Of a stretch of 64,000 bases of DNA, positions 1-64,000 are shown piece after piece. Numbering within the stretch: the stretch's first letter is position 1; the number at the start of each line of letters is the position of its first letter. The notes beneath the pieces were generated by a model. It did not search any database and was not told the DNA's origin. It saw only the letters and a list, made by a program, of their open reading frames with translations. This stretch comes from Fibrobacter sp. (GTDB lineage Bacteria > Fibrobacterota > Fibrobacteria > Fibrobacterales > Fibrobacteraceae). The position numbers were made by a program, and so were the translations under genes. Where the stretch lies: positions 62,001 through 126,000 of the forward strand of contig JAFVGH010000068.1 of NCBI GenBank assembly GCA_017475045.1. The letters are read 5' to 3'.

Positions 1-83
1 TCAGTGTCTTAGAGAAACTGGGTGCTTCTCCAGAAATGATTGCCGAGGCGAAGGCGATGCTTGCAGCGCTTGCGAACAAATAA
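1..83 (+). CDS. C-terminal end of an Rpn/PD-(D/E)XK nuclease-like protein (partial)
   Basis: Only the last 26 codons (3-83) lie in the window, reading SVLEKLGASPEMIAEAKAML and ending LAALANK. The tail closely resembles the end of the decayed gene that stops at 1258 (LQGMDLSPEQISEFKAKLAA). Both are the helical tail seen after the nuclease fold in Rpn-family proteins, often annotated PD-(D/E)XK nuclease family transposase. The catalytic part lies to the left, so activity cannot be judged. The same hairpin repeat and terminator follow both copies, which points to a tandem duplication of the whole unit. Confidence 0.6.
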   Translation, partial: SVLEKLGASPEMIAEAKAMLAALANK

Positions 84-94
84 CCACCATCGAC

Positions 95-114
95 ATCCTC
101 GCGGAGGCGAGGAT
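95..114. repeat. Intergenic hairpin repeat, ATCCTCGC-GGAG-GCGAGGAT
   Basis: Perfect 8-bp stem with a 4-base loop, just after the stop codon at 83. Related hairpins sit at 1275-1294, 35037-35056 and 35367-35387, with compensating changes in the stem (C-G, T-G or C-G pairs). This pattern of a GTCATCC...GGAT hairpin is a widespread bacterial intergenic repeat type. Confidence 0.65.
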
Positions 115-137
115 CCGCTGGAATCAATTTAACGGCA

Positions 138-167
138 AAAGCCCCGGACGGTGTGTCCTGGGGCTTT
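138..167 (+). terminator. Rho-independent terminator after the partial Rpn-like gene
   Basis: Nested stem AAAGCCCC-GGAC, loop GGTGT, then GTCC-T-GGGGCTTT, followed by a T-rich tract (GGTTGTTTT). An almost identical copy lies at 1322-1351 after the second, broken Rpn-like gene. Confidence 0.75.
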
Positions 168-296
168 GGTTGTTTTCACAATGTAAAATCCGCACTGTAA
201 ACAAAATTTTCGGGCAAGTTTCCCCTCAAAAAAACGTCTTATACAATGTAGGGCCTTTCCACCCTGCCGTTTAACGGGACGCACCCGATCATAGAT

Positions 297-1258
297 ATGG
301 ATAATACAAACAACGAAATCAGCCCCGAGTTCACCATCGCTACCTCGCAGGAATTCTGGGTGCAGAGGACCTATGAAGAAATCAAAAAGCGGACCTACAT
401 CGACCCGCTCTACGACACCGGATAACTTCTGTCACCGTCAAGAATACCGAGGTGAACATCATCTTCCCGCAGGTAAAATCCTTTAGGCTCGATATCCGTG
501 CCACCACTTCCAACGGGCTAAGCGTGAACATCGAGATGCAAAAGGCAAAGCACAGTCGATTCATCGACCGCATTCTGCTGCAGCACAGCGCATTCTTGCT
601 CCAGAGCAAGTACGAGTGGGATCACGAGTTTTTCAAGGACCCGCAAAAGGACCTTACCGACGAAGAACGGGCACGTCGCGAAGAACGCCGCTACGAAATC
701 CCTCCCACCTATGCTATCTGGATTTGCGATTTTGCAGTAGAACAGCAGGACAGCTATCGCGGCACTTGGGCAATTCGTAACGAGAAGGGGTTGACATTGA
801 CAAGTAAGGCGAGCATGTGGCCATGCTTGCATGGACTTTTGCGAGCCGCTTAGTCAAGGGCCTTGCCAATCACGGACAAGGTGAAGTATATTTTGTATGA
901 CCTGACACGGTTCAACAAGACGCTCGATTCCGTCCGGACCACCGAAGACCGCTGGCTGTACCTGCTCAAACATGCGGGCAAGGCCGATGACCTTCCGGAT
1001 TTTGGCGATGACGTGATTTCGCAGGCGATCAAGCGCATCTTGGTAGAAAACGCGTCGGACATGCTTATCAAGGAACAGGCACGAGATATGGTTTTCACGG
1101 AAGAAGAGCTGGACCACTTGGCTGCGATGAAGGTGCGGATCCGCAAGGAAGGTGAATCCAAGGGGCACAGCGATGCCATCGCCGTGCTGCAGGGCATGGA
1201 CTTGTCGCCCGAACAGATTTCCGAATTCAAGGCAAAATTGGCTGCATTGAGTAAATAA
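297..1258 (+). pseudogene. Decayed Rpn-family recombination-promoting nuclease/transposase-like gene
   Basis: Three pieces in different frames make up one Rpn-like gene. ATG at 297 opens MDNTNNEISPEFTIATSQEF... and runs YIDPLYDTG to a stop at 423-425. The middle piece (about 432-810) reads VKSFRLDIRATT, NGLSVNIEMQKAKHSRFIDR and PPTYAIWICDFAVE, which are family hallmarks, the IEMQ segment belonging to the PD-(D/E)XK core. The last piece (863-1258) reads ITDKVKYILYDLTRFNK and ends with the helical tail. The stretch normally between DTGFK and the VEMQ region is largely missing, and about 65 unrelated-looking bases interrupt the join near 803-865. An intact nuclease cannot be made. Rpn proteins are known for DNA cleavage and promoting recombination; this copy is probably dead. 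Confidence 0.75.
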
Positions 1259-1274
1259 ATCCCCCCCCATCGTC

Positions 1275-1294
1275 ATCCTCGCGCAGGCGGGGAT
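1275..1294. repeat. Intergenic hairpin repeat, second copy
   Basis: ATCCTCGC-GCAG-GCGGGGAT, preceded by CGTC and followed by CCGCTAG. It matches the copy at 95-114 with a T-G wobble in the stem, and sits at the same place relative to its gene. Confidence 0.65.
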
Positions 1295-1321
1295 CCGCTA
1301 GTGGCCCTCCCTTATCAGCAA

Positions 1322-1351
1322 AAGCCCCGGACGGTGTGTCCTGGGGCTTTG
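1322..1351 (+). terminator. Rho-independent terminator, duplicate of the one at 138-167
   Basis: Same AAAGCCCC-GGAC / GTCC-T-GGGGCTTT stem and same GGTGT loop as at 138-167, followed by GATTGTTTA. Confidence 0.7.
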
Positions 1352-1373
1352 ATTGTTTAAGGGTAAAGGGAAG

Positions 1374-1394
1374 GCTCCCCGATGAAGGGGAACC
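1374..1394 (-). terminator. Weak hairpin after the giant pilin gene
   Basis: On the minus strand, GGTTCCC, a 7-base loop and GGGAGCC form a 7-bp stem with one G-T pair, followed by TTCCCTTT. It lies about 35 bases past the stop of the gene ending at 1428. The U-tract is poor, so this is only a possible terminator. Confidence 0.3.
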
Positions 1395-1427
1395 GGTGTT
1401 ATCAATAGATTAACTCACTTATTTTTA

Positions 1428-4400
1428 TCACCACCCAATAGCACAACAAATCTTAGAAACATCCCCAGTGACATGGAGAATGTCGTTAACAGCAGGAGGC
1501 GGTTCAATGCTGTTGTTAGATGTATTATCGCCACCACTTACTGGAGTTCCATCATTCACTTGAACAGAACAACCACCGCCTCCATAAGGACAATTAAACT
1601 TAATAGATTTACATGATCCAACCGCTGTAACCTTATAATCCTTTCCATCTGCAAGAGACTCATGTGTGAGCTCATTTTTATTACAATCCTTTGTTAGTGA
1701 CAAATTCGTAGGTGGATCCGGAGCCGAATATGTCACGGAGAACGCGCAAGGAGTTTCAGCAGAACCCGCAGAATTCCTTAACGCAAGTGTATAATTATAC
1801 GTTCCCGGTTCACTTTCCCCAATAAACGTTATATCACCACCATAGTAGGTATCTGATCTGTCATTTGTCCCTGATGCAGAAATCGTATAAATACATCCTC
1901 CAGGCACGGAACAATTAGTAACAGACGGGGACACCTTTATTACTTTGCCCGTTTTGGCAGTAGAAGGAGCGGAACAGGAAGGTACCGTCGGCTTACTAAC
2001 CGGTTCACAAGGATTTGCATTCGCTCCAGAAACCGTGGCTTTTCGCCAATTATTACTAGGATTTGTATTAGTAGGGAGAGGAATTTTCATGTAATAACCG
2101 CCATCAATTTTTTCAATGCCACTATATGTAGAAGCACATCCATTGGCGTCCCCACAATAACTTCCCGCATCTTCGCCATTAATAAGAACATTTCCGTTGC
2201 TATTGACATTTACGGTCGTAATCTCGGTTCCATATACACATATCACAGAACTATTCGTTCCCTCAAGGCCCACATTTGTTCCTGTAACAAGGGAATTGCA
2301 AGCCTCAGTACCGCACGTACAACCACATTTTGCCCCTGCAGCCGCAAACGTCGCACTACACCTTTTTGTTGTTGTCCCCGAGGAATTCCTCAAACTGACA
2401 ACATATATTGCCGTATCACCGACTGTAGTCGTGTGGCTATTCGTAAAGGATGGTAAAGCTCCTGTTGTATTTGTGTAACCAGTACTTTCTGTTCCAGAAG
2501 CGCCCCAACCTTCAATCTTGTAGTAACAGTAGCTACCACCTTCATCGCAGCCGGATACATTTTGTGGTATGATGGTGACATTGTTCGATTCACTAATTGT
2601 TGCCCTCAAATTTGTCGGGCAATCAAATGCAGGTTTCGCCTTTTTCACCTTCATTTTCCAATTACAGGTAAACGGACCGGCAGAGACCCCACTAACACTC
2701 AATGTAGTACTATATGAATACTCTTTGTCTCCCGTTCCACTCGGTGAAATTGTCACATCGCTATTGAATTTTGACGGATTGTTGTAACAATCGTTTTCCT
2801 TATTTGCATTGCTTCCTGAAATCGTGCATTCTGTATACGTACCATTGCCATAGTTATATGCCCATTCTGCCTTAAACGTGAATGAACCACCCTCTTCCAT
2901 TTCTATTTCTTGATTATTTGTAATGGCGGTACCATTGACTTTACACACTAGCGGGTTTTTCACCTTGTATTCTTTATTGCTGCAAAGTGTCGCTCCATCA
3001 GCGGTCAAACTATAAGTATAATCATCACTTACCGTAGCAGGAGCGTTTATAGCATCCATGTCCGGGCAGGCGTCACTAGAGCAGTCTTTGTTCCAAGAAC
3101 CCACGTTCGCTATAGAAACAGTTCGGCTAACAGTCTTTGTAAGATTTTCATCTCCATTCATCTGAATCCCCCATGTAGTCGATTTTAGGGGATATGTCGA
3201 GATATTTGGACACGTCGCCGTCAAGACATCGCTCAGCGATTGTACAGTTAAGGTTGCCGTACAGAATGTATTCCCACCATAAGTAATGGAATATGTGTAC
3301 GTATCCGCTGTAGTTGGGGCAGTCACACTATAGTGATTGACATTTCCACTATTGTAACGGTCAATCGTCACAGATTGGGTTCCACCACCACCACTGAGGG
3401 TTCCCGAAATCTGATTGTTAGAACGTTCGTCCCATTTACTACTTTCCCCAACACCAGTTATATCTAACGTTGTGCTGTTACCCGTATAAACCGTTGACGG
3501 ATTAAACTCGCACTCTCCTGTCACCACACCTTCTGTCGACTCCGCTACCGAGAACTCCTGTTCGCAGCTTGCAAACGGATATTCACTGTTGGTACTTTCC
3601 AAAACCAGTTTGTATGTCTTGTTCAGCGTCAACAGATGTTGATCATCGTTGTTATAGGCATTGACCGGTGACGTATTAGACACATCCCCGCTTACCTCAG
3701 AATTACTTTTCACAGTAGCAACAAGAGTTGTACCATCCATAAGCTTTATCGTGTACCCGCACTTGGGCTCTTGTGCCGTAGCCGTCGGGCACCCGGTAAT
3801 ACTGTAAGTCATTGCAGGCAGTCCTTGACCCGGTCCTATCGTTTGCTTATCAGGAGGAATACTACAAGACGTGGTTATCCTAGAAACTGTGGTTTTGGTC
3901 TCGCAAGGCGAGCCTTCGGCAGGTTTGGCAGGCGTGCTTCTATCTGTCAAAGTTAATGTAAACTTATAGTCCACAGATTCGTTATCCCCCGTTATATAGG
4001 TGTACGGGGTATGACTCAACAGGTTCTGGAATTCCCACGTTTGAACACTATTCCCGGTAAGGGTGCATTCACCGGCAACACAATTCTTTTGGTTGTCCAT
4101 GGTGGTCAAGTCGTTGTCAGCTCCACCGATGTTCACATTGGTTACGTCAAGAGTTCCCGCCACACTGCCATTGTTCACCGTGGCTGTAACAGTCCATTTG
4201 TCAGTAGCAGAATTGTAGGTTGCATTGCACGCTTTAAGGCTCAAGGCATACGGACACCTACTGTAAACTGAGGTAACGTTAATTCCCGAACCCGCATCGA
4301 ATTTTACATAGGCGCCAGCAACGTGTTCGGGGTCAAAACCGTCCACATTGGAAATATCGGCCACAGGAACGGAAATTTCATTTCCGTTACCAACGGACAC

Positions 4401-7400
4401 AGAAGCTGTGTAAGCCTGGCTATATATAGCCTCGCTGCCATAAATATAGCCATCAGTTAAATTTTTACTGAACAGGTAAACAGAAACTTCAGCCGCCTCT
4501 GCTCCGGTATTGTCCAGCTTCACTACCAGCTCCGCTTCTCGGAAGTTTGCCGCGTCGCCCGAAGTATTCTGGGCGAAATAGGTTCCCTCGGCACCATCTA
4601 TGGTCTTGGCAAAAGGCACATGCTCGGTACAAGGCGTAAAGGCCCCGACCCAGAACGGTCCACAATGGGCTGCAATCGCAGGCACCTCGCTGGTGGCCCA
4701 TGGAGCACTTTCGCCAGAGATGGTACACGTAGACCCACTTGCACCAGCCCGCGCCACATTAGTGCTACCAACGCCATGGGGCCCAACTAAATCATCTCCG
4801 GTGAATTTATAACCATCAGAAGGACAAATGTTGTACCCAGATGAACCTTGGGCGTATCCATTACAGCCCGCGTCACTTCCGTTGTAATAGAATTCTGGTT
4901 CACAAGTGTTTCCGTTTTCTCCAAACCACTTAGAGAAACCAACCCAAGGCGTTACAAATTGGTTTTTGGGAACGATGCCCCCAGCGTATTTCGCCTTGAA
5001 GGAACAGGTTATGGTGGGGTAAGAGTCCCAACATTGCGAAACGTAATCATCGCTTTTCCAACCGATACCGTAAAGCTTGAAATTCTGATCGGAGAGGCGG
5101 AAACCGACATACTCGTTACTCTGGCTTGCAAGATTCTGAATCCCATCAAAGTCATTCTGGCTCAAGTCAAAAGAGGTCATCTGGTATGCCGAACTGTATG
5201 CACTGGTATAGGCGTAAATATCGAGAACATCGTTTACTCCGAGAGCATCGTTCGCGTTGGCCTTGCGGATTGTCGCTGCCACCAGAATGATGTCGCCCTG
5301 GTTTACAGACGCGGTCCCAATCTGCTTCTCCTTGCAGGGAGAATCTCCGTTCAGGCAAAGCCTCGCCTTCAAGTCGCCATTCTTGTCGCTAAAGATGTTA
5401 AGCATCAGGTAACTGGAGCCATCTGACCTAGAACGGAGAATAAAGCCGGACTGTTTGACAGTAGACTTAGAAATGCCGCCGCTAGAAATGCCCTCCCTGG
5501 GGACCTGGAACTGCGCTTTCAGGGTTCCATAGGCGCCTGCTTGAGCCCGGCTCATGATTGTCACGGAAGGCTTTTCGCTTTCTTTCTTTATACGAGTGGA
5601 TTTGGCAACGAGAGAGATACGGCCATCGCCATTGAATTCGATGTCACTACTAGAACCACTCAGCAGTTTCCACTTGGAAGTAGTATGTGTGCCGGCGGCG
5701 TCTATGCAGTATTCCGCATCGCTGCCGCTAGCGCCACACAGTATAGCAGACCTGTTGGTATAATAGCCCTCATTGCTGCGGAACTCGTCAAAGAAACAGT
5801 GCTTGTCCGATTCTTCAAAGTGGGCATCGACAACATCGGCCCCTGTTATGGACATTACGTACGTATTGGTTGGGCTTGGAATTTTCGATGCCGGACAATC
5901 AGGACCGCTTTCGCACATCCAGTAATTGAAATTGCTCGGCGGGGTTAATTTAGTGGCATCAGTAGGATTGGGGAACGAAAGGGTCACCCGGTCACCATAA
6001 TAGACCTGAACCTGGCAATTCGCAGCATTCTTTGTCGCATCATTGAAATCGCTATACTTGCAATTGTTGGTGCTGACATCGCTATAGACACCCTCACTCT
6101 GGCGTTCAACGTGAATGTTGATGGGGCGACTGTCGCTAATACCACTATTTTCGCCCTTGTCCGTTACGTACCTAACAGCAAAAGTAAACGGTCTAGCCTT
6201 GAGAGAGGCATAAAGATCCACTTCGGAAATCTCGGCGGAAGGCGGGTCGTTGGCCTTGTTCGGCCCCGGTATGACCACCTCGCACCCGCTACTGAACGCT
6301 CCCTGAACTTCTTCCAGCTGTATCGAGCCCGTGTTCTTACAAGTCCAAGGACCATTGGCCTGACCTCCGCACATTTGACCATTGGCCGTGACCCATTGCG
6401 CACTTATATCGCAATCGGGGGCAGAAACCTTGGCGCACTTGGCCTTGTCGGCATCGGTTGTACCATCGCCATTAGCGGTACACCACTCTTCAAGAGACTT
6501 TCTGTTGACGGTTATGCTGTTGCCGACCATGATGGTTTCGATATAGGGCGCCCCTACATCACAGCCGTCTGCACTTAAAATCTGGAAAACAAGCTGATTT
6601 GTCGCGTTTTTATTTTTTACCGTAAAAATGTTATGAAGAGCCTGGTTTGAACTGATTTTAAAGAAACAGGGACTGCCAGCGTTGCACGCGCCATCCGTGG
6701 TACCAACAACCCCAACCTCCCACTGGTCAACATCGTAACTGGGGAAGTCAACCTTAACCGTGTATTGTTCCGCCACCCCTGTTGTTGTCGGAATGCGCAA
6801 CTGAACGTTGTAGGTAGGATCTGTCTTTTTCAGTTCTTTTTGGCCTTCGGCAAAAGAAACTCTGGCTACGCCATCATCGGCGCCAGTAACAACCACATAG
6901 AAGGGAATAGACGATTCAGTGCCATCAACAGATCCCGAGGCATAACAGGTGTAATTCCCCGACGCAAGTTTATGCTGTGCAGTGGGGACCAGCTTGCCAC
7001 TAGTAGGAATGGCCCCACCACAACTCACGGACAAGTTTTGCACAGTGGAACTGTTGTTCCGAGGATTCAGAGGAATTACGTTGTAGTACTGATCCAAGTT
7101 ACCTTGAGGATTGTTGCTCAGGTAGATTATTCTCGGGAGAACAATAAACGTCGGCGCTGCAGCTTGACCGTTTGCGACAAGGTTGTCGATGCTTTCGTTG
7201 CTAGCGTATTGGGTTTCTAGATTGATGGAAAGTTGTGGTGCAACCGCTATGTAGTAATCGTCTTGAGCACCACCAGCGGCAGCCCCCATTCCGCCCCCTG
7301 CAGCACTGGGGTTTGCCAGAAGCGTGTAGTCGGGGTTTTCTTCAATGAAGCCTGCGTCAGCCAAGGCCTGAAGGACAGTTCCATTATACTCAAGATTGAC

Positions 7401-9461
7401 GTTGCCATCTGCGACGGTTGCCTGAGAACCGTTCTGCATAATGACAGAACCGTTCACTTTCAAGTTTGATAACGTCGTCGCGGTAGTACCGCCTGCATAA
7501 ACGAAGTAATTATAAAACCATCCATCGCCACGCGGACCACCGGAAAACAGTTTCGATGCTCCTCCAGGGAGATAAAGTAATATGGAAGAAGCCGACGTTG
7601 TCGGGGGTATAAAGAAATCACTAGTACTCCGCCCTGTGAAGTAGAAAATGAATTTACCATTCAAGATCGGATTTCCATTTTTGGTAATGGTCTGGTCCAT
7701 GTTGCTTCCCGAACCGCCAGCAAAAGTGAGAACTAGGTAGTTATTATACAGATCATCGCTCTGGGACAATTTTTCATAACATTTTTGAACATCTTCCCAG
7801 AAAGACACTTCAAGCTTACTGTGGCCATCAATGATATAACCATTAGACGTGCTTACATTCTTATCAAAGTTTGCCAAATTGTCCGAACCAGAAAGATTAT
7901 AACATGCCTGGTTTGATTTATTTTGCAGCCACTGATCCTGGTTATTCGCCATATTCTTTAGAAGAATTGCCTGGGGTACGGTATTTGTACCATCGTCATT
8001 ATGCTTAATAAGATGGCCCAGACTGTTCATTCTGTCTATGTTGGACCAATAGTTGCCGCCAATATCTTTCCATATATTTCTCGTACGGTCCCAAACAGGG
8101 AGCGCTGTTGAAGTCTTGTTATGGTCGTCATCTACAAGAGAAAAACCAAGCAGCCTCTTCTGTTTACCCGATTCTGTATCGTTTCCGAGTTCCGTTTGCG
8201 TGGTGTATTGCATGTATATGCCATAATTCGGATCATAAGGGGTCCAATGACAATTAGTCCAAGTCCATCCATCCCAATCGCATTCTTTCTTTTGCTGTTT
8301 TAGAACAGAATAATAATTTGTCATATTATGACGATATATGTACCCACCAACGGACGATTTTCTATTGCCTCCGTCATCATTACAACCCGACCCACAATGG
8401 GCCTCGATTATGTCCGGAGCGTACAAATTCAGACCAACCTTAAAGCGTCCTGTTCCATTGCCTTCGAAATTATACGATCCGTTTTCCGTGAAAACAAGAT
8501 GTCCATTGACGCACAATGATGAAGTGTTCCCATATACAGTACACGTCACACCGTCTTTATCTACAGCCTCTTTGTTTCCATTACGATCCAATTGTCCATT
8601 TGCCGTTAAATTGCCTTCCGTGTATATACCGCAATCGTTCGCGATATTCCCGTGAACATATAGATCTCCTCCTATGTAGATAGAGCCTTGTCCACCAGAA
8701 CAACTAAATGTTCCCCCAACATAGGCCACATTGTTACCAGACCCAATACTGTTATTACCATTGAAACTGACATTTCCCCTGACATAAAGATCGGCTCCGG
8801 CCAAGCCCGAGGCTCCGCCAGCGGGACCTGCCAAGGTCACATTTCCGGTCACAATCATGTGCTCCGTCACCGTCGGCTGGTTACCGCTAAAATTACCATT
8901 TACAATTGCAGACTGGAATGTGGGGCTATTGGTCAAGTTTCCCAAATCTCCCTGGAACGCCTTGTTAAAGTTTATGGTAGTGGAAGTACTAGGTATTTTC
9001 ACCCTATACAAACCATCAACGTTCACTATGGCCACTTCGCGGTGGCTTGCTCCACCATCCCTTGCGATTCCTTCGGAAACAAGCTTTAGCTTATACGTAG
9101 ATTTTTCCGTACTCACACCTGTGAGCCATACATGGAAATTTTGCCCTGCACGCACCAAGGGAGCCAACCGATTGTCCAGACTTACCGCACTATTCCCGTT
9201 AGTCTTGTATTGATGAATCAATGCACCCACGTCGTTTGCATGGTAAGTCATCCAGCTGATTGCGCTTTCGACACCCGCCACAGAGCTCTGGTACGCCTCA
9301 CGTTCCAGCATACGGCTAGCACTGGAGTGCCCCTCGCTGGTAATCCACTTGTAGGTGGCGGTAGCGGCGATGGTTGCCACCAGCATAAAGAGGAGGACTG
9401 TAACGAGCGAAACACCCGCTTTTTTCATTACTCGTTTCTCATTTCTCATTCCAAATTTCAT
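1428..9461 (-). CDS. Giant PilX-like minor pilin with adhesin-like ectodomain (2,677 aa)
   Basis: The N-terminus (MKKAG followed by VSLVTVLLFMLVATIAATAT) is a class III prepilin signal with the hydrophobic helix at residues 17-36. Cleavage would follow Gly16, and position +5 is not Glu, as in PilX and GspK. PilX proteins are about 200 aa; this one is over ten times longer. Residues about 170-330 are short Gly/Asn repeats (LYVRGNVSF, IYIGGDLYVHGN) suggesting a beta-helix. About 1230-1470 looks like a concanavalin/LamG-type sandwich. About 1860-2677 holds at least five Cys-rich Ig-like units of 90-110 aa. The start at 9461 has AGGAGG five bases upstream; a second ATG at 9428 (MKKAG) is possible. 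It is last in a four-gene minor-pilin operon, nine bases after its neighbour. I infer a pilus-tip adhesin taking the place of PilX plus PilY1. Ligand unknown. Confidence 0.8.
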   Translation of the reverse strand: MKFGMRNEKRVMKKAGVSLVTVLLFMLVATIAATATYKWITSEGHSSASRMLEREAYQSSVAGVESAISWMTYHANDVGALIHQYKTNGNSAVSLDNRLAPLVRAGQNFHVWLTGVSTEKSTYKLKLVSEGIARDGGASHREVAIVNVDGLYRVKIPSTSTTINFNKAFQGDLGNLTNSPTFQSAIVNGNFSGNQPTVTEHMIVTGNVTLAGPAGGASGLAGADLYVRGNVSFNGNNSIGSGNNVAYVGGTFSCSGGQGSIYIGGDLYVHGNIANDCGIYTEGNLTANGQLDRNGNKEAVDKDGVTCTVYGNTSSLCVNGHLVFTENGSYNFEGNGTGRFKVGLNLYAPDIIEAHCGSGCNDDGGNRKSSVGGYIYRHNMTNYYSVLKQQKKECDWDGWTWTNCHWTPYDPNYGIYMQYTTQTELGNDTESGKQKRLLGFSLVDDDHNKTSTALPVWDRTRNIWKDIGGNYWSNIDRMNSLGHLIKHNDDGTNTVPQAILLKNMANNQDQWLQNKSNQACYNLSGSDNLANFDKNVSTSNGYIIDGHSKLEVSFWEDVQKCYEKLSQSDDLYNNYLVLTFAGGSGSNMDQTITKNGNPILNGKFIFYFTGRSTSDFFIPPTTSASSILLYLPGGASKLFSGGPRGDGWFYNYFVYAGGTTATTLSNLKVNGSVIMQNGSQATVADGNVNLEYNGTVLQALADAGFIEENPDYTLLANPSAAGGGMGAAAGGAQDDYYIAVAPQLSINLETQYASNESIDNLVANGQAAAPTFIVLPRIIYLSNNPQGNLDQYYNVIPLNPRNNSSTVQNLSVSCGGAIPTSGKLVPTAQHKLASGNYTCYASGSVDGTESSIPFYVVVTGADDGVARVSFAEGQKELKKTDPTYNVQLRIPTTTGVAEQYTVKVDFPSYDVDQWEVGVVGTTDGACNAGSPCFFKISSNQALHNIFTVKNKNATNQLVFQILSADGCDVGAPYIETIMVGNSITVNRKSLEEWCTANGDGTTDADKAKCAKVSAPDCDISAQWVTANGQMCGGQANGPWTCKNTGSIQLEEVQGAFSSGCEVVIPGPNKANDPPSAEISEVDLYASLKARPFTFAVRYVTDKGENSGISDSRPINIHVERQSEGVYSDVSTNNCKYSDFNDATKNAANCQVQVYYGDRVTLSFPNPTDATKLTPPSNFNYWMCESGPDCPASKIPSPTNTYVMSITGADVVDAHFEESDKHCFFDEFRSNEGYYTNRSAILCGASGSDAEYCIDAAGTHTTSKWKLLSGSSSDIEFNGDGRISLVAKSTRIKKESEKPSVTIMSRAQAGAYGTLKAQFQVPREGISSGGISKSTVKQSGFILRSRSDGSSYLMLNIFSDKNGDLKARLCLNGDSPCKEKQIGTASVNQGDIILVAATIRKANANDALGVNDVLDIYAYTSAYSSAYQMTSFDLSQNDFDGIQNLASQSNEYVGFRLSDQNFKLYGIGWKSDDYVSQCWDSYPTITCSFKAKYAGGIVPKNQFVTPWVGFSKWFGENGNTCEPEFYYNGSDAGCNGYAQGSSGYNICPSDGYKFTGDDLVGPHGVGSTNVARAGASGSTCTISGESAPWATSEVPAIAAHCGPFWVGAFTPCTEHVPFAKTIDGAEGTYFAQNTSGDAANFREAELVVKLDNTGAEAAEVSVYLFSKNLTDGYIYGSEAIYSQAYTASVSVGNGNEISVPVADISNVDGFDPEHVAGAYVKFDAGSGINVTSVYSRCPYALSLKACNATYNSATDKWTVTATVNNGSVAGTLDVTNVNIGGADNDLTTMDNQKNCVAGECTLTGNSVQTWEFQNLLSHTPYTYITGDNESVDYKFTLTLTDRSTPAKPAEGSPCETKTTVSRITTSCSIPPDKQTIGPGQGLPAMTYSITGCPTATAQEPKCGYTIKLMDGTTLVATVKSNSEVSGDVSNTSPVNAYNNDDQHLLTLNKTYKLVLESTNSEYPFASCEQEFSVAESTEGVVTGECEFNPSTVYTGNSTTLDITGVGESSKWDERSNNQISGTLSGGGGTQSVTIDRYNSGNVNHYSVTAPTTADTYTYSITYGGNTFCTATLTVQSLSDVLTATCPNISTYPLKSTTWGIQMNGDENLTKTVSRTVSIANVGSWNKDCSSDACPDMDAINAPATVSDDYTYSLTADGATLCSNKEYKVKNPLVCKVNGTAITNNQEIEMEEGGSFTFKAEWAYNYGNGTYTECTISGSNANKENDCYNNPSKFNSDVTISPSGTGDKEYSYSTTLSVSGVSAGPFTCNWKMKVKKAKPAFDCPTNLRATISESNNVTIIPQNVSGCDEGGSYCYYKIEGWGASGTESTGYTNTTGALPSFTNSHTTTVGDTAIYVVSLRNSSGTTTKRCSATFAAAGAKCGCTCGTEACNSLVTGTNVGLEGTNSSVICVYGTEITTVNVNSNGNVLINGEDAGSYCGDANGCASTYSGIEKIDGGYYMKIPLPTNTNPSNNWRKATVSGANANPCEPVSKPTVPSCSAPSTAKTGKVIKVSPSVTNCSVPGGCIYTISASGTNDRSDTYYGGDITFIGESEPGTYNYTLALRNSAGSAETPCAFSVTYSAPDPPTNLSLTKDCNKNELTHESLADGKDYKVTAVGSCKSIKFNCPYGGGGCSVQVNDGTPVSGGDNTSNNSIEPPPAVNDILHVTGDVSKICCAIGW

Positions 9462-9470
9462 ATTTCCCTC

Positions 9471-10841
9471 CTAGTCTCCAATTCCGTTGCTGGGGGTGGG
9501 GATAACAATTGTTGCTTCGCCAGTCTCGCCTTCATGGCCATTTTTACCACCACGACCAATCTGCAGTTCCAGCATCAGCGCCTTCACATGCTTTTTGTCC
9601 ACGGTGCTAATGGACATGGACTTGTCAAAGACATAGTTAGAGCCGGCAACTTGCCTAAGTTTTAGCTTCGATATGGTAATCGATCCTGTAGATGCCACTG
9701 GAGAATAAGTCGAAAAAGTAAAGGCCATGCACACCTCTTCTAAGTTTGCTGGCACCGAGAATCGCATTGTTCTTGCGCCCTGAGAATCTTCGTTCGTAGG
9801 CGGATAAAAAAGAAAGTCTTCGGTTGATGCAGGCTTTGTACCATCTGTATTCCGGAATCCTACGGCCATGTGGTCACGGCCCGCCACAAACAACTGCATT
9901 CCATCCGCAACAGAGACATGAACCATGGAAAATGAAATTTCGTATTCAATCCCTTTTTCCAAGGAAAACTGTTGGCAATAGCTCGACCACGTCGGACTTG
10001 CTCCATGATCTTCATTTGTCGCAACATAAAGTTCAGTCACATTCTTCCCGTCAACTATAATCTGCCCCGTTGACGTATTGTAATTCGACGCAAAGCCAGT
10101 TATAGTAACACTAGAACCACCAGCTGTAACCGACGTGGGAGCTACGTAATCTCCGGAGGTGGGGCGAGGAAGAAGGCTGAAAGCCTCGGCTCCGCCCGGC
10201 GGGAAAATGGTTTCTTCTTGATGAACTGCCGCAGCCGCATCACTGCGTATGGTCGGTATTCCCGGGTAGACCTTAAATTTTTCAACACCGGTCGCCATAT
10301 CCACCGCACCAGCACCTTCTTTACAGGGATCATCATCAGGAAGGGTGTAGGAATCTTTTTGACGAAGAATCGAGCAGCTACGCTTGAGCGTTTTGTCCGT
10401 CACATCCCACACAACCTGCTCTATGGCCTGGTAATGGCCTTGATTGTCGTAACGGAGGCGACGAATTGTCAACTTGTCATAGTTGCCGCCACCGGCAGAT
10501 TCAATCTTGTATGACGAATAATCCTGGTCAGCCGCATCGGCAGCATTCGGGTTCATGTAAATACAATCCACCTGACCAGCAGTACAACTTGTATATTTTT
10601 CGAAGGTGTCTTCGGCTCCAGTCGCCCCAGTCTCTTCTTTCGCGCTCTTTGCTCCCATCTGACTTACGTCCGCCTTGAACAGGCTTGCCACGTTCTCAGC
10701 CTCCTGGGTAGCCTTGAGCATATTCTGGGTACGCACACGGAACTTGGTGGAGTTGCTAAAGGCCTGCCCGGCCACCACAACGATAATGCCCACGATGGCC
10801 ATGTAGACCATGAGCTCCATGAGGGTGAAACCTTTTTTCAT
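9471..10841 (-). CDS. PilW-like minor pilin with an inserted beta-sandwich domain
   Basis: The protein starts MKKGFTLMELMVYMAIVGI, a textbook prepilin signal with Glu at +5. The chosen ATG (10841) overlaps the stop of the upstream pilin gene as ATGA, so translation is probably coupled; a longer frame upstream (to 10892) is not needed. Residues about 25-240 resemble PilW/PulJ-type pilins (TQNMLKATQEAENVASLFKAD). Residues about 240-400 form an extra domain with alternating strands (YEISFSMVHVSVADGMQLFV, MRFSVPANLEEVCMAFTF, GSITISKLKLRQ), similar in layout to jelly-roll carbohydrate-binding modules such as CBM4/9. The end (MLELQIGR) returns to pilin-like sequence. About 456 aa, longer than usual PilW. 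Role in pilus priming is inferred from family and operon position. Confidence 0.75.
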   Translation of the reverse strand: MKKGFTLMELMVYMAIVGIIVVVAGQAFSNSTKFRVRTQNMLKATQEAENVASLFKADVSQMGAKSAKEETGATGAEDTFEKYTSCTAGQVDCIYMNPNAADAADQDYSSYKIESAGGGNYDKLTIRRLRYDNQGHYQAIEQVVWDVTDKTLKRSCSILRQKDSYTLPDDDPCKEGAGAVDMATGVEKFKVYPGIPTIRSDAAAAVHQEETIFPPGGAEAFSLLPRPTSGDYVAPTSVTAGGSSVTITGFASNYNTSTGQIIVDGKNVTELYVATNEDHGASPTWSSYCQQFSLEKGIEYEISFSMVHVSVADGMQLFVAGRDHMAVGFRNTDGTKPASTEDFLFYPPTNEDSQGARTMRFSVPANLEEVCMAFTFSTYSPVASTGSITISKLKLRQVAGSNYVFDKSMSISTVDKKHVKALMLELQIGRGGKNGHEGETGEATIVIPTPSNGIGD

Positions 10842-11431
10842 CTGATTACCCCCGAGACAGATATAGACTGGGTTGAGCCATTGAAGGGCCAACTGACGAT
10901 AACTTCTAGACGCTTGGCATAAATATGACTACTACTACTCGCCATCGCTTGAAGATACTGGGTAGTAGTTCCGGCATTGTAATTATCGTCGGTATCACTA
11001 GAAAACTTCACTATGGCCTTGTATTTGACGGTCATCGTATTTTCAACCAGTCCAGGCTGTCCCATCCAGGTGCGATTAATCTTTATGGTATCAGGTTCAT
11101 TAGTTGCGCCTTCTGCCCACGACGTCCACTCGCTGTCAGTAAACTTTTTGAGCCAGAACGTTCCTCCATCATCTTGCTTGAGATTGGTGCCAGTGAAACT
11201 AGCCAGTCCAATCGCACCCAGCTTGTCAATAATGTTCTGCGCCACTTCGGTGGCGCCGTCTCGGCCACGTATGCGCAGCAGGGCATCGCGGTTACCCTTC
11301 TGCAGGTTAGAGACGGCCGCATAAAGAATACCAAGCACAAGGGCAGCGACCATCACTTCTAGAATGCCAATGCCACGCTTACGGCGCATGCATGGGGAAT
11401 CAGAATGAGTCTTTAGGGAAACACCTTGCAT
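10838..11431 (-). CDS. PilV-like minor pilin
   Basis: A basic leader MRRKRG precedes IGILEVMVAALVLGILYAAV, a prepilin helix with Glu at +5 after the cleavage Gly. The body (GRDGATEVAQNIIDKLGAIG, then a TMTVKYKAIV / VIVSWPFNGSTQSISVSG end) matches PilV/GspI-type minor pilins. Start chosen at 11431, where AGGGAG lies nine bases upstream; the frame also stays open to 11467, overlapping the previous gene, and ATG at about 11389 (MRRKRG) is a third option. It lies 13 bases after the FimT-like gene and overlaps the PilW-like gene by four bases, so the set is one operon. Confidence 0.75.
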   Translation of the reverse strand: MQGVSLKTHSDSPCMRRKRGIGILEVMVAALVLGILYAAVSNLQKGNRDALLRIRGRDGATEVAQNIIDKLGAIGLASFTGTNLKQDDGGTFWLKKFTDSEWTSWAEGATNEPDTIKINRTWMGQPGLVENTMTVKYKAIVKFSSDTDDNYNAGTTTQYLQAMASSSSHIYAKRLEVIVSWPFNGSTQSISVSGVIR

Positions 11432-11444
11432 AACACCAAACTCC

Positions 11445-11996
11445 CTAGATACCAGACCAACCGGCATCGCTCCCCATCATAGGGGTAAAGCTGTTCTTAG
11501 ATTTCGTCTTCAGGGCGGCCCCGTAGAGAGCCCTCCCGGCATACTGCACGGCATAGTAGCCGGAATAAGGCGCTGCAGAAAGACCCGGCCTGGGCGTAAA
11601 AGTAGCACCGCCGCTATACCAGTTCGTAAGGAACTTGCCCTCGGCGTCCTTGAAACTTCCGTCCTTCACTTGAGAATCGATAATCTTAACAGGGCTTTCC
11701 AGCTCCAATTCATCTACCTTGGCTCCAAGCGGGTTGGCACTACATTCGGACTTATACGTCACCAGTTTCTGGTCCCCATCCCTTTTCACGCACAGGGTCG
11801 CGTTCAACCGGCGAGCCTCGTTAGCAGCGCGTTCCAGGTAAGCGGTCACATTAAAAGCGGCGTCCTTGGTGCGGGCATTGGCCACGGCACTGCGAAGACC
11901 AGCGATCCCCATACCCGAGAGGATACCCATAATGGCGATAACCGCCATCAACTCCATCAGCGTGACACCCGCCTTATGTTTTGAACTATTCAACAT
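11445..11996 (-). CDS. FimT/GspH-like minor pilin
   Basis: The sequence MLNSSKHKAG then VTLMELMAVIAIMGILSGMG is a prepilin leader and helix with Glu at +5. The next segment (AVANARTKDAAFNVTAYLER, AANEARRLNATLCV) follows the GspH/FimT pattern of a long amphipathic helix and a small beta head with two cysteines. It is first in the four-gene minor-pilin operon, the same place fimU/fimT holds in pilVWX operons elsewhere. ATG at 11996 has GGGTGG upstream; TTG at 12014 has AAGGAA closer by and would add six residues, so the start is not settled. Confidence 0.75.
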   Translation of the reverse strand: MLNSSKHKAGVTLMELMAVIAIMGILSGMGIAGLRSAVANARTKDAAFNVTAYLERAANEARRLNATLCVKRDGDQKLVTYKSECSANPLGAKVDELELESPVKIIDSQVKDGSFKDAEGKFLTNWYSGGATFTPRPGLSAAPYSGYYAVQYAGRALYGAALKTKSKNSFTPMMGSDAGWSGI

Positions 11997-12147
11997 ACGG
12001 TATAGCCCACCCAAAAAATTCCTTATTCGTTGTTGCGCACACGTTTATCTACACAGACAAACGCGGGACGCATCACCACGCATTCCGTCTTTTCTAAAAT
12101 AGCTTTTTTTTCTAAAAAAAGTTCAGAATTATTTACAATGGAGCCGG

Positions 12148-12181
12148 AAACGGCTTTTTCGTGATGGAAAAGGCCGTTTTT
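12148..12181. terminator. Hairpin between the SulP gene and the pilin operon promoter region
   Basis: AACGGC-CTTTTTC-like arms (AACGGCTTTTTC and GGAAAAGGCCGTT) enclose a short GTGAT loop, with T-runs on both sides. It lies past the SulP stop (12226) on the minus strand and upstream of the pilin operon, so it can end SulP transcription. The rest of 12015-12225 must hold the pilin promoter; I could not fix it. Confidence 0.55.
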
Positions 12182-12225
12182 GTAGGGATGGCGGACCGAA
12201 GGTTATATTCTACGCAAAAATTGCG

Positions 12226-14136
12226 TCATTTTATTGTTTTTTCTTCGATCTTCACGATGGGTTCGTCCATCATCTTCTCGGCGATGACCTCGGGAGTCTC
12301 CTCAGCAATGGCAGCGTTGGATTCCTCGGGCATCCAAGGCTTATCCAGGCTCTTTTCCCAAGAAACGGTAGGAGCCGGAACGACCTCGTGAGACGTATCT
12401 ACCACAGGTAAGCCGAGAATTTCGCGGGCGCGGTTCAGGGCCGCATCGATGTTGCCCAGGGCATTCTCTTCGCCAAGCTGCTTGAGCACCCCTGCACGGG
12501 TCAGGGCCACCACAGGCTGGGCATGCACGCCACTGAGCAAAAGCTGCGTGCCTTCCCTATTGCAACGGTTCAGCAAATCTTCAATCATCTGGATACCGGC
12601 AGCGTCGATGCTGGAAACACTGCGCATGCGCAAGATAAGGATCTTCGGCTTGTCGGAAATGCGGGCCATGGTATCCTTGAACTTGTCCACGGCCCCAAAG
12701 AACAGGGAGCCGGCCAGTTCGTATACCGCCACGCCCTTGGGCACCTGACGAGAAAGCTCGTTGTGGGCGGCCTCTTCGTCGTCTTCCTTGAGGGCTTCGG
12801 TCACGGTCTCCATCTCGGACACATCGCTCATGCGCTTAATGAACAGCACTGCAGCCAGCAAAACGCCCACTTCGATAGCCACCGTCAAGTCGATAATCAC
12901 CGTGAGGAAGAAGGCCACCAGCATCACGATGACGTCGCTCTTGGGGGCCTTGAACATCTTGATAAAGCTGCGGTAGCCGCACATGTTGAAGGCCACCTGG
13001 AAAAGCACGGCAGCTAGCGCCGCCATGGGGATCATCTCGGCATACTTACCAAGTACCAGCATAATGAGCAGAAGCACCACCGCATGCACCAGGCCCGAAA
13101 CCGGGCTCACGGCGCCGTTACGGATGTTGGTGGCCGTACGGGCAATGGCGCCCGTAGCGGGAATGCCGCCGAATACAGGGGACAAAATGTTGGCAATACC
13201 CTGGCCAAAAAGTTCGGTATTGGAGCGGTGCTTGGTAGAGGTCATACCGTCGGCCACCACGGCGCTAAGCAGGGACTCGATAGCACCCAGCATGGCGATG
13301 GTAAGGGCCGGCTGGAACACCTTCTGCATCATCTCGAGGCTGATATTGGGCAAGTGGGGTACCGGGAATCCCGTGGGGATATGGTTTTTCATGCCGATGG
13401 TCACCACACCGTGACCGTTAACCGGGTCATCCCAGCCAAGCACCTTCACAAGGACCGTCGCCACCACGATGGCCACCAGGGAACCCGGAACCTTCGTGGT
13501 AATTTTCGGCCACAAGATGCACACCGCCAAAGCGATAAGCCCCACAATGACGGCATACATATTTACAGTATCAAAAGAGGATGCATAAAGCTTGATCTTG
13601 CCCACCGCGTCGGCAGGATCCTTGGCCAAGAAGCGAAGTCCAAAAAAGTTGGGCACCTGACCCAGCGCAATGATGATGGCGATACCCGCCGTAAAGCCCA
13701 CCGTCACAGGGTACGGGATGAACTTGATGATGGCGCCAAGCTTGGCAAGTCCAAAAATCACAAGGAAAATACCGGCAAGCAGTGTAGCGGAAGCCAGACC
13801 GTCGTAGCCATACTTCGAAACGATGCCGTAGACAATCACGATGAAGGCGCCAGTGGGGCCGCCAATCTGGAAACGGGAGCCGCCCAACAGGGAAATGGCA
13901 AAGCCAGCGATAATGGCCGTGTAAAGCCCCTGCTCAGGACCCACGCCCGAAGCGATAGCAAAGGCGATAGCCAAAGGGAGCGCCAAAATGCCCACGATAA
14001 GCCCGCTCATCAAATCGCGGGTCAAGTCCTTGCGGGTGTAGCCACGCCTTACGACGCGGACAAATTCAGGGGTAATAGTCGCCACGACACCGTTCAAATA
14101 GTTCTTGACGGAATTCTTGGCATCGATAGTCTGCAT
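12226..14136 (-). CDS. SulP-family anion transporter with C-terminal STAS domain
   Basis: SulP/SLC26 permeases move sulfate, bicarbonate or other anions across the inner membrane. The family signature is clear: GLIVGILALPLAIAFAIASG near residue 40, GPTGAFIVIVYGIV, about twelve hydrophobic segments, GIPATGAIARTATNIRNGA, then a STAS domain from about residue 470 (LRMRSVSSIDAAGIQMIEDL). Length after start correction is 636 aa, normal for the family. The ATG at 14136 has AGGAGAG five bases upstream, which beats the longer frame to 14166. The substrate cannot be read from sequence; a TusA-domain gene nearby hints at sulfur, but bicarbonate transport is equally possible. Confidence 0.9.
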   Translation of the reverse strand: MQTIDAKNSVKNYLNGVVATITPEFVRVVRRGYTRKDLTRDLMSGLIVGILALPLAIAFAIASGVGPEQGLYTAIIAGFAISLLGGSRFQIGGPTGAFIVIVYGIVSKYGYDGLASATLLAGIFLVIFGLAKLGAIIKFIPYPVTVGFTAGIAIIIALGQVPNFFGLRFLAKDPADAVGKIKLYASSFDTVNMYAVIVGLIALAVCILWPKITTKVPGSLVAIVVATVLVKVLGWDDPVNGHGVVTIGMKNHIPTGFPVPHLPNISLEMMQKVFQPALTIAMLGAIESLLSAVVADGMTSTKHRSNTELFGQGIANILSPVFGGIPATGAIARTATNIRNGAVSPVSGLVHAVVLLLIMLVLGKYAEMIPMAALAAVLFQVAFNMCGYRSFIKMFKAPKSDVIVMLVAFFLTVIIDLTVAIEVGVLLAAVLFIKRMSDVSEMETVTEALKEDDEEAAHNELSRQVPKGVAVYELAGSLFFGAVDKFKDTMARISDKPKILILRMRSVSSIDAAGIQMIEDLLNRCNREGTQLLLSGVHAQPVVALTRAGVLKQLGEENALGNIDAALNRAREILGLPVVDTSHEVVPAPTVSWEKSLDKPWMPEESNAAIAEETPEVIAEKMMDEPIVKIEEKTIK

Positions 14137-14218
14137 CTGGGCTCTCCTGGGTAAAGGCGGGCCCAAATTTAGAAAACTTTACATTGTTCGTTAAGGGCGA
14201 TAAGAAAAAAGAATGCTT

Positions 14219-14272
14219 AATGTGGAATGTGAGGTGTGAAATTACTCATTACACACTACACACCACACATTG
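14219..14272. repeat. Imperfect palindromic repeat, AATGTGGAATGTGAGGTGTG family
   Basis: Left arm AATGTGGAATGTGAGGTGTG and a right arm made of CATTACACACTACACACC plus ACACATT are near reverse complements around ATTACT. A second copy lies at 32554-32623 and a half copy near 34976-35005. It fills the gap between the SulP start and the zinc-ribbon gene. Confidence 0.55.
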
Positions 14273-14283
14273 CAGCGAAGCTG

Positions 14284-14616
14284 CTACAGCAAGCCTTTCT
14301 TAGCGCTGCGCATCAGGTTCTTGACCTGCTTGTTGGAAAGCTGGGGAACCTCGGCATCGCGTTCACGACGAGACTTGGGGGCACATTCTTCGCACAAAAG
14401 CCTGGTCACCGTGCCAAAGCTCGTGGCACCGTCCATCTTGTCGGCCTGGCGGGAGCGGTAGGGGCGGACCAGGGCCTCACGGTGGCACTTGTCGCACACA
14501 CCCATTTTCGGGGGGAGCGGTTCACGCTTGTCCCTTTTCTTCTTTTCTTCGTCCATGGCCCAGGCGCGAGCGCTCGCGGCATTCTTAGCGGCAAAATGAT
14601 CATCAAAAAGACTCAT
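14284..14616 (-). CDS. Small zinc-ribbon protein of unknown function
   Basis: 110 aa, charged, with CDKC at about residue 41 and CEEC at about residue 75, which together can bind one zinc ion. The N-terminal third is rich in Lys and Glu (MDEEKKKRDKRE). No catalytic motif is visible. ATG at 14616 has AAAGGAG seven bases upstream. It follows the SGNH-like gene by ten bases and is probably cotranscribed. I do not recognise a named family. Confidence 0.7.
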   Translation of the reverse strand: MSLFDDHFAAKNAASARAWAMDEEKKKRDKREPLPPKMGVCDKCHREALVRPYRSRQADKMDGATSFGTVTRLLCEECAPKSRRERDAEVPQLSNKQVKNLMRSAKKGLL

Positions 14617-14626
14617 GGCAACTCCT

Positions 14627-15211
14627 TTATTTTAGCTCCCTTAATATACAATCTTCCAGAAACATGGACAGCAAGGTCACGCACAAAGAGGTGGGTTTAG
14701 AGGCTTCTGAGAAGAGACTACGGCCAAACTTGCCCCGTTCCTGCTGCTTGGCCTGAAACTTCTGCACGTGGGCATCCCAGTCAAAAATCTTCACACGGCC
14801 AGGAGCCATATTCACAAAACCACGAATGGCCTGGTTCAACAGCTCCACCTGGCCCACCCCTTCAGGAATCATTTCGGTAGGAATTGTAAGAAGGTCCAAA
14901 TCAGACTGGGTCTTTTTCAGAAGTTCGTCCAACAGCACCCGGTAGTGTTCCGCCACCACCTCGCCCATGCCCCGTTCCCGCTTAAACTCGTCGTAACCCA
15001 GGCCCAAAACGATACGGCCAGCCTTCTTGCCGATAATGTCAGATGACGCCCGGGCAAAGAGCTGCGGGATAGACAGCAGCATGGGGGCGTTAATGGAAAA
15101 CTGCATGGGCCGGTTGGGCTCTGCACACAGAAGCATCTCTGAGCAGCGGAAGGCGGCCTCGCCCTCGCTGCCGAACAGCTCGTCTCCAATAATCAGGATT
15201 CGGTTTTCCAC
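14627..15211 (-). CDS. SGNH/GDSL-like protein lacking the catalytic serine
   Basis: The N-terminus RILIIGDELFGSEGEAAF has the shape of SGNH block I (normally GDS), but residue 11 is Glu instead of Ser. A GLGYDE turn at 70-75 sits where block III (GxND) would be, and DWDAH at 144-148 resembles the C-terminal Asp/His block. The fold may be that of GDSL hydrolases while the usual nucleophile is absent, so it may bind rather than cleave, or belong to another alpha/beta family. The start is GTG at 15211 with only GAGG close by. It lies nine bases after the TusA-domain gene and ten before the zinc-ribbon gene. Confidence 0.55.
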   Translation of the reverse strand: MENRILIIGDELFGSEGEAAFRCSEMLLCAEPNRPMQFSINAPMLLSIPQLFARASSDIIGKKAGRIVLGLGYDEFKRERGMGEVVAEHYRVLLDELLKKTQSDLDLLTIPTEMIPEGVGQVELLNQAIRGFVNMAPGRVKIFDWDAHVQKFQAKQQERGKFGRSLFSEASKPTSLCVTLLSMFLEDCILRELK

Positions 15212-15220
15212 ACCTCTAAT

Positions 15221-15742
15221 CTACACATTATCGGCGGGCTTGACCACCGTCAAGATCCAATAATTTCCCGTTTTCTTTCGGGAAAGCACCTCTATACCAT
15301 CTGCCACCAGGGATCCGGGCACATTTTCTATAGGCGAGCCTTCATCTAAGTAAATATCAAGTTCCCTGCCCTTCGGGAATCCGGCCATCACCAAGCGGGC
15401 CCGTACCGAATTTCCTGGGCATACCACACCCCGCAAGTCCAGCACCTTCGGAAAATCCATCTTAAGGCTCTCTGGAATGGGCGCCGTCTTGGACCTCTCG
15501 CAAAACTCTACGATGGCCTCGGCGTTTATTTCGGGGTTTTGCACCCACTCCCCCATGGGAATTTCAGAGGGGGCCTTGGCCAAAAACCAGGATAGACCAT
15601 CGGTGCCGGTAAGACCTACAGAACATTCCCTGCGAATCCAGTCTGTGCAGGCATAAGTCAAGAGTTGCACCAGAGAATTGCCGAAACCCTCCTTTTTACG
15701 GTTGTTTTCAACCCAGACTAACAGCGGATTCTTGCCCATCAT
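15221..15742 (-). CDS. TusA/SirA-domain protein with N-terminal extension
   Basis: Residues about 98-170 (VLDLRGVVCPGNSVRARLVM, LDIYLDEGSPIENVPGSL) match the TusA fold, whose CPxP cysteine carries persulfide sulfur in tRNA thiolation and sulfur transfer. Here the motif is CPGN (Cys108), so the second proline is lost while the cysteine stays. The first 95 residues (WVENNRKKEGFGNSLVQLLT, ACTDWIRREC) are an extension I do not recognise, with three cysteines. Usual TusA proteins are about 80 aa. It heads a three-gene run towards the SulP gene. Confidence 0.65.
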   Translation of the reverse strand: MMGKNPLLVWVENNRKKEGFGNSLVQLLTYACTDWIRRECSVGLTGTDGLSWFLAKAPSEIPMGEWVQNPEINAEAIVEFCERSKTAPIPESLKMDFPKVLDLRGVVCPGNSVRARLVMAGFPKGRELDIYLDEGSPIENVPGSLVADGIEVLSRKKTGNYWILTVVKPADNV

Positions 15743-15794
15743 CGGAAAAAACTACCAAATAATCAGAAAAAAACGTAGAAAAGATTTCTTAACA

Positions 15795-15811
15795 TTTCTA
15801 TATTTCGCCCC
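15795..15811 (+). promoter_or_regulatory. Putative -10 box TTTCTATATTTCGCCCC
   Basis: Lies 33 bases before the GT2 start. Nearly the same string occurs upstream of ribE (34942-34960, minus), the M23 gene (43682-43700, minus) and a FISUMP gene (60777-60791), always in the promoter position. Confidence 0.4.
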
Positions 15812-15843
15812 AAGCATTTACATATGCAAAGGTTTTTGGAATT

Positions 15844-17373
15844 ATGATAAACAGTGTCCTACTCTATGCGATGTTCGTGGTGTACGTCATCGCAGGCGTT
15901 GGCTTGGTCATTTACGGTTTTAGTTGCTATTACAGTATTTACCTGTTCCTGAAGAACAGCCGAAAGACCCGTCTTACCGACCGCAAGAACATTCTCCAGT
16001 TTTACCGTGAACATTCCATGGCGGACCTGCCCCAGGTTACCACCCAATTGCCCGTGTTTAACGAGGCCAACTGCGTGGAGCGACTGCTAGAGGCGGTCTG
16101 CGCTATCGACTACCCCAAGGACAAGCACGAAATCCAGGTTCTGGACGATTCCACCGACGAATGCTACGAAGTAGCCAAGAAAAAGGTGGAAGAACTGGCC
16201 GCCAAGGGTTACGACATCAAGCTCATTCACCGTACGAACCGCTCCGAATTCAAGGCGGGCGCCCTCAAGGAGGCTATGGAAGTGGCCAAGGGCGATTTCC
16301 TCGCCATCTTCGACGCCGACTTTGTGCCCGAAAAAGACTTTTTGCTGAAGACCATTCCCTACCTGGTGATGGACGAGAAGATCGGCCTGGTCCAGGGCCG
16401 CTGGGGCCACCTGAACCGCACCGAATCCGGTCTTACGCTCGCCCAGTCCATCGGTATCGACGGACACTTCGTGGTGGAACAGTCCGCCCGTAGCTGGGGC
16501 AAACTGTTCATGAACTTCAACGGAACCGCCGGCGTGTGGCGCAAGCAGGCCATCTACGGCGGTGGCGGCTGGGAAGGCGACACCCTGACCGAAGACATGG
16601 ACCTCTCCTACCGTAGCCAGCTGGCCGGCTGGAAGATGAAGTTCGTGTTCGACGTGATTGTGCCCGCCGAACTCCCCAACGACATCAACGCCTTCAAGGC
16701 ACAGCAGTTCCGCTGGGCAAAGGGTTCTATCCAGACTGCTATCAAGATTCTGCCCCGCGTGCTCAAGTCCAAGGTTCCCTTCCGCGTGAAGATTGGCGCC
16801 ATCTTGCATACGACCCACTATTCGATTCACCCCTGCATGTTGTTTACCGCCCTCTGCGCATGGCCCCTGCTGGCCTTCTTTGAACCGGTGGCTCACCTGC
16901 CGGGCTGGGCATACACCGTGGGCTTCAGCTTTATCTTCCTTGCCGCTATCGCTCCTTCTGTACTTTACTTTGTGGCCCAGCGCTGTTCCGGCTACACCGG
17001 CTGGAAGATCCGCCTGCTGAGCCTGCCTATTCTGATGGCCCTTGGCGTGGGCATCGCGGTGAGCAACTCCCGCGCCGTGTTCTCTGCCGTCATCGGAAGC
17101 AAGGGCAGCTTTGTCCGCACTCCCAAGAGCGGTGGCTCCAAAAAGAAGGCCAAGAGCCACTACGCCCAGAAGTTCCCCTGGCAGGCCGTTGTCGAGCTGG
17201 CTGTGGGTGTCTACTGCATCTTCGGTCTTCTGGAATACATCGGCGCCCAGAAATTTATCATCGGACCGTTCCTCGCCCTCTATGCCGTTGGTTTCCTTTC
17301 CGTGAGCGTGCTCTCCTTTATGCACTACATCGGAAACATCATCGAGATGCACAGGGCCAAGAAGAACGGCTAA
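15844..17373 (+). CDS. Processive family-2 glycosyltransferase, cellulose-synthase-like
   Basis: Inner-membrane GT2 enzyme of about 509 aa. A hydrophobic helix (residues 8-32) precedes the catalytic domain, which shows QLPVFNEANCVERLLEAVCA, VLDDSTDE, the DAD triad of FDADFVPEKDF, the TEDMD acid and the processive marker QQFRW. At least four hydrophobic segments follow. These features define processive beta-glycan synthases such as cellulose, glucomannan or mixed-linkage glucan synthases; the sugar cannot be told from sequence. No PilZ domain or BcsB-like partner is adjacent. It ends three bases from the convergent pilin gene. Confidence 0.85.
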   Translation: MINSVLLYAMFVVYVIAGVGLVIYGFSCYYSIYLFLKNSRKTRLTDRKNILQFYREHSMADLPQVTTQLPVFNEANCVERLLEAVCAIDYPKDKHEIQVLDDSTDECYEVAKKKVEELAAKGYDIKLIHRTNRSEFKAGALKEAMEVAKGDFLAIFDADFVPEKDFLLKTIPYLVMDEKIGLVQGRWGHLNRTESGLTLAQSIGIDGHFVVEQSARSWGKLFMNFNGTAGVWRKQAIYGGGGWEGDTLTEDMDLSYRSQLAGWKMKFVFDVIVPAELPNDINAFKAQQFRWAKGSIQTAIKILPRVLKSKVPFRVKIGAILHTTHYSIHPCMLFTALCAWPLLAFFEPVAHLPGWAYTVGFSFIFLAAIAPSVLYFVAQRCSGYTGWKIRLLSLPILMALGVGIAVSNSRAVFSAVIGSKGSFVRTPKSGGSKKKAKSHYAQKFPWQAVVELAVGVYCIFGLLEYIGAQKFIIGPFLALYAVGFLSVSVLSFMHYIGNIIEMHRAKKNG

Positions 17374-17376
17374 GCA

Positions 17377-17601
17377 TCAAAAACGAGATTGAATTGTATT
17401 CGGGTCGGGGTTATCCACGATCCGATTTTTAGTTTGTCCCAAATCCTGTAAAAGTTGCTTGGAACTGGCCTGATAGTTCCTCTGCAAGAGGACATAGTCC
17501 CCGTGCAGGTTTTTCCATACGCCAAGGGCCACTAGCGTTACAATTCCCGCGCAGGCCATGGCCACCATCAGTTCCATCAAGGTGAATCCGTCTCTACGCA
17601 T
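17377..17601 (-). CDS. Very short prepilin-type protein (74 aa)
   Basis: MRRDGFTLMELMVAMACAGI is a full prepilin leader and helix with Glu at +5. After the helix only about 40 residues remain (VWKNLHGDYVLLQRNYQASS...), so the usual globular head is nearly absent. Start set at 17601, inside the previous gene (25-base overlap). It is last in the second pilus operon. It may be a stub minor pilin capping or linking subunits. No frameshifted head was seen: the DNA downstream belongs to the GT2 gene. Confidence 0.7.
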   Translation of the reverse strand: MRRDGFTLMELMVAMACAGIVTLVALGVWKNLHGDYVLLQRNYQASSKQLLQDLGQTKNRIVDNPDPNTIQSRF

Positions 17602-17963
17602 CTCACAATCCTCTTCAGTGTCAAGTTGTCCCACCGTCCAGACGTTTCGTGGACGCTAGCCCATTGCAGGGGTGCACCACCCGGAATCCGTTCAAAGGAA
17701 AGGGTAAAATTGATTCCCTGCCGGGACACCGGCAAAATGACTAGAGACGTATCGGTCTCATCGCGTTTTGGTTCCACACAGTTCCCTGGCGTTGCCACCT
17801 GCTCTTCTATCAGCGAAACAGCCTCTACCAGCGCCACCCCCTTTTTCGCCTCACGTTCCTTCGCCTGTACAAACCCGACAACAATATGCCCTATACCAGC
17901 AGCACCTATAGAAAGGACGACAGCGGTCACCATCACTTCTATCAGGGTGAACCCGCGTTTCAT
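17577..17963 (-). CDS. PilV/GspI-like minor pilin
   Basis: MKRGFTLIEVMVTAVVLSIG is a prepilin signal with Glu at +5. The rest (VQAKEREAKKGVALVEAVSL, then a small beta region) fits a GspI/PilV-type minor pilin of 128 aa. The ATG at 17963 forms an ATGA overlap with the stop of the PilX-like gene, which decides the start. Confidence 0.75.
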   Translation of the reverse strand: MKRGFTLIEVMVTAVVLSIGAAGIGHIVVGFVQAKEREAKKGVALVEAVSLIEEQVATPGNCVEPKRDETDTSLVILPVSRQGINFTLSFERIPGGAPLQWASVHETSGRWDNLTLKRIVRCVETDSP

Positions 17964-18826
17964 AGCCGCCCCCAAATTTTCCGCCGGCCTTCGATAAAGG
18001 CCGGGAACAGAACCCCATCAGGCTCGTCCTCTGGGCTCTGCGCTGTCTCATTCTCGTAGCTTTCGTCCCAGGTTGCCACCACCGCTGTCGGGAACAGGCT
18101 CCGGGCATGGTCTTTCATACGAAAACTTGAGGCAAGTACCATCCCCCGAAAACTAGCCTCCCCTTCAGCGCGGAAACCACCTTGCGTAAAGAGTTCTAGG
18201 TACCCGACCGACATTTCTCCCTGAAACACCACGTCACCCAAGGCGTATAACCGGAGCGTATCAAAATGGGCATGGCCACGAACAAGGACCGTCCCTTCTA
18301 CCCAGAAACTGGCCGACTGAACGCGGTCAGAAAAACTTATCTCCAGATCACCCTGATGAATGGCACCCGACATAAGCGAATCGCCCTGGAAATAGCGTCT
18401 GTTTCCATACAGCTCTTTTCCCGAAGTGCTTTCCAAAATTCGTTTTTCCAGATCAGATCTGTAGTTCGAAACCCCGTTCGACCATTCCCAGAACGAAACA
18501 TTATGTGGTTCGGTACCAGCCACAAGACAGAAATCCTTATCGGACTTTTCCGTTCCACTGATGGTGCAGATTTTCTCCCAAGGGCCGAAAGGTTCCACCT
18601 GCACGCGAGGCAATTCCGGATAATAATCCGATGGGAACCCCTGCAAGTGGAGCAGCACGGCAGATTCAGCCCTGTAGAAAGCCTCGAAATCAGACTTGTA
18701 ACGTGACAGTACAGGATTCAGCTTGCCCCCAGTCTTCAGAAGTATCGTAAAAAGCATCGTCAACGAGAGCAACAGGATTGCCACCATAGGCAATACGAAA
18801 CCTCGAGAATTAGGGAGAACGGCCAT
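17960..18826 (-). CDS. PilX/GspK-like minor pilin with beta-helix-like head
   Basis: The N-terminus NSRGFVLPMVAILLLSLTML is a prepilin-type signal whose +5 residue is not Glu, as in PilX/GspK. Then comes a helix rich in acidic and aromatic residues (SDFEAFYRAESAVLLHLQGF). Residues about 175-255 are short hydrophobic repeats with turns (GTVLVRGHAHFDTLRLYALG, DVVFQGEMSVG, GGFRAEGEASF), like a parallel beta-helix or bactofilin-type stack. The giant pilin at 1428-9461 has a comparable region. Start ATG 18826 has GGAGG six bases upstream and overlaps the previous gene by 17 bases. Confidence 0.7.
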   Translation of the reverse strand: MAVLPNSRGFVLPMVAILLLSLTMLFTILLKTGGKLNPVLSRYKSDFEAFYRAESAVLLHLQGFPSDYYPELPRVQVEPFGPWEKICTISGTEKSDKDFCLVAGTEPHNVSFWEWSNGVSNYRSDLEKRILESTSGKELYGNRRYFQGDSLMSGAIHQGDLEISFSDRVQSASFWVEGTVLVRGHAHFDTLRLYALGDVVFQGEMSVGYLELFTQGGFRAEGEASFRGMVLASSFRMKDHARSLFPTAVVATWDESYENETAQSPEDEPDGVLFPAFIEGRRKIWGRL

Positions 18827-19829
18827 TGACCACCTCCCATTCCTTGCCTCCGCATTCCAGCACAACGCGGTCCCTGAGTACAGACTTTACGCGATAGCTC
18901 CCGAGAGAATCGCCCAGCTGTTTCATGACAGGCTCACCACCCGACACTCCCGAGAATAGCCTGTTCCCCACAATTCCGCGAATTATCAGCATCGGTTTTT
19001 GACAGTCGCGAACAGCGTCTTCATTTTTCGGGCGTGGCATTTTTGTTCTATCGCTCAGCCTGGTTTCTTTTGATATGGGCCCTGTCGCGGGTGGAGTAAG
19101 CAGGGGTGCCTCCGGACCGAAAAGTTTCTCGCATCCGGTATCAAGATTTTTCCATGCCAAAAATCCAGCCACCATCAACATCAATAATAGAATTATAGAC
19201 AACGCTACCCGCGGGCCACCCGCTCTAGGTTCAAGATGCAGGCCCCTCCAAAAAGGATCTCTGGCAGCCCTCCGAAGTTGTTCCATCCACATTCCTGCAG
19301 GGTCATCAAAGTCCATGTCCAGACATTCCATGACACCACACTGAAAAGCCTCTGCCTGGGAAAACAGCGGGTCACGTCGCAGGAATTCGTCCATACGGCG
19401 GAGCCTTTCCTTAGCCCGCAAGCCTGCCCGAGCATCTCCATAACCCCGTTCCTCGGACCAGTGGCACAGCCTACCCTCGTAAAAAAGCAACACGTAGAGA
19501 GTCTCACCCACAAGGGCCGCGTATCGGAAATTCCCGTTCCCTTCGCGGGAACCCATCTGCTCGTCTGCCCGTGTATACAGGAACAGGGATATCGGTAGTT
19601 TTCGCCCGCCGTGCAGGCGTCCCTGTTCGGCAACAATTACCAGGTAGCGGTGATGGCGACCTTCCGATGAATTGAAGGATATCATCTTCCAAAATTTCGG
19701 CAAGCCTTCCACTTCCGGGAAGTCCCTGCGAAAGTAATCCATCAGGTCTTCTTCCGTGGGATTTTGGCCAAAACCCGTAACCAATTCCCAGGTACAAATA
19801 CGGGCATGGATTCCCTGAACACGAGCCAT
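18810..19829 (-). CDS. Bitopic pilus-assembly protein with PilP/GspC-like periplasmic end
   Basis: A cytoplasmic N-terminal domain of about 205 residues (FWKMISFNSSEGRHHRYLVI, YAALVGETLYVLLFYEGRLC) precedes one membrane helix at 208-226, a Pro-rich linker and a small C-terminal beta domain (LIIRGIVGNRLFSGVSGGEP, SYRVKSVLRDRVVLECGGKE). The last part resembles the homology region of GspC/PilP that contacts the secretin. The layout suggests one protein doing work often split between a PilM/GspL-like cytoplasmic part and PilP. It directly follows the secretin gene with a one-base overlap (TGATG). Assignment rests on topology, the C-terminal pattern and neighbours. Confidence 0.55.
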   Translation of the reverse strand: MARVQGIHARICTWELVTGFGQNPTEEDLMDYFRRDFPEVEGLPKFWKMISFNSSEGRHHRYLVIVAEQGRLHGGRKLPISLFLYTRADEQMGSREGNGNFRYAALVGETLYVLLFYEGRLCHWSEERGYGDARAGLRAKERLRRMDEFLRRDPLFSQAEAFQCGVMECLDMDFDDPAGMWMEQLRRAARDPFWRGLHLEPRAGGPRVALSIILLLMLMVAGFLAWKNLDTGCEKLFGPEAPLLTPPATGPISKETRLSDRTKMPRPKNEDAVRDCQKPMLIIRGIVGNRLFSGVSGGEPVMKQLGDSLGSYRVKSVLRDRVVLECGGKEWEVVNGRSP

Positions 19830-21532
19830 CAGAGCTTCACCTCCGGCGTAATGAAGATGGCAAGCTCGCTTTCTTCTTCCTCTTCGCTCTCGTAACTGAA
19901 AAGCTTACCGATGAGCGGAATACTCCCCAGGAAGGGAACTGCAGAATGCACCTCGGTACGGGTCTTGCGGACTAAACCGCCTAAGCAAAGCGTTTCACCA
20001 TTCTTCAGCAGCACCACCGTCTTCAGGTTCCGAGTGCTGATATCCCGGGGGCCATCACCAGAGCTGCGGCCTGCGGTCTTGATTTCGGGAGACACATCCA
20101 AAGTGACAATTCCCTCCCTGGTAACAGACGGCGTAAGTTCCAAAGAGATTCCGTCATTAAAGGATCTATAATCCGTAATGGGGAAACCTTCGGCACTAAC
20201 CTGGCTTACCAGGTAGTAGACCGTATTGGTCACGTTCAGTTCAGCCTTGTTTCCGTTCAAAGTCGTAAGCTTCGGACGGGCTAAGACCTTCGCTAGGTTG
20301 CTTTCTTCCATAGAGGCCAGTTCCATTTCGAAACGGTCCGGCAATATGCCGATTTTTCCGACAGCCCCCTTACCAGACACGTCCTTCCCTAAAAAGTCCA
20401 GAAACCCCTTCAGTCCCAGGTCTCCTTCTTTTGTCCGCCGACCTGTACCGCCCCGCAGACCAAGCTCAAAGGCCTTACCCTTTTTGAACTCGACAATGAC
20501 ACAGGAAAGAGTCACCTGCAACAGAGGCACGTCTATTTTCTGCAAAAGGGAAACGGCCGCCTGAATTCGGTCCGCAGCACCAGAAAGCAAAACCCCATTC
20601 TGTTCCTTCACCTCGGACACCGAAAGTTCTCCCACACCAAACATTTTACCAAGCTGTAACAAGGCCTTTTCGCACTGGATATGTTTCAACAGGTAAAGCC
20701 TTGTCACCGAAAGGGCATTCTTGGAACCACCTTCCGATACAGACAAGGTGTTTGAATCCAGTTGGAACGTATAGCGGCTCCCTCGAAACAGGGCCTGCAA
20801 AAATTCCGGAAGTTTTACTCCAGCAAAATCCAACTGTACTTTTTCTTCCATGCTCCCATACAAGGCGAGGTTCAGTCCCGCAAGGGATGCAAGTTCTTTC
20901 AAAGCATCCCCCAGGGTAACGCCATCCAAATGAGCCTCGTAAAAGTCACCCTCATTCCATATTCTCGGAGTAGCCGGTACTGTTTCATGAGTGCCACCCT
21001 GGTTTGTCGGCACAACGGCGCGCCGCACCATCTGACAGCCGTTTTTCTTTTCAACAGCAAAGCCGTTAATTTCCATCAAGGACCGAAAGGCCTTTTCTGG
21101 TTGCAAGCTATAGATGCTTCCCGAAAGCAGTCCCTGAACATCAGGCTCCCACAGAATATTCATCCCTGTAGTAGCGCTGAATTCGTTTAGGAACTCCAGG
21201 ACATCCTTGTTCTGCACATTCACAGAAACTACGGAATCCCGAAACTGGATATCGCTCTTTCCATGATGTTTGCGAGGCTGAATTACCAACAGGTTATCTT
21301 TCTGAACCAGATCTAGCTCATTGGACTCGCACAGGGCCGACAACCCATCCAGCAAAGACGATCTCTCCAGATGAAAGGTGATACGACGATCTATGGCGGC
21401 ATCCGCCACAATCGAGACATCATAGGCCAAAGACAGGGAGCGCGCCACTTCCTGAACAGGAGTATCCACAAAATCAAGTGTCACTCCAAAAGAAAAAGAG
21501 AAAAGGAAGACGAGGGGGACAAGGATTCGCAC
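19829..21532 (-). CDS. Type IV pilus/type II secretion secretin (PilQ/GspD family)
   Basis: The outer-membrane ring through which the pilus passes. GTG at 21532 opens a signal peptide (VRILVPLVFLFSFSFG) with GGAG eight bases upstream; the frame runs on to 21586 but that start would hide the signal. Early domains are STN/N0-like (VDTPVQEVARSLSLAYDVSI), followed by N1-type repeats. The C-terminal gate is typical: LAKVLARPKLTTLNGNKAEL, LKTVVLLKNGETLCLGGLVR, VPFLGSIPLIGKLF and LAIFITPEVKL at the end. 567 aa, near the size of GspD. It lies between pilT and the PilP-like gene. Confidence 0.88.
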   Translation of the reverse strand: MRILVPLVFLFSFSFGVTLDFVDTPVQEVARSLSLAYDVSIVADAAIDRRITFHLERSSLLDGLSALCESNELDLVQKDNLLVIQPRKHHGKSDIQFRDSVVSVNVQNKDVLEFLNEFSATTGMNILWEPDVQGLLSGSIYSLQPEKAFRSLMEINGFAVEKKNGCQMVRRAVVPTNQGGTHETVPATPRIWNEGDFYEAHLDGVTLGDALKELASLAGLNLALYGSMEEKVQLDFAGVKLPEFLQALFRGSRYTFQLDSNTLSVSEGGSKNALSVTRLYLLKHIQCEKALLQLGKMFGVGELSVSEVKEQNGVLLSGAADRIQAAVSLLQKIDVPLLQVTLSCVIVEFKKGKAFELGLRGGTGRRTKEGDLGLKGFLDFLGKDVSGKGAVGKIGILPDRFEMELASMEESNLAKVLARPKLTTLNGNKAELNVTNTVYYLVSQVSAEGFPITDYRSFNDGISLELTPSVTREGIVTLDVSPEIKTAGRSSGDGPRDISTRNLKTVVLLKNGETLCLGGLVRKTRTEVHSAVPFLGSIPLIGKLFSYESEEEEESELAIFITPEVKL

Positions 21533-21643
21533 CGCAGGATCTCCATGACAAACATATTCAAAAGAGATTCCTACGGAATCCGCCAAAGAACGCCCGCAGG
21601 CATTCCAAGAAATAAACTACAAAATTAAAAAGGCCAAAGACAA

Positions 21644-22744
21644 CTACATCCAGCCGCGTTCCGAAGTTCCGGTAATACCGCGAATCTTCAGTTCGAAGTC
21701 ATCCCTGTTGGTAGCCGCATTCAGGGCCACATCCAGAGAAATCTTGTCCTGGTTGTAGAGTTCCAGCAAGGACTGGTCAAAGGTTTGGCTATGGTACTGC
21801 ATGTGTCCTTCGGCGATAGCCGATTCCACCATGGCAAGCTTATCCTTGTCCTTGATGTATTCCTTGATAGCGGCCGTATTCACCAGGATTTCTGCAGCAG
21901 GCACACGTCCCGTGCCATCCTTGGTAGGCAACAGACGGAGAGAAATAATACCGGCCAAAACTTCGCCCAACAACAGACGAATTTCGTCGTGCTGGTGCGG
22001 CGGGTACATGGAAAGCACACGCTGGATTGTTTCGGTGGCGTTAGTGGTATGGATAGTGGCAAACACCATGTGGCCCGTATCAGCAGCCGTAAGCGCAATG
22101 GCCATGGTCTCCAAGTCACGAATTTCGCCCACCAACAGCACGTCCGGGTCCTGACGGAGAGCGGCGCGCAAGGCGTTAGCATAAGACAAGGTGTCCACCC
22201 CAAGTTCACGCTGGGAAATAATAGCCTTGTTGTCGTTGTACAGGTATTCGATAGGGTCTTCTACCGTAATAATGTTGACCGACTCGTTCTGGTTAATGTA
22301 GTCCAGCATAGAAGCCAAAGTCGTAGACTTACCGGAACCGGTTGTACCCGTCACCAAGATAAGACCGCGGCGGGTCAAAGCCAAATCCTTGACCACCTCG
22401 GGAAGCCCCAGTTCTTCGAAAGGAGGAATCTTTGCCTTGATGTGACGGATTACCACAGCAATGGTTCCACGCTGACGGAACACGTTCACACGGAAACGGC
22501 CCATATCGCGGGCACCCACAGCAAAGTCACATTCCTTGTTGGTCTCGAAACGCTGTTTCTGGTCGCGATTCATGATATCATCCAAGAAGGAATCCATCAT
22601 GGCAGGGTCAATACGGGTATCAAAAATCTTTACCAGAGATCCGTTGATGCGGAAAATAGGAGGCGTCCCTACGCGAATGTGCAAGTCAGAAGCCTTGCTT
22701 TTTACCATTTCGCGAAGAAGTTGCTCAATCCTCAATTCAGCCAT
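21644..22744 (-). CDS. pilT: Type IV pilus retraction ATPase PilT
   Basis: Hexameric cytoplasmic ATPase that pulls pilin subunits back into the membrane and powers twitching and DNA uptake. Seen: SDLHIRVGTPPIFRINGSL near the N-terminus, Walker A GTTGSGKST at 133-141, Asp box ITVEDPIEY, Walker B DVLLVGEIRD at 201-210, His box HMVFATIHTTNATETIQRVL and a PilT-like C-terminus. 366 aa, standard size. It starts three bases after the acidic scaffold gene and leads into the secretin gene. PilB and PilC are not in the window. Confidence 0.93.
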   Translation of the reverse strand: MAELRIEQLLREMVKSKASDLHIRVGTPPIFRINGSLVKIFDTRIDPAMMDSFLDDIMNRDQKQRFETNKECDFAVGARDMGRFRVNVFRQRGTIAVVIRHIKAKIPPFEELGLPEVVKDLALTRRGLILVTGTTGSGKSTTLASMLDYINQNESVNIITVEDPIEYLYNDNKAIISQRELGVDTLSYANALRAALRQDPDVLLVGEIRDLETMAIALTAADTGHMVFATIHTTNATETIQRVLSMYPPHQHDEIRLLLGEVLAGIISLRLLPTKDGTGRVPAAEILVNTAAIKEYIKDKDKLAMVESAIAEGHMQYHSQTFDQSLLELYNQDKISLDVALNAATNRDDFELKIRGITGTSERGWM

Positions 22745-22747
22745 CTA

Positions 22748-25402
22748 CTAGCCTCCAAACTTATCGTTGTATATTTTGCGCACCTGTTCCAGGCGTTCCT
22801 GGATTTCGGCGTTGTCGGGTTCCTTCTTGGCCAGATCCTGGTAGATCTCCAGAGCCTTATCAGACAGGCCCTGTTCCAGATATATTTCAGCCAAGGTACG
22901 GGTATTCAGGCTTTCGTCTAAGCCAGCATTCACATTGTCCAAAGTTGCCGAGGGGTCCTTGATAAGGCCCGCAGAAACTTCGTCATCAGAATCACCGGAC
23001 ATCAAGAAATCAACGCCCTTGTTAGACGGCTTTTCTTCAGGAAGATCGTCGTCATCGCTTTCAAAGAGGCCCTTGAAGGCGCCAGAAACTTCGGACTCCA
23101 AATTATCAAAATCCGTCTTCTGGGCAGGAGCTTCTGCCTTCACGTCTTCTACCGGCGTTTCTGCGACAGGTTCTTCTTTTTCTTCTCCGAACAAACTATC
23201 AAAGGACTTGTCTAAGCCAGCTTCCAAAGATTCAGACGGGATATTCTTTTCTTCGACAGCGGCACCTGTATTTTCTTCGTCGCTGCCAAACAGGCTGTCG
23301 AAAGCACCGCCCATTTCCTTTTCGAAATCACCAGCCGTTTTCGAGAAGGATTCCGCATCCACAGCAGGTTCTTCTGCAGGAGCTTTTTCTTCGGCAGGTT
23401 CAACAGCCGCAGCGGCAGGACTTTCGCCAAGAGCCAAATCGTCTTGGGGCAAATCATCATCTTCGCCGAAGATAGAACTGAAGGCGTTATCTACGCTGCT
23501 TTCCACTTCCTTGTTTTCTTCGGCAGGCATTTCCAAATCTGCAACCGGTTCTTCAACAGGCTTCTCTTCCGATTCAGTAGCGGGTTCAGCAGCAGGAGCA
23601 GCAGTCCACTCAGCAGCAGACTCTTCAGCCGGCAGCTCAAGGTCAGCGGCAGGTTCAACAGCCGGTTCCACCAGATCCAGCGTTTCTTCTGCAGGGGCGT
23701 CGCCTGTCAGATTCATCGAGGCATCAGCAGACTTCTGGAACAAGCCAGATTCTTCGGGCAGGTCATCTTCTGCTCCGAATATGGAATCGATAGCTCCACC
23801 AACACTGTCAGAAGAGTCTTCGGCAGCTGTCGGGGCGTCGGCTGCAGGGCTTTCCTCTTCTGGTGCAGCGCCCACCTCTGCCGACTTCTGGAACGGAGAC
23901 CAGTCGCTGGCATCCACAGGCGTATCATCCAGGTTCAAGCTGTCATCACCTGCAAGAGTCAGTTCCTCTGCCGCCGGTTCAGCCTGTTCGCTTGTAGTCG
24001 TTTCAGCGGACTTCTGGAAGGCAGCAGGTTCTTCGGGCAATTCGTCTTCACCGAAAATGGAACCGAAGGCGTCGTCCACGCTCTGAGGTTTGTCCTCTTC
24101 TGCAGGAGCAGACTCTTGCACTGCAGGTTCAACTTTAGCAGGAGCATCAACCTCTGCAGACTTCTGGAAGACAGCCGGTTCTTCGGGCAGTTCGTCTTCA
24201 CCGAAAATGGAACCGAAAGCGTCGTCCACGCTCTGAGGTTTGTCCTCTTCTGCCGAAGCGGAACCGCTCTCAGCAGACTTCTGGAAGGCTGCGGGTTCTT
24301 CAGGAAGTTCATCCTCGCCGAAAATAGAACCGAAGGCGTCGTCCACACTCTGGGGCTTATCCTCTTCTGCAGGAGCGCTGAACACCTTATCGGCGTTCTC
24401 TGCCGCAGCAGGTTCGTCGTCGATGCCGGCGGACAGGTTCAGGCTAGAGAAAGGCGATGCCGGAGCAGCCGGCTCTTCGGGTTCCAAGTCGTCATCCACA
24501 CCGAAGAAGCTGGACATAGCAGAGTTAACATCATTGCCGGAAATGTCGTCATCAGCAGGGAATACTTCAGGAGCAGACGGTTCATCAGCACCGATAGATT
24601 CCATTGCAGAATCCAAGGAAGCCTGCAAACTATCCATAGCGGCTTCATCACCGGCATCAGAATCAGGAATCAAGGCAGAAAGGGCTGCAAACGGGTCATC
24701 GGAACCTTCCACCTCGGTAGCCAGGGATTCAAACGCCGTAGTTTCAGGAGCCCCAGATGTTTCTTCAGCGGAAACAGCCCCGCCATCATTTGCAGCGGGC
24801 TCCTCATTCACATACTCAAAGCCACTTCCAAACTTGGGGCCTTTCTCTTCGGGAGCACCGGCCTCATCAGGAGATTTTTCAAAGAAGGGAGCCTCGTCAC
24901 CACCCATAGAGAGGTCCATAGACGAACCGGCATCCGCCGTTTCCAGTCCAGGCATGGACAAATCCATGTCAGAGAACTCTGCTCCGGCAGTTGCGGCTGC
25001 AGCGGCCGCCACCACTACGTCATACTCATCCTTCCAGAACTGGTCCAGAGGATCCATATCGTGGACTTTGCGGTAGCACTGGTTGCGCTCGTTAATCTTT
25101 TCCACCTTATCATAGGCATCGCCCATTCGCTTTTGGGCAGACAGGCAGAAGGGGTCTATCTTAAGAACCTTGGCGCATTCTTCAATACACGCCTCAAAAT
25201 CCCCTTTTTCAAACAAGATCTTCGTGCGGACAAGATGAGCAGCCAGGTCCCCAGGATACAGGGTCAAGCCACCATCAATTCGCTCCAGGGAGGTGTCCAG
25301 GTCGCCGGATTCCCTCTCAAAATCGGCAAGCCAGGCAAAGGCCTGTGTATTCACCTTCTTCTTACCGATGGACTTTTTTAAAGATTCCAGCGTTACCGTC
25401 AT
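22748..25402 (-). CDS. Acidic TPR scaffold protein of the pilus operon, FimV-like
   Basis: 884 aa. The N-terminus has TPR-like helices (residues 1-125: WLADFERESGDLDTSLERID, IDPFCLSAQKRMGDAYDKVE). The C-terminus has another TPR (LAEIYLEQGLSDKALEIYQD). In between is a long, very acidic, Pro/Ala-rich region with about nine copies of a motif like DDAFGSIFGEDELPEE and at least six of FQKSAE. No signal peptide or membrane helix is visible, so it is probably cytoplasmic. FimV/TspA proteins share the acidic middle and C-terminal TPR and act in pilus assembly; similarity here is in design, not sequence. ATG at 25402 overlaps the Trm112-like stop (ATGA) and has GAGG upstream. Confidence 0.7.
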   Translation of the reverse strand: MTVTLESLKKSIGKKKVNTQAFAWLADFERESGDLDTSLERIDGGLTLYPGDLAAHLVRTKILFEKGDFEACIEECAKVLKIDPFCLSAQKRMGDAYDKVEKINERNQCYRKVHDMDPLDQFWKDEYDVVVAAAAAATAGAEFSDMDLSMPGLETADAGSSMDLSMGGDEAPFFEKSPDEAGAPEEKGPKFGSGFEYVNEEPAANDGGAVSAEETSGAPETTAFESLATEVEGSDDPFAALSALIPDSDAGDEAAMDSLQASLDSAMESIGADEPSAPEVFPADDDISGNDVNSAMSSFFGVDDDLEPEEPAAPASPFSSLNLSAGIDDEPAAAENADKVFSAPAEEDKPQSVDDAFGSIFGEDELPEEPAAFQKSAESGSASAEEDKPQSVDDAFGSIFGEDELPEEPAVFQKSAEVDAPAKVEPAVQESAPAEEDKPQSVDDAFGSIFGEDELPEEPAAFQKSAETTTSEQAEPAAEELTLAGDDSLNLDDTPVDASDWSPFQKSAEVGAAPEEESPAADAPTAAEDSSDSVGGAIDSIFGAEDDLPEESGLFQKSADASMNLTGDAPAEETLDLVEPAVEPAADLELPAEESAAEWTAAPAAEPATESEEKPVEEPVADLEMPAEENKEVESSVDNAFSSIFGEDDDLPQDDLALGESPAAAAVEPAEEKAPAEEPAVDAESFSKTAGDFEKEMGGAFDSLFGSDEENTGAAVEEKNIPSESLEAGLDKSFDSLFGEEKEEPVAETPVEDVKAEAPAQKTDFDNLESEVSGAFKGLFESDDDDLPEEKPSNKGVDFLMSGDSDDEVSAGLIKDPSATLDNVNAGLDESLNTRTLAEIYLEQGLSDKALEIYQDLAKKEPDNAEIQERLEQVRKIYNDKFGG
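24013..24380. repeat. Three near-identical coding repeats of about 100 bases in the acidic scaffold gene
   Basis: Units at about 24013-24112, 24161-24260 and 24281-24380 start TTCTGGAAG and end in TCCTCTTCTGC. Each encodes KPQSVDDAFGSIFGEDELPE followed by EPA.FQKSAE. Spacers between them differ. More worn copies lie at about 23440-23500 and 23730-23800. Confidence 0.8.
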
Positions 25403-25659
25403 TTTTCCTCCAATGAGAGCAAAATCGCTTCGTCAGCCAACAGAACCGGGATTCCTTCGCGAATGGGGTATACCCGTTTCCCGTCTATTGTGACCAGGGC
25501 CTCAGCCAAAGTCTCCGCCACTTTCTCACCGCCGGCATTCTTCACCGTTCCGGCAGCAATGGCTCCGTTCAATGTCGAAAGAAGGCCTTCTTCAGCCATC
25601 TTGAGTTTACCCCTTGTTTCGGGGCAACATAAAATATCTAAAAGGGACTGATCGAACAT
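25399..25659 (-). CDS. Trm112-like zinc-binding protein
   Basis: 86 aa. SLLDILCCPETRGKL near the start and KRVYPIREGIPVLLADEAI near the end are the two marks of the Trm112/UPF0434 (YcaR-like) family. In bacteria these small proteins are of uncertain role; in eukaryotes and archaea Trm112 activates methyltransferases. Only one CxxC-like site (CCPET) is present. The gene opens the pilus operon and overlaps the scaffold gene by four bases. The 25660-25736 gap in front must hold the promoter; AAAGGTG precedes the ATG. Confidence 0.8.
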   Translation of the reverse strand: MFDQSLLDILCCPETRGKLKMAEEGLLSTLNGAIAAGTVKNAGGEKVAETLAEALVTIDGKRVYPIREGIPVLLADEAILLSLEEK

Positions 25660-25736
25660 AACACCTTTAAAGTCAACAACTTACACAAGAGTAAAAATAA
25701 CTCTATTTTCAAGAAAACGCAAAATGTTGTAGGTGT

Positions 25737-27305
25737 TTAATGCAGATTTTTCAGGTTTATTAGGGCAAAATCACCCTTTTGGGGTGTTCCAATAAGCAAA
25801 AAGACCTTCATGCCCAATTTTTCCAGCCAGGAAAGGTCAAAATTCTCTCTAGACCCCGAAAAATTGGAAACAACCAGCAATTCGTGGCAATCCGTCCTTT
25901 TACAAATGGAATCCATCTCGGAATAATCCCCCAGAAGGTGTTTCCTGTTTTCGGCCGACACAGACTGGGGATCCCTACTGACACAGCCCAAAATTTCCAT
26001 GCCGGGAATTACATTGTGGCTGTCAAACCAAGGCTGAAGAGAATCCTCTCCACCACCTAGAAGAATAGAACGATGACGTTTTTTGGCGAAAATTCGATAG
26101 AAATAGAGGGTCCAAAATAAAAAACGGCGCCAGCCCAAAAAAGCAAGAGGTACTAAAACAGACGTTGCGCAAACAAGGCCCACCCAGGCGGCATTGTATT
26201 GCTCAGGGCGCACCAACATCAAATAGCCCGCGTAGGCGCCAACCGACACCAGATTGAGGGGTAGCTGAAACCGAAGAGAACGCTTGACCTCAAGGCTAGC
26301 ACTGGCATATTCGCCACGGAAGATAAAGAATAGCAGATTCACCACGGCAACGACAATAGCAAGTTTCCACTCACAGGAGTTTCCAAAGTCCAGAAGCAGC
26401 AGGGACCACAGGGCCACCACACCCAAATCCAGGAAAATCTTCCAGAACTGCGGCACCAGTCGGGAAAACACACCAACACAAGCGGCAATGACAATCCCGA
26501 TAAAAATAAGGAATCTGGGAACCAGGTAATAGGACTTGTGCTTTTTCACGAAGATCCACATGGCATTGTAGAAATCGATATACGACTTTATGCGGCGCGT
26601 GCGGCTGCTCTGTCCCCTAAAATGCAAGACGTTGGTAACCGGCGTATAATAATTCTTGAAGCCTGCAACCTTGGCCCTGAAACACAAGTCAAGGTCTTCG
26701 CCGTACATAAAAAAGTCTTCGTCAAAACCATTCAGTTGTTCGTACAAATCCCGGCGGATGCAGAAAAAAGATCCACTGATGGCATCCACCTCGGTAATTT
26801 CATCGGGATTGGCGTAAGTCATGTTGTACGAAGACAACCGCTTGCTCTTGGGAAACAGACTCGTCAACCCTAAAGTCTTTGAAATAGCGGAAAGTTCTGT
26901 CGGGAACGAACGGCGGCAAGACCACTGCATACTCCCGTCTTCATTCAGGATACGGCATCCTACCGTACCTGAATCTGGGTGGTCCTCCATAAACTGAAGG
27001 ACTTCTCGAAAGGCATTAGTCGAAACAATGGTGTCCGGGTTTACAAAAAAGAGATAAGGGTTCTTCGCCTGCTTTTCTGCCAGGTTGCAGCCTTTGCCAA
27101 ATCCAAGATTCACAGGAGAATCAATCCATTCCACCGCGGGGAATGCCGCCTTGATTTCTGGCGTAATGGGTTCTTTTGAGCCGTTGTCAAGAACAATAAC
27201 CTGCGCATCATCCTGGCCAACAAGAGCATCCTGCACCGACTTTAGGCACGCAGGCAAAAAGTCGCAGGAATTGTAGGCAACGATGATGACAGAACAGGAC
27301 GGCAT
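25737..27305 (-). CDS. GT2 glycosyltransferase fused to membrane segments and a CoA-binding-like domain
   Basis: Residues 1-235 are a GT2 domain of the rhamnosyltransferase/WbbL type: SVIIVAYNSCDFLPACLKSV, NLGFGKGCN, FFVNPDTIV and YGEDLDLCFRAKVAGFKNYY. About four to six hydrophobic segments follow (250-395). The last 120 residues (RSILLGGGEDSLQPW, IPGMEILGCVSRD, ELLVVSNFSGS) resemble the nucleotide-binding CoA_binding_3 domain that precedes the catalytic part of WbaP-type sugar-phosphate transferases, but that catalytic part is absent. 522 aa. It follows the Dol-P-Man-type gene by five bases. Probably adds a sugar to a surface glycan; the fusion looks unusual. Confidence 0.7.
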   Translation of the reverse strand: MPSCSVIIVAYNSCDFLPACLKSVQDALVGQDDAQVIVLDNGSKEPITPEIKAAFPAVEWIDSPVNLGFGKGCNLAEKQAKNPYLFFVNPDTIVSTNAFREVLQFMEDHPDSGTVGCRILNEDGSMQWSCRRSFPTELSAISKTLGLTSLFPKSKRLSSYNMTYANPDEITEVDAISGSFFCIRRDLYEQLNGFDEDFFMYGEDLDLCFRAKVAGFKNYYTPVTNVLHFRGQSSRTRRIKSYIDFYNAMWIFVKKHKSYYLVPRFLIFIGIVIAACVGVFSRLVPQFWKIFLDLGVVALWSLLLLDFGNSCEWKLAIVVAVVNLLFFIFRGEYASASLEVKRSLRFQLPLNLVSVGAYAGYLMLVRPEQYNAAWVGLVCATSVLVPLAFLGWRRFLFWTLYFYRIFAKKRHRSILLGGGEDSLQPWFDSHNVIPGMEILGCVSRDPQSVSAENRKHLLGDYSEMDSICKRTDCHELLVVSNFSGSRENFDLSWLEKLGMKVFLLIGTPQKGDFALINLKNLH

Positions 27306-27310
27306 GGGCG

Positions 27311-28024
27311 TTAAGCAAGTCCCAGCCTAAGTTTCAACACCAAGAAGAACGCCTCGGAAATGATACCACCGCTCATCTTGGATGTACCACGGGTACGGTC
27401 CGTAAACACGATGGGGATTTCCTTGACACGGAGTCCCTTTTTCCAAATCTTGAAGGTAGTCTCTATCTGGAAGCAATAGCCATCGCTCTTCATCTTGTCG
27501 AGATTCAGCGCCTGCAGGGCCTCACGGCGGAAGCACTTGAAACCACCGGTGGCGTCGCTTACCGGAAGCCTTGTCACAAGGCGGGTATAAACATTGGCAC
27601 CGTAGCTCAGAATAAGACGGCGCAAATCCCAGTTCACCACGCTAATACGACGGTCCTGGTAACGGCTACCGAGAACAAGGTCGGCATCTTCAGCCGTTTC
27701 CAAAAAGCGGTTCAAGTCCGTAGGGGAATGGCTAAAATCCGCATCCATCTCAAAGACGCGCTCATAGTCCCGTTCCAGAGCCCACTTAAAGCCCGTCACA
27801 TAAGCAGAGCCTAGGCCCATCTTACCTTTACGACGGATCAGGTGTACTCTCGGATTCTTTTCCGATTCCGCCTGCACCAAATCGCCCGTACCATCAGGAG
27901 AACCATCGTCCACCACCAGAATTTCCAGGCAGGGATTCTGTTCCAGTATCGCCGGCATAATGAGAGGAATGTTTTCCTTCTCGTTATAAGTGGGAATAAT
28001 GACCAGGCTCTTCGGATAAGACAT
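27311..28024 (-). CDS. Polyprenol-phosphate mannose synthase-like GT2 (DPM1 type)
   Basis: 237 aa, no membrane segment, which is the DPM1 form. Signature elements: SLVIIPTYNEKENIPLIMPA, LVVDDGSPDGTGDLV, GLGSAYVTGFKWAL, the catalytic EMDADFSHSP and VSDATGGFKCFRREAL. Such enzymes move a sugar, usually mannose from GDP-mannose, to polyprenyl phosphate as a donor for periplasmic transferases. GAGG lies upstream of the ATG. It sits 34 bases after a second GT2 gene and near a DUF2723 enzyme that would use such a donor. Confidence 0.85.
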   Translation of the reverse strand: MSYPKSLVIIPTYNEKENIPLIMPAILEQNPCLEILVVDDGSPDGTGDLVQAESEKNPRVHLIRRKGKMGLGSAYVTGFKWALERDYERVFEMDADFSHSPTDLNRFLETAEDADLVLGSRYQDRRISVVNWDLRRLILSYGANVYTRLVTRLPVSDATGGFKCFRREALQALNLDKMKSDGYCFQIETTFKIWKKGLRVKEIPIVFTDRTRGTSKMSGGIISEAFFLVLKLRLGLA

Positions 28025-28058
28025 ATATTTCCTCTACTTTCACTTACAATCTACAAAA

Positions 28059-28982
28059 TCACTCTTCGCCGAGAGTATCGGCAATAGGGAAAGTTTGCTT
28101 GCGGTGACCATTCACCATCTCGCCCAAAAGGCCCAGGGAGAAAAACTGGACGCTCATGACCAAGGCAAAAAGGCCTGCCAGGAGCAGGGGGCGCACATGA
28201 AGAGCCCCCGTCTGGAGCCATTCATAGCCAAAATAACCGCAAACACCAAGCCCTAGCAGCATAAACAAGAGGCCAACCAAACCAAAGAAATGGAGTGGCT
28301 TGGTGGAGAAGCTCCGCATAAACATGAGGGACACCAAATCCAGGAATCCAGACACCAAGCGAGAAATTCCGTACTTGGAAACCCCATGAACGCGAGCCCT
28401 GTGGGCCACGGGCATTTCGGTAATGCGAAAACCCTGCCACTTGGCCATCACCGGGATAAAACGATGGTAGTCACCATAAAGTTCGATATAGCGCACCACG
28501 GAACGACGGTAGGCCTTGATCCCGCAGTTAAAATCATGGAGTCTTTTACCGCAGACCATCGAAACGGTCAGGTTGAAAAGTTTGGAGGGCCAAGTCTTGT
28601 GCCAGGGATCCAGGCGGCGGATTTTCCAGCCGGAAACCAGGTCATAACCTTCTTCCAAAATCTTGATCATCTTGGGAATTTCCAGGGGGTCATCTTGAAG
28701 ATCCCCATCCAGGGTAGCCACGTAGTTACCCTTTGCCTTAGAAAAGCCCAAAGCCAAAGCATCGGCCTTGCCGCAGTTAAACTGGAAACGGAATCCACGA
28801 ATAAAGGGATATTCCTTGGAAAGGTTTTCTACAACATCCCAGGTATTGTCCCTGCTGCCGTCATCAATGATGATGACTTCGTAGCTAAAGCCCGTAGGCT
28901 CTATGGCGGCTACGATTTCCTTTAGCAGTTCCGGAAGATTTTCGCTTTCTTCCTTGACTGGGATGACCATCGATAAATCCAT
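28059..28982 (-). CDS. Membrane-bound polyprenol-phosphate GT2 (GtrB/ArnC type)
   Basis: Catalytic domain with LSMVIPVKEESENLPELLKE, IIIDDGSRDNTWDV, GKADALALGFSKAKG and TLDGDLQDDP, then RLHDFNCGIKAYRRSVV. Two hydrophobic helices at about 232-252 and 268-292 anchor it, as in GtrB, ArnC and YkcC. These make a polyprenyl-phosphate-linked sugar at the inner membrane. ATG at 28982 has GAGG five bases upstream; the longer GTG frame (28988) is less likely. It lies 12 bases after the DUF2723 gene. Confidence 0.85.
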   Translation of the reverse strand: MDLSMVIPVKEESENLPELLKEIVAAIEPTGFSYEVIIIDDGSRDNTWDVVENLSKEYPFIRGFRFQFNCGKADALALGFSKAKGNYVATLDGDLQDDPLEIPKMIKILEEGYDLVSGWKIRRLDPWHKTWPSKLFNLTVSMVCGKRLHDFNCGIKAYRRSVVRYIELYGDYHRFIPVMAKWQGFRITEMPVAHRARVHGVSKYGISRLVSGFLDLVSLMFMRSFSTKPLHFFGLVGLLFMLLGLGVCGYFGYEWLQTGALHVRPLLLAGLFALVMSVQFFSLGLLGEMVNGHRKQTFPIADTLGEE

Positions 28983-28994
28983 CTTCACCTCGAA

Positions 28995-31900
28995 CTACTC
29001 CGCGAGTGCTACCGTGGGGGTTGAATCCTGACTGCCGACAGCCGAATCGCTCGCATTATCAGAAGAATCCGTCTCGGGCAGAGGTTCCTCTACCTGCAAG
29101 GGTTCGTCCGGCATGGCCGAAATCTGCTGTATGCTCATAGCAAGCCTTGCCTTTCCGCCCTCTTCGTAATCAGGAATCGTGGCAATGCCCTTGCTCAAGA
29201 CATTCAAAGCCTCTTGCTTCATACCGGCGGCCTCGAACACAAAAGCCGCAGCCCAATAGCAGCGCCATTCTCTGGGGAACTGACGCATGCCCAGTTCCAG
29301 ATACTTGGCGGCTTGCAAAGCAAGGCTGTCCACAGCGGCCTTCTTATCGGCAGTGAAGGGGCGTTGCTGACGCAGCGTAGAAATCTGGTCGCGTACGTCG
29401 AAGGAAATCTGCAAGTACAGGGAAATGTAGCTGGAGAGCAGCCTTTCTGTTTCGGAATTAATGAAGGCGGTTCCATCGCCTAGGCCGCGGAACTTATACA
29501 CGGAATCAATAAGAGCGGCCGTATAGGCAGCATCAAAGGCGTTGCGCTTGGGTTCCAGATCACCCTTAACAAGGTTGTAGACCATACCCTCTTGAACCAT
29601 GTACTTTTCAAGGCCCATAAAGTTAGAAGTTCCCACAGTAGTAGAAATTTCGATGGGCTTGTCCATGTTCTGCAAGGCAAGGTCAATGACCAGCTTGTGC
29701 TGGGTGAGCATCATACTGCTACGGGTGCGATTCGCCCAATCCACGAAGGCATCCCACACCTGGTAGTGTACCTTGAACTGGAACAGCTTGGCGGAATCAG
29801 CAGGAGAAAGTTCCTGACCTTCCATCTGGTCGATACGGGACTTAAGCTGGGGCATTAGACGGTTCGCGTTCTTAACCCAAGTAGAAACCTGATGGTTCGG
29901 ATTAGCGGCGGAACTGTTATCCAGCACCATGTCGCGGTCGATAGAGGCCCTATCGTAGCTGAGTTTCAACACAGGTTCGTTATCCAGCATCTGCTTGATA
30001 TACCAGTCGGTGTTACCCAGCGAAAGGTTCACCACTCGCACATCCTTACGAATACCGGCAACTTCCTGTGCAAACCACAGCGGGAAGGTATCGTTGTCAC
30101 CATTGGTAAAGAGGATGGCATTAGGCCTACAGCTGTTCAGCAAGTTGTAAGCGTAATCCCAAGGCACCCACAAACCGGAGCGGTCGTGTTCCTTGTAGTT
30201 CGAAATGCAGGGCACAAGGAACGAGACCAGGATAAGCACCGCGGCCACAGGGCTTGCGAAGGTCGCATAAGCACCTGTCGCACAGGTCAGCACCAGAATT
30301 CCGGCGCCGATGCCGAGAATCAGGCTCATAAAGATAAAGGCCGGAGTGTAGAAGTAGTCACGTTCGCGGACTTCCATATGGACTGCTTCTGGGAAGGGGG
30401 CTCGGCTACCTACTTGAGCAAAGCCATTCTCGATCTTCTGCCAGCTCTGCCATGCGGGAGAATTCTGCAAGCCCGTAAGCTTCTTTTCCAATTCTGCAAT
30501 CTTTGCAGCTGGGGCATTTTTCTGACGAAGAATTTCCATACGGATCTTGGTGCGTTCAATATCCTGACGCAAATCCAACAGTTCGTTAGGATCGGGAACC
30601 ATGGGGATAGCGGCACCGCGGCTGTTCAGGTCTTGAACATTGCGGCTCATGACGCTCACCCAATAGTCGTGTTCCCGCTGTTCCATGCGGGTACCGTCTG
30701 CAAAGTTGATGTAGAACAGAAGTCCCAGACTGCACAGGGCGTAGAGCACCGACATGTACAGGCCCAAGTTCCTGTTGCGTTTCCAGACGAAAGAACAGAC
30801 CATCACGATAAGGCCGTTCATAAATAAGAAAATCAAGAGCTGCGGGAGTACCGCATCGCCCATGAAGCTCATCTGGGTGGGGAACTTGATACCGAAACGT
30901 TCAAGAGGTTCGTTCTCGGAAGCGTCGAAGGTATAGACCCCGTTGGCGTAGTTCACACCGCCCACCTTGTAGGGAGTGTACTGGGCCATCTGGTATCCGC
31001 CGTAGCTCATACTGGGGAAAGAAAGCACCTGGTGAGCCAGCTGGGAACGACGGTAGAAGGCGCGGCTCAGCATGCTTTCAGAACCGTACTGCTTACGTTC
31101 CACGAAGTTGTTGAAGGATTCCCAGTTTTCGCTCTTGAACAGGTTGCCGAGCTGCAGGTTCCCCTGTTCGTCGCGGATGTTGATTTCCGGATCGTTTTCG
31201 TCAATAATGGGGTTCAGTTCGGAACGAATGGGAATGTAGAGGTGCGTGCTGTAACCGACAAGGGCAAAGAACGCGAAGGCCAGCGAAAGGCGAATGGCCT
31301 TGTTCACGTTAGGCGCAAAAGGCTTTATCGCAGAAAGAATCGCAAGCACAATCAAGCACACCAAAGAAATCTCGATAAAGGCAGACACCATGTAAATCAC
31401 GGAACAGAGAAGAGTACCCGTAATCCAGATGGGAATGCGTTCTACAATCTTCTTGGGTTCGGCAACAAGCAAAAGAACAAACACCGCCGGCACCGTAAGC
31501 ATGGTGTAGAGGTGGGCTCCCACGCCAAGGAAGGCGATGTAGCAGATGAAGATAAGGATCTTGTCGCTAGAAGGCTCGTTCCTCTTGTTGAACCACAGAA
31601 GGCCCATGTAGGAGATGAGCATCAAGATAAACATGGCTACGCCATAGACTTCGGCTTCCACCGCATTGAACCAGAAGGTATCGGAGAACGTCAGAAGAAA
31701 ACCGGCCACCAGGGCGGCGGTAGCAAGCACCATGGTACGGACCTTGCCGGAAATCTTTTCAGCCAGGGCATCGGTCTTAAGGACAGACGCCAAAAGTTCC
31801 CAGGCAAAGAGTGCCGTCACGTAAACCGTAGCCGCAGAACTCACCACAGAGATGTAGTTCACCCGCTTCGCTATTTCCTCTACAAAGGGAAGCAGTACGA

Positions 31901-32093
31901 TAACTGCACGGGCAAAGAACACGAAGAACGGGGTTCCAGGGGGGTGAGGAATACCCAGGGTGTTTGCGCAGGCGACAAATTCACCACAGTCCCAGAAAGA
32001 GACCGTAGGAGCCATGGTCATGGCGTAGACCACCAGGGCCACAAGGCAGGAAATCCCTGCGAATATATGCTTCATCCACTTTTCTTTAATCAC
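28995..32093 (-). CDS. DUF2723 membrane glycosyltransferase, protein O-mannosyltransferase-like
   Basis: 1,032 aa with about twelve membrane helices. The start is diagnostic for DUF2723 (GT117): VYAMTMAPTVSFWDCGEFVA, then NTLGIPHPPGTPFFVFFARA. The loops RSELNPIIDENDP and a later soluble part (LFTNGDNDTFPLWFAQEVAG) also fit. The family includes human TMEM260, an O-mannosyltransferase, and many large proteins of Bacteroidota. A C-terminal stretch (about 890-990) looks TPR-like. GTG at 32093 has AAGGA nine bases upstream. With the two polyprenol-sugar synthases downstream it likely glycosylates exported proteins; targets are unknown. Confidence 0.8.
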   Translation of the reverse strand: MIKEKWMKHIFAGISCLVALVVYAMTMAPTVSFWDCGEFVACANTLGIPHPPGTPFFVFFARAVIVLLPFVEEIAKRVNYISVVSSAATVYVTALFAWELLASVLKTDALAEKISGKVRTMVLATAALVAGFLLTFSDTFWFNAVEAEVYGVAMFILMLISYMGLLWFNKRNEPSSDKILIFICYIAFLGVGAHLYTMLTVPAVFVLLLVAEPKKIVERIPIWITGTLLCSVIYMVSAFIEISLVCLIVLAILSAIKPFAPNVNKAIRLSLAFAFFALVGYSTHLYIPIRSELNPIIDENDPEINIRDEQGNLQLGNLFKSENWESFNNFVERKQYGSESMLSRAFYRRSQLAHQVLSFPSMSYGGYQMAQYTPYKVGGVNYANGVYTFDASENEPLERFGIKFPTQMSFMGDAVLPQLLIFLFMNGLIVMVCSFVWKRNRNLGLYMSVLYALCSLGLLFYINFADGTRMEQREHDYWVSVMSRNVQDLNSRGAAIPMVPDPNELLDLRQDIERTKIRMEILRQKNAPAAKIAELEKKLTGLQNSPAWQSWQKIENGFAQVGSRAPFPEAVHMEVRERDYFYTPAFIFMSLILGIGAGILVLTCATGAYATFASPVAAVLILVSFLVPCISNYKEHDRSGLWVPWDYAYNLLNSCRPNAILFTNGDNDTFPLWFAQEVAGIRKDVRVVNLSLGNTDWYIKQMLDNEPVLKLSYDRASIDRDMVLDNSSAANPNHQVSTWVKNANRLMPQLKSRIDQMEGQELSPADSAKLFQFKVHYQVWDAFVDWANRTRSSMMLTQHKLVIDLALQNMDKPIEISTTVGTSNFMGLEKYMVQEGMVYNLVKGDLEPKRNAFDAAYTAALIDSVYKFRGLGDGTAFINSETERLLSSYISLYLQISFDVRDQISTLRQQRPFTADKKAAVDSLALQAAKYLELGMRQFPREWRCYWAAAFVFEAAGMKQEALNVLSKGIATIPDYEEGGKARLAMSIQQISAMPDEPLQVEEPLPETDSSDNASDSAVGSQDSTPTVALAE

Positions 32094-32095
32094 GA

Positions 32096-32536
32096 CTAGT
32101 TATCCTTTTTATTTTGAATTCCGGTACTGATTCCACGCTTGTTCATGAATCCAGAAAGAAGCCCGTTCACAAAGGCACCCGACGAATCGGTGCTGTACTT
32201 GGCACCAATCTGCACCGCCTCGGACAGGGCCACCTTCACGGGGATGTCCGGAACGAACAAAAGTTCTACCATGGCGATGCGTGCCACGATGCGGTCAATC
32301 TTTGCAATACGGTCTATTTCCCAGTGGACGGAGCAAGTCTTGATGTCTTCGTCCAGCTCTTCGCGATGGGCCTGCACCAAGTCCACCAGCTTCATCCCGT
32401 ACTTTTTCTGATCGTCTTGCAGAGGCTGGGATTCCAGGACGCCCGGAAGGGCCTCCCCTGCTGTGGCACCCGTAATCTCCATGGCATACAGGAGTTGCAT
32501 GGCGAATACTCGGGCGGGTCTATAACTTTTATTCAT
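32096..32536 (-). CDS. nusB: Transcription antitermination factor NusB
   Basis: 146 aa all-helical RNA-binding protein that works with NusE on boxA of rRNA operons. Seen: RPARVFAMQLLYAMEI at the start, RIAKIDRIVARIAMVELLFV and VALSEAVQIGAKYSTDSSGA followed by FVNGLL, the standard NusB C-terminal half. ATG at 32536 is preferred over TTG at 32542. It follows the riboflavin genes, a common order (ribE-ribBA-ribH-nusB). Confidence 0.92.
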   Translation of the reverse strand: MNKSYRPARVFAMQLLYAMEITGATAGEALPGVLESQPLQDDQKKYGMKLVDLVQAHREELDEDIKTCSVHWEIDRIAKIDRIVARIAMVELLFVPDIPVKVALSEAVQIGAKYSTDSSGAFVNGLLSGFMNKRGISTGIQNKKDN

Positions 32537-32553
32537 AAGCAAGTCTCAAAATT

Positions 32554-32623
32554 CAAGTGTGGAGTGTGAGGTGTGAAGTGAGAGATTATTCATTACACTC
32601 TACACATTCCACATTACACATTA
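32554..32623. repeat. Imperfect palindromic repeat, second copy of the AATGTGGAATGTGAGG family
   Basis: Left arm AGTGTGGAGTGTGAGGTGTG and a right arm containing CATTACACTCTACACATTCC and ACATTACACATTA. It fills most of the gap between ribH and nusB and resembles 14219-14272 in both arms and in the central ATTCATTACAC. Confidence 0.55.
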
Positions 32624-32638
32624 TTTACCGTTCCTACC

Positions 32639-33102
32639 TTATATCACTTTGTACAGGTTCGCCATCTCAACAGCGGTAGAGGCCCAGTTAGAGCCCAAGT
32701 TGCCCGCCTTGAGGCCGGCACGGTTCATGGCCTGGTCCACAGTGTCGGTGGTGAGGATCCCGAGAATCACGGGGAGCTTGCCCTCGGCGGCAATGCTTGC
32801 CACACCGCCGGTAGAGGCGTTCACCACCACGTCGTAGTGCTGGTCTCGCCACGGATTACGGCTCCGATGGCCATGACGGCATTGTACTTGCCAGAATCGG
32901 CAAGCCTGCGGCACACGCCCGGAAGTTCAAAGGCGCCCGGCACATGCACCACGGTGATGTCTTTGTCGGCAACGCCCAGCAGTTCCAGTTCACGCACGGC
33001 CCCTTCCAGGAGCTTGTCCGTGACCACCTCGTTAAAGCGGGCGACAGCGATTGCCACCTTCAGGCCCGCACCGTTCAGGGAATTCTTGATTTCTTTAACC
33101 AT
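32639..33102 (-). pseudogene. ribH: Lumazine synthase gene with a one-base frameshift
   Basis: RibH joins the ribBA product with a pyrimidine to make lumazine, the step before riboflavin synthase. The first part reads VKEIKNSLNGAGLKVAIAVA, VPGAFELPGVCRRLADSGKY and AIGAVIRGET, then runs into a stop near 32819. The other part, in the next frame, reads HYDVVVNASTGGVASIAAEG, LPVILGILTTDTVDQAMNRA and GLKAGNLGSNWASTAVEMAN, all standard RibH. Adding one C at about 32842-32843 restores GETQHYDVVVN and a 154-aa protein, the normal length. The break falls at the catalytic His of the T-x-H segment. Both halves are otherwise well kept, so a very recent mutation or a sequencing error is more likely than old decay. 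Confidence 0.9.
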
Positions 33103-33117
33103 TTACTTACCCTCTTT

Positions 33118-34353
33118 TTAAACCTTTTCATTAGATGCCGAAGCATCGGAATCCACATGCAGCTGATGGCCCATCTTCTTCTGCTTGGTGAGCAGGTAGA
33201 ACCTGTTCTTGTCGTTGGGCTTGATTTCTATGGGAATACGTTCCACAATCTTGAGGCCATAAGCCGAAATGCCAGAAATCTTGCTCGGGTTGTTGGTCAA
33301 CAGGCGCATCTCCCGCACACCCAGGTCTGCAAGGATCTGGGCACCCGTGCCGTACTGGCGTAAATCGGACTTGAACCCCAGGTGAAGGTTCGCTTCCACC
33401 GTGTCCATGCCTTTCTCTTGCAGTTCGTAGGCCCGGAGCTTGTTGCAAAGTCCGATACCTCGACCTTCTTGACCTCGCAGGTACAGAAGCACGCCGCCAT
33501 GTTCACCAATAAACTTCATGGCGGAGGCCAGCTGTTCGCCGCAGTCGCAGCGGAGGCTTCCGAAAATATCGCCCGTCAGGCATTCGCTATGAACGCGCAC
33601 ATAAACAGGCTTGCTGAAATCGGGGTCGCCGGCTACCCAGGCCACATGCTCCACGCCGTCGGTCTTGCTCCTGTAGGCGTAGGCGGTAAAGTCACCGTAC
33701 TTGGTAGACACGTGGGGGGCCGCCACACGCTGCACCAGCTTCTCGTTACGCAAGCGGTAGTCGATCAAGTCCCGAATAGAGATAATCTTGAGGCCGAACT
33801 TCTTGGCCACTTCTTCCAGCTGGGGCATGCGGGCCATGGTGCCGTCCTCGTTCATAATCTCGATAAGGGCGGCAGCAGGGCGAAGTCCTGCCAGCTTTGC
33901 CAAGTCCACGGCAGCTTCGGTATGGCCAGCCCTACGGAGTACTCCTTCTTCTTGGGCATACAGGGGCGAGATGTGCCCTGGGCGTCCAAAGTCGCTAGGC
34001 TTGGAGTTTGGGTCGGCCAGAGCCTGGATGGTGGCGGCACGGTCATGGGCAGAGACACCCGTGGTGCAGCCTTCAATCTTATCGACCATGATGGTAAAGG
34101 GCGTGCCCAGCATGGAAGTATTCTCCGCTGTCTGGCGGGTCAGATTCAGTTCGTGGCAACGGGAGATCGGCAGCGGTGCGCAAAGCACGCCCCTACCCTC
34201 GTGAAGCATAAAGTTCACCTTTTCGGGCGTAATCTTCTCGGCGGCGATAACAAAATCGCCCTCGTTCTCGCGGTCTTCGTCGTCCACCACGATAAGGAAC
34301 TTGCCGTTCCTAAAATCCTCTATGGCCTCTTCAATTGTATTAAGCAAGGTCAC
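33118..34353 (-). CDS. ribBA: Bifunctional DHBP synthase/GTP cyclohydrolase II
   Basis: Makes both riboflavin precursors: 3,4-dihydroxy-2-butanone 4-phosphate from ribulose 5-phosphate and a pyrimidine from GTP. RibB half (1-205): [28 protein letters not shown] and [12 protein letters not shown]. RibA half: [20 protein letters not shown] with the three zinc cysteines, [10 protein letters not shown] and [13 protein letters not shown]. 411 aa, normal. The start is GTG at 34353, overlapping the ribE stop by 14 bases, so the two are cotranscribed and probably coupled. Confidence 0.95.
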
Positions 34354-34939
34354 GTTCCTTCAGATAATTCTCGATATACTTACCCAGCATATCCACTTCT
34401 ACGTTCACCACGGTTCCTGCCACCCAGTTGCGGAGGTTGGTACGGGCGAGGGTCTCCGGAATGATGCACACCCGGATGGAATCCTCGAACTTTTCGGCCA
34501 CCGTAAGGCTGATGCCGTTCAAGGAAATGGAGCCTCGGCGGATAATGTAGCGTTTCAAGTCGGCAGGCATCTTCAGGTCCACTTCTACGCCGGTTTCCCG
34601 GGGCACCACCTGGATGACCTCGGTAATGCAGTCCACATGGCCCATCACAAAGTGCCCGCCCATAAAACTGTCCGCGCGGCAGGGCAGTTCCAGGTTCACC
34701 AACTTGCCAGGGGCAGCAGCCTTGAAGGCGGTGTTTTCCACCGTCTGGTGCATCAAGCAGAAGGTGGCCTCGTCTGCGGTGCAGGATTCTACCGAAAGAC
34801 ACACCCCGTCGTTTGCCACGCTGTCGCCCAGTTTGCAGTTCTTAAAAAAGCCCGGAGCCCGGAGCACCATGGAAAGGGCGTCCCCGCGGGGCACAAGGGA
34901 AACAATCTCACCCGTTGCTTGAATGATACCTGTAAACAT
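34340..34939 (-). CDS. ribE: Riboflavin synthase alpha chain
   Basis: Dismutation of two lumazines to riboflavin. The start [15 protein letters not shown] is the family's fixed N-terminus, so the ATG at 34939 is certain. Two internal barrel repeats are visible, the first with [15 protein letters not shown] and [11 protein letters not shown], the second with [14 protein letters not shown] and TNLRNW. 199 aa, usual length. First gene of ribE-ribBA-ribH-nusB. No Shine-Dalgarno site lies before the ATG, and a promoter-like box (34942-34960) abuts it, so the mRNA may be nearly leaderless. No FMN riboswitch fits in the space. Confidence 0.94.
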
Positions 34940-34941
34940 AC

Positions 34942-34960
34942 GGGGGCAAATATAGAAAAA
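34942..34960 (-). promoter_or_regulatory. Putative promoter box TTTTTCTATATTTGCCCCC abutting the ribE start
   Basis: Read on the minus strand, the box ends two bases before the ATG. If CTATAT is the -10 element, transcription would start within a few bases of the ATG. The M23 gene has the same arrangement. Confidence 0.5.
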
Positions 34961-35036
34961 GGGCTAGAAAGCAGAAAATGTAGAGTGCGAAATGTGGGGT
35001 GTGGGGGAAGCCTCCCCCTCGCTTCTGCGACTTGTC

Positions 35037-35056
35037 ATCCCCGCGAAGGCGGGGAT
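35037..35056. repeat. Intergenic hairpin repeat, ATCCCCGC-GAAG-GCGGGGAT
   Basis: Perfect 8-bp stem, preceded by CTTGTC and followed by CTCC. Same family as 95-114, 1275-1294 and 35367-35387. Confidence 0.7.
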
Positions 35057-35085
35057 CTCCTAGCCGCATCCGCTACCCCCTCTCC

Positions 35086-35104
35086 TAAGGGGCTGAGCCC
35101 CTTA
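35086..35104. repeat. Perfect hairpin TAAGGGGC-TGA-GCCCCTTA
   Basis: 8-bp stem with a 3-base loop. On the plus strand it is followed by AAAAACCCC, so it is not a terminator for either neighbour in the usual sense. Confidence 0.55.
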
Positions 35105-35114
35105 AAAACCCCAA

Positions 35115-35390
35115 TCATCCGTCATCCAAACCCGCTTTTTTACAAATCTTTCCCTCGATGTGAATATCTCTCGTTCGCAGATTCACTTTGTTCGACTGCT
35201 CACTCGAGAAACTCACATCTCGGTCAAAAAATAAGCGGTTGGCTCGGAAAATAAATGCTTTTGTAGGCGAAACCCGCTTTAGCAGGAACGGTAAGTTACC
35301 GCAGGCGGAAACTCTTGTGACTGTTAGTCCCTGCGAGTTTCCTTCAAGAAGCCGCCCCCCCTTGTCATGCCCCGCTTGACGGGGCATCTC
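35115..35390. other. Gene-free stretch with long hairpins, probable repeat element
   Basis: The 34940-35466 gap (527 bases) has no convincing gene. A 90-codon frame on the minus strand (35115-35387) has no start signal, odd composition and no family. Arms around 35157-35173 and 35207-35222 (GATGTGAATATCTCTCG and CGAGAAACTCACATC) are near reverse complements; GGTAAGTTACC at about 35290 is a smaller palindrome. AAACTCGCAGGGACT and GAGTTTCCGCCTGCGG on the minus strand look like diverged repeats. It may be a non-coding repeat or structured RNA. Confidence 0.35.
35367..35387. repeat. Intergenic hairpin repeat, ATGCCCCG-CTTGA-CGGGGCAT
   Basis: Perfect 8-bp stem preceded by CTTGTC and followed by CTCC, exactly as at 35037-35056 but with a different, compensated stem. 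Confidence 0.65.
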
Positions 35391-35406
35391 CCTTTCATAC
35401 CATCGT

Positions 35407-35439
35407 AAAAAAAGCCCGAAGTCTTTGAAACTTCAGGCT
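35407..35439 (-). terminator. Rho-independent terminator of the FISUMP lipoprotein gene
   Basis: Minus strand: AGCCTGAAGTT, short loop, ACTTCGGGCT, then seven T. It lies about 30 bases past the stop codon at 35467. Confidence 0.8.
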
Positions 35440-35466
35440 CATACTCATATTGCCGTAATGATTACT

Positions 35467-36558
35467 TTATTCAGAATCCTTGACGCAACGGACGTAATGG
35501 CCGTTGGTGATTCTTCTGCGGCCTATTGTAGTACATTCGGAATTCGCATTACAATTGCCCCTTAATCCGTATGTCCTAGCACTCAAAATGCCTCCGGCGT
35601 CACTCACATCACCCCTGTCTGGGGAGGCGCTCCAGAAAGACACAATATCGTGGAGTCCGTCATACCCATCACCACCATAATTGTTATCCCTGTCTCCACC
35701 TGGAATTGCAGAAAACCCATAGGCATCCAATCCATTCAAACTAAACTCATAGACATCCCAGCCAACTTTTGCCCTAAGGCGTTCCGTTACAGAGACTACA
35801 TTACCGTCAACTTTATCATTTTTGATTGTGAAAATAAGGCCGGACCAATCAGAAACATTCGGCAATCTCCATCCCTCAGGACAGATACCCTGTATAATGC
35901 TATTATCTTGCAACGCACACTTTTTTGCATACAAACCACAGAGGCGCCACCCCCCGCTATCTGCCACAACCTTTATAGAATCAATGGCGGCACCCCAAGT
36001 GTAAAGCCTGCCCGCAACATCGCAGTTAGACGGATTATCGTTATAGCAGAAACTTCTTCCCTCCGTAAGGCTCTTGGTGTTTACACTATCCGAATAGTTC
36101 AGGCTTTGCGACATCCAATAGAGGGAACCAATTTTTACGTACTTGTATTTTTGGTGGTCACGTTCGTCTTCAAATTCCAAATATTCAACTTCGTCATTCA
36201 AGAAGTCTTCGCGTGTAAGCCCATTGAAATCGGAGGGTCTCTTTGCACTGGAACTTTCCACTTTCTTCGACGAAGAGGACTGTGTACTCTGGGAAGATTT
36301 TTGCTCGTTCTGATTCACCGAACTAGAACTGGGCTGCATGTTGCTAGACAAGCCGGGAATTGAATTTTCGGTGCTAGAAGAACTAAAAACATTTTGTGAG
36401 GAGACAACGGGTTCTTCACCTGCCGAAGAAGTAATGGTTTCTCCCTGCTCTGCCTCCCCCATATCATTCGCAGACGCACTATCGCCGCACCCCATAAATG
36501 ACGCAACGAGAAGGGCTAAGCCACAGAGAATTGTTGTTTCTTTTTTCGCTTTGAACAT
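35467..36558 (-). CDS. FISUMP-domain lipoprotein
   Basis: Lipoprotein signal MFKAKKETTILCGLALLVAS with the lipid cysteine just after (FMGC). ATG at 36558 has GGAG seven bases upstream; the ATG at 36570 is weaker. A Ser-rich linker (residues about 25-100) leads to the FISUMP domain: KYKYVKIGSLYWMSQSLNYS, RLYTWGAAIDS, GICPEGWRLPNVSDW, FSAIPGGDRDNNY, FWSASPD and GHYVRCVKD at the end. The FISUMP family is expanded in Fibrobacter and is thought to be surface-exposed; its function is not known. Single-gene unit with its own terminator. Confidence 0.85.
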   Translation of the reverse strand: MFKAKKETTILCGLALLVASFMGCGDSASANDMGEAEQGETITSSAGEEPVVSSQNVFSSSSTENSIPGLSSNMQPSSSSVNQNEQKSSQSTQSSSSKKVESSSAKRPSDFNGLTREDFLNDEVEYLEFEDERDHQKYKYVKIGSLYWMSQSLNYSDSVNTKSLTEGRSFCYNDNPSNCDVAGRLYTWGAAIDSIKVVADSGGWRLCGLYAKKCALQDNSIIQGICPEGWRLPNVSDWSGLIFTIKNDKVDGNVVSVTERLRAKVGWDVYEFSLNGLDAYGFSAIPGGDRDNNYGGDGYDGLHDIVSFWSASPDRGDVSDAGGILSARTYGLRGNCNANSECTTIGRRRITNGHYVRCVKDSE

Positions 36559-36655
36559 AGTCTGCTCCATAAATGCGGATCATCTCGCTAATTAATATAA
36601 AAACAAGATTACCCCCCCCACCAAGTAAATTTTTGGTTACGTTTTGTACAACCTT

Positions 36656-37213
36656 TTACCCTGCAATATCCATCAAATCGAAATACATCAGCCTTGTATG
36701 CGGGTCGTTGTCATCCTGCGTCATGAAGCGAAAACCGTTCTTCACGTAGAACGGGACCGCCTCCAAGTAAGCATCCACCGTCAAGAAACGGCAACCCGTC
36801 TTGTTCTCTATAACAAACATGGACTTGATGTAATCCAACACCGTAGTCCCAATCTGCCGCCCCTTGGCAGATGTTTCCACACCAAGGCGACACAACTTAA
36901 CCGCTGGGTAACTTTTCAACCGTTTTTCGTTTGGAAACCCCCGCTTTTTTCGGAATCGATTGAACTCCGCTCGGTCCTTGAAATCCGTAATGGCCACCTT
37001 GTCGTTTGCAAGGCTGCAATAGGCGAGAATCTGGCCGGAAACATCGTCTACATAGGCATAGCTAACCGAAAGCAGATGCTTTTGAAAAGCAGAGGCCCGA
37101 TGAAGAATGAAATCATCCAAGTCAGCATCGCCGCAACTGAAATTTTTCACAATGTTGTTCGAATCAAGCCGAATAAAACTTTTTGTAGATATATCTACAC
37201 ATTGTCGAACCAC
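36656..37213 (-). CDS. GNAT-family N-acetyltransferase, possible toxin of a toxin-antitoxin pair
   Basis: 185 aa. The acetyl-CoA site is seen as VKLCRLGVETSAKGRQIGTT (about residues 104-123), and the C-terminal VPFYVKNGFRFM is the usual GNAT end. An N-terminal segment FSCGDADLDDFILHRAS is common in TacT/AtaT-like GNAT toxins, where the typical string is F.CG...LD.FL. GTG at 37213 overlaps the small upstream gene by 19 bases. TacT-type toxins acetylate aminoacyl-tRNA and stop translation; that role here is inferred from the N-terminus and the paired gene. Confidence 0.7.
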   Translation of the reverse strand: MVRQCVDISTKSFIRLDSNNIVKNFSCGDADLDDFILHRASAFQKHLLSVSYAYVDDVSGQILAYCSLANDKVAITDFKDRAEFNRFRKKRGFPNEKRLKSYPAVKLCRLGVETSAKGRQIGTTVLDYIKSMFVIENKTGCRFLTVDAYLEAVPFYVKNGFRFMTQDDNDPHTRLMYFDLMDIAG

Positions 37214-37413
37214 GGGTCGATACCTCCGTTGGCCGCTTCACGGGCACGCTTCTCAGCCATGCCATGCTCATAGGCCTTTTTCATGAATTCGTAATTCCGC
37301 AGGCGGCGGGCACGAATTTCCGGAGGTTCCGGGTGCCGTTCTTCCATACGGGCTAAAAACCGGCGAGCATCCTCGCCGAACAAAATCGGGGTCTCTCGTA
37401 TTTCGCGAGCCAT
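37195..37413 (-). CDS. Small protein paired with the GNAT gene, candidate antitoxin
   Basis: 72 aa, start MAREIRETPILFGEDARRFL with AGAGGA just before the ATG at 37413 (a longer frame to 37473 is unlikely). Rich in Arg and Glu, helical (MEERHPEPPEIRARRLRNYE). It overlaps the GNAT gene by 19 bases, the tight order typical of antitoxin-toxin pairs. No ribbon-helix-helix or DNA-binding motif is obvious, so its class is not clear. It could instead be an unrelated small protein. Confidence 0.55.
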   Translation of the reverse strand: MAREIRETPILFGEDARRFLARMEERHPEPPEIRARRLRNYEFMKKAYEHGMAEKRAREAANGGIDPWFDNV

Positions 37414-37547
37414 AATTCCTCTTCTGTTATACCATATAGAAAACTGGCCAAAGGCCAGGCGGCAACCAGTCAAGTCGGTTCATTTATCCATAATATACTA
37501 AAAACACATCAAGAAAGCAACAATTCTTGACGACTATCAGAAAAAAA

Positions 37548-38774
37548 TTATCCCGGGTAGTACACCGTCAATATGTCGGAGCCAATCATGGCAGATTCCT
37601 TGGCGACGGCGGAATCAGGCAAACCGGGGAACAGCAAGCCTTCGCAACCTTCTTGGGCAACAGGCCTTTCTACGGAAGGGTCGATGGATTTCCATAAATC
37701 CAAGCGGTTCCACAATGGCATTTCTTTTTCGGCTTGCACGGCCAAACCAGCGAAAATCTTTGCGGACAAATGCGCACCAGGCTCTACCATCAGGCGATGC
37801 ATTCCACGGCGAGAAAGCTCATCCAGCATTTGCGTCCAGTTTTCTTCAAAAGTATTGCCACTTAAAAGGATTGCTTCACTTTTGATAGCGGGCTGCTCTA
37901 CGCAAGTGAAAACAAGAGGTGCAGCGGCATCCACCTTATCAGCACCCTTTCCGTGCGAAAAGAACTTCAATTTCGAAATTTCTGATTCCGTAAACTCGTG
38001 ATGTCCAGCCCACAAAACTTTTACAGGGCTGTTGCCATGTGCGTAGCGGACATCCAGAGAGGGGTTGTCGGCCAGGAGCGTTCCCGCCCCCACTAAAACG
38101 GCGTCGCTCATGGCCCGCAGTTCATGGTTCCAACAGGCGGCTCCCAGCCCTGTAATGCGCAAGGGGGCGGGAACACCTCGGTTGTCCAGCATTCCCATGA
38201 AGCCGTTTTCAGAGACGGCAACCTTTACTTCTACAAAAATCCTCTCGTTACGAACAAAATAATCGTAAGCTTCAAAGAACCTTTCTATTTCGGCGAAGAC
38301 CACAGAGCCGTCGTTTTCTGATTCGTCTGGAGCGAGCGTCATGCAACCTTCGGCAGAGCAGGTGTCGCTCCAGCCGCTTTCGGCATGGGCCCGCAGGCAG
38401 GCGTCCTTGCCTTCGTAAACCTTGATGCCTGCCGCCTCCAGAATGCCACGGCTCTTTCCGCGGACCTGTGGATTCGGATCTGCATGGGCATAATAGACTT
38501 CGGAGATTCCCGCCTCGATGATGGCCTTTGTGCAGGGGGGCGTGCGGCCATAATGGCAGCAGGGCTCCAGCGTCACGTAAATGGCCGCGCCGCGGGCCAG
38601 CTCGCCCGCGTCACGCAGAGCCATGACTTCGGCATGGGCGTTCCCGGGACTCTGCGTACGCCCCCTGCCCACTACCAAGCCATCTTTCACTACAACCGCA
38701 CCTACCGCCGGATTGGGGCGGCTTACGCCTATCGAGAAGAAGGACTCTTCAAGTGCAAGTTGCAGGTAATTCAT
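37548..38774 (-). CDS. ribD: Bifunctional riboflavin deaminase/reductase RibD
   Basis: Deaminates and then reduces the pyrimidine made by GTP cyclohydrolase II. The deaminase half (1-130) has the zinc site HAEV at 47-50 and PCC at 71-73 with C81 in PCCHYGRTPPC. The reductase half starts after an insert of about 30 acidic residues (140-175) with FVEVKVAVSENGFM, DAVLVGAGTLLADNPSLDVR and HRLMVEPGAHLSAKIFAG. 408 aa, slightly long. It stands about 2.5 kb from the other rib genes, last in a row that begins with the M23 gene; ribE, ribBA and ribH are in a separate operon. Confidence 0.93.
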   Translation of the reverse strand: MNYLQLALEESFFSIGVSRPNPAVGAVVVKDGLVVGRGRTQSPGNAHAEVMALRDAGELARGAAIYVTLEPCCHYGRTPPCTKAIIEAGISEVYYAHADPNPQVRGKSRGILEAAGIKVYEGKDACLRAHAESGWSDTCSAEGCMTLAPDESENDGSVVFAEIERFFEAYDYFVRNERIFVEVKVAVSENGFMGMLDNRGVPAPLRITGLGAACWNHELRAMSDAVLVGAGTLLADNPSLDVRYAHGNSPVKVLWAGHHEFTESEISKLKFFSHGKGADKVDAAAPLVFTCVEQPAIKSEAILLSGNTFEENWTQMLDELSRRGMHRLMVEPGAHLSAKIFAGLAVQAEKEMPLWNRLDLWKSIDPSVERPVAQEGCEGLLFPGLPDSAVAKESAMIGSDILTVYYPG

Positions 38775-38812
38775 GAAGCCTGGGTGTTTACTGCAAAAAA
38801 GTGACCAAACTA

Positions 38813-39295
38813 CTACTGCTTCGGGAAGGCCAGGAACCCGCCCACCACGTTGAACACCTTCTCGTATCCGTTTTCAATCAAGAAATTGGAAGCTGCCATG
38901 CTGCGCTTGCCGCTGCGGCAGTAAATCAGAAGGTCCTTGTCCTTGGGGAATTCCGCCAAGCGCTGCTGTATTTCCTGAAGAGGAATGTTCACTGCACCAG
39001 GAGCCATGCCCTCGGCTACTTCGGAGGGTGTACGCACGTCAATCAACATAGCACCGGCCTTGCTCATTTCTAGAGCCTTATCCCAGTCAACGTTTGTAAT
39101 AGTCGCCTCAGGCGACGTCGCTTTAGGCGCCTCTGCCGCAGGAGCAGCCTCGGCAGCCGGGGCCGGGGTTGCCGGGGCAACAGCCGCTACGGTAACAGGA
39201 GCTTTCTGCTCCACAACAGCCTCTTGCTTTGGCGTTTCATTACAACCCACAACAACCAGAGCCATACCGAACATAAGTCCAAACATTTTTTTCAT
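38813..39295 (-). CDS. Rhodanese-domain lipoprotein
   Basis: Lipoprotein signal with the lipid cysteine at 18 (LVVVGC), an Ala/Pro linker to about residue 65, then a rhodanese domain: GAMLIDVRTPSEVAEGMAPG, AVNIPLQEI and the active loop CRSGKRS (Cys126). Such proteins carry sulfur on the loop cysteine; the role outside the cytoplasm is unknown. ATG at 39295 is one base after the PAS gene's stop, with AGAGG inside that gene's end. 38 bases before ribD. Confidence 0.85.
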   Translation of the reverse strand: MKKMFGLMFGMALVVVGCNETPKQEAVVEQKAPVTVAAVAPATPAPAAEAAPAAEAPKATSPEATITNVDWDKALEMSKAGAMLIDVRTPSEVAEGMAPGAVNIPLQEIQQRLAEFPKDKDLLIYCRSGKRSMAASNFLIENGYEKVFNVVGGFLAFPKQ

Positions 39296-39296
39296 C

Positions 39297-40559
39297 TTAT
39301 ACCTCTTTGTTTTTAGGAACTATTCTAATGTAGGCACACAAGGCCTGATGAACAACACCTGTTTCCACCTTCAGCGGAACCACATTGAAAATCATGGGTT
39401 CATCCAACTTATCGCCCTCTGATATCCAGGATATGCGACGTCCAGTTTCAAAAACCTCCGACAGAACCCTGCTAAAATACAGTAACGGCTTAGAATCCAC
39501 TACGCTACTCAAAGCCATTCCTTGAATAGAAGACAAATCCTGAATTTTGAAGGCATTAGCAAAGCATTGGTTAGCCCCAAGAATCTTATAGTCACGGTCC
39601 ACCCAGAACACACGCAAGTCAGGCAAAGACATTGCCGCCGAGAACAAGGCATTCTCGTTTTGATCTGGGTCAAAGATAAAGTTGCCCATCATCAGGTCTA
39701 GGCGGTTCGCCACCCCCTGAAATACCAAATTCCCTTCCAAGTCATAAGAAAGCAAACCACGGAGGTTATACCAAACTAGCGACCCATTTTTGTTATACAG
39801 GCGAATTCTCACTGGTGGGTACAGCTTATTTTTTTCGGCACCACTCTTATCGTCCTTGTATTCCCGAATATAGCGGTTCATCAACTTTTCCAAAAGAGCC
39901 ACATCTTCTTCGAAAACAATGCTCGACAAATCTATACCACCCGCTGACTGCGGAACTACCAAAAAATCATCATCTGGAATGGGTGTCAAGAATTTCACCA
40001 ATCTTTTCTCTACATCCATGCTCCACAAAAAGGCTTCGGTAGTCTTCCTCATCAGGTCCAGGTTATCTTGCAACGCCTTACGTTCCCTACGACTTTCCTG
40101 TTCCCTGGTAATATTCTTTATGAAACAAACATAATTGAACTCCGACAAAGAAATCCGGTGAATGAAGCACCGCAGTTCATACCACAAAATATCCTTATCA
40201 TCTAATTTTATCGAAAAAAGGAATGGGATATCCCTGTGTTTTTCGGTTTCCATGAAAAACAGGCGCATGCGGCCCCAATCCTTGGTGTCTAGAAGCTCCT
40301 GAAAGCCCTGACCCTGAACTAGCCTTTCTATTAAGGGTTCCTCCACAAAGAGAGGCATACTATACAGGTACTCCAGATGTTGAGACAACACCACAATCCC
40401 TTCGCTTACATTCTTACCAAAACGCTTGTAGAATTTCTGCCTCTTGCGGCTATCTCTAAGCAGCATCAAGCAAACTACACAAACCACAACAAGTAGAACC
40501 CCGATAGCAGCCGAAGCCAGGGCCCAGTCAACATTTCCGATTTTAGGAATCGCCGTCAT
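39297..40559 (-). CDS. Membrane PAS-domain sensor protein without visible output domain
   Basis: One membrane helix at about 12-35, then three PAS-like units (roughly 45-160, 165-285 and 300-415). The first ends FNYVCFIKNITREQESRRER, a typical PAC segment joined to a linker helix; the third has FWVDRDYKILGANQCFANAF. No kinase, GGDEF, EAL or DNA-binding part follows; the protein ends at KNKEV. It may signal by contact with another protein. Overlaps the barrel gene by 17 bases. Confidence 0.65.
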   Translation of the reverse strand: MTAIPKIGNVDWALASAAIGVLLVVVCVVCLMLLRDSRKRQKFYKRFGKNVSEGIVVLSQHLEYLYSMPLFVEEPLIERLVQGQGFQELLDTKDWGRMRLFFMETEKHRDIPFLFSIKLDDKDILWYELRCFIHRISLSEFNYVCFIKNITREQESRRERKALQDNLDLMRKTTEAFLWSMDVEKRLVKFLTPIPDDDFLVVPQSAGGIDLSSIVFEEDVALLEKLMNRYIREYKDDKSGAEKNKLYPPVRIRLYNKNGSLVWYNLRGLLSYDLEGNLVFQGVANRLDLMMGNFIFDPDQNENALFSAAMSLPDLRVFWVDRDYKILGANQCFANAFKIQDLSSIQGMALSSVVDSKPLLYFSRVLSEVFETGRRISWISEGDKLDEPMIFNVVPLKVETGVVHQALCAYIRIVPKNKEV

Positions 40560-41328
40560 GTTTCTGAAGATACATTTTTTTCCGAACCCATAACCCGTTC
40601 CACCCTAAATTTCCATTACCAAAGCCATGCGTTCCACCCCATTCCAAGAATTTCAGGTTTACAACCAGTTCCACTCCCACGCAAAAGCGGGGAAAATGAT
40701 AAAACCCAGAAAGCGAGCCGAATTTAAAGAAAAAAGTGTGTCCAAGACTCAAGTCTTTACCATCTGACTCCACTGACAGAGAAAACATATCCGTCGGTTT
40801 CCAAGAAATACTCCCCCTTCCACCCCACAGTTCATCGGTAAAACCCATTGCCCAGAGGGATCCACAAAAGGCCCCCCATTCCAATCCCGCCCCAAATTTT
40901 AGCCGATGGCGTACCCATCGAGCATCCCCAGGAATCCAGCCCAGCAACGTTCCGTAACTTGCCCCAAGCACCGCAGGGCCATACCCGTAGGCGGCATCCA
41001 ACTCACCGTAATGCTCCCTAAAAAGGCTGTCCATTTCACCATAGTAGTAGTAGAAGGCGACACGATATACAGAATCGCCCCACTCCCCCGCCGCACTCAT
41101 AGCCCATTCGTCGGGGACCTCGGGAACATTCCAGTAAGAAAAGCCAAAGGAGGGCGTTCCCCGCCTTGCCGGGCTGGAATACCACCCTGGAAGTCCTGCA
41201 GACTGTACCGCAACTTTTTTCACAAAGGGCACCGGGGAATCCATGGCAAAAACCACCCCCGACATCAAAAGTACCACAGAAAACCTACGGACGAACGACA
41301 ATTCCCACCACCTTTTCAAAAGCTCCAC
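40543..41328 (-). CDS. Probable outer-membrane beta-barrel protein
   Basis: 261 aa with an N-terminal hydrophobic stretch (RFSVVLLMSGVVFA) that fits a signal peptide. The rest alternates Gly/aromatic strands (VYRVAFYYYYGEM, YGYGPAVLGASYGTLLG, LKFGAGLEWGAFCGSLWAMG). No named family recognised. The frame opens with GTG at 41328; a TTG at 41301 with GGTGG upstream would give a cleaner signal peptide. It overlaps both neighbours. Confidence 0.6.
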   Translation of the reverse strand: MELLKRWWELSFVRRFSVVLLMSGVVFAMDSPVPFVKKVAVQSAGLPGWYSSPARRGTPSFGFSYWNVPEVPDEWAMSAAGEWGDSVYRVAFYYYYGEMDSLFREHYGELDAAYGYGPAVLGASYGTLLGWIPGDARWVRHRLKFGAGLEWGAFCGSLWAMGFTDELWGGRGSISWKPTDMFSLSVESDGKDLSLGHTFFFKFGSLSGFYHFPRFCVGVELVVNLKFLEWGGTHGFGNGNLGWNGLWVRKKMYLQKHDGDS

Positions 41329-42688
41329 AAGTTATCTTGACGTACGCAGCCCCCACCCCCGTGTATTCCTGCACAGGCACTTTCCACCACGTGTTGGACA
41401 TTGCCGGAATTTTCTGTTTCCAGACCATTTGACCGGCACTATCCAGCAAATTCAACATCACCTCACTATCACTTTCCACCCTCACCTGCAGGTAATCACC
41501 CCTTTTCCGCAGTACCCTGGACGACAGTTTGTACAAAAAGGGTTCCTGGCTATATTTTTCAGAATTTCTCCCCTGAAACCCCGGCGTATTCTCGGCCTTT
41601 CCGGTCTTGGGATTGAACCCTAAGGGACAATCTACCGTAAACTTGTCCCAATTAGCACTGTCCACAACAGCCTCCCCAAAACAAAGCGAAAAGGAGCCAG
41701 CCGTATTGTTCAGGTATCCTATAGAAGCTTGAATCAAGGACACATCACGGTAGACAATTTGTTCCCGCAAAGACGCCGTATCCCTAGACACAAGGACACT
41801 TTCATAAGGGCCTATAGAATCGCCTTCGGTCCCCCAAAAAGTTCCACGATTACAATGCCTGATTCTTGACAAAGGAAGCCGCACCTGTGAAGCATTGTAA
41901 ATTTCTACCCACTCCGGCACAGGCTCTTCTGGACAATGGTGAATTTCCGTAATCATCAACGGAGAATTGCCCACCTTTGCCAAGAGGGTGTCCAGGCTAT
42001 TATTGACAGAAATCTCGTCATCGCTCACCTGCAAGTGCAGCCAAACAGGCCCCTTGGCCGACACGGCAAAAGAAAAGAATTCGTTTACGCGCAGAGAATC
42101 CACCTTACCGCCTTCGGAAGGGAACAAGTCCCTATACTGATAGCGCAACCAAGTTCCCTTACAACCAGAAAGTCTGCCGGACACCCACCAGTAGTCGCCC
42201 CTAGACTCATATTCTACCCGAGATATACCACAATCATCCAAGTCCAGCTCATATTGAGGGTTGCCATACCCCGGAGTGGGCTCGTCCAAAAGCCACTGAT
42301 CCCCGTAGCCCTTTCGCTGGAACGACTTTCCCGGTTTTGGCTTGTCCAGCTTAACGGAGTCCGAACAAGCGCCCGTCTGAAGTTTCCAGGTGGACTCCCT
42401 AGAATTGGGAAGCGTATAGCTCCCAAGGTCCCCGCAAACGACACCCGCCATTTCTGGGCACAAGCTATTACCATGAGAAAGGAAAAAACGATCGCCCTGC
42501 GGATATGCAAAACCAAGGGCCAACTTTTCATCCATGGAGACAAAGAGGGATTCCGCCCTAAAGGACGAATCCATGCGGATTTCCACGAACTCCCCCTGCT
42601 GGTCCGCCACGTCTGTCGGATCGGGAAATATTTCCACAAACTGGGGACAGGCCGCCACCAGGGAGGAAAGAAACAGGATGTATTTCAA
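41285..42688 (-). CDS. Secreted protein with two lamin-tail-like domains
   Basis: Signal peptide KYILFLSSLVAAC. Two similar units: FVEIFPDPTDVADQQGEFVE near residue 17 and MITEIHHCPEEPVPEWVEIY near 245, each followed by beta strands, as in bacterial lamin-tail domains. The end (MLNLLDSAGQMVWKQKIPA... YTGVGAAYVKITCGAFEKVV) is like the C-terminal sorting domains of exported proteins, here without proof of a matching secretion system. TTG start at 42688 lies eight bases after AGGGG. Confidence 0.6.
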   Translation of the reverse strand: MKYILFLSSLVAACPQFVEIFPDPTDVADQQGEFVEIRMDSSFRAESLFVSMDEKLALGFAYPQGDRFFLSHGNSLCPEMAGVVCGDLGSYTLPNSRESTWKLQTGACSDSVKLDKPKPGKSFQRKGYGDQWLLDEPTPGYGNPQYELDLDDCGISRVEYESRGDYWWVSGRLSGCKGTWLRYQYRDLFPSEGGKVDSLRVNEFFSFAVSAKGPVWLHLQVSDDEISVNNSLDTLLAKVGNSPLMITEIHHCPEEPVPEWVEIYNASQVRLPLSRIRHCNRGTFWGTEGDSIGPYESVLVSRDTASLREQIVYRDVSLIQASIGYLNNTAGSFSLCFGEAVVDSANWDKFTVDCPLGFNPKTGKAENTPGFQGRNSEKYSQEPFLYKLSSRVLRKRGDYLQVRVESDSEVMLNLLDSAGQMVWKQKIPAMSNTWWKVPVQEYTGVGAAYVKITCGAFEKVVGIVVRP

Positions 42689-42691
42689 GAT

Positions 42692-42709
42692 AAAACCCCT
42701 AGGGGTTTT
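42692..42709. repeat. Perfect 18-base palindrome AAAACCCCTAGGGGTTTT
   Basis: Lies directly in front of the lamin-tail gene and contains its AGGGG ribosome site. As a hairpin in RNA it would hide the site; as DNA it could bind a dimeric protein. Confidence 0.5.
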
Positions 42710-42760
42710 CCCTTACTGCTACCCCGAAGGGTGCCACCTTGCGGAACAGGTCAGGGGAGC

Positions 42761-43681
42761 TCAATCCACGGCGTAGTCGCCGGGGAGCATATAGGCAAGG
42801 GGATTCACGGCCACGTTGTTCACCCAGACCTCGTAATGAAGGTGAGGGCCAACAGAACGACCGGTGTTTCCCATATAACCAATAATCTGGTAACGACGGA
42901 CAAACTGTCCCGGATTGACCAGGGACATCTGCATGTGGCCATAGCGGGTCACGATACCGTTGCCATGATTGATAGTCACGAAATTTCCAAAGGTAGAGCT
43001 CATCTGGGCCACATCTACCACGCCGTCAGCAGCGGCAAAAATGGGCGTCCAGCGGTCATTGGCGATATCCACGCCATAATGCATTTTCCCAACTTCGCCC
43101 GTAACAGGATGGATACGGGGACCAAAAGAAGAAGCGTAACGCCCCTGGGTCGGAGAGATGGAGGGGACAAAGCGCCAGGCAGATTGTTTCTGCTTGATAT
43201 AGTCAGTCAGGTCGCTGAAGGCTCCGCTGTTATTGTCCAGCTTGCCATGCAAGCGGTTCGCCTCTTCTTTCAAGTTCGCCATCTTCTCGAAAACCGGAGA
43301 AGTTTCCATGAGCAGCTTGGAGTTGGGTTCCACAGAACCACCAGTACCCAGATTTCGTTCCTCTTCGTCTGGCAGGGGCAGGCCATATTTGGAATGGAGC
43401 CTCTGTTCATCACCAAGAAAATCTGCAGAAGTCCGGTTCAGGTAATCCAAAGTTCCCTGAATCTGGGACAACTCCCGGTCCAAACCGGCACGGTCATCCA
43501 GGACATGGCCCAAAAGACCACGATAGGCCGTTGTTGCTGTAAATTGTGCAAGGAAGAGTACAAAGCCCACCACTAAAACGAACTTCAAAAAAGGAAGTCC
43601 CCGAAACACCAGCGACGGCACGTGAAGGGTCACGGACCGCGAGGAATTCTGAAAGTGTATAGTGGTCTTTACAAAATTCAC
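42761..43681 (-). CDS. M23-family peptidoglycan endopeptidase (LytM/NlpD-like)
   Basis: Cytoplasmic stub, one membrane helix (FLKFVLVVGFVLFLAQF), a periplasmic coiled-coil part (LDRELSQIQGTLDYLN, EKMANLKEEANRLHGKL) and a C-terminal LytM domain. Zinc and catalytic residues are visible as MHYGVDIA (H, D), YGHMQ and VGPHLHYEVWVN. Cleaves peptide cross-links, or activates amidases if the site is used only for binding; the zinc site is intact. GTG at 43681 is chosen because a promoter-like box ends right before it, as at ribE; ATG at 43750 would run through that box. Confidence 0.8.
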   Translation of the reverse strand: MNFVKTTIHFQNSSRSVTLHVPSLVFRGLPFLKFVLVVGFVLFLAQFTATTAYRGLLGHVLDDRAGLDRELSQIQGTLDYLNRTSADFLGDEQRLHSKYGLPLPDEEERNLGTGGSVEPNSKLLMETSPVFEKMANLKEEANRLHGKLDNNSGAFSDLTDYIKQKQSAWRFVPSISPTQGRYASSFGPRIHPVTGEVGKMHYGVDIANDRWTPIFAAADGVVDVAQMSSTFGNFVTINHGNGIVTRYGHMQMSLVNPGQFVRRYQIIGYMGNTGRSVGPHLHYEVWVNNVAVNPLAYMLPGDYAVD

Positions 43682-43700
43682 GGGGCAAAAGATAGAAAAA
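43682..43700 (-). promoter_or_regulatory. Putative promoter box TTTTTCTATCTTTTGCCCC in front of the M23 start
   Basis: Minus strand. Ends exactly at the GTG (43681) and differs little from the ribE box. Suggests a leaderless or nearly leaderless mRNA. Confidence 0.45.
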
Positions 43701-43888
43701 AGAGGTCTTGGGGAACACCCTTTCCCCGTTTTTTTCAGTTTCTGCCCCATAATTGGCGTTTTTAGCGTAAAAAAGCCCCTTAAAAACGTTTAAAACCGCT
43801 TTTTCTAAAAAAAATATATACATACATAAATGTTTTTATGTAAATTACAAGGACAGGCCGTAAAAAGCCGTTTACCCTTGGAGATATT

Positions 43889-46798
43889 ATGAGCTTACTG
43901 GATGCATTTAAACCGAAATGGCAGAATTCCAACCCCGACAGACGCATCGAAGCAATCGAGGAGATGGGACCTTCCAATCAGGACACCTTTGAAAGAATCG
44001 CCCTGTACGACGAAGACGCAAGCGTACGTACCGCAGCCATCAAAAAGTTAACGGTCATTTCCGCCCTCGCGCAAATTTCAAAGAACGACAAAGACGCCCA
44101 CGTCCGCCGACTGGCCGAATCCCGTTATTTCGATGAAATTGTCCGTAAGCTCAAGGAACTCCGCGCAGTCTCCCCCGAAGCCCTGCGTTTCATTAGCGAA
44201 CTGAAAGACACCCGCTACGCCGAAGACCTGATCAAGAACCTGCCCTCTGCAGAACTCCGACTGGAATTGGTGAAACAAATCAGCAAGGCAAACCTGCTGG
44301 CCTTGGCCGCCACCAAGGATACCGTCGAGAAAGTCGCCATGGAAGCCGTAGGCAAGCTTTCTTCAGAGTCCCTGTTGCAAGACGTGGCCAAGTCTTCCAA
44401 GCACACCTCTGTCCGTAAAGTCGCCGCCGACAAGATCAAGGCCATGCAAGAGGCCGCTGACGGAGGAAAGCGCGCCCAGATGCTTCTTATGAGCAAGAGG
44501 GAAGCCCTCATCCAGCAGGCACACCACCTGGCCGCCCAGAAGGACCCCATTTCTGTCAAGTCCCAGTTCAAGGACCTGATGGAAGAAGCGGCCGCCCTAG
44601 GCATGGGCCCGGCCCAAGCAACTTTAGACGGCATCTATGCCAGCTTCAACAAGTTCTGTGACGAAGCCGATGCCGCCCGTATCGCCGCCGAGAAGGCCGA
44701 AGCCGAAAAGCAAGCTCTGGTCGCCCACCTGATGGAGACCTTTGCAGAATTGGAAAACCTTGTTAACGAGAACAAGGTCCAGGAATGTGCAGAACGTGTC
44801 GACCAGATCATCAATGAATGGAACGACAACAAGTCCAAGATGACACCTGACGCCATTCGCAAATTCAATCAGGTATTCTTCAAGGTACAAGACCTGAAGA
44901 AAAAAGAAGCGGCCACCGAAGAAAGCGCCCCTGCCGAAGCAAAGGAATCTAGCCGCAGAGAAATGCTGGACCAGCTGCAGGCTCTCGCAGACACAGAAAC
45001 CACAGAAACTACATCCAAACATCTGCACGGTATTGTGCGGGAATGGGAAAAGCTTCCCCTGCTGGAAGGCGATGACCCGGAACTGCAGGAATACAACACT
45101 CTCCGCAGCAAACTGGGCGAAAAGATTGCAGCCTTCAACGCCTCGGCTCAGGAACGCTTTGAAAAGAATTCCGAGAAACTCAAGGCTATTATCGAGCGCG
45201 TCAAGGGTTTCAACGAAAACGAGGATTTCAAGGAACTGAGTCTCAAGCTCAGAAACGCCTACCAGGAATGGAAAGACATCGTAGGCGACCAAAAATTCAA
45301 GTACCACGACTTGTGGCTGGAATACAAATCCGCTACGGAACGATTCCAGGAAATGCGCCAATGGCAGTCTTGGCACAACGAGAACGACAGGGCCTCCATC
45401 CTTGAAGAGCTGGAGAACCTTGCCAATGAACCCGGTAGCCAGGATGTTCTGGACAAGCTCAAGAACCTTTCTAACAAGTGGAAAAATATCGGTCCCATCT
45501 CGCCTACCAAGTTTGCCGAGTTCAAGGACAAATTCCAGGGCCTGTTCGAGAAAATCAAGGAAAACTGCGCTCCCTTTATCGAGGAACGCCTGGCCCAGAG
45601 GCAAAAGAATCTGGAAGAAAAGGAAGCCCTATGCCAGAAGGCCGAAGATCTCCTGAACAACGCCGAGATTTTCTGGAAGGACAAGTTCAAGACCATGCAG
45701 GAAATCCAGGAATCCTGGAAAAACATCGGCATGGTTCCCAAAGAAAGCCTGACCGCCCTGATGGAGCGTTTCAAGAAGATTACGGGCGAGTTCTACGCCA
45801 AGCACAAGGAAATCCTGAAGCAAGAGGACAAGACCCGCGAAGACAACTACGAACGCAAGCTGAAGCTCTGTGAAGAAGCCGAAGCCCTGAAGGAATCTAC
45901 CGACTGGAACGCCACTTCCGGCAAGCTCAAGCAGCTGCAAGAATCCTGGAAATCCATCGGACCTGTTCCCAAGAGCAAGTCCGAAGAAATCTGGGCTCGC
46001 TTCCGCACAGCCTGCGACGCCTTCTTCGAAAAGAAGCGTGGCCATTTCGAAGAGATGGACGCCTCCAAGCAAGAGAACCTGAAGAAGAAAGAAGAACTCT
46101 GTGCAAAGCTTGAGGCCCTGGATCTGTCCACGATTTCCCAAGAGGTAATCGACACAGTGAAGGGTCTAGAAGCCGAATGGAAAGAAATCGGCATGGTTCC
46201 CAAAGAAGCCATCGAGACCATCAACGGCCGCTTCGGGAATTTCGTCAACCAGTTTGTGGACAAATACGCCCAGGTGAACGAAGAAGTCAAGAAGCAAGTC
46301 GCCGGCATCAAGGCCAAGAAGCAGGAAATGATCGAGAAGGTGAAACAGTTCGCCGAAAGCGCTGGCAGCAACCAGCTGGCAGACGCCGTCCGTGACCTGC
46401 AGAAGGAATGGCGAGAGCTGGGATCTTGTGGCATGGAAGAAGCCGCGCTGCAGAAGGACTTCCGCGAGACCTGCGACGACTTCTTTACCCGCAGACGCGA
46501 CCAGCTGGACATTCAGGAACAGGCAAGGCAGAACAACCTTCAAAAGAAGATTCTGCTGTGCGAACAAGCTGAAGACCTGCTGACGGACTTGAACGAACAA
46601 ACTGTAGGTGGCGCCATGAACAAGGTGAAGCACCTGCGTCGCCTCTGGAAAGAGGTGGGTGCCGTTCCCCGCAGCGAATCCGACAAGGTGTGGAAACGTT
46701 TCAATTCCGCCTGCGACCAGGTATTTGCCTTCGGCCGTAAGGACGAACCTATGTCCGAAGAAACGCCCAGCGCACCTTCTTCTGAAGAACAGGCCTGA
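43889..46798 (+). CDS. Large HEAT-repeat/DUF349 protein
   Basis: 969 aa. Residues about 15-190 are HEAT-type repeats (FERIALYDEDASVRTAAIKK, SKNDKDAHVRRLAESR). Most of the rest is DUF349 repeats, at least six, each with a SW.. IG.VP or EWKEIG segment (QESWKNIGMVPKESLTALME, QESWKSIGPVPKSKSEEIWA, LEAEWKEIGMVPKEAIETIN). No membrane segment or enzyme motif. Function of DUF349 is not known; the long charged helices suggest a scaffold or nucleic-acid contact. ATG at 43889 with GGAG before it. The stop overlaps the next ATG by one base. Confidence 0.8.
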   Translation: MSLLDAFKPKWQNSNPDRRIEAIEEMGPSNQDTFERIALYDEDASVRTAAIKKLTVISALAQISKNDKDAHVRRLAESRYFDEIVRKLKELRAVSPEALRFISELKDTRYAEDLIKNLPSAELRLELVKQISKANLLALAATKDTVEKVAMEAVGKLSSESLLQDVAKSSKHTSVRKVAADKIKAMQEAADGGKRAQMLLMSKREALIQQAHHLAAQKDPISVKSQFKDLMEEAAALGMGPAQATLDGIYASFNKFCDEADAARIAAEKAEAEKQALVAHLMETFAELENLVNENKVQECAERVDQIINEWNDNKSKMTPDAIRKFNQVFFKVQDLKKKEAATEESAPAEAKESSRREMLDQLQALADTETTETTSKHLHGIVREWEKLPLLEGDDPELQEYNTLRSKLGEKIAAFNASAQERFEKNSEKLKAIIERVKGFNENEDFKELSLKLRNAYQEWKDIVGDQKFKYHDLWLEYKSATERFQEMRQWQSWHNENDRASILEELENLANEPGSQDVLDKLKNLSNKWKNIGPISPTKFAEFKDKFQGLFEKIKENCAPFIEERLAQRQKNLEEKEALCQKAEDLLNNAEIFWKDKFKTMQEIQESWKNIGMVPKESLTALMERFKKITGEFYAKHKEILKQEDKTREDNYERKLKLCEEAEALKESTDWNATSGKLKQLQESWKSIGPVPKSKSEEIWARFRTACDAFFEKKRGHFEEMDASKQENLKKKEELCAKLEALDLSTISQEVIDTVKGLEAEWKEIGMVPKEAIETINGRFGNFVNQFVDKYAQVNEEVKKQVAGIKAKKQEMIEKVKQFAESAGSNQLADAVRDLQKEWRELGSCGMEEAALQKDFRETCDDFFTRRRDQLDIQEQARQNNLQKKILLCEQAEDLLTDLNEQTVGGAMNKVKHLRRLWKEVGAVPRSESDKVWKRFNSACDQVFAFGRKDEPMSEETPSAPSSEEQA

Positions 46799-47757
46799 TG
46801 TACCCCCCGTGGACATCGGTTGAAGACGCTGCCCGTCTGTTACAAGACGGACAGGTCGTTGCTATACCTACAGAAACCGTTTACGGCCTGGCAGGCAATG
46901 CCTATAACCCGGAGGCGCTGGCCAAGATTTTTGCGGCCAAGGAACGCCCTACCTTCGACCCCCTGATTGTCCATATAGCCGACATCGCTCAGTTGCAGGA
47001 TATCGCCCAAGACATTCCCGATGCAGCCTACCGACTAGCCGAAGCCTACTGGCCGGGCCCCATGACGCTGGTGCTCCCCAAGAAGGACTGCATTCCGGAC
47101 CTGTGCACCAGCGGATTGCCGTCGGTGGCGGTGCGTTTCCCGTCGCACCCCATTGCCCAAGAAATTATCAAGAAATCGGGTCTGCCTCTTGCAGCCCCCA
47201 GTGCAAACCTGTTCAAGCATGTAAGCCCCACTACGGCTATGCATGTGGCCGAACAGCTGAGCGAACGCATTGCGGGCATTGTAGACGGAGGCCCCTGCCA
47301 GGTAGGCGTGGAAAGCGCCATTGTCTCCCTGCTTGGAGCGATTCCCACCATCCTAAGGCCAGGAGCCATTACCGCCGAAATGGTGGAGAATGTTCTCGGC
47401 AAAGTCAAGCTTGGCATTTCCAGTTCCAAGCCGGGCAAGCCCATGACGGCGCCAGGGCAGTGCGACACCCACTACAGACCGCAGGTACCGCTATATTATG
47501 GGCCAATAAAAAAAGACTACAAGTTGCCGACCCGAACCGTGAGAATTGCATTCGGGACGACAGAAGGTCCGATTCCAGCAACTGTTAATTTGTCTAAAAC
47601 TGGCGACCTGGTGGAAGCCACCGCCAAGCTATACGCCCTGATGCACGAACTGGACAGGCCTGAATACGACCTGATTCTGGTGGACCCTATTCCGGACACG
47701 GGACTGGGGATGGCGCTGAATGACAGGCTGCGGCGCGCGAGTATCAAGAAGTTTTAG
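46798..47757 (+). CDS. Threonylcarbamoyl-AMP synthase (TsaC/Sua5)
   Basis: First step of the t6A tRNA modification: makes threonylcarbamoyl-AMP from threonine, bicarbonate and ATP. VVAIPTETVYGLAGNAYNPE, FAAKERPTFDPLIVHI, YWPGPMTLVLPKK, VAVRFPSHPIAQEII and PLAAPSANLFKHVSPTTAMH are standard; SPGQCDTHYRP-like (APGQCDTHYRPQVP) marks the linker to the extra Sua5 domain. At 319 aa it is the long Sua5 form. Translationally coupled to the DUF349 gene. Confidence 0.92.
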   Translation: MYPPWTSVEDAARLLQDGQVVAIPTETVYGLAGNAYNPEALAKIFAAKERPTFDPLIVHIADIAQLQDIAQDIPDAAYRLAEAYWPGPMTLVLPKKDCIPDLCTSGLPSVAVRFPSHPIAQEIIKKSGLPLAAPSANLFKHVSPTTAMHVAEQLSERIAGIVDGGPCQVGVESAIVSLLGAIPTILRPGAITAEMVENVLGKVKLGISSSKPGKPMTAPGQCDTHYRPQVPLYYGPIKKDYKLPTRTVRIAFGTTEGPIPATVNLSKTGDLVEATAKLYALMHELDRPEYDLILVDPIPDTGLGMALNDRLRRASIKKF

Positions 47758-47786
47758 TAAAGCACATGGATCCTCGCCGGAGTTTA

Positions 47787-47806
47787 CCCTGAGCGAAGTC
47801 GAAGGG
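47787..47806. repeat. Imperfect palindrome CCCTGAGCGAAGTCGAAGGG
   Basis: A repeat of the type found in many bacterial genomes between genes. TCGAAGATGACGTGG follows at 47811-47825 and again at about 47876-47890, so the 47758-47890 gap holds repeat debris and no gene. Confidence 0.6.
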
Positions 47807-47898
47807 CGTCGAAGATGACGTGGAGAGGCAAATGCGCATTCTCTCTCGTCTCTATCGCTACACTCCTGAGTTGATCGAAGATGACGTGGGGAAAAGCA

Positions 47899-47925
47899 AA
47901 GGGCCTCGGTAAATACCGAAGCCCT
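47899..47925 (-). terminator. Rho-independent terminator of the DUF3332 gene
   Basis: Minus strand: AAGGGCTTCGGTA, loop, TACCGAGGCCCTT with one mismatch, then TGCTTTT. It lies 25 bases past the stop at 47950. Confidence 0.75.
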
Positions 47926-47949
47926 TCGTTGTAATCTCAAGTAGTAGAA

Positions 47950-48387
47950 TTACTTTTCGATTTCGTACTGAGCAACCAGGTTGCCTTCAGCGTCAAGAGC
48001 GCGGACAACGTTTTCGTCGCGCTGGAGAGTGAGGTTAGCCTTTTCGCCGTTAGCAGCGGTCACTTCCACAGAGAGAGTACCGTCAGCATTCTTGACAGCG
48101 GCGATGGAGTTGCCCTGGTCATCCTTCTCGAAGTAGGAATCGCCAGAAGCGAGAGGGTTGGAGCCAGTCCAGAATTCGATGGTATTCAGCACAAGACCGT
48201 CCACGAGGAACAGGCAGATGCCGTACACCGGCAACCAGAACAGGATGAAGTGAACGATGGAGTTAATCCACTTGTCACCAAGGGTTCCGTTCCAATCGTG
48301 AAGCTTGTTGAAGCAAGCGTTCTTGCCATAGCAGCCGGAAAGAACGATCATGCCTGCGCAGAGAAGGGTAACAATACCTTTTTTCAT
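47950..48387 (-). CDS. DUF3332 lipoprotein
   Basis: 145 aa. Lipoprotein signal MKKGIVTLLCAGMIVLSGC, then FNKLHDWNGTLGDKWINSIV, a hydrophobic segment FILFWLPVYGICLFLVDGLV and LNTIEFWTGSNPL, which is the DUF3332 pattern seen in many gut bacteria. Function unknown. AAGGAG lies ten bases before the ATG. Codons are strongly selected (few rare codons), suggesting good expression. Confidence 0.85.
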   Translation of the reverse strand: MKKGIVTLLCAGMIVLSGCYGKNACFNKLHDWNGTLGDKWINSIVHFILFWLPVYGICLFLVDGLVLNTIEFWTGSNPLASGDSYFEKDDQGNSIAAVKNADGTLSVEVTAANGEKANLTLQRDENVVRALDAEGNLVAQYEIEK

Positions 48388-48612
48388 TGTTTTTTACTCC
48401 TTAAGGATTGAGTTTATCGTATTACGACGAAAAAAATATAACTAAAAGGGGGTAATTTTGGCTATACACATTAAAAAGGACTTATTTTTTTGATAAGGCT
48501 CACACATAGCTTAATATACGCATTTTATGCGTGGAATCGTAGGTCGTGTCCTCACCCCTATTGACCACATGCCACGGACTTCGTCATTTAATTAAATTCA
48601 ATAAAAAACGAC

Positions 48613-50343
48613 ATGAAAGAAGCTAGAGCCGTAAAGTTTTCCCAAAGCACCATATTCAAGAGCCTATTGCTCCTGATTCTTTCTACGGCGTTGATAGCCA
48701 CTATCAGTATCTTTTTCTTTGCCAGGGGCCAAATTAACACCCTGATTAGCTGGAGTAGCAACAACAACCGAGCCCAACTGCGGCAGATGGTCATCGCCGC
48801 AAACAACGAAATCCGCCTTTTCGCAAACCGCATTATCTTCTTGACCCATACAACCGAAATCCAGAGCCTAGACTCCGCCACAGCCGGGGCCTACCTGAAC
48901 AGCGACAATATCGCCTCCCTTTTTAACAACGACGAAACAATTAACCTCTATGACGACGCAAATCACCTGATCTGCGAAAGGGAAAACGACTTCGCCGACG
49001 AAGAAGTCCATCTCCATACCGACATCACAAAGATACCCAAGCACAATTCCTACTTTGGCCCCTGGTGCATCGATGACGAACATTCCATGCCGACCCGCAT
49101 ATTCGCATCAGAAGTCGTCAAGGACGGGAACAACCACGGCATCCTGCTTGCGAACTTTTCTTTTTCACGTCTAGAAAAATACTTTGCCGACTGCAAGGTG
49201 GGGAAAAACGGATTCGTAATAGCCATCTCTGAAAAAGGCGAGATTCTGTACCTTCCCAGTTTCAAGGAAACGGGACGAAAACTGATGAAAATCACGGACC
49301 TAGGCTTTGATCACTTTGATCCGCAAAGGTACGAAGTTCCAACGCCTTCCTTTGTCAAGCTCAAAAGTGGCAAGGAATACCTGGTCAACTATGAATACAG
49401 CCACCTTTTCCACTTTGGACTGCTTACACTACAACCCAGAAAAGAAATCGAGGACATGGCTTCGGCCATTAAAAAGTCCAGTCTGCTGTTCCTCATAGGC
49501 ACATGCATTGTCACTTGCCTTATCTCGCTATGGATGTTCCTCATTTTAGGGAAGCCCCTGAACAAGCTGATTGGGCACATGAAAAAGATTACCAACGGCA
49601 ATCTTGACGTTCCCGAAATTCGGTTCGGTGGACGCAATAACGAAGTGGGACAGCTTTCCAAGGCATTCAACATAATGTACGGCACCATCAGACGCCAGTT
49701 CAAGGAACTGCAATCCCATAGGGAAATCCTGGAACAGGAAGTTAACGAACGAACGCAGGAATTGGAAGAAGCCAACAAGAAACTACGCATCATGTCCCGT
49801 ACGGACGAACTGACAGAGCTTCCCAACCGTCGAAGCATTCACGAGTGTATCGAAAACGAGATTAGCCGCATTTCCAGGACACGCAAGCCCCTGTGTTTTG
49901 TCTTTATCGACATTGACCATTTCAAGAAGATCAACGATACTTACGGGCATTCCTGTGGCGACGAGGTGCTGAAATCCGTAGCCAAAACCATACGCGGACT
50001 CTTGCGGAATTATGACATCGTGGGCAGGTACGGCGGCGAGGAATTTCTGGTTCTGCTCCCCGAGACAGACCTGGATGGAGCCACCATAGTGGCAGAGAGG
50101 TTCCGAGAACAGGTAGAGGAACAGTCCATCAAGTATGCCGACTACCTCATCAATGTCACCATCACGCTGGGCGTTTCCAAATATGACGGACGTCTCGGTG
50201 CCGACCGCAGCATTCAAATGGCCGACAAAGCCCTTTACGAAGGCAAGGAAGCCGGCAGGAACAGGGTTGTGGTCTGGACCCCGGACAGGACATCCGAAGA
50301 AGATTACCGAGCCGCAGCCATAGAAATGGCCCGGCATAGATAA
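48613..50343 (+). CDS. Membrane diguanylate cyclase (dCache-HAMP-GGDEF)
   Basis: Makes cyclic di-GMP. Two membrane helices (about 15-38 and 290-312) flank a periplasmic Cache-like sensor; a HAMP segment (PLNKLIGHMKKITNGNLDVP) and coiled coil lead to the GGDEF domain. The active site is GGEEF at about 474-478, with the RxxD product-inhibition site (RNYD) five residues before. FIDIDHFKKINDTYGHSCGD is intact. 576 aa. No clear ribosome site before the ATG; a 22-codon frame (48527-48595) lies just upstream. Convergent with the metzincin gene one base away. Confidence 0.92.
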   Translation: MKEARAVKFSQSTIFKSLLLLILSTALIATISIFFFARGQINTLISWSSNNNRAQLRQMVIAANNEIRLFANRIIFLTHTTEIQSLDSATAGAYLNSDNIASLFNNDETINLYDDANHLICERENDFADEEVHLHTDITKIPKHNSYFGPWCIDDEHSMPTRIFASEVVKDGNNHGILLANFSFSRLEKYFADCKVGKNGFVIAISEKGEILYLPSFKETGRKLMKITDLGFDHFDPQRYEVPTPSFVKLKSGKEYLVNYEYSHLFHFGLLTLQPRKEIEDMASAIKKSSLLFLIGTCIVTCLISLWMFLILGKPLNKLIGHMKKITNGNLDVPEIRFGGRNNEVGQLSKAFNIMYGTIRRQFKELQSHREILEQEVNERTQELEEANKKLRIMSRTDELTELPNRRSIHECIENEISRISRTRKPLCFVFIDIDHFKKINDTYGHSCGDEVLKSVAKTIRGLLRNYDIVGRYGGEEFLVLLPETDLDGATIVAERFREQVEEQSIKYADYLINVTITLGVSKYDGRLGADRSIQMADKALYEGKEAGRNRVVVWTPDRTSEEDYRAAAIEMARHR

Positions 50344-50344
50344 G

Positions 50345-51664
50345 TTAATGAGGAATAAGCATTAAGTTTCGCTTTAGAAGCTTTAACTGCTGACCTGAAA
50401 AAGATTTCATTGTCTTTTCCGAGCTCACAGGAAACATAACCAGGTAGCCATCTGGGCAATCATCCGGATTGAACGCTATACTATAGCCAGCGGCATCCAT
50501 CATTTTATACGCTCGGTTCGGAACATAATAGTCCCGTGCACCCGTCGACTCGCCCTTCTTGTACAATCCGCTTCTCAAAAGTTCAGGACAAGAAGGCGTG
50601 TCCTCAAGGCCATCTTCCAAAATGGACAGGTCATGATAACCTTCTAGATCAGCCCAGGTGGATGTGGTGTGGCGAAGTCCAAAAAAATGTCCCGTTTCGT
50701 GAACTGCAATTTTTACAATTTCCGCTGCGGCAAGGGGGCGTTCTCCCGAAGCAGACAGCGCGTGGCTCCCAACAACCACCGTACTACCCATGCCCCCAAC
50801 GAGATTCGCGGCAAAGAGACCTGCAAAGCCGAGAACATTCAATTCTTCAATGCGATGTACAAGAACTATATCCAAGGCAGATTCCACGCCCTTTGCAGGC
50901 CAATTTCCCAGTTCGGACAAGCTCATATCCTGTGAAGAAACCCCTGCATGCCAATGTTTATCCGATGGGTAATTCTGTCCAAGGGTCGGGTGATTTTCAG
51001 CCCGATTGACATAAATGGTATCAATAACAAAGGTCGAGTAATTTTCCCTGAACGCCCGAACTAGAAGTCTTGCAAGGCTATCCATAGAGGGAGCGCCTTC
51101 GATAGACTCTATAAGCCCCACCGATATCAGGTTCAAGGACAACGTGTCGGAATAAATTCCATCTCCTTCAAATTGGACATTAGGAGTCCGTCCCTTGTAA
51201 TAGTCATCGTCTTCAACCAAAGTAAGCATCCACTCAGACCGCTGATTTTCCTCGCAAACAAAGGAAAAGACATACCGTCCGCCAGAGATTTGTGGCTTTA
51301 GCGTCTCTATTTTGGACATTCCATACTTTCCATTTGGGGTCGGGTAAACGCGGAATAATTGCATTTTCGGAGCCTCGTGGGTGGAATCAACCCCGAACGA
51401 AAGCTTATAATGCCCGCCTGGATGAACAACCATCATAATACCCGTAGAAAGATGAGCATCAACGGAATCTCCCAGCGCCAGGTCATTGGGAAAAATGGCA
51501 AAAAGGTCTTCGTCCCTAGGGTAAACGATCTTTTCCGGGTCAGATGGTTCGGAACAACCATCCAAGGAAAAAAGAAAGATGAAAAAAATGAACAGGGGCC
51601 AGGCTTTTTTTGCAACAAAAAAGCGTCTTATACAAAGAGGAGCAAAAAAAGTATGCCGAGCCAT
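50345..51664 (-). CDS. Metzincin-type zinc protease, lipoprotein
   Basis: Signal sequence ends FSLDGC, a lipid-attachment cysteine. The zinc motif HETGHFFGLRH (about residue 325-335) fits HExxHxxGxxH of metzincins, and YKMMDAAG may be the Met-turn. The region before (LVRAFRENYSTFVIDTIYVN, LNVLGFAGLFAANLVGGMGS) has no familiar family. Substrate unknown, at the cell surface or periplasm. ATG 51664 is chosen over TTG 51670. Confidence 0.8.
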   Translation of the reverse strand: MARHTFFAPLCIRRFFVAKKAWPLFIFFIFLFSLDGCSEPSDPEKIVYPRDEDLFAIFPNDLALGDSVDAHLSTGIMMVVHPGGHYKLSFGVDSTHEAPKMQLFRVYPTPNGKYGMSKIETLKPQISGGRYVFSFVCEENQRSEWMLTLVEDDDYYKGRTPNVQFEGDGIYSDTLSLNLISVGLIESIEGAPSMDSLARLLVRAFRENYSTFVIDTIYVNRAENHPTLGQNYPSDKHWHAGVSSQDMSLSELGNWPAKGVESALDIVLVHRIEELNVLGFAGLFAANLVGGMGSTVVVGSHALSASGERPLAAAEIVKIAVHETGHFFGLRHTTSTWADLEGYHDLSILEDGLEDTPSCPELLRSGLYKKGESTGARDYYVPNRAYKMMDAAGYSIAFNPDDCPDGYLVMFPVSSEKTMKSFSGQQLKLLKRNLMLIPH

Positions 51665-51705
51665 GCCCAAAAGTTACAAAAACAAGCCCCACAGGATTAC
51701 ACAAG

Positions 51706-54075
51706 ATGACGTTTTTTTCTTCTTTTCGAGAATTAGCAAGTCCACTGGCAGGGAAACCTGCCCTGGTCGCCGCACTGACACTAATGGTGACCATTGCCGC
51801 AATGGAAAAGCCTCAATACGGGGCTATTCTTTTGATTTTAATGTGGGCGCTGGTCCATACTTTTGGAAGGTTCCTCCAGAAGGTCGTTCTTGTGGCTTTG
51901 CTGGCGGGAATAGCGAGTATTTTTTGGGGGTCGGTAGCAGAGGTGCCAGGAAATCTGGTCGCAGAGGTGCCGCCCAGTGAAGGCTGCGGGACCGTTGAGG
52001 CAGTGCTCCCCCGAAGTAACGGGGCGGCGTTTATTGTAAAGTCAACAATCCCCGACAGCAATAGTTATTGCAAAAATGGTGCCAAAACGGCACGCGTGCG
52101 GCTTACTGAAAAGCGGGAGTTGCCCCGTGTGCCGGAGCCCGGAGATTCCATCTGCTACGAAGCGGCCTGGTACCCGGTGGAGCCTCCGACGGTTCCCGGG
52201 GCGTTTGATACCCGCAAGTGGCTGGAGGGCCAGGGACTCGTGGCCTACGGAAAGTTCAAACATTGGAAAAGCTGGCGGGGCAGTTGGAATCCCGAGCGGA
52301 GCTTTTACCATTTCAGGAACTGGATTAAGGCAAGGCTCTCCCGGTTTTTGGACCCGGCGGAAACAGGGCTCTTGATGGGGCTCCTGGCCGGGGACAGGAG
52401 CGGCATACCCGAGGCCCTACGGAGCGATTTCCAGCGGTCGGGACTAGTGCACGTTCTAGCAATTAGTGGTTTCCATGTTGTTTTGCTGGCAGGGCTCCTG
52501 ATGACGTTTCTGAAGGCGACGGGACTCCCCCACAGGATTGTGCGAGTGGTGGGAATACTGCTCCTGGCCATCTACGTGCCTGTTACCGGAGGCTCCCCTG
52601 CGGTGACCCGTGCCGTCATCATGTTTGCCGTACCGCAAGTGGGCATGCTTTTCCAACGGCCGGCGAGTGCGCTGAACAGCCTGGGAGTGGCTCTGATCGT
52701 TATACTCTTGCCGAACCCCCAGGTACTCTGGAATCCGGGCTTCCAGCTTTCGGCGGCTGCCACCGTGGGAATCATTCTCGGTTCCAGCCACAATCCCTTA
52801 AGGGCCTTACCCGAAACCCTTTCTAAAAACAGGCTATGGGGCAAGTTCCAGAGTTTTATACTGGAGCCTACCTACACCACCGTTTGCGCCACCTTGGCGA
52901 CGGCGCCCTTCCTGATTTACCATTTCAAGACCCTGGCTCCCCTGGCCTGGCTCGGGAATATTGTCATCGTGCCGCTGATTTCTTGGGGCATGGAGGCGGG
53001 GCTTTTTGCGCTGCTGTCGCCCTTCGACTTTCTGACGGAGACCTTCTGTAGCGCCGCCTCGGTTATGCTTAGGTGCGCGAGCCTACTGACACGCCTACTT
53101 TCCGATTCCTCGGTGGCTTCGGTAACAGTGGGGCCCTACCCGCCCTTTGTGCTGTTGCTGATGGGATTTGTATTTGCGCTACTCCCCAGCACCCGCAGGA
53201 GCCGGCTGGGAGGAATATTGTTTGTCTTAGGCATTTTATTTTTCAGTTGCTTCTATCTTGTGTGTAGCTATAGGGATGTGGCACGCCCCTCCTGGAAACT
53301 GACCGCCATCGATATCGGGCAAGGAGATGCCATCTTGATCACCACGCCCTCGGGCAGGAACATTCTGATTGATAGCGGGCCAAACGACCGCAGGGATTCC
53401 GGCAAGGACATTATCGTGCCGTTCCTGCGACACTCGGGAATCCTTACGCTGGATGCTCTTGTGGTGACCCACGCCGATGCGGACCATTTCGGAGGGGCAC
53501 TCGGAATTGTGGGGAGTTTTCCTGTAAAGGAACTCTGGGTCAGCGAATGCGCAAGGCTGGAGCCCAAACCCGCCTGGATTAAAACCATGGCCGTGGCGCT
53601 AGAACGGGGAATTCCCCTGCGAGATATCGGCAGGGGCTTCACCTGGTCGGACAATTCCATGGAAATCCGGGCGCTCCATCCGGTGTCTGCAGGAACATGC
53701 GGCGAAACCAACGAAGAAAGCATAACCTTCCGGGTGAAGGGCCTGGGGCATTCTGCCGTGCTGACCGGCGACCTGACGGTGGCGGGAGAAAGAAAAATCC
53801 TGAAGTCGGGAATGTTCCTTAAGAGCGATGTGCTGAAGCTGGGCCATCACGGCAGCAAGACCTCTAGCAGCCGGAACTTTTTGACGGCGGTAGGGCCAAA
53901 GCTGGCCCTGGTTTCTAGCGGCCGGAAAAACAGGTTCCGTCACCCCCACAAGCAGGTCACGGACCGGCTGGACTCCCTGAGCATTCCTTACCTGAACACA
54001 GCAAAACGCGGGACCATCACCGTGCAGTTCACCCCCGACACCATGCTGGTGGAGACCATGCTACCGGGGGAATAA
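51706..54075 (+). CDS. comEC: DNA-uptake channel ComEC/Rec2
   Basis: 789 aa inner-membrane protein that lets single-stranded DNA in. Competence domain: SGLVHVLAISGFHVVLLAGL, YVPVTGGSPAVTRAVIMFAV and NPGFQLSAAATVGIIL. C-terminal metallo-beta-lactamase domain: AIDIGQGDAILITTPSGRNI, THADADHFGG and LGHHGSKTSSS. ATG at 51706 has AGGA nine bases upstream; the open frame from 51610 crosses the divergent gene. With PilT and the secretin in the window, natural transformation is plausible. Confidence 0.92.
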   Translation: MTFFSSFRELASPLAGKPALVAALTLMVTIAAMEKPQYGAILLILMWALVHTFGRFLQKVVLVALLAGIASIFWGSVAEVPGNLVAEVPPSEGCGTVEAVLPRSNGAAFIVKSTIPDSNSYCKNGAKTARVRLTEKRELPRVPEPGDSICYEAAWYPVEPPTVPGAFDTRKWLEGQGLVAYGKFKHWKSWRGSWNPERSFYHFRNWIKARLSRFLDPAETGLLMGLLAGDRSGIPEALRSDFQRSGLVHVLAISGFHVVLLAGLLMTFLKATGLPHRIVRVVGILLLAIYVPVTGGSPAVTRAVIMFAVPQVGMLFQRPASALNSLGVALIVILLPNPQVLWNPGFQLSAAATVGIILGSSHNPLRALPETLSKNRLWGKFQSFILEPTYTTVCATLATAPFLIYHFKTLAPLAWLGNIVIVPLISWGMEAGLFALLSPFDFLTETFCSAASVMLRCASLLTRLLSDSSVASVTVGPYPPFVLLLMGFVFALLPSTRRSRLGGILFVLGILFFSCFYLVCSYRDVARPSWKLTAIDIGQGDAILITTPSGRNILIDSGPNDRRDSGKDIIVPFLRHSGILTLDALVVTHADADHFGGALGIVGSFPVKELWVSECARLEPKPAWIKTMAVALERGIPLRDIGRGFTWSDNSMEIRALHPVSAGTCGETNEESITFRVKGLGHSAVLTGDLTVAGERKILKSGMFLKSDVLKLGHHGSKTSSSRNFLTAVGPKLALVSSGRKNRFRHPHKQVTDRLDSLSIPYLNTAKRGTITVQFTPDTMLVETMLPGE

Positions 54076-54077
54076 TT

Positions 54078-54893
54078 TTACCGGCCGTTCAGCAGGATTC
54101 GGGCGGGGTTGTGGAGGATGCCGTTGGAGGCGATGGAGCTGTAGCCTTCGTGGACAGAGGCGATGGGGTGACCCGCTTCATCAAAGAGGTTCGACTCCCC
54201 TTCGATGGTAGTGAACTTTCCGCCCGCTTCCTGGAACAGCAGCGGATAAGCGGCGATGTCCCACAGGGAGACAACAGGGTCCACCATCACTTCGGCACGG
54301 CCCGATGCCACCAGGTAATAGCCATAGCAATCGCCCCAACCGCGGTAAAGGTTTGCACTCCGGCGAAGTTTCGCGAAGCCCTCGCCAAAGCCCACCGTTT
54401 CCATGGTATTCACCGTTCCCGAAAGTACCAGGGCGTCAGCCAAAGAATGAACTCTAGAGCAGCGAACCGGGTTCCCGTCTAGGAAGGCTCCGCCGTCTTG
54501 AACCGCCCACACGGCGCTATGCAGGGCCGGTATGCGGATGACGCTTGCCACGGGGACGTTCTTACGGTAAAGGGCGATTAGCGTGCCGAAAAGGGGAACG
54601 CCACGAATAAAAGACTTGGTGCCATCGATGGGGTCCACAATCCAGCGGTATTCCTTGTCCGAAAGGCCGTCGCCAAATTCCTCACCCAAGACGCCAAAGT
54701 CAGGCGTCTCCTTGAGCCAGAATTCACGGAGCAGTTCTTCGGTGCTCTTGTCGGCGAGGGTCACGGGAGTCCTGTCCGCTTTCCACTCAACGCTCAGCCC
54801 TTTCCTAAAATACTTTAGGATGTTCTCTTCGGCCATCTCAGAGGCCTTGAGTGCAATTCTCAGAAGATCCATGTTTGTAGCGGTTGCAGGCAT
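54078..54893 (-). CDS. hisN: Histidinol-phosphatase of the inositol-monophosphatase fold
   Basis: Metal-dependent phosphatase. LGEEFGDGLSDKEYRWIVDP followed by IDGTKSFIRGVPLFGTLIAL is the HisN form of the IMPase motif (EE and DPIDGT metal sites), and DPVVSLWDIAAYPLLFQEAG is the second (WD). It starts right after the hisC stop, with GGAGG five bases before the ATG, so it probably takes the next step of histidine synthesis. Other substrates, such as inositol phosphates, are possible for the family. Confidence 0.88.
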   Translation of the reverse strand: MPATATNMDLLRIALKASEMAEENILKYFRKGLSVEWKADRTPVTLADKSTEELLREFWLKETPDFGVLGEEFGDGLSDKEYRWIVDPIDGTKSFIRGVPLFGTLIALYRKNVPVASVIRIPALHSAVWAVQDGGAFLDGNPVRCSRVHSLADALVLSGTVNTMETVGFGEGFAKLRRSANLYRGWGDCYGYYLVASGRAEVMVDPVVSLWDIAAYPLLFQEAGGKFTTIEGESNLFDEAGHPIASVHEGYSSIASNGILHNPARILLNGR

Positions 54894-55985
54894 CTAGACC
54901 TCCTCTTTCCACTTTTTGACTAGGGCGATTAGAAGTTCATTCTCTTCGGGCTTGCCCACCGTAACACGCACATGTTCAGGCATGCCAAAACTGGTAAGCC
55001 CGCGGATAATCATACCGTTCTGTTCCAAGAATGCCACAAGTTCCTTGGCCTTAGCGCCAATGTGTACGCAAATAAAGTTTGCCTGTGTGGGCAGCACCTT
55101 GAAGCCGAGGCCTTCAAAGGCCTTGTCCAAAAAGGCGATTCCCTCGGCGTTCATCTTGCGAGTTGCCTCTACGTGGTCGGTGTCGCCAAGGGCGGCGATG
55201 GCAGCTACCTGAGCAGCCTGGTTCACGTCAAAGGGGGGCTTCACCTTCCACAAGTGACGGACCACTTCGGCACTGGCCATGGCATAGCCTACGCGAAGAC
55301 CAGCCAAACCGTAAATCTTACTGAAGGTGCGGTTGATAAACAGGTTGGGAAATTCATCAAGGGCCCCCACCAGCTTGGGATAGTCGGGAGCCGTGGCAAA
55401 TTCGGAATAGGCTTCGTCCAAAAAGACAAGCACATTCTTCGGGACATTCTTCAAGAAGTCGCGAATTTCAACCTCGTTATAATAAAGGCCCGTAGGATTG
55501 TTGGGGTTGCAAATGAAAACCACGCGGGTCTTCTCATTCACGGCCTTCGCAAGCTCGTCAAGACTCGTCTTGGACTCGCCCGCACCCACGCCAATGAATT
55601 CCGCCCCGTTGGAAAGAGTGGTAAACTTGTAGACGGAGAAAGTGGGCGTGATGGCCACGCAGTTGTCGCCCTGACGGATAAAGGCCTTACCTACCATGTC
55701 GATAATTTCGTCGGAGCCGTTGCCCACCACGATCTGTTCCGTCTTGACACCGAACTTTTCAGCCAAGGCACGAATCATGGAGGGTGCGTCGCCACGGGGA
55801 TAAAGGTGCAGACTGTCCGCAATCTTATGGAAGGCCTCCACCGCCTTGGGAGATGCCCCAAGCGGGTTTTCGTTAGACGCCAACTTCACCACTTTGGTGA
55901 GGCCGTAGCGTTCACGGATTTCTTCGATGGATTTTCCAGGAACGTAATCAGATAGCTTGGAAAGTTCTGGACGCGGTTCAATCAT
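54894..55985 (-). CDS. hisC: Histidinol-phosphate aminotransferase
   Basis: PLP enzyme turning imidazole-acetol phosphate to histidinol phosphate. KLASNENPLGASPKAVEAF, DEIIDMVGKAF, FICNPNNPTGLYYNEVEI, VFLDEAYSEFA and the PLP-lysine segment NRTFSKIYGLAGLRVGY are as expected. 363 aa from ATG 55985, which has GAGGTGA upstream. Operon with hisN. ACTAGATTTGG at 56005-56015 on the minus strand may be the promoter. Confidence 0.92.
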   Translation of the reverse strand: MIEPRPELSKLSDYVPGKSIEEIRERYGLTKVVKLASNENPLGASPKAVEAFHKIADSLHLYPRGDAPSMIRALAEKFGVKTEQIVVGNGSDEIIDMVGKAFIRQGDNCVAITPTFSVYKFTTLSNGAEFIGVGAGESKTSLDELAKAVNEKTRVVFICNPNNPTGLYYNEVEIRDFLKNVPKNVLVFLDEAYSEFATAPDYPKLVGALDEFPNLFINRTFSKIYGLAGLRVGYAMASAEVVRHLWKVKPPFDVNQAAQVAAIAALGDTDHVEATRKMNAEGIAFLDKAFEGLGFKVLPTQANFICVHIGAKAKELVAFLEQNGMIIRGLTSFGMPEHVRVTVGKPEENELLIALVKKWKEEV

Positions 55986-56048
55986 ATTCACCTCTTTTCG
56001 CGAAACCAAATCTAGTAATTCCGCAGGAATATTTTAAATTTGGACATC

Positions 56049-56747
56049 ATGAAACGCCTCGCTGCACTCGTATTAGCCCTGTTCGCCACAAGCGCATTCG
56101 CTCTAGACCCCATCTGGGATATGCATTACACCTTCGGCCCCGAAAGCCGCAAGTCGCCCAAGTTCGGCGCTGGCGTGGGCCTGCGTTCCGATTTCGGAGA
56201 CCAAGTACTTTTCCCGGCAAATATTCTGGGCTGCATTTCCAAGGATTTTGAAATCGGCGCCAAGATAGACATTAACACCTACAACAAGATGGACAACTCC
56301 CAGCTTTCCCTGGACATCGGCGGAAAATACCACTTGCAGCCGGGAAGGTTCATCGAGTTGGACGGTTACTTTGGCCTGAACCGCAACAACGGTAGTGCAG
56401 TTATCCTCACCTACGGAACGGAACACTTTATCGCCAAGAACTTCTCCAACTTTTATGAAGCTCGTGCAGGTTTTCTGGACGGCGTGACCGGCGAAGACGG
56501 ATACGTGAAATTCGCCTTCGGCATGACCCCCACGCTGAATTTCGGACACACGGTCCGAGTGATGGTCGAAGTCAACACCTCCGAAAGTATCGGCCATATG
56601 TCCGACGACTTCATGATCGATATCATCCCCAAGCTAGAAGTGGCCTTGGGCGCCGCAAGAGTCCGCCTGGACTTTGACATCGGCGTCATGCAAGAAAAGA
56701 ACAATGATCAAAAGACCATTGCTCTTTACGTGATGACTGCGTTGTAG
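56049..56747 (+). CDS. Predicted outer-membrane beta-barrel protein
   Basis: Signal peptide MKRLAALVLALFATSAFA, then alternating strands with Gly/aromatic residues (FGAGVGLRSDFGDQVLFPAN, FIELDGYFGLNRNNGSAVIL, LEVALGAARVRLDFDIGVMQ). 232 aa, eight to ten strands, no named family. ATG at 56049; TTG at 56040 is upstream. Its stop TAG belongs to a small hairpin (56747-56759) also found after 14284. Confidence 0.65.
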   Translation: MKRLAALVLALFATSAFALDPIWDMHYTFGPESRKSPKFGAGVGLRSDFGDQVLFPANILGCISKDFEIGAKIDINTYNKMDNSQLSLDIGGKYHLQPGRFIELDGYFGLNRNNGSAVILTYGTEHFIAKNFSNFYEARAGFLDGVTGEDGYVKFAFGMTPTLNFGHTVRVMVEVNTSESIGHMSDDFMIDIIPKLEVALGAARVRLDFDIGVMQEKNNDQKTIALYVMTAL

Positions 56748-56762
56748 CAGCTACGCTGCGCG

Positions 56763-59315
56763 TCACTTCACCACAAATTTCTCACCGTCGTAGTCGATGA
56801 CTACGGGCTTTGCGGCACTCACTTCGCCAGCGAGGATTGCATGGCTCAGCGGACGTTCCACGTTCCTTTCTAGGTAACGCTGGATCGGGCGGGCGCCGAA
56901 TTCCGGCTGGTAGGCACCATCGGCAATCGCTTCGAGAGCCTTTTCGGTCAGCGTGAGCTGCAAATCCTGACGGGCGGCGCGTTCGGCGAGTCCCTTGAAT
57001 TTGAGCTTCACGATGTCCTTGATCTGTGGCTTCGTTAAACTCTGGAACACCAGCACTTCGTCCAAGCGGTTCAAGAATTCCGGTCTGAAGAATCCGCGGA
57101 GTTCCGGCTCGATTTCCTTCAAGGTCACAGGCTTTGCATCACCCGCGCGGTTCTGGAAATGAGCAGCGCCTAGGTTCGACGTCATCAGAATCAAGGTGTT
57201 CTTGAAATTCACGGTACGGCCCTTGCCATCGGTCAAACGACCGTCGTCAAGCACCTGCAACAGCGTGTTGAACACATCGGGGTGAGCCTTCTCGATTTCA
57301 TCGAGCAGAATCACGCAATACGGATGCGTACGCACGGCTTCGGTCAGCTGACCGCCTTCTTCGTAGCCCACGTATCCCGGAGGCGCACCGATCAAGCGGC
57401 TCACGCTATGCTTTTCCATGTATTCACTCATGTCGATACGCACCAGAGCCGCTTCGCTGTCGAAAAGTTCGGTCGAAAGCGCACGAGCAAGTTCCGTTTT
57501 GCCGACACCTGTGGGGCCCAAGAACAAGAAGCTACCAATCGGCGCATTCTCGCGGCTAAGACCGCTACGGTTACGGAGAATTGCTTCCGAAACCGCCTCG
57601 ACAGCTTCGTCCTGGCCAATCACGCGGGCGTGCAGACGTTCGTCCAAGTGCAGCAACTTGGCCTTTTCGCCTTCGCAAAGTTTCGTTACCGGAATTCCCG
57701 TCCAGCGGCTCACCACGAGGGCGATGGTTTCTTCCGTCACCTCTTCGCTCAGGTCACTGTCGCTTGCGGACTTCTTGATTTCTTCGGTCTTCGCGGCAAT
57801 TTCCTTTTCGAGGTTCACAATCTTGTTGTACTTGAGTTCGGCGGCGCGGTTCAAGTCGTAGCGGGCTTCGGCCTGCTCCATCTCGTCCTTCGCTTGCTGC
57901 AAGGACTTCTTGAGGCCCTGTAGTTCAGCATTCTTCGCGCGCCTTTCTTGCCAACGGTCCTGCATCAGCTTGACTGCGGCATCCGTCGTCGCGAGCTCTT
58001 CGCGCAACTCTTTCAGGCGCTTTACGCTGGTGTCGTCGGTTTCCTTCGCCAAGGCCTGCTCCTCGATCTTCATCTGGAGTTCCTTACGCTGCAAGGTATC
58101 CAAGGCTTCGGGCACGGTATCCATCTGCGTCTTCACAAGGCTTGCGGCCTCGTCAATCAGGTCGATGGCCTTGTCCGGCAAGAAACGGTCACTGATGTAG
58201 CGGTTCGAAAGTTTCACCGCCGCCACAAGTGCATTGTCGTGCAGACGCACGCCGTGGTGTGCATCAAAGCCATCCTTGATGCCACGAAGAATGGAAATCG
58301 ATTCCTCTTCGCTGGGTTCGTCGACCTGCACAGGCTGGAAACGGCGTTCCAATGCGGAATCCTTCTCGATGTACTTGCGGTATTCCTGCGTGGTCGTCGC
58401 ACCGATGCAGTGCAGTTCACCACGGGCCAGCTTCGGCTTGAGCATGTTGCCCAAGTCCATGGAGCCTTCGGTCTTGCCCGCACCCACGATGGTGTGGATT
58501 TCATCAATGAACAGCAAGGTATTGCCGTCTTCTTCAAGCGCGTCGAGCACGGCTTTCAAACGTTCCTCAAAATCGCCACGGTATTTTGCACCCGCCATCA
58601 AGGCAGACAAATCCAGTGCGAACAACTTCTTGCCCTTCAAAGCGTCGGGAACGTCGCCGCGGTAAATACGCTCGGCAAGGCCTTCCACAATGGCGGTCTT
58701 ACCCACGCCAGGTTCACCGACCAGACACGGGTTGTTTTTCGTCTTACGGCTCAGAATCAAGATGACGCGGCGGATTTCTTCTTCACGGCCAATCACCGGC
58801 GAGAGTTTTCCGTCGGCAGCCATTTCCACGAGTTCACGGCCGTACAATTTCAGCGGAGACTGTTCCTCAGCGTTGGCAGCACCCGCAAACGGATCCGACA
58901 GCCACGTTTCCACAACCTCGACGCTTCCCAAAGCATCTTCGAACACCTTCGCAAGGCCACGGTCGCCCGAGAACTTCATCAAGGCCACGAGCATGTCGCC
59001 CGGAGTCACCATGCGGTTCACCTGACGCGCCGCCTGCACAGAGGCTCGCAAAATACGGTTCAAGTCATTATCGGGTTCCACGTCGGGGTTCACGCCTTCC
59101 ATGCGGGGAATCTTCTGCACGAACGGTTCCAACTTGCCGCGGAGCTCGTTGGTCTTCGCGCCCTTGGACTTATAAAGTTTCTTCAGGGTGGCATCCGGGC
59201 CTTCTACAAGCCCCACCGCCAAATGGGCCGCACCCAGGTAGGAATGGGAGCAGCGGTCGCGCAGGCTCTGCGCCTTGGCCAGCACCTTTTCCGCGTCATT
59301 ACTAAAATCAGACAT
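56763..59315 (-). CDS. clpB: Protein-disaggregating chaperone ClpB
   Basis: AAA+ hexamer that pulls proteins from aggregates with DnaK. N-domain ([20 protein letters not shown]), first Walker A GEPGVGKT, Walker [13 protein letters not shown], the long coiled-coil M domain (about 400-520: [20 protein letters not shown]), second Walker [29 protein letters not shown] and a ClpB-type end. 850 aa, normal. ATG with GAGAGG upstream. No ClpP-binding loop was seen, so it is ClpB and not ClpA/ClpC. Confidence 0.92.
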
Positions 59316-59396
59316 AAAACCTCTCTTTTTTTACCGCTTTTTAGGTGCAAAACCCATGCCAATGAGGCAAAAACGCCGATTTTGGTCTAAAAACGC

Positions 59397-59426
59397 AAAA
59401 ATGTCGCATTTTTCAGCGACATTTTT
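59397..59426. promoter_or_regulatory. Perfect 11-bp inverted repeat between clpB and a lipoprotein gene
   Basis: AAAAATGTCGC, an 8-base spacer (ATTTTTCA), GCGACATTTTT. It lies 82 bases before clpB (minus) and 101 before the lipoprotein gene (plus), both transcribed away from it. It could be a protein-binding site or a terminator-like hairpin. It does not match the HrcA CIRCE element. Confidence 0.45.
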
Positions 59427-59526
59427 TCAAAATAAGACAGTTCAGCGTTTAATTCTTCAAGCCCCACATCACACAACTCACATTACTAATTTTGTAACGT
59501 CCCTGCTATTGCGAAAGGAACTATTT

Positions 59527-60702
59527 ATGAAGATTTTTTCAGGTAAAACCATTCTTAATTCCTGTATTGCGCTGATGACGGGAGTTTTTATCTCGGCATG
59601 CGGAGATAATGACAGTTCCAGTACCGCAACAGGCCCCGACTCTATCGAAAGCAGTTCCGGCGCAATCTCTAGCGAAGACGCAGCGCTATCAAGCGTCGCT
59701 GTATCTTCCTCCAGTACAAGCACACCCTCTTCCGCAACATCAGGTTCCTCATCCAGCAGCGAAAGTAGTTCAAGCGTAATCGCAAGCGTTAAAGACTACT
59801 GTTCCACTAATTTTCGATACAAATACAGCCATGACGAGTCAAACAAGAAATTCACCATATTTGAAGACCACTCCTACGATGAATGCCAACACCTAAACAA
59901 CAACTACGTCTTCTCCCATATAGACGAAGTATTGCAACACCGCCGAAGCTACATATTTGTCGGAGATACGCTAGTCTTAATTCAATCCCAAGAGGGTGAC
60001 CCTGATACCATGTTCACAGTTTTGGTAGGCGGCTCCGCAAACAAGCTCCTCGGAGACTGGGCGTTCACAACATGCGACTACAAGGCGGGTTCCATTTCTT
60101 GCGACAATGAACCAAAATCATACACAACCCATTATGTTTTTGAAGCAGACTCCCAGTTCGTATATCTCACTCAAGCAGACGGAAGTTGTATCCCCGCAGA
60201 ATCTTTAATGCCTAGCGACGGTACCTTAGACAAAGACGAAAGTTACACCGACACCTACGCAATGCAACACATTTACAACTCCATCATAAGCATCAAAAAA
60301 GGTGAGACTCATAACATAAGCATATTTCCTTCATCATTTTTCCTTCAGAATGGCGGAGTCACCGTTCCATCTGAAGTGACCATTTCTAGCCAAAGCAAGT
60401 ATGCTGTCACCTTCACTATCGGCGGTCAGGAATTTTCTGCCACTATCGGTGAGAACACGCACCGCATTCAATATTATTCCGATTCCCAATCAGAAGTTGA
60501 CTTGACCCTCGCCTCTGGCGGAAAAACTTGCCAGCTACACTACTTTAGAGATGCAAAACTCACCAGTGAAACATGTAAGAAAGAAAACGCTCCTTACTTT
60601 GAATTGGACACGAATGAAAAAACAGGCATTGAATATGTTGACTCGTACAGAGTTGATAATATTGACGAGTTCAAGGCGTGCCTAATAACTTTGGCACAAT
60701 AA
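59527..60702 (+). CDS. Ser-rich surface lipoprotein, unknown function
   Basis: Lipoprotein signal ending FISAC, a linker of about 70 residues rich in Ser/Thr/Ala (residues 27-95), then a domain of about 295 residues with beta-rich sequence and paired cysteines (CSTNFRYKYSH, YDECQHLNNNY, TTCDYKAGSISCDNEPKS). No family recognised. ATG at 59527 has AAAGGA upstream; the open frame from 59275 crosses clpB. The linker design matches the FISUMP lipoproteins in the window. Confidence 0.75.
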   Translation: MKIFSGKTILNSCIALMTGVFISACGDNDSSSTATGPDSIESSSGAISSEDAALSSVAVSSSSTSTPSSATSGSSSSSESSSSVIASVKDYCSTNFRYKYSHDESNKKFTIFEDHSYDECQHLNNNYVFSHIDEVLQHRRSYIFVGDTLVLIQSQEGDPDTMFTVLVGGSANKLLGDWAFTTCDYKAGSISCDNEPKSYTTHYVFEADSQFVYLTQADGSCIPAESLMPSDGTLDKDESYTDTYAMQHIYNSIISIKKGETHNISIFPSSFFLQNGGVTVPSEVTISSQSKYAVTFTIGGQEFSATIGENTHRIQYYSDSQSEVDLTLASGGKTCQLHYFRDAKLTSETCKKENAPYFELDTNEKTGIEYVDSYRVDNIDEFKACLITLAQ

Positions 60703-60776
60703 TTCGCCATTTCGTAAATATTACACAACGCCCATTCTGCATCGTTTTAATATTAGACTTAAAGTTATCTTCGTTA

Positions 60777-60791
60777 TTTCTATATTTGAGG
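60777..60791 (+). promoter_or_regulatory. Putative -10 box TTTCTATATTTGAGG before a FISUMP gene
   Basis: Shares TTTCTATATTTG with the boxes at 15795 and 34942. It lies about 47 bases before the ATG at 60838. Confidence 0.4.
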
Positions 60792-60837
60792 AAAAGAATA
60801 GGAGCCCTTCTCAGCTCCCCCATAATGGAGATGGCAA

Positions 60838-62001
60838 ATGAAAAAAGTACTCTATGCGTCTGCTCTAGCATTTATGACCGCAATCTGTTTCATCGCCTGT
60901 GACGACAGTTCCAGCAGTTCGTCTTACGAAATACCCTCCTACGGAACCGAAGCGGACCTCCCCGACACCTGTTCAATGGAAGTTGCCAAAATAGGGACTC
61001 GTTACTTAGCCTGTTTCGAAAACAAATGGGAAGAAATAACTGACTCCGTCGCCCTTGAGCAGTTCAAAGAAGACCTTGACGAAGACGAAATCAAGAAAAT
61101 TCTTGAAAAACTGGAGAACCAAACAACCAAGCCCGCAGTTCCCCAAAACAACAATTCCGATACCGAAATAGGGTCTTCTGATAGCGAAGAAGAATCCAGT
61201 TCCTCTTCTGAAGAAGAAGCCCCTTCTAGCAGTTCAAAAAAGAAACGCAACTCCGGCTCGGGTAGCGGCTCAGGTAGCGATTCGGGCAGCGGTTCCGGTA
61301 GCGGAGATTCCGAAGACGGAGCAAAGAAGTGCGGCACCAGCACCTACAACCCAGCAACGCAATTCTGTGCCACCAGGGGTGGTGTAGCGGAAAGAGCATA
61401 CAAAAAGACAACTATCAAAATAGGAACCGACTATTCCGAAACATGGATGGCAGAAAACTTGGCCTACGAAATTTCTGGAAATAGCGATTGCTACGGCTCA
61501 ACAGAAGCAGAAAAAGAATCATTCTGTAAAACCTACGGCCGCCTATATGCATGGTATATCGCCGTAGGCAAAACCGCCGACGAATGCAGTTCGAAACTAT
61601 GCAAGCTGGCAGAGGGCGACATTCAAGGAATATGCCCCGACGGCTGGCATCTGCCAAGCAGGGCGGAATGGGACGCTTTTCTCACCGCCGTAAACGGAAA
61701 TCCGCCCACTGAAGTTGACTTAGGTGGTGGAGTATCTTACGCAACAGCGGGTAAAAAAATAAAAGCCAACAGTAGCCTTTGGCCCAAAGACGGCCAGGGC
61801 ACAGATGACTACAATTTTTCAGCGCTGCCTGCTGGTATGAGTGGTAGTTATATCGGAATGGACGCCTTTTTCTGGAGTTCTACGCAACAAGACGGGTCAA
61901 ATGCTTACAACGTGAACCTTTGGAATGCTGACAAAGCCTATATGCCATATAACTTCAAGGGTTCAAAAATGTCGGTTCGTTGCATTCTGAACCACAAATA
62001 G
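60838..62001 (+). CDS. FISUMP-domain lipoprotein
   Basis: Signal MKKVLYASALAFMTAICFIA then C, a short unit (DTCSMEVAKIGTRYLACFEN), acidic/Ser-rich and Gly-Ser linkers (residues about 95-160), then the FISUMP domain: ETWMAENLAYEISG, KTYGRLYAWYIAVGK, GICPDGWHLPSRAEW, FSALPAGMSGSYIG, FFWSSTQQD and KMSVRCI. Clear paralogue of 35467-36558. GGAGATGG lies before the ATG. Likely on the cell surface; role unknown. Confidence 0.87.
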   Translation: MKKVLYASALAFMTAICFIACDDSSSSSSYEIPSYGTEADLPDTCSMEVAKIGTRYLACFENKWEEITDSVALEQFKEDLDEDEIKKILEKLENQTTKPAVPQNNNSDTEIGSSDSEEESSSSSEEEAPSSSSKKKRNSGSGSGSGSDSGSGSGSGDSEDGAKKCGTSTYNPATQFCATRGGVAERAYKKTTIKIGTDYSETWMAENLAYEISGNSDCYGSTEAEKESFCKTYGRLYAWYIAVGKTADECSSKLCKLAEGDIQGICPDGWHLPSRAEWDAFLTAVNGNPPTEVDLGGGVSYATAGKKIKANSSLWPKDGQGTDDYNFSALPAGMSGSYIGMDAFFWSSTQQDGSNAYNVNLWNADKAYMPYNFKGSKMSVRCILNHK

Positions 62002-62020
62002 CTCGCAACAACCTTCCGAA

Positions 62021-63433
62021 CTACCGCCCGCCAACGAGAATCTGGTCCACCTTGATGGTGGGCTGGCCAACCGTCACGGGCACGTGGCCCGAAGAGGCAC
62101 CACACACGCCAGCAGCCAATTCAAGATCGTTCCCCACCATACTGATGCGGGGCATAATCTCGTGGCCCTTTCCGATGAGGGTCGCTCCACGCACAGGTTC
62201 ACAAATCTTTCCATTGCGCACAACATAGCCTTCGTCCACGGCGAAGTTGAACTCGCCGGTAGCGGGATTCACCGAACCGCCAGCCATGCGGGCCGCATAA
62301 AGCCCGTAGTCCATACTGGCAATCATGGAATCAAAGCTGTCCTTGCCAGGAGCAATGAAAGTGTTCCTCATACGGCTTACGGGCGCGTACTTGTAGCTTT
62401 CACGCCTAGCCGACCCCGTGCGGGCCACACATACCTCGGCGGCCCCCACGCGGTCACTCATGTAACTTTTCAAAATTCCGTTTTCAATCAGGACTGTCCG
62501 TTCGGTGGGCAAGCCCTCGTCATCGTACTTGAGGCTCCCCCACACACCATCCATGGTACCATCGTCAATGGCCGTGAGGCAAGGCTGACCGATGGCCTGC
62601 CCAAGCTTACCGCAGAAGGGGCTCGCGTTACGGCGCACCGCCTCTGTTTCTAGCGGGTGGCCACAGGCCTCGTGGAAAATCACGCCGCCAAAGCCGTTGC
62701 CCATCACCACGGGCATCTGTCCTCCCTTGATGTAACCGGCATCCAGCATACGCACCACGCGCTCCGCCGATTCTGCGGCCAAAGCTTCAGGAGAATAGTT
62801 TTCCAAAAGTTCGTAACCGCCCAAGGCTCCCGGAGACTCGTGAGTGGTCAAACGCTCCGTACCGTCGCTGGCCGTAACCGTCACGTTCACGCGGAAACGG
62901 GCCCGGTCCATCACCAGGTTCAGGCCTTCACTGTTCATGAGGGTGATTGTGGAGCAGGAATCTGTGACGGTGGCACCAACCTGCACCACCTTGCTCGACA
63001 CCTTGCGGGCGGCCTCGTCGGCACGGAACAGAAAGTCCTGCTTTACCGCCTGACCCAGGATTCTAGGGTCCTTGAAAGCAGCGACATTGTAGTCAGCCAC
63101 TCGCTTCTGCGGTGCGAATTCAAAACCTTCCGCGACACTTGCCAAGCCTGCGTTTTGCGCAGAATTTGCAGACGCAATACGGCCAAAGGCCAGCGTGCGT
63201 ACTAGCTTTATAAGAGCCTCTTCGCTGTCGTCGCTGGTGAAACCGTAGAGCACTTCGGTACCGTACAGCAGGCGAATGCCTATGCCGTATTCCGTGCCCG
63301 CCGTCGCCGTCTCAATTTTTCGATCCTTAAGCCCTAACGCAGAGCCTCGGGTTTCCTCTTCAAAGATTTCCACGAAGTCCGCACCTGCGGACTTACCCGC
63401 CTCAAAAATCTTGACAGCAATTTCCGGATTCAC
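62021..63433 (-). CDS. tldD: Metalloprotease TldD
   Basis: With TldE/PmbA it forms a zinc protease that degrades or matures peptides. The zinc motif is in GVIFHEACGHPLETEAVRR (HExxxH); MVGNDLELAAGVCG-like text near the end and ALGLKDRKIETATAGTEYGI near the start fit the family. 470 aa. GTG start at 63433 has GAGG six bases upstream and follows hisF by one base. The TldE partner is not in the window. Confidence 0.9.
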   Translation of the reverse strand: MNPEIAVKIFEAGKSAGADFVEIFEEETRGSALGLKDRKIETATAGTEYGIGIRLLYGTEVLYGFTSDDSEEALIKLVRTLAFGRIASANSAQNAGLASVAEGFEFAPQKRVADYNVAAFKDPRILGQAVKQDFLFRADEAARKVSSKVVQVGATVTDSCSTITLMNSEGLNLVMDRARFRVNVTVTASDGTERLTTHESPGALGGYELLENYSPEALAAESAERVVRMLDAGYIKGGQMPVVMGNGFGGVIFHEACGHPLETEAVRRNASPFCGKLGQAIGQPCLTAIDDGTMDGVWGSLKYDDEGLPTERTVLIENGILKSYMSDRVGAAEVCVARTGSARRESYKYAPVSRMRNTFIAPGKDSFDSMIASMDYGLYAARMAGGSVNPATGEFNFAVDEGYVVRNGKICEPVRGATLIGKGHEIMPRISMVGNDLELAAGVCGASSGHVPVTVGQPTIKVDQILVGGR

Positions 63434-63434
63434 G

Positions 63435-64000
63435 CTAAACCTCGCCGTTCATCTTCTTGCGAACGGGAATGCCTGCGGCCAGCATTTCGGCCTTGATGCC
63501 TGGAACCGTATAGTCGCCAAAATGCACCATGGAAGCGACCAGAGCGGCATCGGCGGCTGTCTTGTGGAACAGCTCCACAATATGCGCAGGAGTTCCAGCA
63601 CCACCGCTGGCGATAACCGGCACCTGAACAGCCCGAGCCACCTGGTCAGTAATGTTCAGTTCGTAACCATTGCGAACACCGTCGGTATCGATAGCATTCA
63701 GGCAAATCTCGCCAATACCCAAGTCTTCGGCCTTCTTGGCCCACTGCACGGCATCAATGCCCATAGGCGTGCGACCACCGCGGATATAGACTTCGTAACC
63801 GCTGGGGAATTTTTCGGAGACGCCTACGAATTTTGCGTCCATACCCAGCACAACACACTGGCTTCCGAAAGCCTTGGCACCTTCGGCAATGATTTCAGGG
63901 TGGAGCACGGCGAGGCTATTCACGCTTACCTTTTCGGCCCCGGCAAGCAGGGCCTGATGCATGTCGTCCAGGTTGCGGATTCCACCACCTACGGCAAAGG
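63435..64000 (-). CDS. hisF: Imidazole glycerol phosphate synthase, cyclase subunit (partial)
   Basis: The frame runs off the right edge; about 187 C-terminal residues are present. FAVGGGIRNLDDMHQALLAG, EKVSVNSLAV, YIRGGRTPMGIDAVQWAKKA, LNAIDTDGVRNGYELNIT, PVIASGGAG and AALVASMVHFGDYTV are HisF barrel motifs. The catalytic Asp of DTDG is kept. Part of a histidine gene set with hisC and hisN, but in a separate operon with tldD. Confidence 0.93.
   Translation of the reverse strand, partial: FAVGGGIRNLDDMHQALLAGAEKVSVNSLAVLHPEIIAEGAKAFGSQCVVLGMDAKFVGVSEKFPSGYEVYIRGGRTPMGIDAVQWAKKAEDLGIGEICLNAIDTDGVRNGYELNITDQVARAVQVPVIASGGAGTPAHIVELFHKTAADAALVASMVHFGDYTVPGIKAEMLAAGIPVRKKMNGEV

Follow-up and report, generated by a model that had tools for sequence, protein, structure and literature searches.

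The minor-pilin complex at the pilus tip is capped by a subunit that lacks Glu5 (PMC10191384). PilX of M. xanthus, P. aeruginosa and N. gonorrhoeae lacks this residue, as GspK does, and has been placed at the top of the complex, where it holds PilY1; M. xanthus and P. aeruginosa carry several FimU-PilV-PilW-PilX-PilY1 clusters per genome, which were proposed to yield different tips (PMC7541494). In S. sanguinis, a monoderm without PilY1, a pilin module is grafted to adhesive modules, a vWA module in PilB (about 50 kDa) and Ig-like and ConA-like lectin modules in PilC, and both proteins have been modelled as tip caps (PMC8179133, PMC9934059). The most extreme case named in a 2021 survey of modular pilins, which took only N_methyl (IPR012902) pilins, is a protein of 860 residues with 12 extra domain copies. 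Regarding solenoids, ComZ of T. thermophilus is a DNA-binding pilin of GspK-like type whose large beta-solenoid (about 380 residues, with long loops) has been likened to ice-binding proteins, and a tip position has been argued for the protein (PMC6561018). Finally, the tapirins of Caldicellulosiruptor, a Gram-positive lineage, are cellulose-binding proteins that have a beta-solenoid with long insertions (6n2c) and have been reported attached to the S-layer or to pili (PMC10267330, PMC9933333).

The window analysed here, that is, the whole stretch of 64,000 nucleotides, comes from a Fibrobacter sp. genome (a MAG-like assembly with 7% contamination) and contains a tandem array of four pilin genes (minus strand, 11996..1428), in the order fimT, pilV, pilW and a giant PilX-like gene. 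The features of this operon, in window coordinates and residues of the giant protein, are the following:

11996 (ATG) to 11445 (stop), minus strand: fimT/fimU (H-type) minor pilin, 183 aa, Glu5 present.
11389 (ATG) to 10838 (stop), minus strand: pilV (I-type) minor pilin, Glu5 present (GIGILE).
10841 (ATG) to 9471 (stop), minus strand: pilW (J-type) minor pilin, 456 aa, Glu5 present.
9461..1428, minus strand: giant PilX/K-type pilin P0001, a single open frame of 2,677 aa.
8982..9428, minus strand: predicted class III signal, pilin alpha1 helix and pilin beta-sheet, residues 12-160, cleavage after G16, no Glu5.
7299..8972, minus strand: predicted beta-solenoid, residues 164-721 (153-710 of the model), best match tapirin 6n2c.
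6879..7154, minus strand: possible Big/Ig-like domain, residues 770-861, weakly matched (Z 6.4-6.8 to Big_2-CBM56, LigA and S-layer domains).
6522..6872, minus strand: predicted Calx-beta fold, residues 864-980 (Z 10-11 to the Calx-beta domains of CALX and integrin beta-4).
5040..5807, minus strand: predicted L-type (legume/ConA-like) lectin fold, residues 1219-1474 (Z 13-15.5).
4602..5039, minus strand: strongly conserved Cys/Trp/His-rich segment, residues about 1475-1620.
2322..4247, minus strand: predicted string of Ig/FnIII-like beta-sandwiches, residues about 1739-2380.
1431..3434, minus strand: variable C-terminal region, from residue about 2010, whose last 200-300 residues are swapped as a cassette.
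1394-1373, minus strand: terminator-like GC-rich stem-loop 34 nt beyond the giant stop, a consensus match only.

Neighbouring genes of the operon abut or overlap, with a gap of 9 nt between pilW and the giant gene. On the downstream side the window holds only small genes on the opposite strand, and no pilY1 follows the giant gene there. The preliminary description of this DNA had read a fimT-pilV-pilW-PilX-like order with tiny gaps or overlaps, no pilY1 behind it and an ectodomain of more than 2,600 residues. The ORF coordinates agree with the first two of these points, and the last corresponds to the single frame of 2,677 aa, which appears by fold to contain modules of adhesion type. Terminator-like matches such as the one beyond the operon are no more numerous than in shuffles. 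Just downstream of the operon, a short plus-strand ORF (863-1258) resembles by eye the C-terminal part of an Rpn/PD-(D/E)XK-type protein.

The product of fimT matches N_methyl (E 8e-6) and is GspH/PRK10506-like in profile searches, and its gene order is kept in relatives. The PilV product gives weak profile matches (N_methyl 0.0013, PilV 0.051), and its position is likewise conserved. The window PilW is unusually long at 456 aa, and its C-terminal half might contain a CBM4/9-like beta-sandwich. We regard this as a hint only, because CBM_4_9 matches 2 of 41 relatives (best E 0.001) and single searches of 20 PilWs, that of the window included, found no CBM.

The genome of the window carries the machine of a type IVa pilus: pilM, pilN, pilO and the pilQ secretin lie on contig C68, pilB on C59, pilT and pilC on C53, pilD on C89 and two pilins on C121 (pilN, pilO and pilC were named by eye from order, size and sequence). 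A second PilB/GspE-type ATPase gene with one in-frame TGA was also seen in this genome (L190, G000:C126:5786-6760). Besides, the window contains a second, small pilin/secretin cluster on the minus strand (17377-21586), with a pilT-like gene upstream (21644-22744). It encodes an 85-aa Glu5 pilin, a 132-aa PilV/GspI-like pilin, a 339-aa membrane protein, a 585-aa secretin and a 301-aa PilX/GspK-like pilin with solenoid-like repeats, the latter giving the normal size of a K pilin in this genome. The TPR protein encoded at 22748-25402 repeats a segment around PQSVDDAFGSIFGEDELPEEPA in several near-identical copies.

PilY1 appears to be missing well beyond this operon. Using the profile of its beta-propeller (PF05567), we found no match in any of 151 Fibrobacterota genomes, in line with the absence noted in the preliminary description, and the same profile matched an Acinetobacter record as a positive control. 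The giant itself gave no PF05567 match either; it may work like PilY1, yet it is not PilY1. The Fibrobacter operon thus shares with those of M. xanthus and P. aeruginosa the four-pilin order, a PilX without Glu5 on top and the occurrence of several clusters in a genome, but they pair a small PilX with a separate PilY1 effector, whereas Fibrobacter has a giant PilX and no PilY1 (PMC7541494).

The N-terminus of the giants bears the signature of a tip-cap pilin. In the window protein, cleavage is predicted between MKKAG and VSLVTVLLFMLV, which leaves a mature N-terminus without Glu5, whereas FimT, PilV and PilW of the same operon have it. Across the family, mature position +5 is Thr, Ala or Val in 43 of 43 giants and Glu in 43 of 43 paired PilWs. 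PilX_N (PF14341) matches 32 of 41 giant N-termini, with a best E of 7e-10; the window giant alone gives weak values (E=0.094 and 0.034) and misses the cut-off by itself. The PilX label, and with it the PilX-type N-terminus proposed earlier for this protein, is therefore firm for the family and weak for the window member taken singly. In the AlphaFold model, the long pilin helix is seen as helices 7-31, 36-62 and 64-76, with a short pilin beta-sheet at 97-138. The absence of Glu5 in the giants is the published mark of a tip-capping pilin and predicts a position at the tip.

Regarding the ectodomain, searches against Pfam, NCBIfam and PDB profiles detected nothing past PilX_N except stray weak PKD/Ig matches. 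Since no sequence-profile library detects them, the domains past PilX_N are assigned by fold only, from two AlphaFold models covering residues 12-1190 (43-row family alignment) and 1181-2380 (40-row), both of moderate confidence (mean pLDDT 77.6 and 76.0, pTM 0.57 and 0.54, respectively). Structure prediction, which the preliminary description had named as a check, returned the pilin helix, a solenoid, Big-like and Calx-beta-like domains, a lectin fold and Ig/FnIII-like folds. The solenoid was closest to the C-terminal domain of tapirin 6n2c (Z 13.8, rmsd 4.6, 321 aligned, VIA-align 2; repeat folds inflate Z), well above the runner-up, the ice-binding solenoid 5uyt (Z 8.2). A single tapirin entry surfaced in this search, and it was absent from the 50 best E-values of Foldseek. 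In view of this and of the moderate pLDDT of the model, we take the tapirin match as suggestive. Sequence-profile searches detected no similarity between the giant and the tapirins, which differ from it also in being separate proteins of a Gram-positive lineage. Tapirin genes adjoin a type IV pilus (T4P) locus.

The lectin-like domain, for which Pfam gives no match, shows the L-type jelly-roll fold by structure comparison of the model, with a phage receptor-binding domain (9n6a) and the Erythrina lectin (1gz9) as best matches (about 190 aligned) and VIP36 and ERGIC-53 at Z 11. Directly after this fold, the segment at 4602-5039 (residues about 1475-1620) has invariant Cys, Trp, His and Gly and matches no known family. 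With a pilin module and predicted lectin, Calx-beta and Ig-like extra modules, the giant would be a modular pilin in build. It is in this respect like PilB and PilC of S. sanguinis, but the Fibrobacter giants belong to a diderm, reach about 3,200 residues and have a tapirin-like predicted solenoid and swapped C-terminal cassettes (PMC8179133, PMC9934059). ComZ resembles the giant in its GspK-like pilin part and large solenoid, with a likeness to ice-binding proteins seen for the giant too; however, nothing further follows its solenoid, and it has no lectin, Ig string or cassette exchange (PMC6561018). As to the earlier statement that no pilin of this size and build had been described, pilins with adhesive modules in place of PilY1 are known already in PilB and PilC. 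For size, the giants exceed the most extreme case named in the 2021 survey (860 residues), which is not to call them the largest pilins known; PilX_N-type giants would escape that survey because it was keyed to IPR012902, which they do not match.

Searching Fibrobacterota with the window protein, we found homologues in 58 of 61 genomes of the same genus, as open frames of 2,000-3,100 aa, among them each of the 29 genomes of good quality (completeness of 90% or more, contamination of 5% or less). The regions and loci retrieved yielded 43 distinct full-length giants (1,666-2,819 aa, median 2,409), and a PilW of 425-500 aa lies directly upstream of every one of them, with a gap of 1-60 nt. The isolate F. 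intestinalis ATCC 43854 (L128) has the complete fimT-pilV-pilW-giant order, with a giant of 2,323 aa. The gene order therefore recurs in other Fibrobacter genomes, as the preliminary description had proposed to check; the spread of the giant through the genus, its frequent duplication together with pilW and the swapped C-terminal cassette go beyond what that description had noted. A chance ORF or an assembly artefact was considered and excluded by the conserved open homologues, the purifying selection described below and the presence of the giant in this isolate.

Named records with giant homologues are almost all Fibrobacter or Fibrobacteraceae, and within the phylum strong profile matches occur only in Fibrobacteraceae (open frames of about 820 to 3,209 aa). 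Giants were looked for in another class of the phylum as well, and the search there returned only PilX-like proteins that matched weakly, their frames being 542 and 665 aa long. Because of these, the great size of the Fibrobacter giants looks derived.

Many genomes carry at least two pilW-giant units. G006 carries three pairs in tandem, G058 has divergent complete operons, G049 and G017 have divergent copies, and pilW-giant pairs occur in G044, G001, G046, G004 and G008. According to this distribution, PilW and the giant are duplicated together, as a unit.

The family alignment shows a conserved N-terminus through about residue 2000, the rest being not conserved. In the closest informative pair, dN/dS was 0.05-0.13 over the core and 0.37 at codons 1700-2200, values which indicate that the giant core is under purifying selection. 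The C-terminal end behaves differently from this core. The giants of G044 and G046 (L058 and L073; G044:C5 and G046:C5) share 88% nucleotide identity over 8 kb, followed by unrelated stretches of 1,231 and 1,300 bp spanning the last 200-300 codons, and then 97% identity downstream. Conversely, those of G026 and G058 (L048 and L067; G026:C5 and G058:C31) are 86% identical over their last 859 nt, despite cores with just 34% protein identity. Where the cores of two giants are 45% identical or more (25 pairs), similarity in the last 350 residues is undetectable in 12 cases. The 318 C-terminal residues of the window giant are unique within its own genome, which is incomplete; no silent cassettes were found there, and the G044/G046 comparison revealed no leftover of a replaced cassette beside the giant gene. 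Judging from these comparisons, the last 200-300 residues of the giant are exchanged as a cassette between relatives. Swapping of the outermost end would be expected of a specificity module on a long surface protein.

Any reading of the locus has to accommodate what is solid from sequence comparison: the architecture, as predicted folds, the conservation, the gene order, the lack of Glu5 and of PilY1, and the swapping of cassettes. We consider it likely that the operon with its giant provides a modular tip pilin that does the work of PilX and PilY1 and that probably binds plant polysaccharide. One could argue that the operon serves a type II-like secretion system, its HIJK set being the minor pseudopilins GspH-I-J-K and the giant, in place of an adhesin, an oversized GspK by which secreted enzymes are selected or displayed. 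GspK and PilX are equivalent, neither having Glu5 (PMC7541494), T4P and T2SS can exchange their HIJK sets (PMC10191384), type II secretion genes are annotated in F. succinogenes (PMC3079729), and a second secretin cluster is present in the window. However, the second cluster already encodes a small K-like pilin of its own (301 aa), a periplasmic pseudopilus would hardly have room for a conserved series of Ig, Calx-beta and lectin-like domains, and exchangeable C-termini suit a binder exposed on the surface better than part of a secretion machinery, which makes the secretion reading improbable.

The ligand could also be another one. A tip adhesin for other cells, mucus, DNA or the cell's own matrix, with the solenoid as a ComZ-like DNA receptor, would fit with the DNA-binding solenoid pilin of Thermus (PMC6561018), with the DNA binding of FimT-family pilins in other species (PMC8897410), and with the binding of host glycans by the PilC lectin of S. 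sanguinis (PMC9934059). By structure, the solenoid nonetheless comes closest to a cellulose-binding tapirin, well over the ice-binding solenoid, and the lineage is one of fibre degraders, so that a target other than plant fibre seems unlikely to us, though by no means far-fetched. Finally, the giant might be cleaved after export, leaving a small PilX in the pilus while a large ectodomain, soluble or bound to the surface, is at work elsewhere. Its size of about 280 kDa, its leader and its many linkers make processing conceivable, but no cleavage motif was noticed, the core, from the pilin part through the lectin domain, evolves as one conserved and constrained unit, and we hold such a separation to be very improbable.

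Returning to a modular tip pilin, we infer a position at the tip, adhesion, a ligand and retraction as follows. The H-I-J-K minor-pilin set would prime and cap the type IVa pilus of Fibrobacter, the giant being an extended K/X subunit. Its pilin part would rest on PilW at the extreme tip, so that the giant would leave first through PilQ, carrying the ectodomain. Outward from the pilin part would come the tapirin-like solenoid, the Ig/Calx-beta spacers, the lectin domain, the Ig-like string and the exchangeable specificity end. The solenoid, the lectin domain and the variable end may bind plant cell-wall polysaccharides, as the most likely ligand, and retraction by PilT would then draw the cell onto the fibre. 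Duplication of the pilW-giant unit and replacement of the C-terminal cassette would diversify the ligands. Since the lineage has no PilY1 and the giant would both initiate the pilus and present adhesive modules, we propose, as the preliminary description had inferred, that a single pilin takes over the roles of both PilX and PilY1.

A more specific version is put forward only tentatively, and we would rather not lean on it: a fused tip pilin and adhesin with a truly tapirin-like, cellulose-binding solenoid and an outermost domain swapped horizontally in the manner of phage tail fibres, which would give strains their own repertoires of retractile, fibre-gripping tips. Type IV pilin proteins have been implicated in the adherence of F. 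succinogenes to cellulose (PMC3079729, PMC6851124), and some pilins are lacking in mutants deficient in cellulolysis or show a slight increase on cellulose (PMC3079729, PMC6851124, PMC4668043). The giant is described in none of the papers found by our literature search, which reached few subscription papers, nor did we find one that names the probable neighbour genes of Fisuc_0251-0253 in strain S85.

On the best reading, the giant is an extreme and new form of the modular pilins that are already known, of a PilX_N type that surveys keyed to N_methyl would miss. It suggests that PilY1 is dispensable in a diderm and that cassette exchange can be a way for pilus tips to evolve. Fibrobacter is a main degrader of fibre in the herbivore gut and has no cellulosomes, and how it grips cellulose is a long-standing question. 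For this grip the giant offers a defined, universal and testable candidate, with domain boundaries ready for expression.

Follow-up and report, generated by a model that had tools for sequence, protein, structure and literature searches.

The window, a stretch of 64,000 nucleotides from Fibrobacter sp., carries on its minus strand (22748..25402) the gene for a protein, here called SCAF, which we judge with a probability of roughly 0.6 to be a cytoplasmic scaffold that recruits the GTPase MglA by helices resembling the tail of MglB and couples it to type IV pili. SCAF has 884 aa from an ATG start and is built of an N-terminal TPR domain (aa 1-127; 25022..25402, minus strand), recognised by Pfam and homologous throughout the phylum, a disordered, acidic stretch in which a short motif occurs nine times, and a C-terminal TPR (aa 826-884; 22748..22927, minus strand; Pfam TPR_14, E 1.1e-10). 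Aspartate and glutamate make up 27% of the middle part (aa 128-830), lysine and arginine 4%. The chain has no transmembrane-like stretch (highest 19-residue hydropathy 1.0) and no signal-like start, and Pfam and NCBIfam returned TPR matches only, with no Roadblock/LC7, receiver, LysM or FimV match. AF2 modelled the N-terminal TPR domain alone as a TPR fold with a mean pLDDT of 84, for which Foldseek returned generic TPRs.

The gene lies among pilus genes. A PilT-family retraction ATPase (21644..22744, minus strand; TIGR01420, E 3.2e-138) is adjacent downstream, with 3 nt between the SCAF stop codon and the pilT ATG, followed by a PilQ-type secretin and, farther along, an ORF with a pilin N-methylation motif; the earlier label of a pilus operon thus holds for this genome, since PilT and then the secretin come directly downstream. 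Upstream, a Trm112-like small protein (25399..25659, minus strand; Pfam PF03966) overlaps the SCAF start and is the upstream neighbour in most loci of the family. A search for SCAF relatives gave matches in 79 of 80 genomes from the genus, 109 of 111 from the family and 163 of 167 from the phylum, those outside the family being weaker and chiefly to the TPR ends. PilT directly follows SCAF at 38 of 41 family loci, and the remaining three stop at a contig edge. At loci of other families it was inside the fetched stretch in 13 of 20, in several with one gene between, which we take to be PepP-like or biotin-carrier-like. PilT was not found within the fetched stretch at L135, L140 and L149; L130 and L145 belong to genomes without a true PilT, and L131 and L133 stop at a contig edge. 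According to PMC4704652, Fibrobacteres genomes contain gene sets for type IV pili in which PilT is present two or three times. The window also contains a 2677-aa ORF on the minus strand (1428-9461).

By regular expression, VxxAFxx[LI]FG followed by an acidic tail occurs exactly nine times in the middle of SCAF (copy starts at aa 292, 353, 392, 442, 534, 637, 697, 730 and 772), and 500 composition-preserving shuffles gave a mean of 0.02 copies and a maximum of 1. All copies lie on the minus strand: copy 1 (SGNDVNSAMSSFFGVDDDLEPE; 24476..24541), which of the nine is nearest to the form in other families, copy 2 (KPQSVDDAFGSIFGEDELPEEP; 24293..24358), copies 3 (24176..24241) and 4 (24026..24091) with the same residues as copy 2, copy 5 (SSDSVGGAIDSIFGAEDDLPEE; 23750..23815), copy 6 (VESSVDNAFSSIFGEDDDLPQD; 23441..23506), copy 7 (FEKEMGGAFDSLFGSDEENTGA; 23261..23326), copy 8 (LEAGLDKSFDSLFGEEKEEPVA; 23162..23227) and copy 9 (LESEVSGAFKGLFESDDDDLPE; 23036..23101). 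The hydrophobic residues at positions 0, 3, 4, 7 and 8 have the spacing of an amphipathic helix, and the hydrophobic moments of the copies fall at percentiles 74-96 within the SCAF region. Tandem Repeats Finder detected just one repeat (117-nt x 1.9, 24152-24377), so most copies are old. In a search of the same genome with the motif model, only the nine SCAF copies had E values below 1; the next match stood at 1.58. Thirty-five relatives outside the groups g2 and g4 gave 242 motif windows (220 distinct), with 2-10 per protein, and under a regular expression that restricts the permitted residues at positions 0, 3, 4 and 7-9, Phe stands at position 8 in 93% of these windows and Gly at position 9 in 86%. 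The earlier note had proposed about nine copies of a docking motif, interspersed with F-x-K-S-A, in an acidic disordered region between TPRs. The regular expression makes the count exactly nine against 0.02 in shuffles, this region also contains six motifs of the F/LxKSA type, and the setting is borne out by the Pfam TPRs at both ends, the acidic composition and the middle of the relative L057, which is mostly below pLDDT 50. Its idea of multivalent docking motifs in a TPR-flanked disordered scaffold gains support from the array, its selection and its conservation, and conservation in homologues, set beforehand as a test, was found across the phylum.

The SCAFs of other families carry repeats of the form [VI][ST]G[DEN]D[VI]xxRΦDxLF[GE], for example VTGDDIAGQIDSLFGEE (L133) and ISGEDIASRLNEMFED (L142). 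Copy 1 of the window (ISGNDVNSAMSSFFGVDDD) keeps much of this form together with its N-cap; most window copies no longer show [ST]G[DE]D at the N-cap or R-Φ-D at the centre, and judging from these residues the copies other than copy 1 look like derived forms.

The form found in other families resembles the C-terminal helix of MglB. In Myxococcus xanthus, this helix (residues 147-157) is reported to bind an MglA pocket made up of alpha5, beta2 and the beta2-beta3 loop (PMC6785124; PDB 6IZW), with contacts by Asp150-152, Asp154 and Phe157; it is further described as promoting nucleotide exchange, and its deletion as disturbing polarity (PMC6785124, PMC11016934). The M. xanthus MglB tail, which is this crystallographic MglA-binding helix, reads EISDDDIDNLF, and the MglB tails in the loci of 80 MglA relatives follow EI[ST]D[DE]DIDNLF[SGN]. 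We took 63 distinct motifs from 15 SCAFs belonging to other families, built a profile from them and ran it on the mgl loci of the phylum (1048 ORFs). Among 149,591 windows compared without gaps, the MglB tails of L267, L172, L171 and L266 ranked 1, 2, 3 and 6. In most of the phylum's other MglBs, including some from MglA-positive genomes, the tail is without the motif, and the Fibrobacteraceae MglBs (138-141 aa) end immediately behind the Roadblock domain and lack the tail.

A second test covered 1801 ORFs from loci of Myxococcota, Geobacter-like bacteria and Nitrospirota. Here the ungapped profile was weak: 64 of 79 MglBs had their best match in the last 25 aa, and several non-MglB ORFs scored higher. 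Only the profile shortened by one helical turn separated MglBs from the other ORFs of these loci. With four columns removed, a length picked after the tails had been seen, 67 MglBs were among the 79 best of the 1801 ORFs, at a median of 22.4 bits versus 11.0 for the best other ORF. Deletion of 0-3, 5 or 6 columns performed less well than deletion of four. Of 60 column-permuted profiles none gave a positive margin; they placed 18 MglBs on average and 63 at most. The A5 profile, run on seven named records and the source genome, recovered neither the window copies nor the MglB tails and is therefore silent on arrays outside the phylum; the MglB tail, searched against the PDB, gave no useful hit. 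Beyond the phylum, the ungapped profile scored highest on a Geomonas ORF downstream of mglA (L229:4219-5028) with VGDDVVDRLDQLHHE, which is without the LF end.

On the side of MglA, Leu64, Ile67 and Lys181 of the pocket are conserved wherever they could be read (L278 was left out at alpha5 and L272 at the loop). Position 185 is occupied by Met in 12 of 12 Fibrobacteraceae; of the MglAs from other families, 20 have Lys there and one (G151) has Arg. MglAs of other families (L169, L171, L172, L181, L182, L185, L267 and others) have at their C-terminus a basic [SG]F[FLIM]xx[LF]F[KNG], perhaps a competing or membrane-binding helix, and the MglB of L172 ends in a similar motif. The C-tails of Fibrobacteraceae MglAs (L166:3964-4911 and others) carry SPF, LFQK[SG]A and a terminal IELRPYxPKKK; LFQKSA and SPF also occur in SCAF, and PYxP in four of six g4/g2 SCAFs, a likeness of residues which suggests further short motifs common to the two proteins.

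In the source genome, mglA and mglB are adjacent and lie on a different contig from the SCAF operon, and the MglA matches that of M. xanthus over 190 residues (E 4e-75); a Group 1 MglA has been noted in the phylum (PMC4316618). Of 52 genomes searched for the MglA GTPase domain, 32 gave a match; no match came from the 12 g4 genomes, the g2 genome, the four g15 genomes, G166, G152 and G150. The Roadblock (MglB) family is missing from g2, g4 and g15. We scored 61 SCAFs for the motif, 35 of them with tested MglA status: at least two motifs were present in 24 of 26 MglA-positive genomes versus 1 of 9 MglA-negative ones (Fisher p 1.6e-5, uncorrected for kinship). The MglA-positive genomes G139 and G112 have one motif, or fewer good ones. 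As for the MglA-negative exception, G150, an MglA-tail-like ORF opens the contig that holds mglB, so its mglA was probably just cut off by an assembly gap; with G150 recounted as MglA-positive, the figures become 25 of 27 versus 0 of 8.

The SCAFs of the g2 and g4 genomes retain both TPR ends, and the array is replaced by a different repeat, PDLDALINEQL..DLTGDMDSLLAS; one original motif copy is retained in the g2 protein L069. PilT was kept in the five genomes tested and directly adjoins SCAF in this clade, and MglA is absent in 13 of 13 genomes (completeness 60-94%). The replacement repeat, PDLDALINEQLxSKVEDIPDLTGDMDSLLAS, occurs in 2-7 copies per protein (L062, L063, L065, L068 and L069). 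The PilT tree places the g2 and g4 genomes in one clade, so the MglA absences amount to about three independent losses. Two of these, g15 and G166, are also without a true PilT, and the g2/g4 event is the only one in which MglA was lost and PilT kept.

This event bears most on the proposal of the earlier note that the partner is PilT or another pilus ATPase. The motifs might dock PilT (or PilB), a hexameric ATPase that would gain avidity from a multivalent chain; the constancy of PilT beside SCAF within the family and at 13 of 20 loci elsewhere speaks for it, as do g15 and G166, which lack the motif together with true PilT. We nevertheless consider it unlikely and set it aside, mainly because g2 and g4 retain PilT next to SCAF and have lost the array along with MglA. 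It would also leave the match to MglB tails unexplained, and the AF2 model of a natural SCAF-PilT read-through chain (L057) showed no confident docking. In that model, the N-terminal TPR domain reached a pLDDT of about 93-98 (residues 21-120), the middle was mostly below 50, and two motif sites were helical at low confidence; no motif was confidently ordered or docked on PilT or on the TPR ends, which is weak evidence either way.

The same model bears on a second, equally unlikely reading, in which the motifs bind SCAF's own TPR ends or each other to form a cluster or condensate at the pole and the co-occurrence with MglA is indirect. TPRs often bind short peptides, and SCAF combines TPRs with many short amphipathic helices and an acidic disordered middle. 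However, the AF2 chain contained both TPR ends and docked no motif on them with confidence, g2 and g4 keep both ends in spite of losing the motif, and the resemblance to MglB tails would again go unexplained. The TPR core may have a role of its own that is independent of pili, because L145 (G163, g15), a SCAF of 239 aa from a genus without MglA and without true PilT, keeps both TPR ends and has no array.

Rather improbable, too, is a partner in the MglA module other than MglA, either MglB or an unknown GEF or GAP. Roadblock/MglB co-occurs with the motif as well, but G147, G153 and G136 gave no Roadblock hit and do have MglA, and G147 has nine motifs. MglB itself bears the motif in some genomes, and the M. 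xanthus tail binds MglA. We therefore rejected Roadblock/MglB as the partner, and MglA fits better.

Selection was assessed by dN/dS between the window gene and 10 close relatives. The values were 0.024 for the motif core, 0.057 for its acidic tail and 0.105 for the spacers, compared with 0.032 for the N-terminal TPR domain, 0.030 for the linker before the C-terminal TPR and 0.141 for the C-terminal TPR itself; these ratios are rough, since dS is large (0.8-1.8) and all pairs have the window gene in common, but their order is clear. The motif array is under purifying selection as strong as that on the folded N-terminal TPR. Between two of the three near-identical copies, those at aa 353 and 392, 13 of 16.5 synonymous sites differ and only 1 of 61.5 non-synonymous ones. 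It is thus very improbable that the repeats merely reflect slipped replication in an acidic disordered chain and lack a specific ligand, as the one 117-nt tandem duplication, the varying spacers and the differing copy number among relatives might suggest, given the constraint on the core relative to the spacers, the highly diverged synonymous sites of near-identical copies and the conservation of the array across the phylum. The linker (GVDFLMSGDSDDEV...; 22928..23017, minus strand), whose constraint equals that of the folded N-terminal TPR, recurs across several genera.

Recruitment of MglA by SCAF, the reading that we prefer, would work as follows. Each of the nine repeats would form a short amphipathic acidic helix of the MglB C-terminal type, and, going by this likeness, we infer that the helices bind MglA. 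Many such helices between the TPR ends could gather several MglA molecules, perhaps keeping them GTP-charged near the type IV pilus machine; the array would then have exchange activity on MglA, and SCAF would couple MglA to PilT or the pilus base. Since the MglB of Fibrobacteraceae no longer has the tail, SCAF may supply it in trans. A more far-reaching and doubtful version, which we put forward tentatively, is that in Fibrobacteraceae the exchange-promoting helix left MglB and was copied until a disordered pilus scaffold bore an array of nine sites. This array would serve as a multivalent, GEF-like antenna, which gathers MglA at the pilus, charges it there and so sets retraction. Motif and pocket would have co-evolved, the replacement of Lys185 by Met going together with that of R-Φ-D by A-F-x, and the clade without MglA would have rewired the scaffold with a different repeat.

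If recruitment of MglA is true, it links the MglA polarity switch concretely to type IV pili in a whole phylum of cellulose and chitin degraders, and a GTPase-binding helix has been multiplied in a disordered scaffold while vanishing from the regulator that bears it elsewhere. Pilus control in Fibrobacter would become testable with short peptides and point mutants. Among the papers listed by our searches of open-access literature on MglA and MglB, no title or abstract opening gives an account of such an MglA-docking scaffold.

Among known systems, the MglB helix of M. xanthus (PDB 6IZW; PMC6785124) is described there as a short acidic amphipathic helix after a disordered stretch, which the SCAF motif is predicted to be as well. 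Both have the core ΦDxLF[GS][ED] and the N-cap [ST]x[DE]D[IV], and both genomes encode an MglA-type GTPase; the putative SCAF helix differs in being one turn longer, in occurring nine times, in its TPR scaffold rather than a Roadblock protein and, in the window copies, in a mostly derived centre. RomR of M. xanthus is reported to have a long disordered region and an acidic helix able to replace the MglB helix in an assay (PMC6785124), but it has a receiver domain and one helix where SCAF has TPR ends and nine. FimV/HubP, as portrayed in PMC12918733, shares with our picture of SCAF an acidic cytoplasmic chain, a C-terminal TPR and roles at pilus and pole, whereas SCAF has no LysM, no transmembrane segment and no FimV-family match. 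SgmX is described as a TPR effector of MglA that recruits PilB (PMC7519303, PMC7668184, PMC11580455), and SgmX of M. xanthus and Bd2492 of Bdellovibrio as cytoplasmic TPR proteins acting with MglA on type IV pili or the pilus pole (PMC7519303, PMC7668184, PMC3983030). The description of SgmX gives 14 TPRs only, with MglA-GTP bound by the last of them, and includes no motif array; SCAF has TPRs only at its ends and a disordered middle, and its gene neighbour is PilT instead of the TamAB found beside SgmX and Bd2492. By analogy, SCAF would work like a blend of SgmX and the RomR/MglB helix while being a member of neither family.
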